Positions 1 to 61,502 of a stretch of DNA of 61,502 nucleotides are shown here, piece by piece; position 1 is the first letter of the stretch; every line of letters begins with the position of its first letter. The notes under the pieces were generated by a model, which searched no databases, had not been told where the DNA came from, and worked only from the letters and a program-made list of their open reading frames with translations. Origin of the DNA: Clavulina sp. PMI_390 (lineage: Eukaryota; Basidiomycota; Agaricomycetes; Cantharellales; Hydnaceae); the NCBI GenBank assembly GCA_015039315.1, contig WIDE01000147.1, forward strand, positions 1 to 61,502, given 5' to 3'. Position numbers and translations under genes: made by a program.

Positions 1-185
1 TAACTCCGATAGTACAGCGTAGAGACACAAACATCTGAATGAGACTCGACAAAATATCATCGATCATTGTCTCGTCAAGGCAATTCAAGGAAAGTTCTCA
101 CGGCCTGCTTAGTCACGTGTAGAGCAAATAAGCGCCTCCTAGTTGTTTATTGTTGTATACCGGAACGACTAACTGACCTTTGCAG

Positions 186-707
186 ATGGCTCGCACAAGT
201 GCGTGGAATAACTCTAGTGTCTTCAGGTTCAGCAGAATGTACGATTGAACTCTTATATGTGTTATACAGACCTCCCCGTTGGGCCCAACAAGGGGCATCC
301 CACCACCGCCATCGCTCGCACTACAAAGCCTAGCCACCGCAAGGGCATTCGGTCACCCAAGTCTACCCTCATTCACTCTGTCATCCGTGAGGTTGCGGGA
401 TATGCTCCCTATGAGCGTCGTGTGATGGAATTGCTCCGTAACAGCAAGGTCGGTCTGAAGTTCTAGCTCTGGTATTGTCGGTGTTTCTCTGACGATCTAT
501 CAACCAACAGGATAAGAAGGCACGAAAGCTGAGCAAGAAGCGGGTTCGTCCACATCTATATTTATCCTCACTATTATACAGCAATCTCTGCGCCAAATTC
601 TGACTCACGATCCCGATTTCTCCTTGCAGCTGGGTACCTTGCTCCGATCGAAGAGGAAGATTGAAGAGCTCTCCAACATCATCGCCGAGTCGCGTCGTGC
701 CCACTAA
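186..707 (+). CDS. RPL36: 60S ribosomal protein eL36
   Basis: This is a component of the large cytosolic ribosomal subunit. Four exons (186-198, 270-448, 511-543, 630-707) join in phase to a 100-residue protein, the usual eL36 length. It begins MARTNLPVGPNKGHPTT and carries the family blocks KPSHRKG, VIREVAGYAPYERR, DKKARKLSKKR and the C-terminal ESR-RAH. The first coding exon holds only 13 nt. The ATG lies directly after a strong acceptor (TTTGCAG) preceded by a branch-like CTAAC, so a 5'UTR intron probably ends at 185, as is common in fungal ribosomal protein genes. Family identity is certain; the 5'UTR intron is inferred. Confidence 0.96.
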
Positions 708-1310
708 ACGACTCCCTTCTACCTTCCCTTATTACCGACTTGATACACACCACGCCTGCTTGTGTTGATTTCCTCCTTGTCGCTCTCCTTCGCTCGCATC
801 TTTGTAGCATCCCAAAACATGCAACCTAATGCATATCAACTCTATGCTATGCCCTCAGCCTCCAAGTCTTGCAATTATTGGCGCAATCTCTGTGATTCCG
901 CATCCACTCGGGGTTTGGTGTGATCGCAATAAGGCTGCCTCTGTCAGAGACTTCACGGGGATGTATGAATCTGAACAGACACCGAATCATGTATAGCTCA
1001 ACGCCGCCCTGCCTACGCACTCTCGCCGGGCACCAGTTACCCTACCGCTTGTTCACGGCTCAATTACGTGCAGACCACCAGCATGCTCTTGAGGGGGACA
1101 TGTGTGCCTGAAATGGAGCATGGTTTTGCATGAATTTGAACTTGCTACTAGTGCCTCTCACCTTATTTCTAACGTATCAAAACGTTTGATACCGTTGGTA
1201 GTCGTCAAATGTACAAACCAATTTCCCATAGCCTCGTACTGTAATGTTGTTGTTCGTTGTTGTCGAGGTGTAGTGCCACTCATTCACCTCCTTCTCCCTT
1301 CGATTCAACG
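708..1310. other. intergenic region between eL36 and PHAF1-like gene
   Basis: This stretch holds the eL36 3'UTR and the promoter of the next gene. Short open frames are present but show no splice-supported or recognisable protein. A pyrimidine-rich run lies just before the ATG at 1311. Confidence 0.6.
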
Positions 1311-2973
1311 ATGCTGGACCTGGAACTCAGGCCAGGAGTAGGATTAGGTCTCTTTGAACTAGGTATAGCACGTGCGCATGTATGATAACCTCTGCACTGG
1401 TGTCTCAAGTTGCGCCCCAACGATCGTAATTAGGAGCCTCCCTGTGGACGGTCCTCGATCTCCTCCGAGAAAACACGACTCGTTTCCCGCATGTTGACGT
1501 CAAGTTTGACCAGCAGCAGCCTGTGCTGTCTCCCATCATCCTTCATATCCGCCCCCACATCGATCTCCTTTTCTCACCGCGGAGTCAACGCCTCCACACC
1601 ATCTCTGCGCGCCGCCTCCGACAAGCACCCAACAATGCTATGCCCACAATTCTGACTCTCCGTTATGCTTTATCACTCCATGACGCTTCAGAGACTGTGG
1701 TGCTCTCTTCTCCTACAACCGTCCTCCGTCGAGCAGACGTGAACAAGGTGTTTGGACCCACATACTCTGGCGACGTGCTCAGCTTCCCTGGAGTATGGTT
1801 CGCGTTTGATGAAGAGTCAAGTGCCCCCCTACCCTCACCTCCCTCAAAACCCTCCAGTCCACCACTAGCAGCTCAAGGACACGCGCTCGATCGGAATGCT
1901 GAAGTGAAACGCGTGGTCATCTGTCAACGCTCAAAGGAAGTGATTGATGGTTTGGGTGAGGTGACAGAATGCGCTGCCATGGAAGGCGAGCTCAAGAGTG
2001 TGGTGATCGAGGTACTCGCGACGTAATAGTGCCGGTCTGAAGTGTATAACTAATGCACTCCCAATTCTCAAGCCTAGAGTAGGAGTCAAGCTCACTTTCC
2101 ATAGCACTCTGGATCCCCCTCCCCCGTCGATTTGGATCACCATTGGGCAGACAACTTCTCAGGATCTCATTTGTGACTTGGGCTCACCGTTACGGACATT
2201 CTACAAAGAAGACGATCGAATGACAATTCATTCTGCAAAGGGACCCCAAGAGCCCGATGATGGATGTAGGGTGCAGTCTCACATACCATCGTTCTCCTTG
2301 TCGCTCATCGTGGTTGCTGTCATTTTAGACTTCTACAACTACTTCCAGCATGGTATGGACATTCTTCTTTCAGGGACGACACACAAGGTTAAGAAGATCA
2401 TCCTACACTCAAACGTCGTAAGTGTCGAGCATGAAACGCTTCTATCTATTGTTAATCACATCGTCTGTTTCAATGGCATGGCGATCCAAAGCCTGGCTCT
2501 CTAATGTTCCAGCGGTACAAGCGATGCCCCTGGGAGATTGTGGGGTCGACACATTCCGGCTGTATGCTCCCCTATTACCTCTCTCTTTCTCGCAACTGAC
2601 GGCAATCTTCGATCACTAGCTCCAAAGGCTGTCTCGATCGGCGAGAGGGTAAGCAGCATCATCAAGAAGCTAGTGTGATCGAGATTCTGACGTATCCCTT
2701 CACAGGTCGACAAGGTTCAACGGATCCTTACGCCTTCCACGTCAGCGGAGCCACCCTCGATGGTGCTCGACAGGACGGCCGATAGCCCATCAGCCCCTAC
2801 GCTTCCCATGGGCGTCACGAGTATGATATTCCATTTCTTGGTCACCCTCAATTGTTGGCTGACCACCCGCTCTTATGACTGATAATGCTGTTACTCCAGA
2901 ACTCCTTGGGTTTGATGGGGTTGTACTCGAAGTAACGGAAGTAGGAGATATTCTTACTGTGATGATGTTCTGA
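1311..2973 (+). CDS. UPF0183/PHAF1-like protein
   Basis: This belongs to the UPF0183 family (human PHAF1/C16orf70). In animals PHAF1 works with BCAS3 at phagophore membranes in autophagy; that role here is transferred from the family. Eight exons (1311-1362, 1434-2022, 2078-2265, 2329-2417, 2492-2561, 2620-2648, 2706-2820, 2900-2973) give 401 residues with consistent phases. Family signatures include the N-terminal PGVGLGLFELGASLW, then PIILHIRPHIDLLFS, FYKEDDRMTIH, FYNYFQHGMDILLSG, THKVKKIILHSNV, FQRYKRCPWEI and the C-terminal LGFDGVVLEV. A short open frame beginning near 1523 would miss the first exon. The intron after the glycine in DDGY (donor at 2266) and the one at 2562 were chosen by frame and motif continuity. 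Identity is firm; the 2562-2619 junction is the least certain. Confidence 0.9.
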
Positions 2974-3375
2974 TCCACTCTTTGAATGCACTGCCTCACG
3001 GACACCTCAGTCGCTACAACATCACGCATACTGTAATCATATTCCAAACGCGCACACATCCAGAATCTATGGTTGAAACATTTGTATTTGATTAGGGGAG
3101 CATTCTACGCTAGATTACGCGGGAGGGCTCGTGATCACAGACAGGAGGGTATGGTCTACAGTGGAAATAAATCCCAGAAAACGAAGCAAAAGGAAGAGTG
3201 AAGAAAAAAAAAAGCAATTGCTATGTGAGCAAATGCATTACGTTGGTCGTGAATGGAAGCAAAAAGAAAGAAAACAGCGACGAGAGAGAGCCTGAAGCAC
3301 TATAGGGAATCGAGAGAATGAAACGGGTCTCCGTCTAGTGGTATGGATGAGCTACTAGATGTGAGTAAGGCACAT
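2974..3375. other. convergent intergenic region
   Basis: This is the shared 3' region of the PHAF1-like gene and the kinesin, which run tail to tail. It is A-rich around 3175-3290. No gene or structural RNA was recognised. Confidence 0.6.
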
Positions 3376-6300
3376 CTAGTTGGTGGGGGGTATATATGTG
3401 GGATCAATCTTCAGAAGCCACGTTTGCATTTCCTTGAGGTTCGGGGCCGCGAAGGCATGCGAGTTCGAGGGCGTGAAGAGCGTGAAGGTGAATTTACGCT
3501 AGAGACGAATAGAGGGGATGGTCAATTAGACCACGACTCGTCCTGTGGGGCGCAAGAAGCCAGATGAGTTGCTCACATCAAATAGTGCATCCATTTGAGC
3601 TGTGTGTTCAACCTTCACACTGCTGTCGCTGAGGCTGATGACGCCGACCTCTTCTAGTTCGTTAGAATGAGCGTACATATATAAATGAGGCCTTTCAAGT
3701 CGAATAGTTAGCTACAAAGGCGGAAGGACGAGAGAAACAGGCCATGTCCAGACTAACCGTTGTAGGGAGAACCACCGCTTTTCCCACTTGTTCTCTGCAG
3801 CATCGATCAAAACCATCAAGTGCCCACGCTTCGTTGCACCATCCCTTTGACAAACAAACGTCACGAGGTGCTTTTGTAGAGAGGCGAGGGTATGATACTT
3901 ACGAGCGTTGAGCAATCTTCGCTACGGCTACGAGTTTGACCGGTTCAGTTGGTAGAAGCTTGGACACCGGCGCAGGATCGGGTCCTCCATTCAATAAAGC
4001 CTGTATATTCGGGTTCAGCAAGCAGGCCAAAGATAGGCAAAGATTAGTCGAGTAACTCACATGTCCGCTCTGCTGGGGGCCTCGAGGCCATGCGCCAAGA
4101 ACTTTCTGCGCCAAAGCGTCTGGGTCTCTCGATGTTGGAGACGTTCCACTTCGATGGGACGGTGCAGCAGATATTGAAGCTAGAACGGTCTTCACAGCGT
4201 TCACATCTGCTGCACGATGCTGTGCCGTATCGAGACGGAGGAAATCCTCCACCACACTAAGCCCTCGCGCTTTCCATGATCCGAGACTCTCCTCTCCCCG
4301 TACATACTTCTCCGACGTGTCCATTCGCCAAAGGTCCTTCGGAGAACGTGTGAGAGGAGGATTCAGTCTTAATGTGAATACAGTGCTCGATTTGGAGAGC
4401 GTTTTAGTTGAGGACAACAATGTCAGCAAGCGATTTGGGGGACGCGCGTCCCGATTTTGAACGGCGACCGCAATATCCATGGAGAACATGGCAGGGTCTT
4501 GGCAGGTATCAATGTCCACCGCCCATTGCATTTGGAGAAGAACACGATGGTTGGCTGCAGTGACCCGGTTGAGAAGATACGAATCATGAGCTCCAGAGTC
4601 CCAAAGGGCTTCCACTCCAATGGTGCATGTACCATCAGGGTGGTTTTCAACAGGGAGCTGTCGCAATAGCTTGAGATCGATCACGTCTTTTGATGTAGTT
4701 TCGTGGATTCTGCCTTTCGCGTCAAGAAGACGAACGTTTCCGAGCCTCAGGCGCGGAACCAAGGTCCATGGTAACTGGCGGCCAGAGTTTGAAGTCAATG
4801 TCAACAAGACTCTTCGCTGCAGGCCTTGGTGGAGAGTGAACACCCCGGGGTCCAAAGATCCCTGAGAAAGGACCTGAACGGGCTGATAGTCTCCGGATGA
4901 TGCAAGCTCAGTAACCTGGACCCAGGCTACGACATCATGCGTCTCTTGCGCAACAAAATCTGTCTCCGATCGCCTCATCGGTTGTGGGGATGATTCGCTA
5001 TCATCCGATCCGAAGGACCCGTCAGGATCAGCAACCCCGTTGCAAGGTGCCGCCATTTGCTGCTCTCGCATTTCGTCCCATCTCTCTAAGCGAGTGAGAT
5101 AGTCTGGCTTGACGATTGCGAAGAATTCGATTGGCGCATAACCGTCCTTTAGATGACGGAGTACCTTGGGGTTTACTACCAAGTTGAATTTCCTTCGGAA
5201 TCGGAGGTCTCCTGCGATCGACGTATCCAAATCTGGCGCGTTTGACGCAAAGACTTCCTCAGTTTCAATTGTGCTTCCACCAAACGACGATAAGCGGAGC
5301 TGCAAGTGAATTGAGGAGAAGTCGTGGGAGGAAAGCCCTTTCACAGAGTCAACGGTCAGGAAGAAGGTCAACGTGGTTCCGTTGGGAAGAGATGAAGGAA
5401 CGGGGGAAGAAGATCGTGTCGGGGCAGCTGAACTGGGGGGAGACCTGAGAGGAGGCGCAGTGTTCTGAACCCGGATGTCTACTCGGCAAGACCCAATGGC
5501 TTCAGCAGTGTATCGGCAGAAGATGGGAAGGGTCGCAGTGGAAGAGAGCTTTCGTGAGAGACACGCAAGCGACACGAGAGAGTTTCCAATGAATGAATAT
5601 TCAGGGGGAGGCGATTCGAAGAATGGTTCATCAGAGGCGAAATGTTGAGAGTAAGTAGGACGGTCAATAAACGCTGTCAAGTTGCGCATCTTCTGCAACT
5701 GCTGCTGGAAGCGGTCCAATGACCACAGATAAACAGCCTGGTTTCGCTTGTCTAGGACTTTGACGGCAACAGTGGGTCGGGTGTTGGACACGATTGTTGA
5801 GTCACTAACATCTCCGAACCCCCCAAGACCTGATCCAGCGTGCAGTTGGGATACCGGTGATGCCAGAGGGCCGCCTCCGGCAATAGTAAAGTTATATGAA
5901 ACAGGTTTATTCAGCGCTTTACTAGACAAGATTTGGGGAATCAGTGATTGGGAGGATGAAAAGACGCCAAGCTAACGAACCTGATCACGTTTGCTTCCTT
6001 GATGAACACCGCGTTGGAAAGTACGCTCTCAGACATTGAGAAAGAGCGATGAGCTCGCCACTGTTCGAGCACCTTGCGGATGAGACGCAGCTGACGAGCG
6101 GTGTAGATCGTCGGCTCAAACGGTGTGAGGTCGGGGGTCTCACCACGAGCGCGAACATCTAACAATCGCTTCATCTGGTTTTGAACGAGCTTGAGCTGGG
6201 TCTCCATGTACTCTTTCTCCACCTTGAGATCCTCAGCTTCGGCAGATTCATGGATGGCGTCGAGACGTGCCTCGAAGTCTTGTTTTTGAGCGTCCAGCTG

Positions 6301-9300
6301 GGCTTGTATGACAGAGACTGAATCTCCCTCGTTCCCATTGGCCACGCTTGTGTCATCCGTAAAACCGTCTGGAGCACGACCGTATTCACTCCACATGTCC
6401 TCCACCCCACCCGTCCCACTCATGCTGCTCTCCGGACGCCCCAACCTAACAGACTGCTCACGAGCATCTCGGCTGGTTTTGAGCTTTGTAATGCGGTCAA
6501 AGAGCTTGTTGAGATCCTCATCTGGCAGACTATCGAGGCCAGGATCGAGGCCGTGCAGGCGGGCTAGTGCAGCTTCGCGTTGGGCGAAAGTCCAGTCAAA
6601 GTCTACATCAGAGCCTGACGGTGAGGGTGGTCTGGTGAACTCTTCGCTTTCGGGTGTGTCAGGTGTCGCGTTTGTGACGTTTCTGAGATGCGATTTATGC
6701 CGATCCCTCTGCTTCCGAACCTCCACGGGATTATTGAAGCGGAACACCTGAGACTCTCCTATAATATCCGTCAATTGAGGTTGGGTGTACGAGAGGAAAA
6801 GAAGTGAACAAACCAAGGATAATTCTGAAGCCTGAACGAAGTTTCATTGGCTAGAACGAGATAGACTTAATACGGTGGTCGATGCGCAATCCATTTGGCG
6901 GTTACGTACGTGATCAGGTTCAAGCTGCTTCCCATTCACGAGCTAGTGTAGCGAGAAAGGCGTGAGATAGCATGTCAATCCAAATCTAGTTGAAACTCAC
7001 TGTGACCGCTCCAGGTAGTGCGTGGATGGTAACAATATCATCAACGTTATCGATATAGCAGTGTTCGTGTGAGATGTTGCCACTGAGGCGAACGGCAGCT
7101 CCAGCGTTCTCGAGGAACCCGACCTTAGAGCAACGGTTAACCAAAAGCAAGTGGTACGGATTGATTGGATGCGAACACACCATCGTTCGGCCAGTCTTCA
7201 GCTGATAAACGAGGCATTCGCTCATCAAGGGATCTAGCAACCCATCAACGTTAGGACACGAAGGACGATAGGAGGATGTGTTGGGTACCTTCATTCTATC
7301 GGGCAAGAAGGAACATGAGAATAATGCGAATACTATGCGACAAGCTTACTCACCAGATTCACAAGATGCGGCATCTGTGATAGGCAAGGGTGTATGAGCA
7401 CTGGCAAAACGAAAAATCGTTTGGATGGACGCGTACCTTTTTGGGCGTGTGCACGCCGACGTTATTCTTATCCACAGTGATGCCGAGCTCTTCAAGAGCC
7501 TGCTCGCGCTCTTTCTGGATCTCCTGGGTTCGCTCCATTTTCTGCTCCCAAGTCTCATTCAAACTCTCCATCAGTTTCTCGCGAGACTCTAGCTGTTCTT
7601 GAAGATCAGCTTTCGAGACAGTCTTGGTAGTGCCGTCTTTCGTCTGATATGTGACCATCTGCTTCGCAGCAGGAATATTCACGTCAAATGTAGCCTCGCC
7701 GACGGAACCACCGCCAACAGCACCACCAGCAACGCGAGCTATGCGTAGTGATCAGCTAAAACTTGATTAGTATGGTGTGATAAGGGACGAACCTCGAAGC
7801 ATCTCGAGCTCCTCCTTCAGTTCCCGAACCAACTTGGCATTGGGATCTTCATTAACAACGGCCTTGTTCTTGATCTTCTTTGCTTGATCCGCATAACGCA
7901 AGGTACTGAGCGTTTCATCGTAATCAGCAGGCGAGATGGCAGCAATCATAGCAGTTTTTGAGTTGCCACCAATGCTGTCCTTCAAGAGGTAAGTTAATAC
8001 CTAGAGTCAAGCATGTCAGTACATTGTGCAATAGAATACCAAAAAGTAGCGAGCCTACCGAATCACGATACGGGATGAACTCGCCAGCACCTTTCTTAGA
8101 TTTTTTGCCGGTATCTGCGCTCTGAGCAGCAAGAGCTGAGATGACTTTGCCCAACGTGGTGAGAGACTTGTTGATATTCGCTCCTTCCTTAAGTCTGGCC
8201 CCAGTAGCCCCAGTAGAATTAGCTCGTTCAGAACCAGCAAGATCGACAAGACTACACCGGAGGGGGTCAGACCTAATCCTCTGAGAGACAATACATGGAG
8301 ACGTACCTGATACGGGAAACCTTCTCAGTGTCTAGATTTGTGTCTGAATCATGTCTTTTCTGAGTGAGAACTAGAGTGAAAACTGCATGAGACCGAGATG
8401 ATCTACAGAGTGACGCCTCTATTTAGCTTGAAGAAACCTCTGTAGTATATAAACTTACGTCTCATTCATCTGAGTTGCAGCGACGGTTCGGGCTTTGTTG
8501 CCCTCGTCCATGAGAGTCATCATTTCGTCGTAGCTTGCTACCATAAGCTTGGACAGATCTTCGACGTATGGACCGAGACTATAGATGTAAATAAGCGAGA
8601 GGCTAGACATTGGCGTGATGTGTTGTGGACGCACCTGGGGTGTTCTCGAACCTTGAGATTGCTCTTGTTCTTGGGGTTGAGCAAATCTCGGACCTTCTCA
8701 TTGTAAATCTAGCAGCAGGAGCAGCCATGAATTTTTTGACTCAAGGAGGAAGGTGTGGCAACAACTCACTTCGATATATGAGACTTCGACGGAGATAGAG
8801 AGATTTGGATCGGCGCCAGTCTTCTGCCCAACTCTTGAAAATAGCTCTTCGCAAGTAAGAGGAATGATGCCCTTGTCCGCTCCATCTATAGTCATTTTGA
8901 TTAGGTACTACTTGAAGGGGAAGGATCGATATCACGCACAGCCCATCATACTGTAAGACTTTCCGGAGCCTGAGTGATGCGAGTGTCAGCATATTAGTAC
9001 CTATAGGGGAGAGCGGATGTACCAGTTTGGCCATCTTGAGGCAAGTCAGTGATACGAGCGAAATTATAGATAATTCGGCTTGCTCACAAGTCAGAATACA
9101 CGCATTAAATCCGGCGAAACCGTGTTCAAGTAGCTCCTGCCCCAGATCATTGTACAACGTCTGCTGGCTTGCATATTGGGGTTCATCACGGGGACCTGCG
9201 GACCAGTATGATTTGTCGAAGCTGAATGACATGGTTTTCTTCTCAGTGGCTCTCCCAGCACTCGTGTCTTCCTTGTCGGGTGGATCGAGGAAAGTCTGGT

Positions 9301-9557
9301 TACCCTGCATGCGGATGAGATTCTTCGCCCCTCGGGCAAGTTCTGTAGGTCAATCAGGAAGCAGAGCATAGCGAAACAAGATAGGATCGTTAGTCAACGT
9401 AGATGGCAGAGTCGAATGGCCACACATGCCTCGTGAGTTCAGGGGCCGGACGCGAACCACGACCTAGAATATGAGACCGGCAACTTTCAGACGAGACCGC
9501 GGAGCGCGTTAGAGCATCAGGAATGACCTTGATGTTACCATCCCCATGGTCGGCCAT
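3376..9557 (-). CDS. kinesin-3 motor protein (Unc-104/KIF1A type)
   Basis: This is a plus-end microtubule motor for vesicles and endosomes. I rebuilt 24 exons that stay in phase over 4,806 nt, giving 1,601 residues. Order: motor domain (about 1-370) with P-loop GQTGSGKS at 108-115, switch I NETSSRSH and switch II DLAGSE; FHA domain (about 500-590, with [14 protein letters not shown] and PGAVTLVNGKQ); coiled coil; a long KIF1-type central region; and a C-terminal PH domain (about 1490-1600, [20 protein letters not shown] then HSNELEE and [10 protein letters not shown]). The first exon is 9528-9557 ([10 protein letters not shown]). Exons of 12 nt (9023-9034), 21 nt (7354-7374) and 7 nt (7289-7295) are needed to keep the P-loop and the [14 protein letters not shown] block. 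Intron 2 (9343-9429) has a GC donor. Domain order and length match fungal endosome motors. Confidence 0.93.
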
Positions 9558-9998
9558 CGTGTCGCGTCGATTCGCTGTTTGTGGTCAGACCAGCAGGTAA
9601 AAACGCGGTGGTAACACTCCAGACGCGCGTTGACGATGAGGGTGGTCACTACAATAAAGTCTGAGGGTGACCACGTGATTTGAACAGAACAATACATTTC
9701 ACGAACGATCCGCGCTTTCTGTTCTGCGTCACATCACTCATGGTATCAGGCACATAGAGAGAACGCGTTGTAGAGCTATTACATGGAGGTAATGTGTAGA
9801 ACGGGCATTCGAGCTTTATTTAGGAGAATCGGCACCGAGAGAGCTCCGCCTGGATGACTGGAGGAGTCGGTTGGTTTTCTGTTCAGCCCATCTCAACCCT
9901 TCCTATGATCAAGGGAGCACATGCTTTATTTATTTATGGAGTGGAGATATAAGGCAATCCAAGATTTATTTAATTTTTTTTTCCCCATCACGATGGAT
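9558..9998. promoter_or_regulatory. upstream region of the kinesin gene
   Basis: The kinesin start and the dUTPase stop are 441 bp apart on the same (-) strand. The segment holds the dUTPase 3' end and the kinesin promoter. One ACGCGT element lies at 9763-9768. No gene was seen. Confidence 0.45.
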
Positions 9999-10814
9999 TC
10001 ACAACCCGACATAGCCACCTGTGGAGCCAAATCCACCAGCACCACGGAGTGTTTCCTCGAGGCTCTGCATAGAATATCGTCAATGAAGCAGACATAAGAG
10101 ACGCTGGAGGGAGACTGTAATACTTACATCCACCTCGAGCACTGGTGGCGTTTCGCACTTCTCCAGAATCAACTGGGCAATGCGGTCTCCTGGTTTGACT
10201 GGACACGGGCACGTAGCGTCAGATGAGGGGCGCCTTTGGGATCAACGTTGCTCAGGGTGAATGAACCGACCTTCAAAGTCCTTATCTGAGTGGTTAAAAA
10301 GGAGAACAAAAACTATCCCTCGGTAGTCGGCGTCGATCACGCCTGCCCCGGTAGCAATCATGAATTTCGAGGCTGAGTGGGAGATACGTCGGGTACAGTC
10401 AATATTTTGCAGCTTTGCAAGCATGAAAGAGGGTGAAGCACATACCCAGACCGCTTCGAGGAGCCACGCGCCCGTATGTCCCCAGAGGAACGGCGATGGA
10501 GATCTGAGTATCGATCAACGCCTTTCCGTTTGCAGGAATGACCTTATCTTCGGCACTATATGAAGTCACGCTTAGCGCAGGAAAGATTGCAGCGACGGTT
10601 GATGAACGCGTTACCTGTAAAGATCATAGCCTGCCGCGTGTTGGGATCCACGCGTTGGAACGGTTGCGCGATCCGAGATTCTCTTTATAAGTAACTGAGA
10701 GGTAGGCACGGGAGGCGCGCTCTCCGATATGGTGTTCTCAGTTAGAGCCATGATCTTGGCCGGGCGTTCCTCAACGTTCTCTCCAGAGGGTGACAGTGGG
10801 CGTTTGGCACTCAT
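9999..10814 (-). CDS. DUT1: dUTP diphosphatase (dUTPase)
   Basis: It hydrolyses dUTP to dUMP and pyrophosphate, keeping uracil out of DNA and supplying dTMP synthesis. Five exons (10615-10814, 10446-10555, 10271-10372, 10128-10198, 9999-10064) encode 182 residues. All five trimeric dUTPase motifs are present: [30 protein letters not shown] with the catalytic Asp, [11 protein letters not shown] and [11 protein letters not shown] at the C-terminus. The first 40 or so residues are a basic, Ser/Pro-rich leader that may be a targeting extension. The gene is divergent from the PIP-box gene, with an 82-bp shared promoter holding an ACGCGT box. The start at 10814 is the first in-frame ATG downstream of that promoter. 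Very secure. Confidence 0.96.
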
Positions 10815-10836
10815 TGACAAGTGTTTGTTTGGCCAG

Positions 10837-10847
10837 ACGCGTCGCGT
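10837..10847. promoter_or_regulatory. MCB-type ACGCGT element in a bidirectional promoter
   Basis: The 82-bp gap between the dUTPase ATG (10814, minus) and the next gene's ATG (10897, plus) contains ACGCGTCGCGT. ACGCGT is the MluI cell-cycle box bound by MBF in fungi and is typical of G1/S genes, dUTPase included. The assignment rests on the motif and the neighbour's identity. Confidence 0.6.
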
Positions 10848-10896
10848 GCCACAGTGTGACTGCCGTCGAGCGTGGACATCATCGTCGACGCCGGTC

Positions 10897-13069
10897 ATGC
10901 CCAAGAAGAAGCGCTTCGTGGTGGGCGAATCCCAGCCTACGCTTGCACAGTTCATGCGGCCGATGCTCTCTCGTCCACGGACACCGCAGAATGCAGCTGG
11001 TTCATCAAAAGCCAGCGCCATTGACTTGAGCTCCCCATCTCCTCCCACTTCCTCCCCGAAACGTCTATTGAGTGCCTCTAAATCCAAGAAACGAAAGCCA
11101 CCGCCTCGTCGCTCTGCTCCCGGGCCCTCTGGTGAATCGGACGACGACGAGTGGCTACCACAGGCCAAGAAACGCAAAAGAGCGAGTGCTCCAAATAGAA
11201 TTTATCGAGGCGACTACGGTAAATATATTGTATGCTATATCGTTTGAGGCTCTGTCTAACACTTTCTGCAGAATCATCTCCATTTGAGTCAGACCCTCAG
11301 AATCCCGTTGCTGGCCTATATACACCACCTCCGACGACCTCTCAGCGTCAATTACGTTCCCCTTCCTCCCATCAGGCCTCCTTTGCTCTACCGGTTTCTC
11401 CCATTGACCCCCCACTCCCCTCTCGCACGCCATCTCCCGTCCCTCACCCTCCTTCATCTCAGGATCGAAAGGATTATGATGACCCCTTGAAGAGAAACAC
11501 TCCCAGCATCAATGATTTACAGAGCCTCTGTCTTGCTAGCTCGCCCCAACCATCCGGATCTGGACTTCATATGTCTGATAATGACCAATTAGAAGATAGC
11601 ATGGAGGACGATATTATCCCATCTTCTCAGACACAAATGCTCGATTTTCGCATTGTCCATCGCGTTTCAAAAGTCCGTAAAAAAGTCCGTAATGATGATG
11701 TGCTCGATGAGACCGAGAACCATCCTCCGATAATTTCTCCTCAAAAGAAGAAAATCGCTACACCTTCCCCTTCTCCTTCGCCACTACAAAGTCCCCAACG
11801 AATTCGATCGCTGGACGAATCTCCTCGGCTACTATACCGCACACCATCGCCTCCGCCAGCTCCAGCCTCACAGTCAACCGAGATTAGTGTCACTAATCAA
11901 CCTGTTACGCCTTCCCAGCGCTCTGCCTCCTACATACCCTCTTCCCAAACCCCTGAAACTCTCCGAATCACGGACACTATCCTTCTTCTCCCCATGCGCC
12001 CTCTTGGCGCCATCCAACCTGCCCCTCGATTAGAGAAAGCCTCCCAGAGGGTTTCATTTGCAGAGCCCCAATTCCTCAGCCCTCCGGTTAGGAGAAGTTC
12101 TTCTCCAGAGAACGACGATACCCCGTCCCAGCGGCGTCTTCGGGGTGCCACTTCCTCCCAAGCTCGAGCCGACCCTTCCACACAGTCTGGCTCGCAAACC
12201 CAACTGCACACACTCCGTGAGGAGCCCGCGAACGATATCCAGGCCGTCGAAAGCACTCCTTCTGAAGACGGGTACATCAGCGCGGACGAGGATAGTGCTC
12301 ACAGCTCAAGAATCAAAACCGTGGGCTCGCCATCCAAAGGCAAGCAAGAATACCGCCTGGCACCCCAGTCACTCTACGAGTACGATACGCTTGATGAGGA
12401 TATGGATACTATTTTCAAACGGCCTGGTAATCCTGCATCGGCTATGCATCCTCGGCCCTCGTTGTTGGATGCTTTTGCTGCAGCGAAAGAGGAACCTGAC
12501 GAGGACGATCAACAGCCTATCGTGCTCTCCCCTGTTCGACTCTCATTTGACGACACCGAGTTCCCATCCCAATCTGGGGCTCACTCTCATGCAACAATAC
12601 GGAGGAGGGGCTTTCCCTCTCACGAATACCGGCTTGCCTCTCATTCCTTATATGAGCCGGAAAGCCTCGATGTCCCCGCCCCCACTAATCCGAGAACTCT
12701 CTTGTCGTTGAAACAGCCTTTTCTTCCTAAGTCTGCTTCGCCGTCAAGAAATACCTCGACCTCTGTTAAGGAACAAGCAAAAGAGAAGCTCTCGCGCTCA
12801 AAGTCGCCGGTCAGAGTTGCTACAGGGCACAGACCGGCGCCCTCCCCACAACAATCCCGTTCAAGCCTGCGAAGCGAGAGTGATGCCGGATCACATACCA
12901 GCTCAAGTGCAGCGGTGAGAAAACAGTATCCACACCTCCTACCAATGATGCTCACATATTTGTACAGTCTCAAGCAGAACTTCCCTCAGATATTCGCAGG
13001 ATGCTCTCCGACTCTTGGGACAAGGACGAATGGGATGACTTTAACTCGAGTCAATTCAGCCAAATCTGA
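10897..13069 (+). CDS. low-complexity nuclear protein with N-terminal PIP-box-like motif
   Basis: I do not recognise the family. Three exons (10897-11218, 11272-12914, 12968-13069) encode 688 residues. Residues 1-6 are MPKKKR, and residues 13-20 read QPTLAQFM, close to the PCNA-binding consensus Q-x-x-L-x-x-F-(aromatic/M). A basic stretch (QAKKRKRA) follows near 95-105. The bulk is disordered and rich in Ser, Pro and SP/TP dipeptides. A short motif, EYRLA-x-x-SLYE, occurs twice (12348-12380 and 12624-12656). The C-terminus is acidic and aromatic (SWDKDEWDDFNSSQFSQI) and comes from a separate last exon. The shared promoter with dUTPase suggests a role linked to DNA replication or repair; that is inference. 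The gene structure is well supported; function is unknown. Confidence 0.75.
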
Positions 13070-13195
13070 ACATTATCTTGTCGTTATCGCGCCATAATTT
13101 CGCTATCCACATCGTTATTTCGTTGCTCATCTAGACGACTCCTATTTCTTGCTTCTCATGCTCCTCCTATCTAGTACGCAGCTATTACTTCGTTA

Positions 13196-14045
13196 TCATG
13201 CATTGTAGTATATCCTGTCCGCGACATCATTTACAATCCAATCTAATGCTTCGGATACATTGCGGCCACTGACAGCGCTGCAGGGCATGATTCGCCAGTT
13301 ATGGCTTCGTATTGCCGGTAGGGAAAGGGCCTAAGTCACGTATGTAGCACATACAATCAGTAGCCTTACTATCAAGGAAGTCTATACGCATGCTCACTTC
13401 ACTGATTTCTGGGCCCGTCATCGCACCATCGAGGTCCTGCTTGTTTGCGAGCACAAGGAGACTCGCCCCTGCCAGCCGCTATGTCCCATAGTGAGATTGT
13501 GAGATCCTCACGGATGGGGTGGATCTTGTTCACATACATCTTCTTTGAGTAGAGAGTGGAGCTCCTCCTTGCAGTCTTGCATGCGCATCCGATCCGCAGA
13601 GTCGACGACCCAGACAAGGGCATCGGTCTGCTCAAAGTAATTTCTCCAATACGGTCGAAGGGTACGCTGGCCACCAACGTCCCCTGCACGACCAGGTGAG
13701 GTGATAGCTTCACGTGAGCTTCAATGTTACTTACATATGTTTAGAGTATATCTGTCATGGGTGCTGAGATCGGGAACCGGCATGAGAGACAGGAGATTTG
13801 CATCTTACTTGCCATGGATAAACGTTTTAATCTCGAATCCCAGAGTTGGGCTCACAGAGTTGATATCATCTCCATTCAATCGTTTTAAGATTGTCGTCTT
13901 TCCTGCGTTGTCAAGCCCTCTGAGTGAAGCAAACTCAATCGACGTCTTCCTCCTCTTTCGGCCGAGGAAACACATCTCACAAGAATAAAACTCGCATTTC
14001 GCGCTCCTTTCGCTGGTTCTTTCGTATAACTGTGAGGAGTCCCAT
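13196..14045 (-). CDS. ARL2: ARL2 small GTPase (tubulin-folding pathway)
   Basis: This is an ARF-like GTPase that acts with the tubulin cofactors and is needed for microtubule formation (Alp41/Cin4 in yeasts). Six exons (13981-14045, 13809-13919, 13735-13751, 13538-13683, 13398-13478, 13196-13330) give 184 residues, the same length as human ARL2. Motifs: [18 protein letters not shown] at the N-terminus, G1 GLDNAGKT (23-30), switch I Thr47, G3 WDVGGQ (65-70), G4 NKQD and G5 CSAVSG. The third exon is only 17 nt and encodes YTLNI plus part of the conserved Trp codon. The 13-nt-scale gap would be missed by most predictors. Confidence 0.95.
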
Positions 14046-14145
14046 GATGTGCAGATGCCGCCAACGGTAGCGAGGAGAAGATGTCACGATCCCGTAAACA
14101 GTGACAAGCAAAAAGATCCACAAGCACATGGAAGAGCAAAAAGTG

Positions 14146-14228
14146 AGCAAGATCTCGGAATTGAACCAAGGACCTCGCGATTACTGCCTAGTTGCAATCG
14201 CACGCTCTAACCGCTGAGCTAATCCTGC
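14146..14228 (-). tRNA. tRNA-Cys (GCA) with a 10-nt intron
   Basis: The minus strand folds into a full cloverleaf. The acceptor arms are GCAGGAT and ATCTTGC with one G-T pair. The D arm is GCTC/GAGC, the anticodon stem TGCGA/TCGCG, and the T arm CTTGG-TTCAATT-CCGAG. The loop reads TTGCAA before a 10-nt insertion, CTAGGCAGTA, placed one base 3' of the anticodon, the canonical tRNA intron position. The anticodon is GCA. The discriminator is T, the usual identity base for tRNA-Cys. A T-run follows on the minus strand as a Pol III terminator. It lies about 100 bp upstream of ARL2. Confidence 0.93.
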
Positions 14229-16932
14229 TTCACATGCTATGCTCAGGGTACAATAGCTCAGCACTGATCATTGCAGCAAGGCGCAGACAGCTACTCTAGT
14301 TTCTACCTCTTTGCATGCCTAATCATTCAACAACATTCTAGCGACGAGCTGAGATATATTTCAACTTGGACAAGGCCTTCTGTGCCTTTCCACCTGCAAG
14401 GAACAGTGCTTCTGCTTCGCATGCACGACAACAAAACGCTCGAGGTTCTCGGGTCCACCAGAACTCTGATTAAGTAGAGCTCTAGTGCGTTCATCATGTC
14501 GGGGCAAGATAAATATGAATGAAAGGCAAGCAGTGGACGAGCAAATGTAGTTCCCACGACCTCCCACAATTCTATTCAACGATCGCTCTCTGCCAGCAAA
14601 ATTGGTGCTCTTGTAGTCGAGGAGATACTCATATACAAGCCCTCTCAAGACGTTCGTTTCACGGCCCTAATATAAATACTCATGCTATCACTTTAGAGCC
14701 TGCTCATATGATGTGGGTCTCGAGCAGGGGTCAACTGCCCCTGGAACGGCCAGGACCCCTATGTCACGCGCTTGGAGCTATATTCACCAGAGTTCGTGAT
14801 GATATTTTTTGCCTCAACCGTGCTTAGGAGCGCGCGTCAACGGATAGGCCCATCCCGTTTCGGGAGTGATTGGCCCAGAATTTTAGCACGTCAAAGGACC
14901 CTTGCCATACGGTGCATGCAGCCATCGCATGTCAGAATTCAGTCTGTCTGGACAAGCAAAGTTCGATATGGGGCGAATCTCGGCTTCTCATGCACAGCGT
15001 AAATCCGCGAAACGAGTGTATGCATGTCCTGAAACTGGCCACAATGACTCGCGCCGTAGCGGACGTTAGCTCGCTATCTCCGGTTCGACAGTCAGACTAG
15101 CTCGGCGGTTAGTGCGGTGAAACGTGATCAGCATGGGTGCGAGTCATCAATGAATAAGGCGGATTTTGAGCGATTTCTTTTTTGTTTTCTGAGGAGGACT
15201 CCTACTCGGCCTCCTTTCAATTACTAATGCAGACCGCGCGTTCCAGGCTCGCTTCATCGCTGTGGCGCATGACGACGCCCTCATCTCGTCCGCCGCACGT
15301 TGGTCTCCTCCACAACCTTTGGCTATTGTGCATCGTACGTGGCGATCTATCTCCCTTACCCGCTGGCTATGAATGTGCGGCACAACGTCCCTCCCCCAGT
15401 TATCGACACCGAGCCTGGTTTGGATCTACCCGATCTCAAGATGGCTATATCGAATAGATCTTGCCCCACCCATGAGTCAGAATCAGAGTTCCCGGGATTC
15501 TGGGGCAGACAGTCGGCACGTCGGCTTTTGGGGCGCGTGCGGCATACAAGAAAAACTGCCCCCGCGCTCCACGCTCACCTTGCCCCCCTTGCCAACGGAA
15601 CCGACCGTAATAGTGGAGCTTGGTCTGTCAGTTGCACTAGAAGGGCTTGAGGTGGCAATCATTGACGGGGTGAACCGCCCATTCCGCGCAACGATGAGTT
15701 TCGGAATTCACAAAAAAAGGATAGCGCGGCAACTCAGGCCATTGTGTTTTTCGATCAAATATGGAATCGCCTGCCTCCATTGTACCCCAAGCGGGTCGTC
15801 GACGGTCCCGCCCTAATGAAGGAGTGAATGTAATATTCTATCTCATAATTATGGAACGGGTTCTCGAGAAAGGACCAATTGCCCGTCGACGTCAATGGTT
15901 TCCGGGACCGTTGCCAGAGTTGACAGGAGGGTCCAAGGACGAAATGGGCGCCGGGGGAGGGGAGGTACGTCAAGCCGTTGTCGTTGTCGTTGTTTCAGAT
16001 CCACGATCCTCAATGAACTGCAAGCACAGATCCCAGATCGAATCTTCCGAGTGACCGGCACGGTCAGCCTGCGTTCTGAATAGGATTCGTGCCGAGGCCG
16101 TTGCGAACGCTTAAACCCCCAGCGTCATATTTCTCCTGAGTTTTTGTATGAGGCCATGCAAAGATCGGTGCGCCTTCTTCTGTATGGAAGATGTCAACCC
16201 ACTCAGGAGATCCCAGCGCATCTAACTAACTCTGGCCCATTGAATGATTAACACTGTCGTCGGGAGATCCGAGGAGGCCGCCGATCCATATACAGTAAAG
16301 ATATATGCAAATACAGTCTATAAATGTGACATGCTGATGACGGCGCGCACACCCGGCAACGGGCCACGATTCGATGAAACAGGGAAACGGCGCGCCGCGG
16401 GGCACGGAACCAAAAGCCCATTCCGACAAAAAGCCCTCACTCACACAGAATCATTCTCGAGAAGCGAATCATGACAACGAACGATACATATTCGATTTTG
16501 GATATCCCGAAGACGACAGTGAAACACAAAGGCATTCCTCGATGATCGAGGTTTGCAAAGAAGAAAAGAGAGAGAGAGGCTAAGAATACAGTGGCGCGGT
16601 GCAGATCACATTACGTTCGGCTACTAAAATAACGTATGGGCGGCGGCGGGTAGTAGGTGGAGAAAAAGTTTTGTGACGAAAGAGGAAGCGATGCAGTATT
16701 AGGAGGCAGTGGATGGGATGCAAAAAGTGCGATCGAGTCGAGATGTATGCAGTCGAGTAGAGAGTCTGGGTGATGAACGAAATAGGGTAGAGTCGCGAGC
16801 GGGCACCGTGACGCGCCTTGTGCCACCCAATTTTGAAGGCGGCTTTACTGGAGCCAGTCGCCGCACAGCAGCAGCCGACTCCTGGGGCGAGCGCCCAGAG
16901 CGAGGGGATGGAAGGGGGGAGAATAGGAGCGC
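14229..16932. other. gene-poor interval
   Basis: No protein gene could be supported. Open frames of 60-150 codons occur on both strands, but they overlap, lack splice-consistent extension and match nothing I know. A tRNA-like pair of Pol III A and B boxes lies at 15098-15145 without a foldable cloverleaf. The interval may be decayed repeat DNA. Confidence 0.5.
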
Positions 16933-17255
16933 TTATACGCGCATGCCCATACGCGGCTGAGACGCGTTGCACCAGGGGCAAGTGTTGATGGGGTCGAGGG
17001 TCTCGATTTCGCGGTGCGGTCTTAGAGAAACAGGAGAGTCAGCAACGCAAGTCATGGAGGGGCGAGATGAATAAATGCTCACAGTCGCTTAGTGCGGCAG
17101 CTCTCGGGATTACGAGCGCAGAGGCGGCAGTTTGCCTGGTTGTGGGCAACTGAGCGGCGGCAGTCCGATTGGTAGCAATCGACATCCTTTTGGATTTTGG
17201 TGTGCGAGTGGCTGCAAGCGCGGAAGACAGTGGTGCAGTGGACGTTGTAGCACAT
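16933..17255 (-). CDS. small Cys/His-rich putative zinc-binding protein
   Basis: Two exons (17083-17255 and 16933-17020, intron 17021-17082 with GTGAGC donor and CTAAG acceptor) give 86 residues. The protein begins MCYNVHCTTVFRACSHSH and has about nine cysteines. They are spaced in pairs (DCYQSDC, NCRLC, then SC), ending with a CPWC knuckle after a short linker. This resembles a class of short, uncharacterised Agaricomycete proteins whose Cys/His pattern suggests metal binding; I recall the pattern but cannot name the family. No signal peptide is visible. TATATAA on the minus strand at 17503-17509 is a possible TATA box. The regular cysteine spacing across the splice junction is the main evidence that the gene is real. 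Confidence 0.65.
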
Positions 17256-17502
17256 TATGCAAGAGAGTATGGGGGATGGGTATGGGAATTAGATCTGCAG
17301 GATGTGCCAAAAAAATATGTCAGACGACGCGTCCAAGTGACGATGAGCAAGCAAGTGAAGCGTACCAAACGAGTTTGTGCAAGTGGACAAGAGCTGACTC
17401 AGTCTCAAGCGCGGTCTGTAAAAGGCGGCTTGGGTGGTTGGGTTGGTTGTGCTGGTGATGAAGGGCAGTGATAGGGGATGACGGTGGTCGACGAGCGAGG
17501 TG

Positions 17503-17509
17503 TTATATA
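17503..17509 (-). promoter_or_regulatory. TATA box candidate for the Cys-rich gene
   Basis: TATATAA on the minus strand lies about 250 nt before the ATG at 17255. It would imply a 5'UTR of about 220 nt, so the assignment is tentative. Confidence 0.35.
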
Positions 17510-18811
17510 CAGCATTGCCAAGTGGTCCAGCCTTTCTTTCAGGGAAGGATGAATGGAGCAAATGGAATGCGCGAAAGAAGTTCGCGTTTGCCTTTCCGCG
17601 CCACTCAATGGCCTTTCTTTTCCCAAAGATGGATGGAGATCAAAGGCGTCAGAGAGATGGGTGGCAAGGCATGGAGGAGCAATGAGCGGGACCCTCGATG
17701 CGTGACATTGTGACACCGGTCACCCCTGCCTTTCATGCTGAGAAAGGCAATCGGCGTCTGTGAAGGAAATCGGGAGCTAAATTTCATCGGTGGACGAAAC
17801 GCCTTTGTCCATCCAGATTCGGCCTTTGTATGTGATCCGAGATGTAATATTTAGAAGCTTCAGCTCTGGCATCATATTATCATCATCAGCAGCACAAAAA
17901 AGCTTCTGAACCAGCAACGGTCGCGACCACCTTCCGCTCTGACTCGCAACGAATCCCAGGCGGTGGAGGATTTACGGAGCGAGCAAACTCAAACGTCGGG
18001 CCATGAAATATCCCCGCACGATTCTGGTTGCTTTGCTACGGAGTTTTTCTATGCTAATGTTGATCATGCTGCTCCTGGGGTCGCACGTCCAGTCCACCGT
18101 TCTTATCGTTGAGAATCAGATTCACAAAGCTGATCTCACAAGAGACTGTTAGGGATGAGAAGCGGGAGGATCGTCTGTCGGGCTAGACCGGTCTGGCAGC
18201 CCGGTGCAAGAAAAACCCTCGACTCCGTTCCAGCCGCCGAGCGCTGACAGGCCCGCGGGATGTCCTCGCTGGGGTAGGCAAAAATATACCGCCCCCCACG
18301 TTCCTTTGATATTCCCGAAGCCTCGTACACATGTGACGTGGGGTGCGTCCTTTGTTCATGATGCGGGTGCTTTTCTTCAGGGAACAACTGCGAGCAACCC
18401 AGCCAGATACCCGTCGCTATCACACACACATACCAAAGAGATCCACATGGTCACTTTTTCTCTTGCTTGCCATCGTTTTGGACCCTCAGATATCACAGTA
18501 ACCATCATATCGGGCTTTGTTAACTCTGCGGTAATCCCAAATATGGACCAAAGCTCGTCGCTCAGTTGATATATCGATATGAAAGCTCCGACAATGGGTG
18601 GTGCTTCCGAAACTGCCACGAGTTTGCGATGAACAATCTACTGGGTATTACAAACTGATCCACAGTGGTGGCCATCAGCAATGATAGATCAATTAATTGC
18701 AGTCGTTCGCGGGTACTTCCAGGCCTGCTTGAAGATCTCAGCGAGCTGGGCCTATTCAACTTTAGGTTCGAGTCGAGTCACACGTGTTTTTGCACACAGT
18801 CACGCCGAAAC
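17510..18811. other. intergenic region upstream of coilin
   Basis: Only scattered short frames occur here. Nothing supports a gene. The part next to 18812 serves as the coilin promoter and 5'UTR. Confidence 0.5.
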
Positions 18812-20870
18812 ATGCGCATTCGAGTCTTGTCGCGCCCACCACTGCCCACCATCAAGGCATGGTTTGCGGTTCCCGATAGCAACAACAATGCGGGACCTTC
18901 CTCTTTGCTCCAGCACGAACTCCCCATCAGCACCATCAATGACCTGAAGTTTGCTCTTTGCTCAAAGATCCACGATTTAACGAACGCTGCCGGTCCTGCC
19001 GAGATCAAGCTCCTGCTTGATGACTTTGAGTTGCTGGATCAGAGTCCAATCGAAGTTCTAAAAGATGGGGATCTTGTAATGTACGTCTTTTCATTTTATG
19101 CTCCCTTTGTCTCTTGCTCAAAACGCGTTGAGATAGCATCCAGCATTCGTCATTGAGACCCTCCAGCATCTACTCGGGTATGCCGTTTCTATCATGGAAT
19201 CCACATTACTATTGCGCTCATTTAGCCGACTTTCTTTTGGTTGCAACCCAATTCTAGGCCAATCAACCTCGAGCCCCGCACCCCACCAAGCCCGGCCAGT
19301 GGCTGTTCCGAACGAGTCACGAAAGCGCAAAAGGGGTGACAATCCCCCACCAGCTTCCAACAAGCCTCTTATCCCAAGATCGCTTCACCGCTCTTCACCG
19401 CCTCCCATTTCTTCTTCATCATCATCCTCGTCGGAGTCGTCGACATCGTCGTCATCTTCGTCTTCATCATCTGAGAGTTCTAGCTCACTATCCACATCGT
19501 CTTCTGAAGATGATGATTCCGATTCCTCCAGTTCGTCATCATCTCCATCAGTGTACCATGCAAGACACCCCAAAAGGTGCGAGAAAGATCATAGCAAACC
19601 GCGCTCCCGTCTCAACCATATAAATGTTTTAGGGCGGTGGTCAGGCACACCCTTCCCGAAGAGTTGTTTACACCTTCGACACCTCCTGTTCCTCCTGGTT
19701 TGGGCAAGAAATCAACCCAAAGTAGGAATCGCCGACGCCGAGTTTTGCGTGCAGCGCGTAGAGAGAGCGAAGGCGTCACCAGCAACCTGAAACCTCCCAC
19801 CTCCGAGAGTAACGAAACCTTTACTGCTTCGACCGCAAATGTCAGCACGGCCATGGAACTATCCCTTCATCCCTCGTCTACTCCTGTACCAGATCGTGCC
19901 TCGACCACCGACACAGCTCCACTTCCACCACCGCCAAGCTACAGTCTCAGAAATAAGAATAAACGCCGTGGATTCAAAGAGGCTATGGAATCTGTGATCC
20001 CAACGCGAATAACATTTCAGAACGGGCAAGCTACGGAGGCCGCTCCTGTTCCTCGAGCATTACCTTCGTCTCTTCCTGCTTCCAGGACGAGAGGTGAATC
20101 TGTTGGGCCTGAAATCGGAATGACAACACTTGATTATGGAGAGCCAGATATGGATGTTGATGACGATCTGGAACAGGAGTCACCCGTCGTCATCGAGAGC
20201 CTTCTTCGCGCCATGGATCCTGCGTCCTCATCCAAGGGGAAGAACAAGGCGACAACTCCTCGTGCGACAGCAGACCTTGTCCCACCCTCTCGGCAGAAGA
20301 ACCTTCCAGCAAATATAATCGTGACCTCCATTGATGTCGAGGCAGACCTGTGGGGAACTTCGCAACCGGATAGATCAGCTGAACCGATGGAAGTAGTTGT
20401 CGCAAACGAGACGCAGCCGGTAATCTCCTCTTCTGCAGCATTAGCAGGAGCAGTCTCTGTCGATTGGACTAGAGTGGATAACGACTGGCACTCATTCCCG
20501 CCAGTAGCGAGCGTCGACTCCCTACAAATAGGGAACATTGTTGCATGGCAGGTGAGTGTATAATTTGTTCGCCGTCTTCTCGCCATCGTCACAGGCACTC
20601 ACCCATATCTATGTATTATAACGCATCGTTATGCAGGAACTCGGTCTCGACTATACGACATATTCGCCAAAGATGCTTGTTATACTCGGACATATCCTGC
20701 GACTACCTGAACCATCCTCATCTAGCCCTACGGTAACGATTCGCCGCATTGTGCGCCCGGTGTACGATGACAATGGGGAGGAGATTGTGCCCGAGGACTT
20801 AGAGGCGGAAACAGAGGAAGATGTAGTAGTTGAACAAGTCAGACATTGGCGTATGTTTCAGCACGTTTAG
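18812..20870 (+). CDS. coilin homologue
   Basis: Coilin is the scaffold of Cajal bodies, where spliceosomal snRNPs mature. Exons 18812-19080, 19137-19177, 19258-19576, 19633-20551 and 20637-20870 encode about 593 residues. The N-terminal domain (1-93) shows the coilin pattern: MRIRVLS-PPLP-IKAW, then DLKFALCSKI, LLLDDFELL, SPIEVLKDGDLV. A long Ser/Asp/Glu tract (DNA 19405-19555) and a basic segment (RNRRRRVLRAARRE) follow. The C-terminus (DWHSFPPVASVDSLQIGNIVAWQELGLDY) matches the atypical Tudor region of coilins. The last junction is uncertain: a 43-nt intron at 20851-20893 would move the stop to 20925. The gene runs tail to tail with the RNase T2 gene. Confidence 0.8.
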
Positions 20871-21002
20871 CGTGTCTGTGGACCTCTACGCAGTTCCTTC
20901 GAATCATGTTGTTCATCGATATTGATGAGGCGATTTGGGACCGAGGATTTTTTTGGATACCCTATCGCCGCAAGTCCCAGGTCTATTATCTATCAACTTT
21001 TA

Positions 21003-22274
21003 CTAACAAGTGGCCAGGATACACTGTTGAGAAGGTCCAGGAGTCCCTTTGGGAACATACTGGATCGATGCTGGGCAGCTCGATGATGAAACACCCTAGG
21101 AACATATGCGTATTGATAAGGAATTAGGCACAGTAGCATCAGTATTGAAGCCAGTGTACGTACCCTGCTGGTTCCATGGAACTTTCCATCCACCAAACTT
21201 CCCTGGATCTCATAGTTATAATACACTTGTGTGATTCTTCCAGCCGTATCGCACACGACCGAAGCGTTGAACCCAGTCGCCTCGAGGAGGGCATTCTGAA
21301 CCTGAACAAGAGTGTAGTTATGATGCGTGGTGGGGACGATGTTTTGGCGGGCAAGGAACTCATAGGTCGGGAGACCTCGGTAGAGTCCGACTATGCGTTT
21401 GATATACGCGATGACTTCGTAGCTCTTCGAATGTTCCTCGGTGGTGAAACAAGAGGGCTCCAGAGTCGAGATACATGTGCCGTGCTTGTTCCATTCGTGC
21501 TGAGGAAAACTCAAGTTACTGAAAAGGATAAAAAGTGGGCGAAGATCAGGCTCACCTCCCACTAGAAACATCACATACTTATCGTTAGCAGATACTCAGA
21601 GGAGCGGAACAAGAGTCAGGACATACTAGAAGTTCGTTGGGGCCAGTGTTATTGAGCCAGAACTATGCCCCAGTCAGTAAAGAGCAAGCAACTCCGACAA
21701 TCCACGTACCTTGTTCATGTAGCCGAGTAGTTCATATTCGCCTGCCTGTTTAAGAATCTGCGGAGATATACGTGAGATCTCGAACGCTGTTGAGGTCTAC
21801 CAGCTTACGAACCTCAGTGACGTTATAGACATTTCGGCTGGGATCGCAGGACGAGCTATATGTGAGGTCACAGTTATCAGGCCAGAGACCTGAACCACCA
21901 AGACAAAAAATTTCGCTGAGCAGGCATGATTGGCGACGATTCCTTCCCACTTGCCGTGAAGTGTCCAAACGTCCTTGGGGCCAACATCTGGAGTGTAGTA
22001 CCATAGCTGGGTGGACAAGAAGAGCCCACCCGGATAGTTATAGCAGCAGCTGTCGGCTTGTACAGTGGTATTCTGACAAGAGATCTATGGGGCAGGTTCC
22101 AAGTGAGAGGTGGCGCGCACTGTGATGGAAAGCAGACGGGAATCATACAGGACCGTGGTCGGCACACTTGGACCACGCAGGCAGACTTCCCCAGGGATCA
22201 AAAGGGCTTGATGAAGGGCTTGCCGATGCGCATTGAGCGAAGATAGTAGCAGCGAGAGCAATGGCAGCAAACAT
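21003..22274 (-). CDS. secreted ribonuclease T2
   Basis: This extracellular or vacuolar endoribonuclease cuts RNA to 3'-nucleotides through 2',3'-cyclic intermediates. Eight exons (22149-22274, 21955-22084, 21813-21889, 21710-21757, 21627-21662, 21556-21561, 21164-21499, 21003-21095) give 283 residues. A signal peptide (MFAAIALAATIFAQCASA) is followed by CAS I, LHGLWPDNCD (His85), and CAS II, HEWNKHGTC (142-150, His142 and His147), with the usual cysteines. Two features are unusual: intron 21890-21954 has a GC donor inside CAS I, and exon 6 is only 6 nt, encoding Trp-Glu directly before CAS II. The conserved W-x-HEW pattern of RNase T2 supports that exon. Confidence 0.92.
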
Positions 22275-22947
22275 CGTGTCTCAACTCAAGAGAAGACTGT
22301 CCAAGTTGGGGCGCTCGAGGGAAGGGTTCTACGGAGGAGAATTCTCGCGAAGGTCACATCTTAATAGTACGAGCGAGTCTTATTGGACGCAAGGCCGAAC
22401 ATCGGGCCTCTTGCTTGGCGGTGGAGCGGCGTGGAACAACGCATGATCGCATGGTGCCCACTCCTGATAATGACCGGTTCTTCGAACGTGCAAGACGGCG
22501 GTTAGGCGATCGCCGTTCATTTATTGGTATTCTAATCGCGTCGCGTCGCGTACCATGATACGAAGATGTCGGTACTAGAGTAGTGGCCCACGCGTCCATG
22601 TGCAGACTAGGCACATGGATCTCGGCAGGTACCGGTCGTTATCAAGGGAAAAAATTCGATGAATCTCAAGTAGAGGAACCAGGCTTGAGTACTCGTATGG
22701 ACAGTCAGACTGCTATGGACGGCATATAGGTGTTTGCGAGGAAACGAAACATTATGAATCATAAACAAGTTGATGGTAATGCTGTAGAATGGTCAATGCG
22801 TGAAAGTGGGTGGAACATGATTCAAAGCGGAAAGTAGGATCAAGAAATAATGAGTGCAAAACCCTATGACGGAAATGCGGGTTCAGCAGACGAAGAAATG
22901 CGAAATGGATTCTGAGCGTGCATCGTGACGAGGCAGTGTGGTGCCGA
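22275..22947. other. intergenic region between RNase T2 and PNUTS-like gene
   Basis: This holds the RNase T2 promoter (minus strand) and the 3' end of the next gene. No coding or RNA gene was seen. Confidence 0.5.
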
Positions 22948-25900
22948 TCAACGTCGTTTTTGCTGCTGTCCAGCATAAGCTGGGTCATGCCAAAAGTCAC
23001 ACGTTTCACCAAAACGGCAGCTGTGTCGAGAATGGTCAGCTAATCAGCCCACGAAATATGCAAACGGGCGAAACACTCACTATCCCTTTGCCCAGAAATT
23101 GCACAGTACCTTGTCGCCGCCTCTTCCGCGGCCACGACCTCTTGGCCCTCCCCCCTCTCCTCGTCCTCGAAATCCGCGGCCACCACGACCTCGGTATCCA
23201 CGGCCTCCGCCGTTGTCCCAGTCGTCGTATCCACCACCACCATCACCACGAGGGCCAGAGGGACCGGCGTCATTCCAATACTGATTCTGGGGTCCGTCGT
23301 TGTAGCCGCCACCAAAACCGTTATGGTTTCCTTGGTCCCCACCAAAGCCTCCAGCCCCCGGACCTTGCTGCTGCTGTTGTTGCTGCTGTTGATGCGTCGC
23401 TTGGATCTGCGCAAGCATCTCGGGAGGAACGCTGCTCAGCAGCGCATTGAGATCCGCCGCGTTGCGAACACCAAAGGACTGCAGGACGTCCTGCTGCTGC
23501 TCGTTTGGCTGCTGCATCATCTGTTGGTGCCCGTTCTGCTGGCCCCAGCCGCCTTCCATCATTGCCTTGGGCTGCGTCGGGGGGAGTATTGAACCCAAGG
23601 GCCCAGATGCGGATGCAGCAGGTGCTATTTGTGCCAATAGTTCGTTCAGCGACGGTGGCGTCTCCTTCATCATGTTGTTTGCAGTCGCCTCCAAGTTTGA
23701 AGCAAGCTCTGCGATTTCTGGTCCGGGGAGCATGGCCACTGTTAAGGCACTGTCTGCTCCTGAGGGAGGCTCGCCAAGCCGCGGCGATATATCGCTTGCA
23801 GATTCGGGGACATCTTTGGGAGTGATGTAGACGGCTATGAGTGCCGTTGCTTCGCGTTCCGCTTGGATGCCAGCTTCAATACTTTCGCCACCTCGTAGCT
23901 CGAGAATGATATCGTCTGGAATGAGGATTTCTGTGGGTAGCAGTCCACGAGTGGATGAATAAAGTCAGCTCACATGCCAGCTCGTATCAACAAAGAGGCC
24001 GGAGAGAAAACGTACCACAAGGCTCATACCAGTCAATGAGTTCCTCGAACCCCTGTCCATGTAAGGCATGCCCTTCTCCTCGATCGAGATCTCTTGCGTC
24101 ACCCAGGGTATGCCAAGGCTGGGCAGAGCATAGAATAGACCATCGATTGCGAATTTTGGTCAGTTAAAGAAGAATGACAATGTGGGCTATGGCGAAAATA
24201 AAGCTCACCTCGTTTTCGTCGTCGTCATACGTAGCCTTGTCAATCCACTTGACAGCCTCGAGCTCGCTGTCTGGACGGAATGACACGCTCTTCTTCTTTC
24301 TCAGAGGATCACGAGGCTTCCCACCAGGACCAGGGCTATCGACATCCATTGCATCTGAACCAGAAGCCCCTGAGTTCGCATTCCAGCTTGCGTTTGCGCC
24401 TACAGTGACAGGGGATGCAGTCGAGGTGGGAGCGGTCACACCCGTGTTCCCCCTCATAGCATTCATGGCCTCCTGAAACGAATCAATGCTAGCCGCGCTA
24501 GCGCTCGAGGCGTTCCCATTCCCAGTCGTACTGGGCGACCCTTCCTTCTTCACGGGCGCAACAACCTTCTTGAAGCTCGGGAGGGGTTTCTTCTTAGGCG
24601 CAGTAAAGAACGAATTGTCCGTCTTGCCCACTTTTGTTGGCTCGGCCTTGACTGTCAGCTCCTTCTTTATTGATGCAGATGTAGATGAGGACGCGGTGGT
24701 GCTCGATTTCTTCGCAGGCGGAGCTTTCGAGTTGGGTGCATCGGTGGCTTTGCGTTTCTTGTCCGCTGGGGTATCTGAACAAATTGAACATTGTATCGTA
24801 GCCAGGGAGGCATGATAAGTGCGGCACCAGTGCAAGAATGGCGACGAAAACGCCAAAGTGAGAAATTGAATGGTCGCCGTCGGTGTCAACAAATAAACAA
24901 ACGGTGTCAATAACGCTCCCTTCCGGAAAAGGTCACAACAGAAAGAAACGTACCAGCTTCGGAAGCTGCTTTTTGCGAAGCGACGAGATCCAGCCACCTG
25001 TTGAGGATGGTAGTAGCAACGTCTTTTGCAGCTGTTATGAGAAATTTTGGAGAGAGACATCATGTATCACACAGACATGTTCGTCAGAGCATGTTCATTA
25101 TATCGCGCCATTTGAGGAACCAGAAAGGATATGAATGAATCAATTCGATCATGAGAAATTGAGTGACCCTGGGGTAGTGCAGCGTGATCCATGCGACGAG
25201 GACAGGGGCGATTTGCCCTCATGTTGTCGATGAAGTGGAAGTTTGTTTGCCCGCCACAACACACCATGAGTCCCAGGCTCATGACGGTTTTCGAGATCTC
25301 ACTGTGGTCACAGACAGCACCACTTCCCCTCACAGAGTCATTGACGCTTCCTCCCGATCGGTTGTCTCGCAAGAAAGGAAAAACTACGCTACGGGCGCGA
25401 AGCAAGCATGAAAAGTAGGATGGAATGAGGAACTCACCACTACTCGGCGGATCGTTCGTAATCCCTTTGACAAGTTTCCCCAGTTTAGAACCTCGCAATT
25501 GCTCTACTTCCATCGGTAGGCGGTCCAGAACCTATTGATACCGATGTGTACACATATCGAGAGAGAAAGAGAAATCGTTATCAGGTCGTGAGCTTTTCTT
25601 GTTTCCTTCATACTCTGTGCCCTTAGAATTGACGATATGATAACAAAAACGCACATGGAGCAGCGGCATTAACGTCTCATCAACCTCTTTCTTCCCTTCT
25701 TTCTTCTTTTTCGCTACAACCAACCATGTTTGTAGTATTTCCAACCCCTCCGCATTTCTTGCCCACGCTTCATAGAACTCTTTTGCAGCATTATCTCGTA
25801 CAGTGTTCAGGATCTCTTTCCTCAGGGTTGGTGACACATCGTCGACGCCCATTTTGGTGAGCGCAGATATGAGGGAGCGCGCAGCACCTGTTGGGGAGGA

Positions 25901-27078
25901 TTCGAATGCTCCAGACGACAGAAGCTGTTTCAGATGCGATTCTGGTGATGGTGTATGTTTGGTCGGACGAGAAGTGGAGGCAACTGTTTGAGAGGCGGAA
26001 GTGGACGTCGGAGTCGATCGTGAGCCGTTCTTCGTGATGGTGGCGGGGGCGGCGGTGGTGGTACGAGTAGTATTAGTGGCATTGGGAGTAGTGGTGGGAG
26101 CTATAGGTTTTGGCGCTGGCCGTTGTTGTGGTACTGGAGGGGGAATGATCGTAGGTGTATACAAGGGCGGAGTTACAGCACTGTGCAGAGAGGACGGAGC
26201 GATTGTTGAAGGGTATATTGGTGGCTGTGAGATGTAAGGAACTGTTGATTGGGTGGCAGGTGAGACGAGTTGTGGGCTGTTGAAGGATTAGGCCGCTGAT
26301 CAAAATAATCGATTTGGGGGATGACTCACTCGATGGTGACGGCGTGGACATCATTAGGGGCGGATAATGAGGAAGCAGCCGTTGGGTTGGTCGCCCCCCA
26401 TGTAGTAAAGTAGCTGGATGGCGAGAACTGCGGTATCCTCTGGCCTGCGGCGATCGTGCTTGGGGAGCCTGTCCCACGATACAGTCCAGTGGGTGGATGT
26501 GGTGACATCTGATATGGTGTGTAGTAGCTTGTGGCCGGTATGCCTTCACAATAGAACAGAAACGGGACAAATCCATTGAGCATTTTATGATTGTTTTGGA
26601 GAGTGCAAAAGGCAGGTGAAAGGAGAGCTGTTTTACCGTTTCCGTTCGTCACTGGCCCGCCGTTCGCCGTCAGGGGATATGCCGAGGTTGCTGGGCCACC
26701 GCTGGAGCTACTGGCTGTCTGCGGAACAGGAGGGAGCTTTGGAGACTGGTGAGATGCAAAGCCATTATACAGTCCATCGGCGAGCGATGTGGGTGCCGCA
26801 GTGAGTGGGCTTGCTGTCGTATATAATGATGTCTGAGCGCTCCCAGGCGTCGAGGTTGAGGTCGAACTCGATGACGACGTGCCACCTCCGAGCTTGAAGA
26901 TCCATTCGTTGGGGTCCTGTGAACCGCTGTCGTCGTTCTGGAAGGAGAGATGGGAAACATGTGAGATGTCCTGCTGGATAACCCTATCCGATTAAGGAAA
27001 CCGTGATGTGGGATTACGGACCAATTGGTGCTCGTGCTCGCCATTACTGAGCCAAACCTCGGCCGAGTTGTCGGTCAT
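22948..27078 (-). CDS. PNUTS-like PP1 regulatory subunit (TFIIS-N and CCCH zinc finger)
   Basis: PNUTS (PPP1R10) targets protein phosphatase 1 to RNA polymerase II at transcription termination. Ten exons encode 985 residues: 27022-27078, 26637-26937, 26330-26543, 25655-26276, 25438-25531, 24954-25031, 24209-24774, 24016-24118, 23081-23930 and 22948-23020. Order: disordered Ser/Thr/Pro N-terminus; TFIIS N-terminal (LW) domain at about 300-455 (EILQTWLVVAKKK, LRGSKLGKLVKGI); basic KR clusters; PP1-docking RVxF motif KSVSF near 617-621, followed by WIDKATYDDDE; a Gln-rich and RGG/Gly-rich region; and a C-terminal CCCH finger (C-x7-C-x5-C-x3-H). This order is that of PNUTS. An alternative start at 27044 is also in phase with exon 2. 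Intron 25032-25437 is unusually long (406 nt). Confidence 0.9.
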
Positions 27079-27551
27079 CACAGCGAGGGGATGCGTATTT
27101 AAGACTACGAAGGACTCTCTTGTAATATTATGAGATTTTTTCTCGTCGTCCGTCGTCGCCACGACGTTGTGCCTGATGTGGAACAAGCAAGCGCCCTAGC
27201 TCCCCGTCCGTCGACAACGATTCAGACAGGACTTTTTTTTCCCGTTTGTCCCCGACAGCAGAATGCGCGCGATATCTACAACTTCAACTTTGGACGGATG
27301 CGGGTTACGAAGGGTAAACTGCCTTTTTGCCCCCTCTTTGCTTGCTGTCTCCTCAGGCAGGCAGTGCGTTCCGTTTGTGTTGTTGTTGTGTGGCGGGAGT
27401 TTGGATTGGACCGAACCGGCAAATCGCCGCAGATAAGCGCCCTTCCCTATCTGGGATGGACTCCCACGCTCATTTTGTTGCACATCCCCCAGCCTCCTCG
27501 TCTTCGCTCTCAAATCTGCGCCTTGACGCTCACTGGCGCGTGTAATCTCGC
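27079..27551. promoter_or_regulatory. divergent promoter of PNUTS-like gene and FEX
   Basis: The two start codons point away from each other, so this 473-bp segment must hold both promoters. It has T-rich and pyrimidine-rich tracts and no supported gene. Confidence 0.5.
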
Positions 27552-28965
27552 ATGCTCCGGGCAGGAGATGTTGATGAGGCAGTCGGAATGAGTCATGAAT
27601 CGTCGACTCGCAATGATGTGAACATCCGGAGACTCTCATCAGCAAAGGAAGAAGCCCAGGAGGAGATCAGGCCTACTCTTGGGGGCGATGAGGATGACCG
27701 GCCGAGTTCACAATCTGGCGATGGGAATGGCGAGGACCTAGAGAAAAACACTACCGTCAGCCCCCCAGGAGAACCAGCCCCTCCAGCTGCTGTCCGGCCT
27801 CCTCAGCACTCGCACCCATTTTCTCCACATGTTATCGCGATTCTTGCACCATTTGCCATGTTCGGGCTGCTTGCAAGATTAGGCCTGGAAGCTCTAACAA
27901 ATTATAATGGGAAAAGCGTATTTGTGCTTGCGTGGGTTCAAGGAGTTGGATGCTTGTTTATGGGCTTAGCTGCTGGGTTGAGGGAGCCAATCTCACAATT
28001 GTACGCCCTTTTCTGTCGACGTATTGCAAGCTCAACGATATCGACTATATGGCGTCATGTTATCTTGGCAGTTATGCTCCGTTATACTTTGCAATCGCTA
28101 CAGGTGGGTTATATCTCTATAAATAGACTCTTGGCCCGTTACCCAACCTCAAAGTCTACCAATCTTGCAAGGCTTTTGTGGATCCCTTACAACGTTCTCT
28201 TCCTGGAACCTCTACGTCTTCCTCGCCTGGGAGAATGCATTCAGCTATCATCGAATCTGGCTATATGATGTGAGTTGTTGGTCTTCCCCCGAGATGTTGA
28301 ACTCTCCCCGTGACTCATGATCATAATACGGGCAGATCATTGATGCCCTAACCCAACTGTTCATCACCCTTGCAGTATCCCTCAGTGCACTGGGTCTTGG
28401 TCTTCACTTCGCCGAGCTCATTCTCCCGTACATTCCTGACAAACTTCCCCCTCCCCCCGCCCGCTTCTCTCGTATCAGCCTCTCCCTCTTATCTATCGCC
28501 TCATATATTCTCGCCATCGTACTTTACTTTGTTCTTCCACATCGTTATCGCGCACAAGCGACTGCCGCGCTCCTCTTCAGTTACCCTGGGGCGCTCGCGC
28601 GACACATCGCCTCGATCAAGCTCAACCCGCGCCGAAAATCCTTCCCACTTGGGACATTTGCTGTCAACATCACTGGCACACTGCTCATCGGGATGTTCTA
28701 CACGCTCCAGCGCGCGCACTACTCTTCGCATGCGGTTGTCGGTCCATTAAGCTGCGTGATGCTGCAAGCGTTGATGGACGGCTTGTGTGGATGTCTGACC
28801 ACGGTGAGCACGCTAGCAGTTGAAATACGCGCGCTAAAGGTGAAAGCGTGGGCGTATCTTGGTGCAAGTGTGGGCCTGGGGCAGCTCGTGCTCGTGCTCG
28901 TGGTGGGTGTGCCGTGGTGGAGTGGGGCGGTGAAGGAGGGGGCCATGTGCTCGTTTGAGACCTGA
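27552..28965 (+). CDS. FEX1: fluoride export protein (FEX, fused CrcB/Fluc domains)
   Basis: This plasma-membrane fluoride channel removes toxic F-. Four exons (27552-28000, 28072-28103, 28172-28269, 28336-28965) encode 402 residues. A hydrophilic N-terminus of about 95 residues precedes two homologous Fluc-type halves joined by linker helices, as in other fungal FEX proteins. Half 1 carries GFCGSLTTFSSWN. Half 2 carries FPLGTFAVNITGTLLIG and GCLTTVSTL. In half 2 the usual Phe of TTFS is Val, and in half 1 the Asn of the membrane N-motif appears to be Gln (WVQGVGCLFMG), so the halves have diverged. A second in-frame ATG at 27588 could be used. Identity is strong. Confidence 0.92.
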
Positions 28966-29967
28966 GGTGCCATTTTATTTATCTATTTCGTTTCCTTGTA
29001 CCTATTAACGCGGTGGTGTGGGGCTGCGAAATCATGCTCGATCTAGATGTGCTTACCAAGATAGATTGGATTGCGGTCAATATGTCGCTATTCCCCCATA
29101 CACGACGCTATGAAGCTAGTCTGAGCCGACTCGTGAAAGTATCCTACACGATGCCATCATTTACAGCTTCTATCCTCTGGGAAGCTGTAGTGCGGTATCT
29201 CAGTCGATCGTTAGAAGCAGGAGGATGGCGTCTACGGCTGAAACTGGTGTGGGCAATCGCGCAAATAATTCACGCGTGTGCAGCTTCACTTCGTCTTCCT
29301 CACAGAAGCAATGGCGTTTCTCGTCGACATAACAGAGTTGCTCAGGTCATCCCGAGGGCCAAAGATGACGCGAGTATATTCAACTTGACTCCCTCTCCAT
29401 CGAGTCCCTTTGAACCAATTCTTCGGGGTCGGGGATCTGTGTGATTCGTCATGCTTTGTCAGTGCCGCCCTAATTCATTGCAACTAAACGGGGTTCCTGG
29501 ACTCGCGCGAACGCATAAGATAACTATACTGAGAAGCCGTCCTCCCTTGACGGCCGCCGTTAGCGCCTCTTCTGATGATCCTCACCTGCTGTATGAGGTT
29601 AGGTACTTTCACTCAGCACAGGTTCCGGAATGCTTCCGGTGCCTCCTTCCGATATCCTTGGCGCTCATCATGCTGTCTTTCGAGAGATATGCTTCACTGT
29701 ATTATGGGGAGAGGATGGATCTCTGTAGGCACGCCAACGCGTAGATAACTCCCTGATCTTGAATGGCAAAGGCAATCAAGTGTATAAGGCTTCGGCTCAT
29801 GTGGAAAATATGGTGCCAAGAATAGCGCCACCGGAGTGCTCCCGAATGACTAGCGGCCAGTACGGTGGGGCAAATCCCTTCCTACCCCTTCTTAAACTCT
29901 TTGAGTTTTTCCCGATCAGATTCCCCCCATCTTTCTCTCTCACCTCATCTCAACCCATTGGCTCGCG
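28966..29967. other. intergenic region and promoter of transporter A
   Basis: Frames of about 100-140 codons exist at 29013-29444 and 29451-29744 but show no family resemblance or spliced extension. The final 120 bp carry the motif shared with transporters C and D. Confidence 0.45.
29847..29869 (+). promoter_or_regulatory. shared bZIP/CGG promoter motif, transporter A
   Basis: TGACTAG is followed by CGGCCAGTACGG, that is CGG-N6-CGG, 121 bp before the ATG. The same arrangement recurs upstream of transporters C and D, so it is probably regulatory. Confidence 0.45.
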
Positions 29968-32388
29968 ATGTCGGCGACTGAAGAAAGACACGATCCGCAC
30001 ACGCCAGACGCTTCCACCGTGGTCGCTGGTGCTTCGAACGCCGCGGCGACAGCAGCACCCGTCGCTGCACGCCCACAAGTACAAGCGCCCGTACAGGTCT
30101 CTAAAGCGCGGTTCATACTCATCTTTCTCTCGATCATGATCAGTGTTTTCTTGTTTGCGGTTAGTCAGAATAACTGCCATTCCGATTTCGCATGAGTCAT
30201 CCATGATGCTGAACCCCTACTAATTCCACGATAGCTCGACCAGCTGATTGTCGGTATGTACCAGGCTTCTTTCTTGACTCTGGAATCACGAATAATAAAT
30301 ATTTCCTTTGCAGCGACTGCCATCCCTAAGATTACTAATCAATTCCACTCTTTGACCCAAATCTCGTGGTTGGCTAATGGTAAGCTGATCCCCTACTGGT
30401 TGTTAAGCCTGCTTACTAATCCAGTTGTTCTCCTTCAGGTTTCTTGTACGCGAAACAATTTTGACATGAATGAAAGCTTGCCGATTAAATGGTTCCAAAA
30501 TCTCTAGCATCACACTCCTCGCATTCAACTTGGCGTTTGCTCAATGGATGGCCATCTTCCCGTCCAAACATGTGCTCCTGTTCGCCATCACTATTTTTGA
30601 GGTGAGCTCGAAAGTTTCCTGAAATACTACACAGAGATCTAACATGCCCTTCTCAAGGTTGGAAGCTTCATATGTGGGATTGCTCCTAACATGATTACGC
30701 TTATCATTGGCCGTGCGGTAGCTGGTCTAGGCGGCTCCGGCATTCTGAACGCCTGCATCATGGTGAAGACCAGTAACATTGGCCACCTCCCGTGTCCAGT
30801 TGCTAATTTATTCATGGCATAGGTTATCACGGAGATAACTACGTTCGCTGAAAGGGCTCGATATTTCGGCCTGATTGGCGTTTGGTAAGCCGGAATATCT
30901 CCTGAAATCTTCGTTGAGCGAGGGACTGATGACCGCGGGTTCCTATCTCATAGCTTTGCCATCGCGTCTGTTCTTGGACCTCTAGTGGGAGGAGCCTTCA
31001 GTGATCATGTTTCTTGGCGCTGGTGTTTCTACATCAATCTCGTAAGTTCTTTACTCGATTATCCCTTCGTAATTGAAGGATGTGGTATAGGGGCGATATC
31101 TTGATTCTTCCACAGCCTATCGGTGGTATTTCTCTCCTCCTGATCGTCCTCCTGGTTGACACCCTCCCGCCTTATGGACGCTCAGCCACGTACCAAGGAT
31201 ACGGCCGTCATATGCTCAAACAACTGGCCGAATGTGACTGGGTGGGCGTCGCCATTGTTCTCGCCTGGGGCGTTTGCTTTATTCTCGGGCTTGAGTGGGG
31301 TGGAATCGTCAAGTCATGGAAGGACCCGAACGTAATTGCTTGTCTGGTGATGATTCCCGTCTTGGGCGGTATCTTCTTCGCATGGGAAGCCTACATGGGC
31401 AAGAACGCCATGCTCCCATTGCATATGCTCAACGATAGGGATGTTACTGGCGCTGCATTCTTGAACATTTTCATGTGGGCTGTCTACGTAGTCGCCATAT
31501 ACTACCTCTCAGAGGCATATCAGGCTATTTACAAGTATGTTTCTGTTCATGCCTCTCTCTGGCTCGCACTAACTACCTTCTCTCACTAGCGCATCGGCCA
31601 CCAACGCCGGCATCTCTCTTCTCCCCCAGATTGCTACCCAGATCTTCGTTCTCATTTTCTCAGGGCGTATTATCGCGCGGTTCGGCCGCTCACATTGGAT
31701 CATCGTGGCTGGCCCTGTATTCCTCACGATCGGATCAGGTTTGCTCTACTCTGCGGGCTATCCGAAGCCCAAACACTATTATATGGGGTACTCTAGTATC
31801 CTCGGGTTTGGCATTGGGCTGGTGCTCCAAAATTCCATCATTGCGGTCCAATATGTCTTGTAAGCCAAGGCCCTATTGTGTACTATGATGTCCATTCTGC
31901 ATCGCTAACTTCGTGCTGGTTGTAGCCATAAGCAACCCAAACTCATGTCTATCGCCACTGGTACGGTCACCTTCTTTGGATATGTCGGTCGTAACGTGGG
32001 CATTTCCCTTGCTGGCTCCGTGTTCGGCAACATGCTACAGAAGAACCTCGTCAAAGACGTTCCCAGTCTGTCGAGTGACATCATCCAGAAGATCCAGGCG
32101 AATGCCAACGCGGTTTGGACCGATGTACCCGACGATTTACGCCCTACCGTCCTCGAGGCATACACAAAGACACTATCGTATGTGTTTATCATTGGTGTTC
32201 CGGGTTCGGTCATTGCGCTTGCCGGTGCGCTAGCGATGAGGGACGTCAAGATGGACATGAGCCATGGCGGTGCGCCTGCTGCTAAGCAAAAGGATGTTGA
32301 AGCAGCTCCTGAGGAAAAAACGCTTCCTGAAACTGCTGAGCCTGGGGAGGACGAGCGGACCGAGGATGGTTCAGGCATCAAGGAATGA
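29968..32388 (+). CDS. MFS drug:H+ antiporter, DHA2 type (copy A)
   Basis: This is a membrane transporter of the 14-helix DHA2 branch of the major facilitator superfamily, which exports drugs and small toxic compounds. Eleven exons (29968-30159, 30235-30253, 30314-30379, 30439-30445, 30508-30601, 30658-30762, 30823-30884, 30954-31041, 31116-31534, 31590-31859, 31926-32388) give 594 residues. Signatures are [17 protein letters not shown] at the start of TM1, the antiporter motif C ([14 protein letters not shown] then [10 protein letters not shown]) and repeated hydrophobic helices. Tails are hydrophilic and acidic at the C-terminus. Exons 2 and 4 are 19 and 7 nt. The phase-0 intron at 30602-30657 is shared with copy B but absent from C and D. 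The substrate is unknown. Confidence 0.92.
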
Positions 32389-33639
32389 GTCATGCCATAT
32401 TGATGTCCTGATTCTCTTGAGCTTGGACGATCATTGGGCTACCTATGTCAAGCAGTTTTTTTTCTTTGTTTCCGTTCATCCCGCCATTTCGACCTTGGAC
32501 CGATCTGCCACATGGCTCGCCCTGTAGGTCTCACTTTCCTAATCAATCAACACATGTCATCAATCAACACACACACTTGTTAGCATTTTTCTCATCCTTA
32601 TTGCTGTTCAGCTAGTTGCCTACTCCAATTACCAATCCTGTTTCTCCAAGACATCACTCCTGAGACTCTTTAGCTACTACTTTTTTCATATATCATTGTC
32701 CATAGGCTGATTCCACTATATCGCTTTGTCCGCACTGTTAGCTCGCTTCTATCTGGGTACGAGTACAACCTTGGAAAAAAAAGCCCGCATGGACTTGGGC
32801 TTTCCGAAATCTACCAGTTCTTTCGAAGCTCACTAAGTTCGATGAAGCCTAGAATGTGAAATCGCTATGGCCAATGAATGATCGATCGGAAAATCTGCGC
32901 ACCAAACAATTGCCTCTCCTAGAGCTGATGCGCACGGGTATGAATATCAGAACATTGCCAGAGCTAGGAAATATCGGTGTCACAGCGCCTAGCGCCTTGA
33001 AGGGAGTGATTTGTTTCACCAGAGGACTTGGTTGAGGTACACATATAGAGTCATAGAAGGCAGCAATATGCCTAGCCCCGTGTTTACACTATAAAGTCTT
33101 GATTTGTCGTTTCTTAGACATTCCCGAGCGTCCAGTTATAATGCAGACTTCGCCCGCAACCCAAATATGGAGATTTTTGTATCTAACTTTCTGTCGACCG
33201 GTCAAGGGACAGGTAAAGGTACGTGTGCAGCATGACTTCCCCTCCAACGGCGAGGGTAGGAGCACGAGGGAAAAAAGGGTGATTTGTTAGCAGAATACAT
33301 AAGCACCTCATAAGTGACCGGTGCATTTCAATTTAGCTAGGGTGCGGTATTAATTGATTGACGAGCCTCGCAAAAGCTGAAGGGGTTCCTCGGACACGGA
33401 GGGACGGTCACTGGCCGCCGTGAGGAGATGTGTCAGACCCGGAGAATATAACAAGTCAAGTTGAAGAACAGGGATAGAGATACCATTTTGGTGGACGTTT
33501 AGCAAGCTTTGCGAGCGAGAGAGCCCGGTTCAAGCTGGCGATGAGTCGTATGAACCAGAACAATCGAAAAGGTGCCTCGAGATCGTCAAAGATATGGAAT
33601 CCCAGCAGTGGCAAGGCTAAAGGGTTTGGATATTAGTAT
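32389..33639. other. intergenic region between transporters A and B
   Basis: No gene was supported. It contains the 3'UTR of copy A and A/T-rich sequence. The conserved promoter block of copy B begins at 33640. Confidence 0.5.
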
Positions 33640-33671
33640 TAGCGTCATTCATGGGGGTCGGGATGACGTGA
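33640..33671 (+). promoter_or_regulatory. conserved 32-bp block with inverted TGACG, transporter B
   Basis: The block begins TAGCGTCAT and ends CGGGATGACGTGA. CGTCA and TGACG form an inverted pair. A block of the same length and similar sequence lies at the same distance upstream of copy C. TGACGT is a CREB/ATF-type bZIP core. Confidence 0.5.
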
Positions 33672-33927
33672 ATACGCTCAAATGCAAAGGCAGGGTTTCT
33701 GTGTGGATCTGCCGGCGGGAGTTCCTCCGTCACCAAGCAAGTGTGACAAATAACGCGTTCATTCCCTTGGCCATTGGCACTGTGCACGCAACATCAATAC
33801 AAAAGCACCTCCGTCTTACTCATACCGAAAACGAGATGTAAAGGCTTCCCGATGCGTTTAAAACCACCCGCGTCTCGTGGTTCATCTCTCCCCTACCCTC
33901 TGCCTTCTATCTTGACGAAGGATAACG

Positions 33928-36391
33928 ATGTCAGTGCTTCAAGAGAAACAGGAATCCCACATTTCAGACGTTTCCACTATGGCGGCCGATACCTCTAGGC
34001 CCGCATCTACTGTGGTGTCAGCACCTACTAGTCCACCACAACAGGCACCACTTCAGGTCTCCAAACTGCGCTTCATCCTCATCTTTGTCTCTCTCATGCT
34101 CTGTATTTTCCTCTTTGCAGTAAGTTTCGGACCATTACTCATCCAAGTGAGGAGCTCGCATAAGGTGCTAATTTCCTGTCTTCATATTCACCTTCCCCTC
34201 CTCTCAAACATCACTGATAGCTTGACCAGCTGATTGTTGGTGTGTATTCAATTATCTCTCCTGTCTATTATGCATATACTCACACAGAGCCTCCCACAGC
34301 GACTGCCATACCAAAAATTACCAATCAATTCCACTCTCTGACCCAAATATCGTGGCTTGCTGATGGTAAGTAGTTTCCGATTATGCTAGCTTCCAGTCAC
34401 TTATTTAGTTCCCCTCTCCTAGGTTTTTTGTACGTGGCATTGCGCTTCAAAATGCATCAGCACCTAATGATCAAGCTGTAAAAATCTAGCGTGACCCTCC
34501 TTGCTTTTAACCTAGCCTTTGCTCAATGGCTTGCCATTTTCCCAGCTAAACATGTCCTTATATTTGCCGTCAGTATCTTTGAGGTATGCTTGCGTGTTTC
34601 TCTGGAAATTTAGTTTCTCGATCCTAAGCTCTCGTTTGGAAGGTCGGAAGCTTCATTTGTGGGATTGCACCCAATATGATCACCCTTATCATAGGCCGAG
34701 CAGTAGCTGGCCTTGGTGGGACGGGTATATTTAACGCATCCCTTATGGTAAGGATTGGCTGGTAACCTTCTATGCGCTGGGTCGATCCTTAATTGGGTCT
34801 TTTATCTCGACCTAGGTCATCACGGAATTGACTACGTTTGCTGAACGGGCCCGGTATTTCGGATTCATCGGCGTTTGGTACTTCTACACCTTTTCTGTTC
34901 AGTGGCCTGAATGAAATACTAATATGGCCTTCTTTCTTTTCCACCAGTTTTGCCATTGCCTCTGTTCTCGGGCCTCTGGTTGGGGGTGCGTTCAGCGACC
35001 ACATTTCCTGGCGCTGGTGCTTTTACATCAATCTTGTAAGTTCTCCCCTTCGATTTCAGTTTGTTTTGGGAAGCTCAATGCAAAGCTGGCTACTCGGTTG
35101 TCCCATAGCCTATTGGTGGTATTGCCCTCCTCCTCATCTGCCTCCTGGTCGAAACTCTCCCACCCTATGGGCGTTCCGCTACGTACCAAGGATACGGCCG
35201 CCATATGATTAAGCAGCTTGCCGAATGTGACTGGATTGGTGTGGTCATCATTCTCGCATGGGGCATCTGCTTCATCCTTGGGCTTGAGTGGGGAGGAATT
35301 GTCAAGTCGTGGAAGGACCCCAACGTCATTGCCTGCCTGGTGATGATCCCCGTATTGGGCGGACTCTTTTTTGCTTGGGAAAGTTATCTGGGCAAGAAAG
35401 GCATGCTACCCTTGCATGTACTAAGGGATCGGGATGTTGCTGGTGCCGCGTTCTTGAATATTTTTATGTGGACTGTTTATATGCTTTCGATATACTACCT
35501 CTCGGAAGGGTATCAAGCAATCTACAAGTGCGTGTGCCATTGTGATTTCTCCCGTATGACTTGCTTGCCGCTAAAACTTACTCTTCTGGGCTTTTGTTGC
35601 GCCTGCAATTAGCTCATCTGCCACGAACGCTGGAATCTCCCTCCTGCCACAGATCGCTACTCAAGTCTTCGTTTTGATATTTTCCGGGCGCGTCATCGCA
35701 ACTTATGGACGCACGTACTGGATTATTGCTGCTGGGCCGGTCTTCCTCGCCGTTGGCTCAGGCCTGCTATATTCTGTGGATTACCCAAAGCCCAAGCACT
35801 TCTATATGGGGTATTCAAGCCTTATGGGATGTGGTGTCGGGCTGGTGCTCCAGAATTCAATCATTGCCGTTCAATATGTCTTGTACGTCTGTTGCAGTTT
35901 TGCCTAATTCCTTAACGTATCGCTAACCTCGTTTGTCTCTTCCGCTTAGCCACAAGCAACCCTATCTCATCCCCCTCGGCACTGGCACCGTCACCTTCTT
36001 TGGGTTTATCGGTCGTAACGTGGGCATTTCCCTGGCGGGCTCAGTCTTTGGCAACATGCTCCAGAAGAACATCCTCAAATATGCTCCAAGCCTATCGGCC
36101 GATCTCGTCAAATCGATCCAGGCGAACGCCAATGCTGTGTGGACAGACGTTCCCGATGCTCTGCGTCCTGCGGTTCTTACGGCATACACCAAGACTCTGT
36201 CGTACGTGTTTATCATCGGCGTACCAGCCTCAATCATTGCCCTGGTAGGCGCGTTGGCGATGAGGAATATCAAGATGGATATGAGTCACGGTGGCCCGCA
36301 ACTTCCTGCCAAAGAGACGCCTAAGAACGACATTGAGGCAGCCCCTGAGGAGGGCGACAAGACTGCTATTGGATGTGGGAGCAAGCCATGA
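33928..36391 (+). CDS. MFS drug:H+ antiporter, DHA2 type (copy B)
   Basis: This is a paralogue of copy A with the same 11-exon layout: 33928-34119, 34221-34239, 34300-34365, 34423-34429, 34490-34583, 34643-34747, 34816-34877, 34948-35035, 35109-35527, 35613-35882 and 35950-36391. It encodes 587 residues. The TM1 and motif C signatures are kept ([19 protein letters not shown]). Exons 2 to 10 have the same lengths as in copy A, including the 19-nt and 7-nt ones. The region after TM11 differs from the other copies (ATYGRTYW in place of ARFGRSHW, and [10 protein letters not shown]). The frame is intact, so it is probably functional; the substrate may differ. Confidence 0.9.
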
Positions 36392-37521
36392 AGCGTCGCG
36401 GTTTCTTCTGAGCCTCTCGCTTTTAATCCACTTATTGGATGCGTCCCTTTCAAGCTATGCTTCAGCCATTCGGTGCCCGTTACATTTATCCAGTCTCAGC
36501 CTTCACATCGACCTTCCAGTGCTTCTATTCTCATCTCAATCACTATACACAGACCTCGTTTCCTGACTCGTTCACCAGATGGTCGCCCATTTCCTTTCTA
36601 TCGCATTCCCCATTACCTATTAAAAGATAATCTCTGAAGGAACGTACCTACATAAGAACAGAACGAGATAGTAAATGGCTCCGAAATAGATGGCCAAAGC
36701 AGTCGGTTCCCGAGATGGCTCAACTACAGTGCGCAGTATATACCGTTTCGTCTATCCTGGTGACTCGGTTTCTTCTATTTTTCTCGTCTCTGGTTAGGAC
36801 TGGAGGTAACATATTCAGTGGGAGCCGAATGTCTCGCGATCAAGGGTGAGGGAGTGGCCAGTATATATGTCGGCGCCAAGAATGCCCCTGGTCTATGTAT
36901 AGTCGTGCAACAAGGCTGAATGGTCAATCAGCCAACTGAGATGCAGAATTGAATAGCGCATACAGTAAAGTTCCCCGCCCAAACACATGTGGGGACGGGC
37001 ACCTTATACGTGTGCAGAATTACCTTGTCTCCGTCGGTGATGCATGAGCAGGAGAAAAAAAAAACGATGCTTCCCTGTCATCATCTATCTCGCTAATCAA
37101 TATGCCCCGCTGTCAGTGACGCGTACCTGGTAATAGACGGCAGGCCGGGATGACCCCCGGATTCCGGGATGAGACACCGGAAGCACCCCGGGATTGTGTT
37201 GAGTCAGTGTAATGAGGTCGCAAAGCCCTGTGGGCATCACTGGAATGACGCCCAGCGGCAGCCGTGAAGGCCCGTGTGTGAGTTGTGGAGGGGATAGCAG
37301 CTGAAAGTGAAGCTAAATGTGAGGGTCAGCTCAGCGGTAGTCATCTGGTGTGTTTGCGAGCTAACAAACCCCATTTGGCTGACGAAAGGATATTGGGATT
37401 GGTATTTACAAAGCACGATGAATCTGACGAAGCAACAAGGGCGCCAAAAGAATCCCTCAAAGTTATCAGATAGTAAGGCGCAGCTGTCGAGTTGAATGAA
37501 CTTTCCATTGATTGACTGGGG
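36392..37521. other. intergenic region between transporters B and C
   Basis: No gene was supported. CCGG-rich direct and inverted motifs cluster at 37140-37200. The conserved block of copy C begins at 37522. Confidence 0.5.
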
Positions 37522-37553
37522 TAGCGTCATATGTGAGGGCCGGGATGACGTGA
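37522..37553 (+). promoter_or_regulatory. conserved 32-bp block with inverted TGACG, transporter C
   Basis: This is the counterpart of the block at 33640-33671, with the same TAGCGTCAT start and CGGGATGACGTGA end. It ends 253 bp before the ATG, against 257 bp in copy B. Confidence 0.5.
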
Positions 37554-37686
37554 GCGGTTTGTATGCAGGGTCTTCTGCCGGGCAGGGCAGACACTCTCCT
37601 CAGCCTCAAGCGGCAAACGAACAACGCGTACAATGGCTTCGGCTCTTGTAATATTCCGGATCGAATGTCAGAAGAGCACTCCCGAC

Positions 37687-37709
37687 TGACTCACGGCCAG
37701 AACGGCGGG
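37687..37709 (+). promoter_or_regulatory. shared bZIP/CGG promoter motif, transporter C
   Basis: TGACTCA, a perfect AP-1/Gcn4-type core, is followed by CGGCCAGAACGG (CGG-N6-CGG), 119 bp before the ATG. CGG direct repeats are typical Zn2Cys6 targets. Confidence 0.5.
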
Positions 37710-37805
37710 CCCTCATAAAGTCCCGTGTTTTCGCCGACCCATCTCTCCTCATCTCCCCACCTCCCCTCCTCGTCGTCCATCTCATCTCATCTCATTGAAT
37801 CACCC

Positions 37806-40276
37806 ATGTCGGTGCCTCAAGAGAAACAGGACACCCGCGTTTCAGACGCCTCTACCATGGCCGTCGATGCCTCCAAGCCCACATCGAGTGCCGCACCAGC
37901 TCCGGCGGCAGTGGTTCCGCCGAACAGCGAAGTCGCAGATGCTCCAGCCAAGCCTGCTGGCCCACAAGCCCAGGCCCCTGTGCAGGTCTCCCAGCTGCGT
38001 TTCATCCTCATCTTCCTCTCCCTCATGCTCTGCATTTTCCTGTTTGCGGTATGTTGAAACGAATTCCTTATCAAATCGCGCCGAACGGTCCCACCCGATG
38101 CTGATTTTCTGCCATTTTTCTCCTTCCCTCCCCACGCCTCGTTCGATAGCTCGACCAACTGATCGTCGGTACGTCCTCGATCATCCACGCTGCAGCTGAC
38201 CATCGTACTGACAGATGACCGTCCACAGCAACCGCCATTCCAAAAATCACTAATCAGTTCCACTCTCTGACCCAAATTTCGTGGCTAGCTGACGGTAAGC
38301 TGCTCTTCTAAGGGCTCGTAACTAGCTTTCAATCCACTAAATCATCCTCTTCTCCTAGGTTTCTTGTGCGTAAAAAAATGGCTCTTATGTTTTGTGCCTG
38401 AATCGACCCAAACTGACTGATCTTCCCAATTTCTAGCGTGACCCTCCTCGCATTCAATTTGGCTTTTGCGCAATGGCTCGCCATCTTCCCTGCGAAGCAT
38501 GTCCTCATCTTTGCTGTCACCGTCTTTGAGATTGGCTCCTTTATCTGCGGTATTGCGCCCAACATGATCACCCTCATTATCGGTCGTGCCGTTGCTGGCC
38601 TGGGTGGCACCGGCATTTTTAACGGAGGCCTCATGGTAAGAAACATCACCGCCTCCTTTTGGGCGCAAGGAAGAATGCTAAATTTGTGTGCTTCAATATA
38701 CACAGGTCCTAACTGAATTGACAACTTTTGCCGAACGAGCCAAATACTTTGGATTGATGGGCATCTGGTAAGCTTTATTCCTTCCTGGCGACCCTGCTGG
38801 GCAGGAAACTGACGAACTCGGATCTCTATTTTACCAGTTTCGCCCTCGCATCCGTTCTTGGACCCTTGGTTGGTGGCGCTTTCAGCGATCACGTTTCTTG
38901 GCGCTGGTGCTTCTATATCAACCTCGTAAGTTAACCTGCTGAAAAGAGTCAGGACAAAACTAATGTATTGCCTTATTCTCTAGCCTATCGGTGGTATTGC
39001 CCTGCTCCTCATCTTCCTCCTCGTCGAAACCCGCCCACCTTATGGACGTTCAGCCACATACCAAGGATACGGTCGCCATATGCTCAAGCAGCTTGCCGAG
39101 TGTGATTGGGTGGGCGTTGCTATCATCCTGGCATGGGGTATCTGCTTCATCCTCGGGCTCGAATGGGGTGGGATCGTCAAGTCGTGGAAGGATCCCAACG
39201 TGATTGCCTGCTTGGTTATGATCCCTGTTTTGGGCGGTCTGTTCTTTGCCTGGGAAGGCTATATGGGCAAGAAGGCCATGTTGCCACTGTACATGCTCCG
39301 CCATCGGGATGTAACTGGTGCCGCGTTCTTGAGCATCTTCATGTGGGCTGTCTTCATGCTTTGCGTGTACTACCTCTCTGAGGGATATCAGGCGATCTAC
39401 AAGTATGTGCTGTGCCTCCCTACTTTTCTAGATGGTTTTTTCTAATCATTTCTTTTCTTTTCTCATCCTAGCTCGTCTGCCACAAACGCTGGTATCTCAC
39501 TCTTGCCCCAGATTGCCACCCAGATCTTTGTCTTGATCGTGTCGGGTCGTATGATCGCTCGTTTCGGTCGCTCTCACTGGATCATCGTTGCTGGTCCCGT
39601 TTTCCTCGCTATCGGCTCGGGTCTGTTGTACTCTGTGGGCTATCCCAAAAGCAAGAGCTACTATATGGGTTATTCGAGCATTATCGGCTTTGGTATTGGT
39701 TTGGTGCTGCAAAACTCGATTATTGCAGTGCAATACGTCTTGTAAGTCTCAAAATTACCTCGCCGTGGCTTCTGCTTCCGGTCACTAATATTTTTCTCGC
39801 CTCTACTTAGCCACAAGCAACCCCACCTCATCTCCGTCGGTACTGGCACTGTCACTTTCTTCGGTTTCGTCGGTCGTAACTTGGGCATCTCCCTTGCCGG
39901 CTCCGTCTTCGGTAACATGCTCAAGAAGAACATTCTCAAAGACGCTCCTACGCTGCCGCTCGAGATTGTCAAGGCCGTGCAAGCGAACGCAAACGCTGTG
40001 TGGACAGTCGTGCCCGATGAGTTGCGGCCTGCAGTGCTCACTGCATATACCAAGACCCTCTCGTCTGTATTCCTAATTGGTGTTCCTGGCTCGATCATTG
40101 CGCTCGCGGGCGCATTGGCGATGAGGAACATCAAGATGGATATGTCTCATGGTGGTGCCCAGCCTGCTGCCAAAGAGACGCCGAAGAAGGACGTTGAGGC
40201 AGCTCCCGAGGAGAGTGCAACACCCACTATCGACGACGCCGAGGACGAGAAGACTGAGGATGGGAACAAGGCTTGA
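37806..40276 (+). CDS. MFS drug:H+ antiporter, DHA2 type (copy C)
   Basis: This is a paralogue of copies A, B and D, with 612 residues in 10 exons: 37806-38048, 38150-38168, 38229-38294, 38359-38365, 38437-38635, 38706-38767, 38838-38925, 38984-39402, 39472-39741 and 39811-40276. The exon 38437-38635 (199 nt) equals the sum of two exons (94+105) in copies A and B, so the intron at FE/VGS is missing here. The N-terminal hydrophilic tail is longer (81 codons in exon 1). Transporter signatures are intact ([20 protein letters not shown]). It is most similar to copy D, for example [20 protein letters not shown] in both. Confidence 0.92.
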
Positions 40277-41515
40277 GAGGATTATTCACCTTCTGGCTCC
40301 ATCCCCACCCAGTTATGCTTTGGACGTTTTCTTTGTTTCACATTCATCTCATCATATTGGGCTCCGATTGCTTTGCCCATGACTTGTGCGCTCTCATCAT
40401 CATTGATCTTCATGCCAATTACGTCCCACGCACAGCATTAGCCTCATTGTCGCTTCTTCTCACTTCTGCTATTCTTTATTGCCTTGCTGGCCAGTTACCT
40501 CCCCATCTTCACGATTCCGTTCTTCTCCCATTCTACCTTCACTGCACTTCTAATACCCTTCCACTCCTCTTTGTGTGGTCTCCCCCATTCTTGGCCTTCG
40601 GCTTTGCCATTGTTCGTTACATAGATAGATGACTGCTGAGGCTGCGTGGCGATGATTCTGTTATTCACAGTTAGGTCGCACTTAGCTACAAACCAACAAT
40701 TAATAATCGCACTGAATAGTGCGTGTATCAGTATCGCGCGTATGAAGTCCTATTCGCAGTTTGCAAAATTCGGCCTTTCGTTCAGCACCAGAAGGCGCTT
40801 CGATGACTATCACGTGGTCTCGTTTTTACTTCGTACTCCTCAACGTCGGTCACCGCTACAAATCTTTATCGAGTATCTGGCTCGCCTAAGAACTTAGCTT
40901 GTCCGCTCAAGCTGCTAGTTTCCAGCCATGAAGCTGGGTGCCACCCCTAACTCCTCTTTGGTGTTGGTTCTGAAGCATGAATGTCGATGAGCAATAACTG
41001 CTTTGGAGAGTGACCTTCCTTGTAGCCCTTCGCGCCCTCCCTCTTTAGAGGCGCAAGCACGCCTTAAGAAATACAGATGCGCCAAAGAAGCAAGTACTGA
41101 GGTACCTGTTATACGTAGATGAGTGAGGAACAACAGTTGTGGATGAGGAGGATATACTTGCCAACAAGGAGCCGCTCAAGAGAACCGAGATAGAATATAA
41201 GGAGTTAGTTGGAAAGACAAGCTCCCATGTCCATTTTCTTGTTGTAGATGCATTGAGGTTCTTCATCCATTGGCCACCAGCTATAACACGAGTTGGATAC
41301 ACTGTACCTTGCTCGTGAGCCATTCTCAGTGACTCCATGTAGAACCCTCCAAAGATAATCATCCAGGATCTATTGCACGGTTGGAGATTGGGAATCTTGT
41401 GAACTACCATGGAATCAGTCCTCGTTTGTGAGTTACTCTTCATCATGGCAATTGTAGGCTAGTATTTCTCTGCTGACAATGTTTTTCGGTCCTACTTATC
41501 ACTAACTAAGAGTAG
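40277..41515. other. intergenic region after transporter C
   Basis: It holds the 3'UTR of copy C, then sequence without a supported gene. It leads into the relic of the HMG-box gene at 41516. Confidence 0.5.
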
Positions 41516-41626
41516 ACTCTAGGGTTCCTGGAGATGCCCAAAAGTTCAAGGAGAAACCCAAAGTTAAAGAAGATAGGTCTGTGGCGAAATTACGGCCCTC
41601 TGGTGGCAAAATTTCTACTATTACAA
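41516..41626 (+). pseudogene. decayed exon fragment of the HMG-box protein gene
   Basis: An acceptor-like CTCTAG is followed by sequence that aligns with exon 4 of the intact HMG-box gene at 46681-46800. The two share the exact string AAGGAGAAACCCAAAG, then AAAGAAGATA against AAGGAAGATA, GTGGCGAAA against GCGGCGAAG, and GGCAAAATTTCTAC against GCCAAGGCATCTAC. The fragment has lost a codon block, and no upstream HMG-box exons were found. It lies 1.2 kb after copy C, as the intact gene lies after copy D. Confidence 0.6.
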
Positions 41627-41926
41627 CCCAATTGCTGGTCCTAAGCCGGGTAGGGCCCCACTTCCTCGACCCCATAGCGGGAATGGAATTACGAGTCTAC
41701 CGAGGTTCGGCTCTCGTAATCCTAGATGTAACACTGAAATAAGCACACCCATGGCAACCATCCGGTACGGAGTCTCACACCACCTGCGGAGCGGCGCGTA
41801 CGATGCATTTTCTCATATTGGAACAGTTTCAACCCCTTCACACAAGGCCCTCGGTACTAAATCCATCTATTGGGGCGGGCAACAGCACAACTCCCTCGAC
41901 GTACCACCCAGGATATGACTCCATTC

Positions 41927-41948
41927 TGACTCACGGTCAACCCAGCGG
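41927..41948 (+). promoter_or_regulatory. shared bZIP/CGG promoter motif, transporter D
   Basis: TGACTCA is followed by CGGTCAACCCAGCGG, 129 bp before the ATG. The second CGG is spaced slightly further than in copies A and C. Confidence 0.45.
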
Positions 41949-42055
41949 GCCGCTCCTTCCGCCCCTCCCAATGATCTCTTTTAAACTCTGATGCACATGC
42001 CCACTACTTGTCCAAATCCCCAGCCCCCAGATCACCTCATTTCGTTGGGTCACCC

Positions 42056-44527
42056 ATGTCGGTGCCTCAGGAGAAGCAAAGTGCACATGTTTCGAACGCC
42101 TCCATCGTGACTATGGGTGCGTCCGACCCCAGAGTGACGGTGCAACCAGCGTCTGCTGCTGCCTCTCCAAGTAGCCCCATTGTAGCCTCATCAGTCCAGC
42201 CCACCAGCCCACAATTGCAAGGCCCCACCCAAGTCTCGAAATTGCGTTTCATATTTATTTTTCTCTCCCTCATGCTATGCATTTTCCTCTTTGCGGTACG
42301 TCCGAACAATCCCTGATTGATTCCCGGCCGAGCCGCGGCCGATGCTGATTTTCTGCCATTTTGCCTTCCCTCTTCCATGCGTCGTACGATAGCTCGACCA
42401 GCTAATTGTTGGTATGTCTCTGATCGCGGATACTATACCTGATTCCCTTGTTGACAATCAATCGTCCTCAGCGACCGCAATCCCGAAAATCACCAATCAG
42501 TTCCATTCCTTGACGCAGATTTCTTGGCTAGCAGACGGTAGGGGTATCTTCGACTGAATTCAGCTGGCTCAGACTGACTTGATCGACTTTACCTACTAGG
42601 TTTCTTGTGCGTAATTGGTTCTAACTTCGCTCCCAACGAGCCTACCAACTCACTGTTCTGTACAACATCTAGCGTGACGCTCCTCGCATTCAATTTAGCC
42701 TTTGCGCAGTGGCTTACCATCTTCCCCGCAAAACATGTCCTCATCTTTGCTGTCACCATCTTTGAGATTGGCTCGTTTATCTGTGGTATTGCTCCTAACA
42801 TGATTACCCTCATCATCGGCCGTGCTGTTGCTGGCCTGGGTGGCACGGGAATTTACTATGGGGGGCTAATGGTATGTATCATCCTTTCAATTCATTTACC
42901 TGTTGGGACAAACACTTAATTGTCCTCTGGGAACCACTTAGGTCCTAACTGAACTGACAACTTTTGCTGAACGGGCCAAGTACTTCGGCTGGATGGGCAT
43001 CTGGTACGGTTTATTCTTTTTGTCCTCCTACTGGGATAGGAATCCATGATCCGGCTCTCTACTTCACTAGTTTCGCCCTCGCTTCCGTTCTTGGACCTTT
43101 AGTTGGTGGTGCATTCAGTGATCATGTTTCCTGGCGCTGGTGCTTCTATATTAACCTTGTGAGTCGACCTATGTTGTCGGGCCTGTTTGGGGACTGATCC
43201 AGTCCAATCCGACGCCTCATTCTCTCTAGCCTATCGGTGGTGTTGCCCTGCTTCTCATCTTCATACTTGTCGAAGCCCGCCCGCCGTATGGGCGCTCTGC
43301 CACGTACCAAGGATATGGTCGCCACATGTTTAAGCAGCTCGCTGAATGTGATTGGGTTGGTGTTATCATTATCCTTGCGTGGGGTGTTTGCTTTATCCTT
43401 GGGCTCGAGTGGGGCGGAATCGTCAAGTCATGGGATGACCCCAATGTAATTGCCTGTCTAGTGATGATCCCTGTCTTAGGTGGGCTGTTCTCTGTGTGGG
43501 AAGGCTATATGGGTAAAAAGGCCATGCTGCCCTTATATATGCTCAGGCACAGGGATGTTACTGGTGCTGCGTTCTTGAACATTTTCATGTGGGCCGTCTT
43601 TATGCTTTGCTTGTACTATCTCTCCGAGGGATATCAGGCTATCTACGGGTCTGTGTTTCCTACTCTCTTCCCCTACCCACCTGGCGCCTTGCTTACCTGT
43701 TTCGTGTTTCCTAGCTCATCTGCAACGAATGCCGGTATTTCCCTCCTTCCTGAAATTGTTCCCCAAATTTTGGTCTTAATTGTGTCAGGACGCATGATCG
43801 CTCGTTTTGGCCGTTCTCACTGGATTATAGTTGCTGGGCCTGTGTTCCTCACGATTGGATCAGGGCTGCTATATTCTGTGGGATATCCGAAGAGCAAGAG
43901 TTATTATATGGGTTATTCCACTATTATTGGTATTGGCATCGGGCTGGTGTTGCAAAATTCAATCATTGCAGTGCAATATGTCTTGTGCGTCTGAGTCTCC
44001 CTCATGCTTGTCTTTGCTATATTAACCTGTTGCCCGCCCCGCGTAGCCATAGTCAACCCCATCTCATCTCGGTTGGGACTGGCACCGTCACTTTCTTCGG
44101 TTTCGTCGGTCGCAACTTGGGCATCTCCCTCGCTGGTTCCGTCTTTGGAAACACGCTCAAGAAGAACATCTTGGAAGATGCCCCAAGCCTGTCCCCAGAG
44201 ATCGTCAAGGCTGTTCAAGCAAACGCGAACGCCGTGTGGACAGATGTGCCTGATGCCTTGCGCCCTGCGGTGCTCACGGCGTATACGAAGACTCTCTCAT
44301 CTGTGTTTCTGATTGGTGTGCCTGGTTCGATCATCGCACTTGCAGGCGCGCTGGCGATGAGGAACATCAAGATGGACATGAGTCACGGAGGTGCACAACC
44401 CGCTGTCAAGGAGACGTCGAACAAGGACGTCGAGGCGGCTCCTGAGGGGAGTGTCACCCTCGTCACCAACGCAGCGGAACAAGACGAGAAGATGGAGATC
44501 GAGGCTAGATCTGGCGAGGAAGCGTGA
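42056..44527 (+). CDS. MFS drug:H+ antiporter, DHA2 type (copy D)
   Basis: This is the fourth tandem paralogue, with 616 residues in 10 exons: 42056-42295, 42393-42411, 42472-42537, 42600-42606, 42673-42871, 42942-43003, 43071-43158, 43230-43648, 43715-43984 and 44047-44527. Like copy C it lacks the intron at FE/VGS. The 19-nt and 7-nt exons are kept. At the exon 8/9 junction the conserved Asn codon of the other copies becomes Gly. I chose the ATG at 42056 because MSVPQEKQ aligns with copies B and C; an in-frame start at 42008 is possible. The long acidic C-terminal tail ends EARSGEEA. Confidence 0.92.
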
Positions 44528-45078
44528 GATGACGCTCTCGAGCCCCTGAATATCTGGCTGTCAGCCAAACCATTCAACCCACTTAAGTTATGCTTTAGAC
44601 CTTGTTTGTTTTTAGATTCATCCTATCACCGAGAGCTCGGTTCATCCGATCTGTGACCTACACACATTTATCTCTCTCATCATCCTTCCACCTGCCATCG
44701 ACGTGGTACACACTCTAGCGTTGTATGCCACTTTTTCGCATCTCCATTGATTTCTCATTGCCTCGTGGGTCCACTCCTCCTAAAATAGCACGACTGCTTC
44801 TAATAATTTCAACCCCAACTCCTATGTGCAATCACTTAATCATAACTGCATTACACTCATCCCAAGCACTGTTGATATGCGTTTGAGAGGGAGAGAGAAA
44901 ATCTCTCATATATCTGTGAAAGCCCACGGATCTGATTGTAGCTACTGAATTTTTAGCAATACCTTGTACGAGTGTGATAAATGCGCGGAGCCGTGTGTAT
45001 ATGTAGCACTGTTCTCGTAAGCGACCCTTGGGGAGGGTTGCCAGTTTCAACGCTCGAGCCGTGATACGAGGACCTAAT
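44528..45078. other. intergenic region after transporter D
   Basis: This holds the 3'UTR of copy D and unannotated sequence. It may include a decayed LTR, because a retroelement-type primer-binding site follows at 45079. Confidence 0.35.
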
Positions 45079-45090
45079 TGGTATCAGAGC
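45079..45090 (+). mobile_element. LTR-retrotransposon primer-binding-site relic (candidate)
   Basis: TGGTATCAGAGC is the classic sequence complementary to the 3' end of initiator tRNA-Met and serves as primer site in many Ty1/copia elements. No gag-pol coding sequence follows, and LTR ends were not identified, so only a scar is likely. A chance 12-mer cannot be excluded. Confidence 0.35.
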
Positions 45091-45558
45091 ATCCGAGGCA
45101 TGGGTAGATGTGGACCGCTGGCTCTTTACTGGAGCGGGCAAATTGAAGAAACATGAGAAAACAGGTGCGTTTGCAGCACCAGAACTCGACATGAAAAACG
45201 GACGAACATTCAGGCACTCACTACGATTCTACCAGGTCAAGGTGGCCAAGTGTACTGCATATAGTACTTTGTCCCGCATAAAGAGCCCTTTCCCCGTATT
45301 TCTCTCGCTAGAAGACAAGGAACAGTCGAGGACGGTGGTTTGTTTATTTATTGTCACTTATGTGTGTTGGTTCCCGAGTCAGGTCAGGTTCGGTTAAGAA
45401 AAGTTGATGCGGCGGCTAAATCACGACCACCTGGACTGCTCACTTTCCTAATCCCCGCTCTTAACCACGCCCCCCCTCGCTCCCTCCCCTTGGACGCCAA
45501 CACCAACAAGGAAAGAAAAAAACCTTGACCACTCCACACCACCACTTGAACGGACATC

Positions 45559-47106
45559 ATGGCTGCTGAAGCTGGCGCTGTAAATGGTGTAGCCCCTTTG
45601 CTGAATGATCAAAGAATCCAGGTACGTGTTGTCGATGTTGTCGATCATGAGGTGTGGACCCACCACCTTGAGCGGGGGAACACCCCCTCCACGCGTCAAA
45701 GGGGATTATGGACGCGGCATACTGACTACTTCCTCACCCTCTCTTTCTCCTTATCCTTTTCGTGATTTTATCATTATTATTCCACTCGGTGTTGGGTGGA
45801 TTGCGACCCCTGGACGACACGACCGGTCACGGCTCCCTCGGAACGCATGTACGAACGAACGCATGAACATCGTCCTCGTGCCGCTGTTCATGACTGGCCC
45901 CTGGGTTTGGGGCGTGCACTCTCTTGTGTCTATGCACTCATTCTTCGCTGGAAATTGCTATCATAATGAATGGGCTCCTCCCCCCACGACACGCATATAC
46001 ACGCCAACACCTGGATCACGGCCGCTACCACTCTCTAGCTCGCCCAAGAGTTGAGCTCAGCCGCGCATGCCCTCAATCGGGCAGCGATCACATCTGAGCG
46101 CCTCTCTCGAATGCTTACTAGCATCGATTTTGAGGATCAGTCGCCCGTTGAGCAACAAACCGCCTACTTGACCGCGCTCACTGCGACCCGAGATCTCTCA
46201 AGCTTGTTCACGCTTAACCCGCCTCCCGACGAGGATGGCAAGAAGAAGCGTAAGCGTGTTGCGAAAGATCCGAATGCGCCGAAGAAGCCCGTGACAGGGT
46301 ATTTGCTGTATCAGGAGGAGCAGAAGCGCGAGCTGAAGGGCAAAGAAGACACACCTGCGTACAAGGAGATGCTCAAGCTGATTGGCGCAAAGTGGAAGGA
46401 ACTTACCGACGCAGAGAAGCAGGTCTGTCTATAGTTTTCTTCTCTGGCGTGGCCCTGCCGCTCTCTTGCTGGCATGTTACTGATGGGTCATTTTCGTTGG
46501 TTTCCTATGTATAGCCCTACGAAGAGGCTCACAAGGCTGCCGTCGCTCAGTACGAGATCGAGAAGGCTGCGTATGACCAATCACTCGGACTCTCACCGGT
46601 ATGTTCATTCTCTCGTCCACCACCATTGTGGACTTTTGTCCGGCTGACTCAGAGTACTGATAACCGCATGGTCATGGTAGGTCGCCGAGATCCCCAAGGA
46701 AGACAAGAAATCCAAGGAGAAACCCAAAGCCAAGGAAGATAAGCCTGCGGCGAAGCCCCGGGCCTCTGATGCCAAGGCATCTACCAGCAAGGCTGCCACG
46801 AAGCCTGCTTCGAAAGCCGCACCTCCACCCCAGGAGTCGGAGGAGTCAAGCGAAGAGGATGTTAGTAATTTACTTTCTTCGTTATCCCCTATCATCTTTT
46901 GTGCTTTCTCGCATCGATGAACCTGAGGGAAACTGACCCGCGTTCTTCCATCTTATTTACAGTCGAGCACTGAAGAAGAGGATTCTGAGGAAGAGGAAGT
47001 GGTCCCAGAGCCACCAAAGAAGAAAGCAAAGGCGGAGCCTGCAAAGCCTGCTGCAAAGGCTACGAACTCTAGGAAGGACAAGGCTCCTGCGTCAAGGAAG
47101 AAGTAG
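45559..47106 (+). CDS. HMG-box chromatin protein
   Basis: This is a nuclear DNA-bending protein with one HMG box. Five exons (45559-45621, 46051-46422, 46515-46598, 46681-46860, 46963-47106) encode 280 residues. A helical N-terminal segment (22-80) is followed by KKKRKRVAKDPNAPKKPVTGYLLY, the start of the box, and the box ends with the KEL-DAEKQPYEEA block near 165. The tail alternates Lys/Ala/Pro and acidic stretches (ESEESSEED, EEEDSEEEEVV) with a basic end (SRKK). Intron 1 is 429 nt, much longer than the rest. The order resembles single-box Nhp6/HMGB-like fungal proteins with an extra N-terminal domain. A decayed copy of exon 4 lies at 41.5 kb. Confidence 0.9.
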
Positions 47107-47730
47107 GATGCTGCTCGCCCGCTACCTGTACCCTCACATCGAAACCGTCATTCGACGGACACCTCTCTGCTGCTTTTCCTTCTTTATTTCATACTCTCTT
47201 TCTGTGCTTGCCTGCCATCACCACCTTTGCTCCAATTGTGTTTCTTTCCGCTCGAAGTCATCCTCCCCTGCCTTCCCTGAACTACTTTATTGCGAATCCT
47301 GTCATCTGTTTTCACGTGTGCTTTTGCCATTGTTATGAACTCTCTCAAGTAGTCACTACCTACTTGTAGTATCTCGCTGCGCATTTGCAAGCTTGTTCTC
47401 CCACCCCTCGTCATGTCTCCACTGCTTTCGCTAACGTTCGATGTGTTACGTGTGAGACGGGTGCTGCGCTCATATTTCGGGTTTGGCAGTGCGCCAAGAG
47501 TGGAGACCTCGGATCACACTATACTATTTTACTAACAGCACAGCCCAAAAAGCAATACGGATTCGCCGCCGCCGGGCCCGCGCGTCGCTGTTGTGGAGTG
47601 TTGCGCTTCGCAGATCGCCATCCATATAAGAGCAGTGCTGTGGTCGACCTTCCCCCTCCTTTCTCTCTCTCCCAACTAGCAACCACCTATCCTCCTCCTC
47701 TTCTTTACCGGGCCCTTGCGTGCCCCAGAG
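47107..47730 (+). promoter_or_regulatory. intergenic region with TATA box at 47625-47630
   Basis: It contains the HMG-box gene 3'UTR and the promoter of the WW-domain gene. TATAAG at 47625-47630 lies 106 bp before the ATG at 47731, a plausible core promoter position. Confidence 0.5.
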
Positions 47731-49159
47731 ATGTCTCAGACAAATCCTGATACTCGTCCATTGCCTGATGGTATGTTGGGCGATCCGCGCGCCCCGGTCG
47801 ACTCTCACCGAGGCATCGGTGCTGTTTGCGTCGATTCGAGAAACTGACGTGTTTCTTGCTCCTCTACTTTTAGGCTGGATCACCCAGTACGATGCAAAGT
47901 ATGCTCTGTCTCGGATCATTTGAGTCGCCTATTCGGCACGTCTGACGTCGAACCCCTGGCGTTCGTTTCCTCCTATTTCGCAACGTTGCACGATCGTCGT
48001 GATGTCGTCCTCGTCTGAAGCTACAAGGCTTGGTATGCATATCCTCCCTCCTGCGTGAATTATGCGATCGCTCACTGGGCACTTCCCGCACATCGCATAT
48101 ATAATCTTCCGTCCGATCGCATCACCTGGCCAACTTACTTGCTTTCACTCCCTCTCTCTGTGCCAATCACTCACTCAATTGAAATTGTCCCCGGCCATCA
48201 ACCGCAATTTCATCCGACCACAAACAACCTGTTTTGTCTATCATGCATGTAGGTTCTACGTGAACACCAGGGAGCAGCCGCCCATTAGCCACTGGGAGCA
48301 CCCTGCAGGACGTGCTCCTCCGCCACCGCAGCAGCACTCAGCGCCTTCTGGCCCCCCACCTCCCAACAACAGCTACGGAAGTACGTTCAATATTACAAGC
48401 ATGGCTCTGGCCGACATTATTCTGACGATCTGACACTTGTATGCTAGGTGGATACCCACAGCAACAGCAGCCTCCTCAGGGATACCAAGGAGGACCCCCA
48501 CCCCAAGGAGAGGACAGGGGCCTGTTTGGATTTGGCGGCCGTCGTGATGACCGCGATGATCGTCGTCACCGCAGGCATTCACGCTCTCGCTCTCGATCTC
48601 GTTCCCGTGACCGGTACAAGTACAACAACGGCCCTCCTCCTCAGGGTGGGTACGGCTACGGGGCCCAACCTTGGGGGTATGGTCCTCAGCCTGGCTATGG
48701 ACCACCTCCACAAGGCTACCCGCCACAAGGTTATCCGCCACAGGGTTACCCTCCCCAGGGCTATCCTCCCCAAGGTTATCCTCCTCAAGGGTATCCTCCT
48801 CAGGGATACCCCCAGCAGGGATATGCGCCTCAGCAGCAGCAGTACCAGCAGCCACCACCCCAGCGCCAGGGTGGTGGCGGCTCCGGCATGGGAACCGCTC
48901 TCCTCGCAGGTGGTGCTGGTCTCGTAGGCGGTGCTCTCTTGATGGATGCCTTCGAGGACCATGAAGACCACGAGGAGCGGGAAGCATACGATCAGGGATA
49001 CCAGGATGGTCAGGATAGTAAGTCGTCTCGCTGCTTTGACATTTGGCGCTTGTGCCGTCATGAGCTTGTCTCTGATATTGCCATCTATTCTTTTCTGCTT
49101 CCGTAACAGATGACTTCAATGGCGGCGGTGGTTTCGATGATGGAGGTGGTGATTGGTAA
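47731..49159 (+). CDS. WW-domain protein, WWM1-like
   Basis: Yeast WWM1 is a WW-domain partner of the metacaspase; a similar role here is only suggested. Six exons (47731-47770, 47874-47898, 48021-48032, 48253-48380, 48448-49017, 49110-49159) encode 274 residues. The WW domain (about 11-40) reads LPDGWITQYDANYKAWFYV and then TREQPPISHWEHP, with both Trp and the Pro present. Its centre, NYKAW, requires a 12-nt exon. Next come Pro/Gln-rich sequence, an RS/RD-rich patch, seven or more tandem GYPPQ repeats and a Gly-rich hydrophobic segment (GGAGLVGGALLMDAFEDHEDHE). The end is GGGGFDDGGGDW. The domain order matches WWM1-type proteins. Confidence 0.85.
48705..48830 (+). repeat. tandem 15-bp repeat encoding GYPPQ
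   Basis: Near-perfect copies of a 15-bp unit (GGYTATCCKCCWCAR type) encode GYPPQ in frame inside the WW-domain gene. Variation is mainly at third codon positions. Such tracts are flexible low-complexity linkers and tend to vary in length. Confidence 0.8.
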
Positions 49160-49674
49160 ACAGTTGCATCTCTGTGCACTCTTGAATGAATTATTATGGG
49201 CCCTTTACGCTCGCTTCTTCATTGGCCTTGAATTCTTTTTTCTGTAATGTTGGACGTGATATTCTTACTTCACGAGGCCCATAGTTGTAAATATACGTCG
49301 CCATATTCATTTTGGTTTTCATATAGGACGCCCCTCGTCGATGACGCGCTATGAGGAGTGTTCCGTTCCCACGGCCACAAGGCTGAATCTTGGACGAATC
49401 ATGAAGCAAACACACGGAGTAAGACACCCTTCGCCTCACAACAACAGCAGTCTATGGAGGCTAGGATCCACCACTCTTTGGGCGATGAAAATATCGCTGT
49501 GAATCGTGCTCGATGATGAATTTGGATCATTCGACCAGAGGTTTCGTAGAGATTGACGACTGATACCTGTGCAGGCGATTACCTTTTCCCCACGCTCGCA
49601 TTGCCTTACGCTACGGCCGTTGCACTTCTCAACTTTCGCCCACGATCGCTGGTGTCTTTGGGAAAACAAAAATC
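49160..49674. other. intergenic region upstream of F-box gene 1
   Basis: No gene was supported. It contains the 3' end of the WW gene and the promoter of the F-box gene. Confidence 0.5.
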
Positions 49675-51546
49675 ATGCAGAGCGAGGAGCACTACGCCAA
49701 GAGCTCCCTTCTGACCCTCCCATTTGAGATTTTTGTGCGAATTCTCGGAGACGTGGACATGATTTCACTCATCAAGCTATCTTGGGTTAGTCCGTCTCGT
49801 ATCATCTTAGCACGCCTGATCAAACTTCTTGCTATCATTCAGACGTGTAAAGAATTCAATGCTTTTGTAACAACTGAAAGATACCTGTGGCAGTTGGTTG
49901 TGCGAAAGCAACTGTATGACGAGCTGATACCTGTGGGCTCGCTGCCTCTGTCAGAGATGAGCCTACCGCAGCTCTTTTCGTACGCTACCCGGAAGAGCCG
50001 GTTGTTTGATTCTATGCGCCGAAATTACGACGGAGTGAATTGTCGTCGGATTGACATCCATCTTACGTTACCAGACACGCCTGAATACTTCGAGTTTTCC
50101 ATGAAATACCTTCTCAGCCCAAAGCTTTTACCAGGTGGCCGGTACATTTTAGGCCTTATCGTAGGAGATTCTACTTCGCTGATCTGCTGTTGGGACCTAT
50201 ACATACCCCCAATTCAGCATGGCACTATGCTCCCTGCAGCTACCTTGCTGCTCCCTAGGGCTAAGAAATTACTCCTTTCTAGAGTGTTATGCGCACCAGG
50301 TCGTAGCCTACAGGATAGAACCTTCCCGTTCGCCGTTTTCAAGGCTACAGGGTAAGTGTGCTGTGCCCAGAACTCAAATGTGTGCCTGTACTGATTAGAT
50401 GGCACGGGACAGTGATCATAGCGAAATAGCCATTCTGCAGCTTCGTACCTCGCCAGTCGCTCCTCCAACTCTTAATATCTCCGCAAGCAGGAAATGGAAT
50501 CACTATGTCACTCCAACCTCCATTGTAGGAGATTGGGTAATAATCCAAGGCCTTACTGAAGGTGGAGAAAGCGGTTTCGTCTGGAACTGGAAATCAAATT
50601 ACGTGGAGCAGCTTTCTTCGTCTCCGGGATGTGTTCTCTTGACCGCCTGGGGAGTACTTGCGCTCACGGGCACAAGTGGACCCCATGAGCAACAGGAGGA
50701 GCGGGGCTTGGATGCTAGTGATGAGATGTTGGGCCTCACAATCGCCCAGTTTCGTTCGCACACGCGGTACCCCGCCAGCGGTGTTGCATCCCTTGCACAA
50801 GGTGATTTTGCCGAGAACCTTCTCTCCACGCAACAGGTTTCACAATCTGCCTCCGTATCGGCTGTCTCATCAATATACTCAACGACGGGGTCGAAAGCCA
50901 CATCTGGCCGTATTGCTGAACCAGTTCTGCATAGTGCAGAAGAGGCAATATTTTTCATAAAGGACGTGAAGTCTACTCATGAGGCTTGGGAGCAGCGTAT
51001 GTTTTCAATTCGAACTCCATTTGAGGTTTCTTGCTCGTATGCAACGGGTACATCTAGGGTTTCGGTGGACATCATCGAGCGGCATACCGGCTTATGCGAA
51101 TGGAGCTCCCCACATGGGTTAAATTTTGATTCTTCGGATGATTCCGAATCTGCTCTTGCTCAGGTGCGTTTAGCGCTAGGGGGGAATGTTTATTCAGGGA
51201 CGACACATGATGCCCCAGCAATTCAAGAGAGACGCTCATCTTTAGATCTTCTCAATCGAGCACCTTTATTGGAGCCCCAAGAGCCTTTTTCCCCGGTTCA
51301 ATCAATGGTAAGGGCAGTTGGTCGGTGGGTGTACATCAGAGGGCATATCAAAGCTACGGTCCTCTCCTGTTCGTGAACTTTCCCAGCCGCATCTATGACA
51401 GTAGTCGGATCAGATGGGCAACTGAAACAGGGTTCTGTGCTCGTTCTGGCACATGGATTTTCAGGCCACCGACGGCTTTCGCAATTCCTCCTTTGCTAGA
51501 TAGCGCAGGGCAATATCTATCGCTTATCCTACTGAAGTTTGATTGA
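49675..51546 (+). CDS. F-box protein, copy 1 (probable 1-nt frameshift near the 3' end)
   Basis: F-box proteins bring substrates to SCF ubiquitin ligases. Exons 49675-49785, 49843-50351 and 50413 onward encode an F-box (about 12-50, LLTLPFEIFVRILGDVDM then LSWTCKEFNAF). A long C-terminal region matches copy 2 (PGGRYILGL, LICCWDLYIPP, GDWVIIQ, WNWKS). The acceptor at 50412 was chosen because it gives GDHSEIAILQ, parallel to GHSEISVLQ in copy 2. After EPQEP the frame ends early at 51376, while the continuation to 51546 (FCARSG ending LSLILLKFD) lies one frame over. Copy 2 has one extra base between these points, so a 1-nt deletion or a sequencing error in the T5C4 run is likely. A 32-nt intron would also restore frame but is too short. 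Confidence 0.7.
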
Positions 51547-52814
51547 GCTTTTTGGGGCCCATATTCATTTTACATGGTATCTGTATTCTCTTTCTATGAT
51601 TCTCCACAATATTCTGTTGTGCCACTATCGTCAATTGGGAACGGAAAGTGACCCAGCTCCTGCAGGCGTTCATCGTGTACTTCTGATGAGTGGCTCCAAG
51701 CCGTGACCTTACTCGGAAGCACTAGGATATTGGATACCTATATCAAACCGTTTGGCCGATAAACGTCGGCACAGTTATTTTTGGCGCGATGTGTACGTGG
51801 AATTTGGACTCCAAGGTCATTGTAGGGGGCAGCAAGGGCCCAGCGATCAATCGAATGAGAGCAGTCTGGCCCACAATGATAAAATGTTCCAAGATTCGTC
51901 AGGGTAACTGAGCCTTTGGTCGCGTATGTAAGGACGAGGGTGTTAACAAGTATATGTTAACATTGTAAGACAAGGGTGGTGGGTTTAGAGGGAGAGGAGA
52001 TAATTTGTATTGACGGAGTCGAAAGATCCGCATCTTTTTCGAGGGCCTCTGATTCGTTCCTCCCAGTCGTCAACTTCTCTTTGACGCCAGATGAATTGTG
52101 GAAGGGAATGGCGAGGCTAGCAAACACGAACGTAGTGATGGGGATTAGCAGGGAAACCGGGCTACCCAGCTACTGGGCGAATCGGAAGAGGAGCTCGGCA
52201 GCACTTGAAGAAAGGGAGTTTATCCTTGGAGAGGGAGGGTATTGCACTCTGGTTGTGCATAAGCCCATAGTCTAAGTGATACTACCGAAGTGAAATTTCT
52301 GCGCCGCGTGATGCTTGACAGAGAAGTGGAATAAATCTTAGGAGTATAGAATCAGTCTCTAGGTCTTAAGTGATGTGGTTTATCCCCATGGAGTGCGTTG
52401 GTCTGTTGTTCTGACGGGCTACACCAAGAATATCCCACTTCATGACGGGCACCCTGATGATGAGACAACCGGATAGTATAATGAGGCGAAGATATTAACA
52501 TTCCTTAGCCGATAAGAAAGATCGACATGAAGCACGGTTGTTGATGAAAATACCGCAAAAGCCAGAGACACCGTGATGGTCGATGAGTGATGATACCTGT
52601 GCTGTCCGACCGAGTCCGAAACTGAGTGCGCTTGTTTACAGTTGTGTATTGCTTTGATGCGCCCATCTGCAACCTGCTAGGGCGATCGCATAGTGACCAT
52701 TTTATCGCCGTAAAACGCCTCAACTACGAGGCCATGATGTGTGATCCCTGAATACGATCATGAATCAGTCCGGAGATCCTCTGCGACACGAGAGAAACCA
52801 CTCAGTTCAGAGCC
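51547..52814. other. intergenic region upstream of repeat-precursor gene 1
   Basis: A 99-codon frame at 51976-52275 has no clear relatives and was not called. From about 52620 the sequence resembles the region before gene 2, showing that the promoter was duplicated with the gene. Confidence 0.45.
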
Positions 52815-52820
52815 TATAAG
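52815..52820 (+). promoter_or_regulatory. TATA box of repeat-precursor gene 1
   Basis: TATAAG within CCTATAAGACCAT is conserved exactly at 57971 upstream of gene 2, in a block of shared sequence. With the 5'UTR intron that follows, its distance from the ATG is reasonable. Confidence 0.6.
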
Positions 52821-52920
52821 ACCATGCACGCAGCGGGGCCTGAACTCCTCACTCCACCCGGTCAACTCCTCCTCTTCGGCTCTCTTCGCTTTTCTCTGAG
52901 ACACTAGTGCACTGGTTGTA

Positions 52921-52979
52921 GTAAGTGGCTGCACTTTGGTGTAGTTCAGCGCTTGATTATCGCTGACATCTCGTACCAG
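52921..52979 (+). other. 5'UTR intron of repeat-precursor gene 1 (candidate)
   Basis: GTAAGTGG to TACCAG, 59 nt, is followed by CTTGTCG. Gene 2 has GTAAGCCC to CATTAG then CTTGTCA at 58077-58126. The matching flanks (CACTGGTTG before, CTTGTC after) support a conserved 5'UTR intron. Confidence 0.55.
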
Positions 52980-53126
52980 CTTGTCGTTTATTTCATTCAA
53001 GCTTCACTTCATCAGCGTGCACTTTGACAGTCACTTTCGACCTCTCCTGTTTTTTTTTTTACTCTTTACGAACCGCTCTTTGCACTTTCCCTTCATCTTC
53101 CCATTTTATCAACAACCTCAACCAAC

Positions 53127-54787
53127 ATGCGTGCCGCCACCTCTGTTGCCCTCATTGCCCTCCTGGCCGCCCCCGTGTTCGCTGCTCCGATCTCCTCTAC
53201 TCCTGTTGGGGGGGAGCCTAGCATCAGTACTCAAATCATCTCCTCTGCTGCTGGTGGTGCGGCGTCTGGTGCTGTTGGAAACCTTTTGAGCAAGGTTAGT
53301 GTCTTGATATGAACAGTTTCGCTTGGAAGAGGGAGTCTGACTGCCCCGTTTATTCCTCAAAAGCTCGAGAGTCTCTTCAGGCGCGACTTCGATGAGCGTT
53401 CAACTGGCGCTCTTACGAACATCGTTAAGCAGGCTCAAAGCCTTTCAGCCGCCGACAAGGCCACGGTCAAGACTGCCCTCGTGAACAAGATCAGCACTCT
53501 CCAAAACAAGCGTGACGATTCAGAGCTAGAGGCTCGTGCACCTCTCTCGTCTACTAGCCTTGGAGGGTCACTCCTCTCATCCGCTGCTGGTGGAGCTGCC
53601 TCTGGGCTCGTCGGGAACCTTCTCGGCGAGATCGAGAGTCTTTTCCGACGTGATGACAGAGAGCTCGAGGCTCGTGCTGGCCTCGGTGGTGCTATTGCGT
53701 CCTCTGTCGCTGGTGGCGCAGCATCCGGTCTTGTTGGTAACCTACTGGGCGAGGTTCGTTTCCTGCTTATGTTTATGTTGTGCCTTCAAGTAGCCAATCT
53801 TAGTGCCTCACCCTATAGATTGAGAGCCTGTTCAAGCGGGATGATTCCGCTCTTGAGGCTCGTGCTCCCCTGTCATCGACGAGCCTTGGCGGGTCACTTC
53901 TTTCGTCTGCTGCTGGTGGTGCTGCCTCTGGCCTTGTGGGAAATCTTCTCGGCGAGATCGAGAGCCTGTTCCGACGTGGCGTCACTGACGTTCACGATGA
54001 GGAGCTCTACGTTAAGCGGGATGTTAGCTCTATCAGCAGCATCATCACCCAAGCACAAACGCTCTCGGCTTCCGACAAGGCGACGGTCAAGAGTGCCCTA
54101 ATGAACAAGATCGGGACTCTGCAAACGCCTTCGAAGCGTCTTTCTGCCAGCGGCGCTGCTGGGACCGCGCTCGGTGGCCTCGCTTCAGTCGGCGCTAACT
54201 CGATTGTCAGCGGGTTGCTGAGCTCGATCGAAAGTTTGTTCAAGCGCGATGAGGCTGAGGCTTTGATGGCGCGCGAGGAGACGATGATGAAGCTGCATGC
54301 TATGCAGCGTCGCTCGCCTCTCTCTTCAACTAGTCTCGGTGGGTCTCTCCTTTCGTCAGCTGCTGGGGGTGCGGCATCGGGCCTGGTCGGAAACCTGTTA
54401 GGCGAAATCGAGAGCCTTCTCAAGCGCCAAGATTCCGAACTTGAGGCGCGTGCCCCCCTGTCAGCCACGAGCTTGGGCGGTTCTATCGTCTCTTCTGCTG
54501 CGGGTGGTGCTGCATCGGGCTTGGTGGGCAACTTGCTTGGAGAAATCGAAAGCTTGTTCCGACGGGACGAGGCTGAGCTTGAGGCCCGCGCGGGTCTCGG
54601 TGGTGCTATCGCTTCTTCTGTCGCTGGTGGTGCAGCGTCTGGGTTGGTCGGCAACCTGCTTGGCGAGATCGAGAGCCTATTCCGACGCTCAGAGGAGTTT
54701 GGGTATGTTCTGATTGCTTTATTTCCAAGTTAAGCAGGCACTGATATATTTCTCCTCACACTTGATAGGATCAATGAGCTTGACTAA
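53127..54787 (+). CDS. secreted multi-repeat precursor with KR/RR sites, gene 1
   Basis: I do not know a named family. Exons 53127-53294, 53364-53753, 53819-54702 and 54769-54787 encode 486 residues. A signal peptide (MRAATSVALIALLAAPVFA) leads to about eight copies of a core unit. The full form starts APLSSTSLGGSLLSS, continues AAGGAASGLVGNLLGEIESL and ends F-[KR]R; a shorter form starts AGLGGAIASSV. Each core ends at a dibasic KR or RR, the Kex2 signature. Between cores lie acidic spacers of the type D-x-ELEAR. Two copies of a second module (TNIVKQAQSLSAADKATVK, ending in KR) are predicted helical. The last 19-nt exon encodes INELD. The layout fits fungal Kex2-processed repeat proteins, like mating-factor or repellent precursors. 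The peptide function is unknown. Confidence 0.85.
53364..54702 (+). repeat. in-frame protein repeats of gene 1
   Basis: Core copies start near 53538, 53683, 53863, 54313, 54451 and 54589, with a diverged copy near 54148. DNA identity between copies is high but concentrated in the G/A-rich AAGGAASGLVGNLLGEIESL part, and synonymous differences are frequent, so selection on the peptide is likely. Confidence 0.75.
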
Positions 54788-55194
54788 AGGCTGTGCCTTC
54801 ATCCAGATAATTTCCTCCATTATTCGCTTCTATATTCGTTTTCTCCCATTTTGACATGAAGTCACTTGTGAGCGCTTCGCTGTTGTTTTGTGTCTTGAAG
54901 CTTGTAGGTCTACATTTTCGTCCTTTTGGGATGCAGTACTAGTACTAGAGGCGTTTGACTGGGTGGTCACATTTTGTCGCTTTGTATTGCCTACCATCTG
55001 TATTTTAACCTGAACAAACTTCAATGTTATGCTATAGCTAGGTGCAAGGACTCAGTGAAACCGCAGCACGGAAATTGCCTGGATGGAGGGATCATAAACG
55101 CTCCCCTGTTCCCACACTCGCATTGCCCCTATCTGTGCTCATCGAGTTTCTTTCGCTGCTCGATGTCCGAAGGGTTTTGGATGAGAAGATAGAC
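54788..55194. other. intergenic region between gene 1 and F-box gene 2
   Basis: This is the 3'UTR of gene 1. GAGGTGTTTGACTGGGTGGTC-like sequence near 54950 recurs near 60726 after gene 2, marking the duplicated unit. No gene was seen. Confidence 0.5.
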
Positions 55195-57072
55195 ATGGGT
55201 CATAAAGAGACACCCTCACTTCTCACACTTCCCACTGACGTTTTCCTCCGAATGATTGATATCGAAGATGTGGATGTAGCCTCGCTCATCAAACTGTCTT
55301 GGGTCAGTCCGTCACAACCGACTCGGCACGCTTGCTGGAAATTGATATTGTTTCTCAGACTTGTAGAAAACTTAACACCTATCTGAGGAATAGCCGGTCA
55401 TTGTGGCATATGATTGTTCAGAAGCAGCTTTACAACGAGCTGATCCCTAATGGCTCCCTGCCTCTATCAGAGATGACCGCATCGCAACTTCTTTCGTGTG
55501 CTACGCGGAAGCTTCGGTTCTTCCATTCTATTCGTCAATCTCGCGATGTATACTGTCGTCGGATTGATGTTCATCTTTCCATATCGGATGGACCGGAATA
55601 TTCGCATTTCTCTGTTGATGAGCTCCAGTCTGCAAAGCTTGTCCCAGGTGGTCGATATATTCTAGGCCTACTGAAAGGTCCTGGGAGTTTGCTGATTTGC
55701 TGCTGGGATATCTATATCCCCCCAACTCGGCATGGTACTTTACTGCCGGTGACGACCTTGCTGCTCCCGAACACTGGAACCTTCTCGTTTTTCATGATCA
55801 CATATGCACCAGGGCGTAGCATACAGGACGGAACATTCCCTTTTGCTCTCTTGAAGATGGTAGCGTAAGTCTGAGTCATCATCGACGGGGGCCATGTGTC
55901 CAAGCTAATCAGACGATATATGCTATAGTGGCCATAGCGAAATATCTGTCCTTCAGCTTAATACATCATTGCCTCAGGCTCCTTACTTCAGCCTCGTCGT
56001 GACGAGAGAATGGGGCCGGGACATGATGCCAAGTTCTGTGGTTGGGGACTGGGTAATTGTTCAAAATCGCTATCGTGGTCAAGGAGGCGGTTGTATCTGG
56101 AACTGGAAGACTGACTCTGTGCATCAGCTCCTTTCGGATCCTAGGTGTGCTATGGTGACCCCCTGGGGAATCATAGCACTACTGGAGGTAAATACCACTG
56201 TAGGGCAACCAGCGGAGGATGGGAACCACAGTGAGACGTTGGCCCTTACTGTGACTCCTTTCCGTGTGGGGACCAACATTCCCATGGGCCCTACGGCTCC
56301 TCTTAAAACAGATAATTTGGCCCAAGACCATATCGTGATTCCGGAAGTTTCTCATTCATCTCTCACTTTCCCTACCTCGCGGATCTACTCGACAGCAGGA
56401 GCAAAATATACCCTCGGCCTTGTTGGCGAGCAGGTCATGCATAGTGCAAGAGAGTCAAGATTCTTCATAGAAGATATTCGATGGTTCCCACCACCATATA
56501 AAGCCTGGGAGCAGCGCAGGTTCTCTATTGATTATCCCTTTAAGCTTTCCTGCTCATATGCGGCTACCACATCCCGAAATCCAGCCGACATCACCGAATG
56601 GCACACTGGCCTGTATCACTGGGATTCACCCTCTCGTTCAAAGCTCAGTGCTAGCGGCAGACCTCGGAAGCCTGCTGTACGTAGGTTTTTTTCAGCAACT
56701 GAGAAGATCTTTCGTCGGCAAGCAGCAGGCTTTCATACCCCAGTACCACAGGACACCCCCTCCCCTCCACCAGTCCCCAACGGAGGCGCCATAATAGAGC
56801 CTCAAGAGACTTCTCTGACAAGTTCGCTTGTTGACGAAGGTGACTGGTCCGCGGACGGGTACCAAACCGCATATTCAGGCTATGATGACCTTCCACCAAT
56901 ACACTTCTCCGCCCGCACCTATGACGGTCGTAGTTTGATAGGGGCATTGCAAATAGACTTCTGCGCTCGTTCTGGGAAATGGCTTTATATAAGGCCGACG
57001 TATTCCGAAAGGCGACCTCTGCCAGCCAGCTCAGGAAAATGTTTGACACTCGTTATACTCAAATTTGACTGA
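55195..57072 (+). CDS. F-box protein, copy 2
   Basis: This is a paralogue of the gene at 49.7 kb, with 585 residues in three exons (55195-55302, 55359-55864, 55929-57072). The F-box reads LLTLPTDVFLRMIDIEDVDV then LSWTCRKLN. The C-terminal region keeps PGGRYILGLL, LLICCWDIYIPP, GDWVIVQN, WNWKTD, FCARSGKWLYIRP and LTLVILKFD. The frame is open throughout, so this copy serves as reference for the frameshift in copy 1. Introns are at the same codons in both copies. I chose the ATG at 55195 by alignment with copy 1; the frame is open further upstream. The C-terminal domain, probably for substrate binding, has no known name. Confidence 0.85.
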
Positions 57073-57970
57073 TGCGATCATTGCGCTCTATTTTCCGTCA
57101 TCATTCACTGTGTTAACCCTGTCAGTTGGGAGGGTTTCTAAAAGCAATGCTGTGGGGAGGTTACTACTGGGTAGGCTACGGAGGACTTGTTGCAGGTCGC
57201 GAAGAGGCTATTGGTACCAGAATAGTAAATCCGCGCTGGAAAGTATTGCCAACACTTCTGTGTTAAATAGTCGAGAGGAGAGTAACCCCCGCGCAGTTCC
57301 GCCCATACCTATGCGCATATGAGATAAATTCATACGATGACGCGAGAGCTGGACGACTGTTGAACTGTCGTGGTGGATCCAGCTCCTGGTGGGTACTGTT
57401 TATCACCTACTCTTGGTATCGACCCACATCTGGGCTGGACGGAATGAATTTCAGGGGCCGAGATGACTCCGAGAGGAAATTGAATTTCGTGAGGCCATAA
57501 GAGAAGTGATGGCGATATCATTCGCAAATCCGCCCAAGGGTATGGGAAGTGCCTCGTGGGGGAGGTTACAATTGAGTTCAAGTAGCATGTGGGGTAGGCT
57601 ATTGACAACCATCGTACCAGGATAATGACGTAAGATGTGAGTAATGATAAATATAGCACCATGAGCCAAGAAAATGGTATCGTCAGGGTCTATTGATGGT
57701 GCGGACGCAAAGGCGACGTGATGGTTGACACGTGATGATGTTTATTCCATCCGAATGCCTCCGAAATAAGCACAGTTGTCTACAGATGTTTGTGTCGTAG
57801 ATGCGCCCACACTGCCTGCCTTGCACCAGCCCAGAGCAATGGTATACAAGATGTTAATATTTCTCCCTAAATCCCTCAACTGCGGCGGAGTGATGCATGC
57901 TGCCTGAATACCATCATCAACCAGTTCCTCACTTCTGGTGTCCGAGAGAACGACAACTTAGTTCAAAACC
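57073..57970. other. intergenic region upstream of repeat-precursor gene 2
   Basis: No gene was supported. From about 57775 it aligns loosely with the region before gene 1 (GATGCGCCCA, CCTATAAGACCAT), as expected from duplication. Confidence 0.5.
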
Positions 57971-57976
57971 TATAAG
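57971..57976 (+). promoter_or_regulatory. TATA box of repeat-precursor gene 2
   Basis: TATAAG sits in the same CCTATAAGACCAT context as at 52815. Confidence 0.6.
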
Positions 57977-58076
57977 ACCATGGACCAGACGGGTCTCTAG
58001 CTCCTCACTTCACCCAGTCAACTCCTCTTCTACAGCTCCCTTCGTTCTTCTTTGAGACACTTGTGCACTGGTTGCA

Positions 58077-58126
58077 GTAAGCCCTCAATGAGCTCATTTG
58101 TTCATCACTGCTGACCTCTCCATTAG
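58077..58126 (+). other. 5'UTR intron of repeat-precursor gene 2 (candidate)
   Basis: GTAAGCCC to CATTAG, 50 nt, is the counterpart of 52921-52979. Confidence 0.55.
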
Positions 58127-58270
58127 CTTGTCATTGATTTTTAGCTTCTTGACATCAACGTGCACTTTGATAGTCGCCTTTGAACTTTTATCACTCTATC
58201 CCATTTAACGAACTCGATTTTACGCCTTCGTCTCATTTCCACACCCTTTCAACCTAAACTCTCAGTCAAC

Positions 58271-60579
58271 ATGCGTGCTGCCACCTCTGTCGCTCTCATT
58301 GCTCTGCTTGCTGCCCCAGCCTTTGCTGCTCCGATTTCTTCCACTCCTGCCGAGGAAGAGCCCAGCTTCGGGACCCAAATCATCTCCTCCGCCGCCGGTG
58401 GCGCGGCATCTGGTGCTGTTGGAAACCTTTTGAGCGAGGTGAGTTTTTGACTGGCATGACGGTTCTTAAACAATGGGTAACTGAATTCGTTTCACGTCAC
58501 TGAACAGATCGAGAGCTTCTTCAAGCGTGGGCTCGATGAGCGCTCCACTGGTGCTCTCACCAACATCGTCAAACAGGCCCAGACTCTTTCGGCCGCTGAC
58601 AAGGCTACCGTTAAGACCGCTCTGGTGAACAAGATTAGCACTCTCCAGACCCCATCGAAGCGACTTTCTATCGGGGACGCAGCCGGCAAGGCACTTGATG
58701 GTCTCGCCAACGAAGGCGCCAAGACTGCCGTTGGCGGGCTGCTCAGCGACATCGAGAACCTATTCCGACGCGAAGATGGCGAACTAGAGGCCCGTGCACC
58801 GCTCTCGGCCACTAGTCTTGGGGGTTCTCTTGTTTCATCTGCTGCCGGTGGCGCTGCGTCTGGACTGGTTGGGAACTTGCTTGGAGAGATCGAGAGCCTG
58901 TTCCGCCGTGAAAGCATTGCCCTCGAAGTACAAGAGGAAGAGCCCAGCTTGGTCCCTGAAATTGTCACGGCCAACGGCGGTACCGTTCCTATTTCATCCG
59001 GGAACATCCTTCAATCGGTGAGTACCTGATTTCCAGGTTGAGCATCTGACTGGCGATCTCATTGCTCTATCACTCAATAGATCGAAGGATTGTCCAAGCG
59101 CTCTACTGGCGCCCTTACGAACATTATCAAGCAGGCGCAGACCCTGTCGGCTGCTGATAAGGCCACGGTCAAAACCGCTCTTATCAATAAGATTGGTACC
59201 CTTCAGACCCCCTCAAAACGTCTTTCTGTCGGTGACGCGGCTGGCAAGGCGCTTGGTGGTCTCGCTAACGAGGGCGCCAAAACGGCGGTTGGTGGGCTAC
59301 TTACCGACATTGAGAACCTCTTCCGACGTAATGACGCTGAGCTGGAGGCTCGTGCACCCCTTTCGGCTACAAGCCTTGGTGGGTCACTCGTCTCATCCGC
59401 CGCTGGTGGCGCTGCGTCCGGACTGGTTGGCAATTTACTTAGCGAGGTTAGTCTCCACCTCCTATCCTATTGTATCAAGTTCTAACTAACATATATTGTT
59501 AGATCGAGAGCTTCTTTAAGCGTGACGTTGGTCTGATCTTCCCAGATGGGAGTATTCCCATTATCCCTGTGATACGTGAAGGTGTCCCACTGGCGGCCCG
59601 TGCTCCCTTATCCTCTACCAGCCTTGGAGGTTCGCTCCTTTCATCTGCGGCTGGCGGTGCCGCATCTGGACTCGTCGGCAACCTCCTCGGCGAGATTGAG
59701 AGTCTCTTCCGCCGGGGGATCACCGACGTCCATGACGAAGATCTCTACGTCAAGCGCGATGCTAGCTCCATCACTAGCATCATCAAGCAAGCACAGACCC
59801 TCTCCGCGTCGGACAAGGCCACAGTCAAGACTGCCCTGGTGAACAAGATTGGCACACTTCAGGGCAAGCGTAGCTTGGTCTCGGAAGCTGTCCAAGGCCA
59901 CGTGAGTTTTTATCCAACTTTCAGGCTAAACCAAACTTGTTCACGAATCTGACGGGTCCTTTCTCCAGGGTATTCAGACTTCGGGTCAACTCGAAATCTT
60001 GGGCCGCTCTCCTCTCTCATCTACAAGCCTCGGCGGGTCTCTTCTCTCCTCTGCCGCGGGTGGTGCTGCATCCGGTCTGGTCGGGAACCTTCTTGGCGAG
60101 ATTGAAAGCTTATTCCGCCGTGATGTCGCCGAGGGCCATGACGAGGGGCTTTACGCTAAGCGTGGCACTAGTTCTATCTCCAACATCATCAAGCAAGCGC
60201 AGACACTCTCTGCATCTGACAAGGCTACCGTCAAGACTGCCTTGATGAACAAGATTGGAACGCTGCAGGGCAAGCGTGATATCACTTCCACCTCCACTGG
60301 CACTGGCTCGTCAATCCTCGCCCCCAACCCAGTGAGTTTCTCTCCTTTGACCCTCAATCTTCTATCAATGCTCAATACATTTCGGTGGCTCCCGTTCTAG
60401 GCGTTCAATACTCCAGAGACTGTGCTGCCTGGGTCAAACTTGACCCCTGAGCAGCTTGCATCTCTATTAGGCCTCGCCCGACGTTCAGAGGAGTTTGAGT
60501 AAGCCCTAGATCTTTGTGATGCCTAGCAAGCAGAGTGTTTACATGCTTCATTTCATCTAGGATTAACGAGCTCGACTGA
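58271..60579 (+). CDS. secreted multi-repeat precursor with KR/RR sites, gene 2
   Basis: Seven exons (58271-58438, 58508-59017, 59081-59446, 59503-59901, 59969-60331, 60401-60498, 60561-60579) encode 640 residues. The signal peptide (MRAATSVALIALLAAPAFA) and first exon length (168 nt) equal gene 1. There are four to five full core units ending F-[KR]R or FFKR and two copies of a variant core (GDAAGKALGGLANEGAKTAV, ending DIENLFRR). Four copies of the helical module (TNIIKQAQTLSAADKATVK, ending KR) are present, plus unique acidic segments. Most introns fall in phase 0 just before an I-E-S-F/L codon run or right after a module, so exons match repeat units. The final 19-nt exon again encodes INELD. 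Dibasic sites and ELEAR spacers are as in gene 1. Confidence 0.85.
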
Positions 60580-60881
60580 ACGATGTTTTTCCACATTCTC
60601 ATCCCTTCCTCTCGCTCATACCCGTTCGTTTCTTTTTGAGTCAAAGTTCTGCCAGAGTGCACCACAGTTTTCTTTCTGTATTTAAGCTTTGATCTAGGTT
60701 CTCATCCCCTGGGATGCTGTAATTGAGGTGTTTGACTGGGTGGTCATCTTTCATTTCTTCGTTTGTTTGAATATTTAGTCTGAACGTTACTGTAAGCTTC
60801 AAACATCGCACAGGTACTTATCAACGATGGCATCGTTTGCGACCATGAGACGTTTACATTGATATAACTACGGAACCCTAT
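60580..60881. other. intergenic region after gene 2
   Basis: This is the 3'UTR of gene 2, with a GAGGTGTTTGACTGGGTGGT string shared with the region after gene 1. No gene was seen. Confidence 0.5.
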
Positions 60882-61238
60882 ATGTCCTCTTCCCCTGGCT
60901 CGGACACGGCTACGTTGTGCGATTCCGCCTGTCTACCTTCTTACGACGATGGGTCGCTACTTGATATGGCCAACAAGCTTCGCTCGCCTCTCACTCTCAG
61001 GTGGTCGCTCACATCTGCTGAACTTGACGCCCTTCAACTGGGCTACTTCACCGGCAAGGATGACGACGATAACAGCGACGATTCCGAACTCCCATACCTC
61101 AAAAGCTCGATGGTGGACCGCGAAGTCGGCTACAAAGTCAGGTGGGAATGGGCAGCTGTGGTGCTCGATGAGTTCGTCGCCTCCAACAAGGACACCAACA
61201 TACCGTCGAGCCAACCTACTATCGCTACTGCCAAGTAA
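60882..61238 (+). CDS. hypothetical protein (low support)
   Basis: An open frame of 118 codons begins MSSSPGSDTATLCDSACLPS and has an acidic patch (GKDDDDNSDDSE) and several Trp. I recognise no domain. The frame ends at 61238. A second open stretch to 61365 in another frame could be a further exon, and the gene may continue or be a fragment. It could also be non-coding. Confidence 0.3.
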   Translation: MSSSPGSDTATLCDSACLPSYDDGSLLDMANKLRSPLTLRWSLTSAELDALQLGYFTGKDDDDNSDDSELPYLKSSMVDREVGYKVRWEWAAVVLDEFVASNKDTNIPSSQPTIATAK

Positions 61239-61502
61239 ACCCTCTCTCAGTGGACGGGTTTACTCCCTCTCTCTGGTTGGTCTCCCTCCCCGCGACGGCA
61301 AGCTCAGCCTTCCAGCGTCGATACTAGCGGCTATCCAAACCTTCGCTATCGCTTTCGGTCCTTGAGCATGTGGAGTTGATTCTTACGCTCCTCGTCGCTA
61401 CGATCCCGCACAATCTCTCTCGCCAGCTACTCGTCACTGGAACCAACTTACCCAGATCGCTACTTCCCCAAAATAGTAGCTCGGCCTCGCGTCCAAGGCT
61501 TT

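Follow-up and report, generated by a model that had tools for sequence, protein, structure and literature searches.

The gene at positions 53127..54787 (forward strand) of the window, by which we mean the whole stretch of DNA analysed (61,502 nt; bases 1-61502 of contig C54 in a 39.4-Mb assembly of 301 contigs), most probably encodes a Kex2-processed repeat protein (KEP) precursor, one of a large and probably co-regulated family in Clavulina sp. PMI_390; we put the probability of this reading at roughly 0.78. Clavulina belongs to the order Cantharellales and the genus is ectomycorrhizal. The gene has the three sequence features of a KEP, namely a signal peptide, internal repeats and Kex2 sites between the repeats, from which a release of peptides is predicted.

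This layout is shared with the KEPs described by Le Marquer 2019 (PMC6339444), Umemura 2020 (PMC7329392) and Vogt 2022 (PMC9769878), which have a signal peptide, tandem repeats and dibasic sites between repeats, and which are presented there as widespread and largely of unknown function. Unlike the KEPs described in those papers, the window precursor alternates two unlike kinds of core and mixes dibasic with LxxR sites at its boundaries, and the Clavulina family has a DELD-like tail and a 5′ leader common to about 20 loci. Neither Clavulina nor the name stems Cantharell- and Sebacina- occur in the main texts of the three papers; Plicaturopsis appears among the genera given for one type of KEP (PMC7329392).

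A four-exon gene for a secreted repeat precursor

The precursor gene was modelled from its reading frame, GT-AG introns and the continuity of its repeat units. Four exons (53127-53294, 53364-53753, 53819-54702 and 54769-54787), running from the ATG at 53127 to a stop codon that ends at 54787, join to 486 aa with no Cys and 2 His. The putative signal peptide (MRAATSVALIALLAAPVFAA, 53127..53186) was recognised by inspection as a hydrophobic start ending AFA-AP, and other family members begin similarly. No identical protein stands among the 11 NCBI matches listed (the best has 70% identity over 80%), so that the gene may lack an annotation or have been given another model. Two diverged copies of one other gene flank it at 49675-51376 and 55299-57072 (71% DNA identity over 380 bases), the first with an F-box-like Pfam match just below the cut-off. 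Self-comparison of the window also finds four diverged copies of a 1.2-2.2 kb stretch within 30500-44450, about 74-83% alike in pieces.

Behind the signal peptide the order of units is A, B, A, A, A, spacer, B, A prime, spacer, A, A, A, tail, that is, 8 A and 2 B units in 486 aa, all read on the forward strand. Core A1 (53220..53384) is split by the intron 53295-53363 and ends in LFRR, and core B1 (53400..53513) ends in QNKR. Cores A2 (53538..53651) and A4 (53864..53977) are each flanked by LEAR and LFRR, and A3 (53676..53839), split by the intron 53754-53818, by LEAR and LFKR. The spacer GVTDVHDEELYVKR (53978..54019) leads to core B2 (54020..54139), which ends in PSKR, followed by A prime, a diverged A core (54140..54247) ending in LFKR, and by A5 (54314..54427) ending in LLKR. 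Cores A6 (54452..54565) and A7 (54590..54688) again lie between LEAR and LFRR. The C-terminal tail SEEFGINELD (54689..54787) contains the intron 54703-54768 and closes with a tiny last exon.

A typical A core reads [SG]LGGSLLSSAAGGAASGLVGNLLGEIESLF(R/K)R. The B core reads (STGALT/DVSSIS)(N/S)I(V/I)(K/T)QAQ(S/T)LSA(A/S)DKATVK(T/S)AL(V/M)NKI(S/G)TLQ and continues into a short linker ending in KR. In the window gene the A cores contain no K or R and no Tyr, Trp or Cys. A cores have a GRAVY of 0.8-1.4 and a charge of −1 to −2, and by inspection they carry a glycine zipper in the spacing of their small residues (S16, G20, G24; G13, G17). B cores have a GRAVY of about 0 and a charge of +1 to +3 in the window gene, and of −0.26 and −4 in the relative P0009.

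The preliminary description had placed a secreted Kex2-type repeat precursor here; the observation as a whole was confirmed, with coordinates exact to the base at both ATG and stop. The about eight core units counted there are the seven typical A cores plus the diverged one. Not mentioned there were the family and its leader, the two B cores with their KR ends at aa 106 and 293, and the DELD-like tail. SEEFGINELD is a conserved feature. The acidic ELEAR spacers it reported are present (ELEAR four times, ALEAR once), with the correction that they end in a single Arg (LEAR). This end fits the expanded Kex2 motif, and A cores lying between two sites would accordingly be released as peptides of 31-36 aa after trimming, where about 30 residues had been given. 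Its statement that no family with this core had been described agrees with database and literature searches: Pfam gave no match above the cut-off (best PF22155, 25 of 27 bits, E 1.6e-5), the PDB gave one chance-level match (E 0.49), and among the open-licence PMC papers listed in literature searches none described this family in its title or the start of its abstract.

A dispersed family in the Clavulina genome

The precursor gene belongs to a dispersed family of about 22 loci in this genome. An 86-aa query returned at least 83 matches and a B-A query at least 50, on contigs C54, C274, C113, C289, C144, C192, C117, C240, C292 and C248 and weakly on C247 and C33. At a profile score of 8 bits or more, 11 loci and the window together contain 119 A units and 45 B units. 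An intron splits 33 of the A units at one and the same place (after NLLGE or its equivalent), and this fixed position suggests that the intron belongs to the ancestral unit. The other 86 were classed as unsplit; by inspection four of them read into such an intron, which leaves 82 for the site counts given below.

A second member, P0002, lies in tandem with the first in the window itself (58271..60579, forward strand), with a leader of its own (core at 58064). The NCBI protein maps exon by exon to 58271-60499, where its model ends, with the stop codon at 60500-60502. The model stops at RRSEEFE on a GTAAGC donor. Splicing of one further intron, which we infer as the last splice of this gene, would add the INELD tail exon 60562-60579 and give RRSEEFEINELD, ending at 60579.

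Several diverged members came to light through the leader. The C90 gene (L031, 2300-2722) codes for a secreted protein in which a single A-like unit occurs, and has the usual intron place, a leader and a VDELD end; the protein has 117 aa in a one-intron model chosen from six enumerated, and the stretch directly before VDELD may be an unspliced intron. On C33 a B unit is found with LEAR sites and a VDELD end. At 129 kb on C289 (L053, C289:129643 region, reverse strand) a KEP-like gene with a 2-mismatch leader and a VDELD end has as its core the unrelated sequence DILSDAESAIDGFLQNNPLKR, which recurs in a nearly repeated form. Further diverged members found by their leaders are two on C248 and one on C247.

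Relatives outside Clavulina come mostly from metagenome sources, and the lists of protein relatives are lower bounds, with about 8000 candidates scored per search. P0011 from Plicaturopsis crispa is a repeat protein with AGGAA cores, ELELEAR spacers and single-Arg LFAR/LFSR ends. With P0011 as query, the matches listed were P0011 itself and P0001; as Ala and Gly abound in the part they share, common descent is only a possibility. By inspection, the last stretch of P0011 looks frame-shifted. Among the other relatives, P0025 bears the source label 'outer membrane lipoprotein SlyB', perhaps owing to its glycine zipper, and precomputed Pfam labels are attached to P0008 (PF20159) and P0018 (PF11022).

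Predicted processing sites are kept across old repeats

Arg in the window precursor is confined to the boundaries of the units. Twenty Arg residues are not followed by another Arg; 12 of them are dibasic, L/V/I/M stands at P4 in 15, and at least one of the two features is present in 18. Over 2000 shuffles of the mature protein the means were 2.1, 6.1 and 7.7, and the maxima were 7 for dibasic sites and 16 for dibasic or aliphatic-P4 sites, against the observed 12 and 18. The Arg pattern of the precursor is not due to chance. Throughout the family, in counts that leave out the diverged members L028-L031 and L053, all 82 unsplit A units carry Arg at P1 and 78 carry K or R at P2; the other four P2 residues (G, Q, Q, E) belong to units on contig C240. 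B ends, searched with a pattern that required Arg, show KR or RR in 44 of 46 cases (the remaining two are HAR and NGKQNATR), behind linkers as varied as QN, QG, QTPS, APGHA and APTNS. Sites directly before an A core, again with Arg required by the pattern, have L, M or I at P4 in 75 of 76 cases, 48 of them being ELEAR.

According to Outram and colleagues (PMC8528282), the Kex2 motif has Arg at P1, preferably Lys with wide tolerance at P2, and preferably Leu or another aliphatic residue at P4, LxxR being the expanded motif. Leu occupies P4 in LFRR, LFKR and LEAR alike; the Ala at P2 of LEAR is absent from the five P2 alternatives given in that paper. Both kinds of site, dibasic and LEAR, look like Kex2 sites.

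In 40 proteins not named Clavulina, a set with one Plicaturopsis protein and with some that overlap or are clearly Clavulina-like (P0043, P0050), 54 A-like ends were found and 51 have Arg within four residues. Dibasic ends make up 39 of these 51, the rest being LFSR (9), LFAR (2) and LVTR (1); the three ends without Arg are all in P0010. B ends with Arg within 14 residues number 27, and 22 have L/V/I/M at P4; VAAR, VATR, LSAR and VSSR occur, as do one KR and three cases with a second Arg directly after. At this boundary, then, Clavulina has KR where these relatives mostly have [LV]xxR. An expectation of the preliminary description, that dibasic sites should be conserved along with the repeats, thus holds in the relatives for most A ends and fails at the B ends, which are mostly monobasic.

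The age of the repeats was estimated from 53 A units with a profile score above 40 bits, a choice that favours conserved cores and likewise leaves out L028-L031 and L053. Between loci the synonymous difference (pS) amounts to 0.623 and the replacement difference (pN) to 0.097; within a locus, where some of the loci counted carry two genes, the values are 0.596 and 0.068. In the zipper (positions 9-23) pN/pS is 0.064 between loci and 0.039 within a locus, and the P1 codon has a synonymous difference of 0.605 with no replacements. A pS of about 0.6 with so low a pN indicates that most repeats are old and that their likeness has been kept by selection.

Some gene copies are young, a C54 and a C274 stretch being 94% alike over 2.1 kb. 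Such pairs, and the frequent homogenisation of repeat arrays, are what could be said for recent tandem duplication, in which the repeats would be alike through youth or homogenisation with no selection on the peptides. We give this explanation hardly any credence, as pS within a locus is close to that between loci and pN stays at 0.07-0.10. As a general account, recent homogenisation is ruled out by the synonymous divergence within loci.

The same counts bear on the idea that helical A and B units stay joined and act as one long protein of the wall or matrix, in which basic residues are features of the surface. AlphaFold models of exon 3 (with 9 sequences) and of one cassette (with 28 sequences) contain helices only, at mean pLDDT 53.6 and 53.8, with A-B blocks reaching 80-85 in the exon-3 model and 60-68 in the cassette model. 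The predicted helices, of locally fair confidence in one A-B stretch, would suit an intact protein, as would the three A-like ends of P0010 without Arg. With means of about 54, and A-B blocks at 80-85 in one model and 60-68 in the other, the structures do not decide between the readings. An intact protein nevertheless appears unlikely: P1 Arg is invariant and P2 basic in 78 of 82 units although synonymous sites differ by about 60%, KR is kept behind linkers that vary in length and sequence, and, with no protease involved, it would be difficult to account for a boundary that is KR in Clavulina and LxxR in relatives. The preliminary interpretation is to this extent supported, in that basic P2/P1 pairs kept across old repeats argue well for a Kex2 repeat-precursor architecture.

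Weighing against the KEP reading are those same P0010 ends, a weak amphipathicity of the A cores, and the fact that no kexin was recognised in exon-by-exon searches of the assembly, made without a fungal positive control. In these searches the kexin P-domain family gave 0 matches, two catalytic-His motif patterns also gave 0, and the subtilase family gave 8, of which the loci of 7 were checked for motifs and none was kexin-like. As Kex2 is generally found in Dikarya, we regard the missing match as a limit of the exon-wise search.

If the KEP reading holds, removal of the signal peptide would be followed by kexin cleavage behind LF(K/R)R, QNKR and PSKR, and behind LEAR as the LxxR form, with a carboxypeptidase trimming the basic ends of the cut peptides. 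This would yield eight A peptides, hydrophobic and with a glycine zipper (31-36 aa where they lie between two sites), together with two B peptides, acidic spacers of roughly 8 aa and SEEFGINELD as a free C-terminal peptide.

A conserved 5′ leader precedes the family genes

Upstream of the precursor gene, on the same strand, a TATA-like box (TATAAG, 52815..52820) is followed by a conserved 5′ leader (52845..52920, start approximate; core TGCACTGGTTG(C/T)A), a putative non-coding first exon, and by a putative 5′UTR intron (GTAAGT...CAG, 52921..52979), suggested by an alignment in which unconserved sequence stands beside the conserved leader. The 17 aligned upstream stretches usually have TATAAG, and some 25-30 bases on comes a leader whose end reads GTGCACTGGTTGCA|GTAAGT or nearly so; behind a variable stretch there is usually AG|CTTGTCG (one, on C292, becomes N after the leader). 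TATAA stands at this place in 15 of the 17, the exceptions being two C248 stretches of L030. The block looks like a 5′UTR exon with its intron, which would be transcribed with the gene. Within the window it is conserved at 52815-52979 and again at 57970-58126.

Searched against the genome, a 116-base leader query found 11 places, all at family members. A leader 25-mer with up to 3 mismatches gave 17 matches and the 19-mer TGCACTGGTTGCAGTRAGT with up to 2 mismatches gave 22, the reversed patterns giving 0 in either case. All but one of the 22 precede genes of the family kind; the remaining match (C13) lies inside an apparent reading frame of an unrelated gene. By a composition rule, 20 of the 21 loci have a secretion-type start 128-227 nt past the leader core; none was found at the C292 leader, which reads N there. 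An [IV][ND][ED]LD end lies within 4.3 kb of the leader at 19 of the 21, and was not found within this distance for one C113 copy and for C247. The one locus without a start and the two without a tail count against the KEP reading. No leader was seen in the stretch examined around the C192 copy, which brings the number of loci to 22. Against Rfam the leader region gave a single match that fell far short of the cut-off. The leader block is a possible regulon mark or translation element.

The C-terminal tail and the DELD proteins

A strict tail pattern occurs 19 times in 105 kb of sense strand from 15 loci and 0 times on the antisense strands; on both strands of the first 51 kb of the window (102 kb), taken as a control, it occurs 0 times. 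The 19 include one match in L011 that is not behind an acceptor and lies away from any recognised gene end, and one C248 match that enters the count twice because two loci overlap there. Most copies have the tail as a last exon of its own, about 19 coding bases directly behind the splice acceptor; the C144 copy and one on C289 run into it from the preceding exon without a break. Relatives end in AINELD (P0009, P0015), GVNELD (P0019) and NINQLD (P0026).

Similar ends are known from Serendipita (Piriformospora) indica, for which Zuccaro and colleagues (PMC3192844) describe 25 proteins ending in RSIDELD (29 with truncated ones), of 101-135 aa and Ala/His-patterned, 17 of them with raised expression in symbiosis; the same paper reports DELD ends in two ectomycorrhiza-regulated Laccaria proteins. 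Strong motif conservation was described for six S. indica DELD promoters (PMC13039781), and the function of the DELD motif is said to be unknown (PMC4620400, PMC3708536). As in these proteins, the Clavulina tail follows an Arg (R-S) in a multigene family, and both groups have conserved upstream motifs; the C90 gene, with its 117-aa model and VDELD end, comes nearest to them in size. Compared by description, the S. indica proteins differ from the Clavulina family in being His/Ala-patterned and in not being described in that source as repeat precursors. The window protein ends in RRSEEFGINELD, alike in R-S and INELD and not identical to RSIDELD, and with 486 aa and 2 His it falls outside the range of 101-135 aa with regular His/Ala. 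By the S. indica definition it is not a DELD family member, and the likeness is one of the tail only.

One may nevertheless ask whether the tail, co-expressed through the shared leader, would be the working or targeting part of a DELD-type symbiosis effector, the repeats serving as its carriers. Its presence at 19 of 21 leader loci, including those with diverged or different cores (C90, C33, C289 at 129 kb), speaks for this, as do the similar tail of the 25 S. indica proteins, 17 of them symbiosis-induced (PMC3192844), and the conserved motifs of the six promoters (PMC13039781). We consider the idea doubtful, as the likeness spans about five residues and the A zipper is strongly conserved too.

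Possible roles of the released peptides

For the peptides of the predicted KEP precursor, a coat is our first choice of function, with an effector tail and membrane damage next. We tentatively suggest, at less than even odds, that the A peptides self-associate through the glycine zipper and form a coat or membrane-associated layer on hyphae, by analogy with Rep1, which coats the hyphae of Ustilago. Compared by description, Ustilago maydis Rep1 resembles the window gene in that one precursor gives several similar peptides; those of Rep1 have 37 aa and act on the hyphal surface (PMC8528282, PMC6339444). Separate roles, as signals or in sorting, may fall to the B peptides and the DELD-like tail.

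The analogy would be a different one if the A peptides inserted into the membranes of competitors or plant cells, as in a membrane-damaging precursor like Ece1 of Candida albicans. Ece1, too, is a secreted precursor, cut by Kex2 into eight peptides of which one damages membranes; compared by description, this peptide, candidalysin, is single and unrepeated (three other moieties are repeated), whereas the A cores are near-identical and anionic (PMC7329392). The hydrophobic glycine-zipper stretch and the lack of K/R in the window's A cores would be in keeping with membrane insertion, which seems rather unlikely given the negative charge (−1 to −2), a zipper that barely varies and a largest 18-residue hydrophobic moment of 0.26-0.32, not clearly above shuffles (p 0.02-0.12) except for A prime (p 0.02). 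The amphipathicity check proposed in the preliminary description thus came out, for most cores, not clearly above shuffles. Its reading of the A peptides as membrane-active or aggregating stays at the level of a suggestion, the core being hydrophobic, anionic and mostly not distinguished by amphipathicity.

Chemical modification of the cores was also considered. In dikaritin-type RiPPs, UstYa-family enzymes would cyclise the cores after Kex2 release; the KEP architecture is held in common, and this genome contains UstYa genes. The 18 UstYa (DUF3328) matches lie on C2, C237, C60 and C198 and none on the contigs of the family, so that no such gene stands beside the precursor, and the window's A cores, 31-36 aa long, lack Tyr, Trp and Cys. 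A dikaritin origin is accordingly very improbable. A group of UstYa-family matches at 52-90 kb of contig C2, far from the peptide-precursor family, is a possible dikaritin-type cluster in its own right.

MiSSP8 of Laccaria bicolor is a Kex2-type repeat protein whose repeat differs from that of Clavulina. It is secreted by an ectomycorrhizal fungus, and its knockdown impairs mycorrhization (PMC7329392).

Implications for KEPs and DELD proteins

A broader proposal, possible and in our view less likely than not, is that shared 5′ leader and [IV][ND][ED]LD tail form the constant parts of a regulon in which the cores differ. The tail would be freed behind the last kexin site in the repeat members, and the cores would range from the A/B zipper through a single-unit protein of ~117 aa to a KEP with the DILSDAESAIDGFLQNNPLKR core. 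The Serendipita DELD end might then be the exposed remnant of a tail of this kind (R|SIDELD), and DELD proteins and KEPs might be one secretion class of root-associated basidiomycetes, with a tail for sorting, assembly or signal.

KR and LxxR at one boundary are evolutionary support for processing at single-Arg LxxR sites, and a scan for dibasic sites alone would overlook these. Should the peptides be released as predicted, one fungal genome would make A-type zipper peptides on the order of a hundred, all under one leader and with a sequence long held by selection. The family would also offer a testable link between the widespread KEPs, for most of which no function has been described, and the DELD tail of symbiosis effectors.
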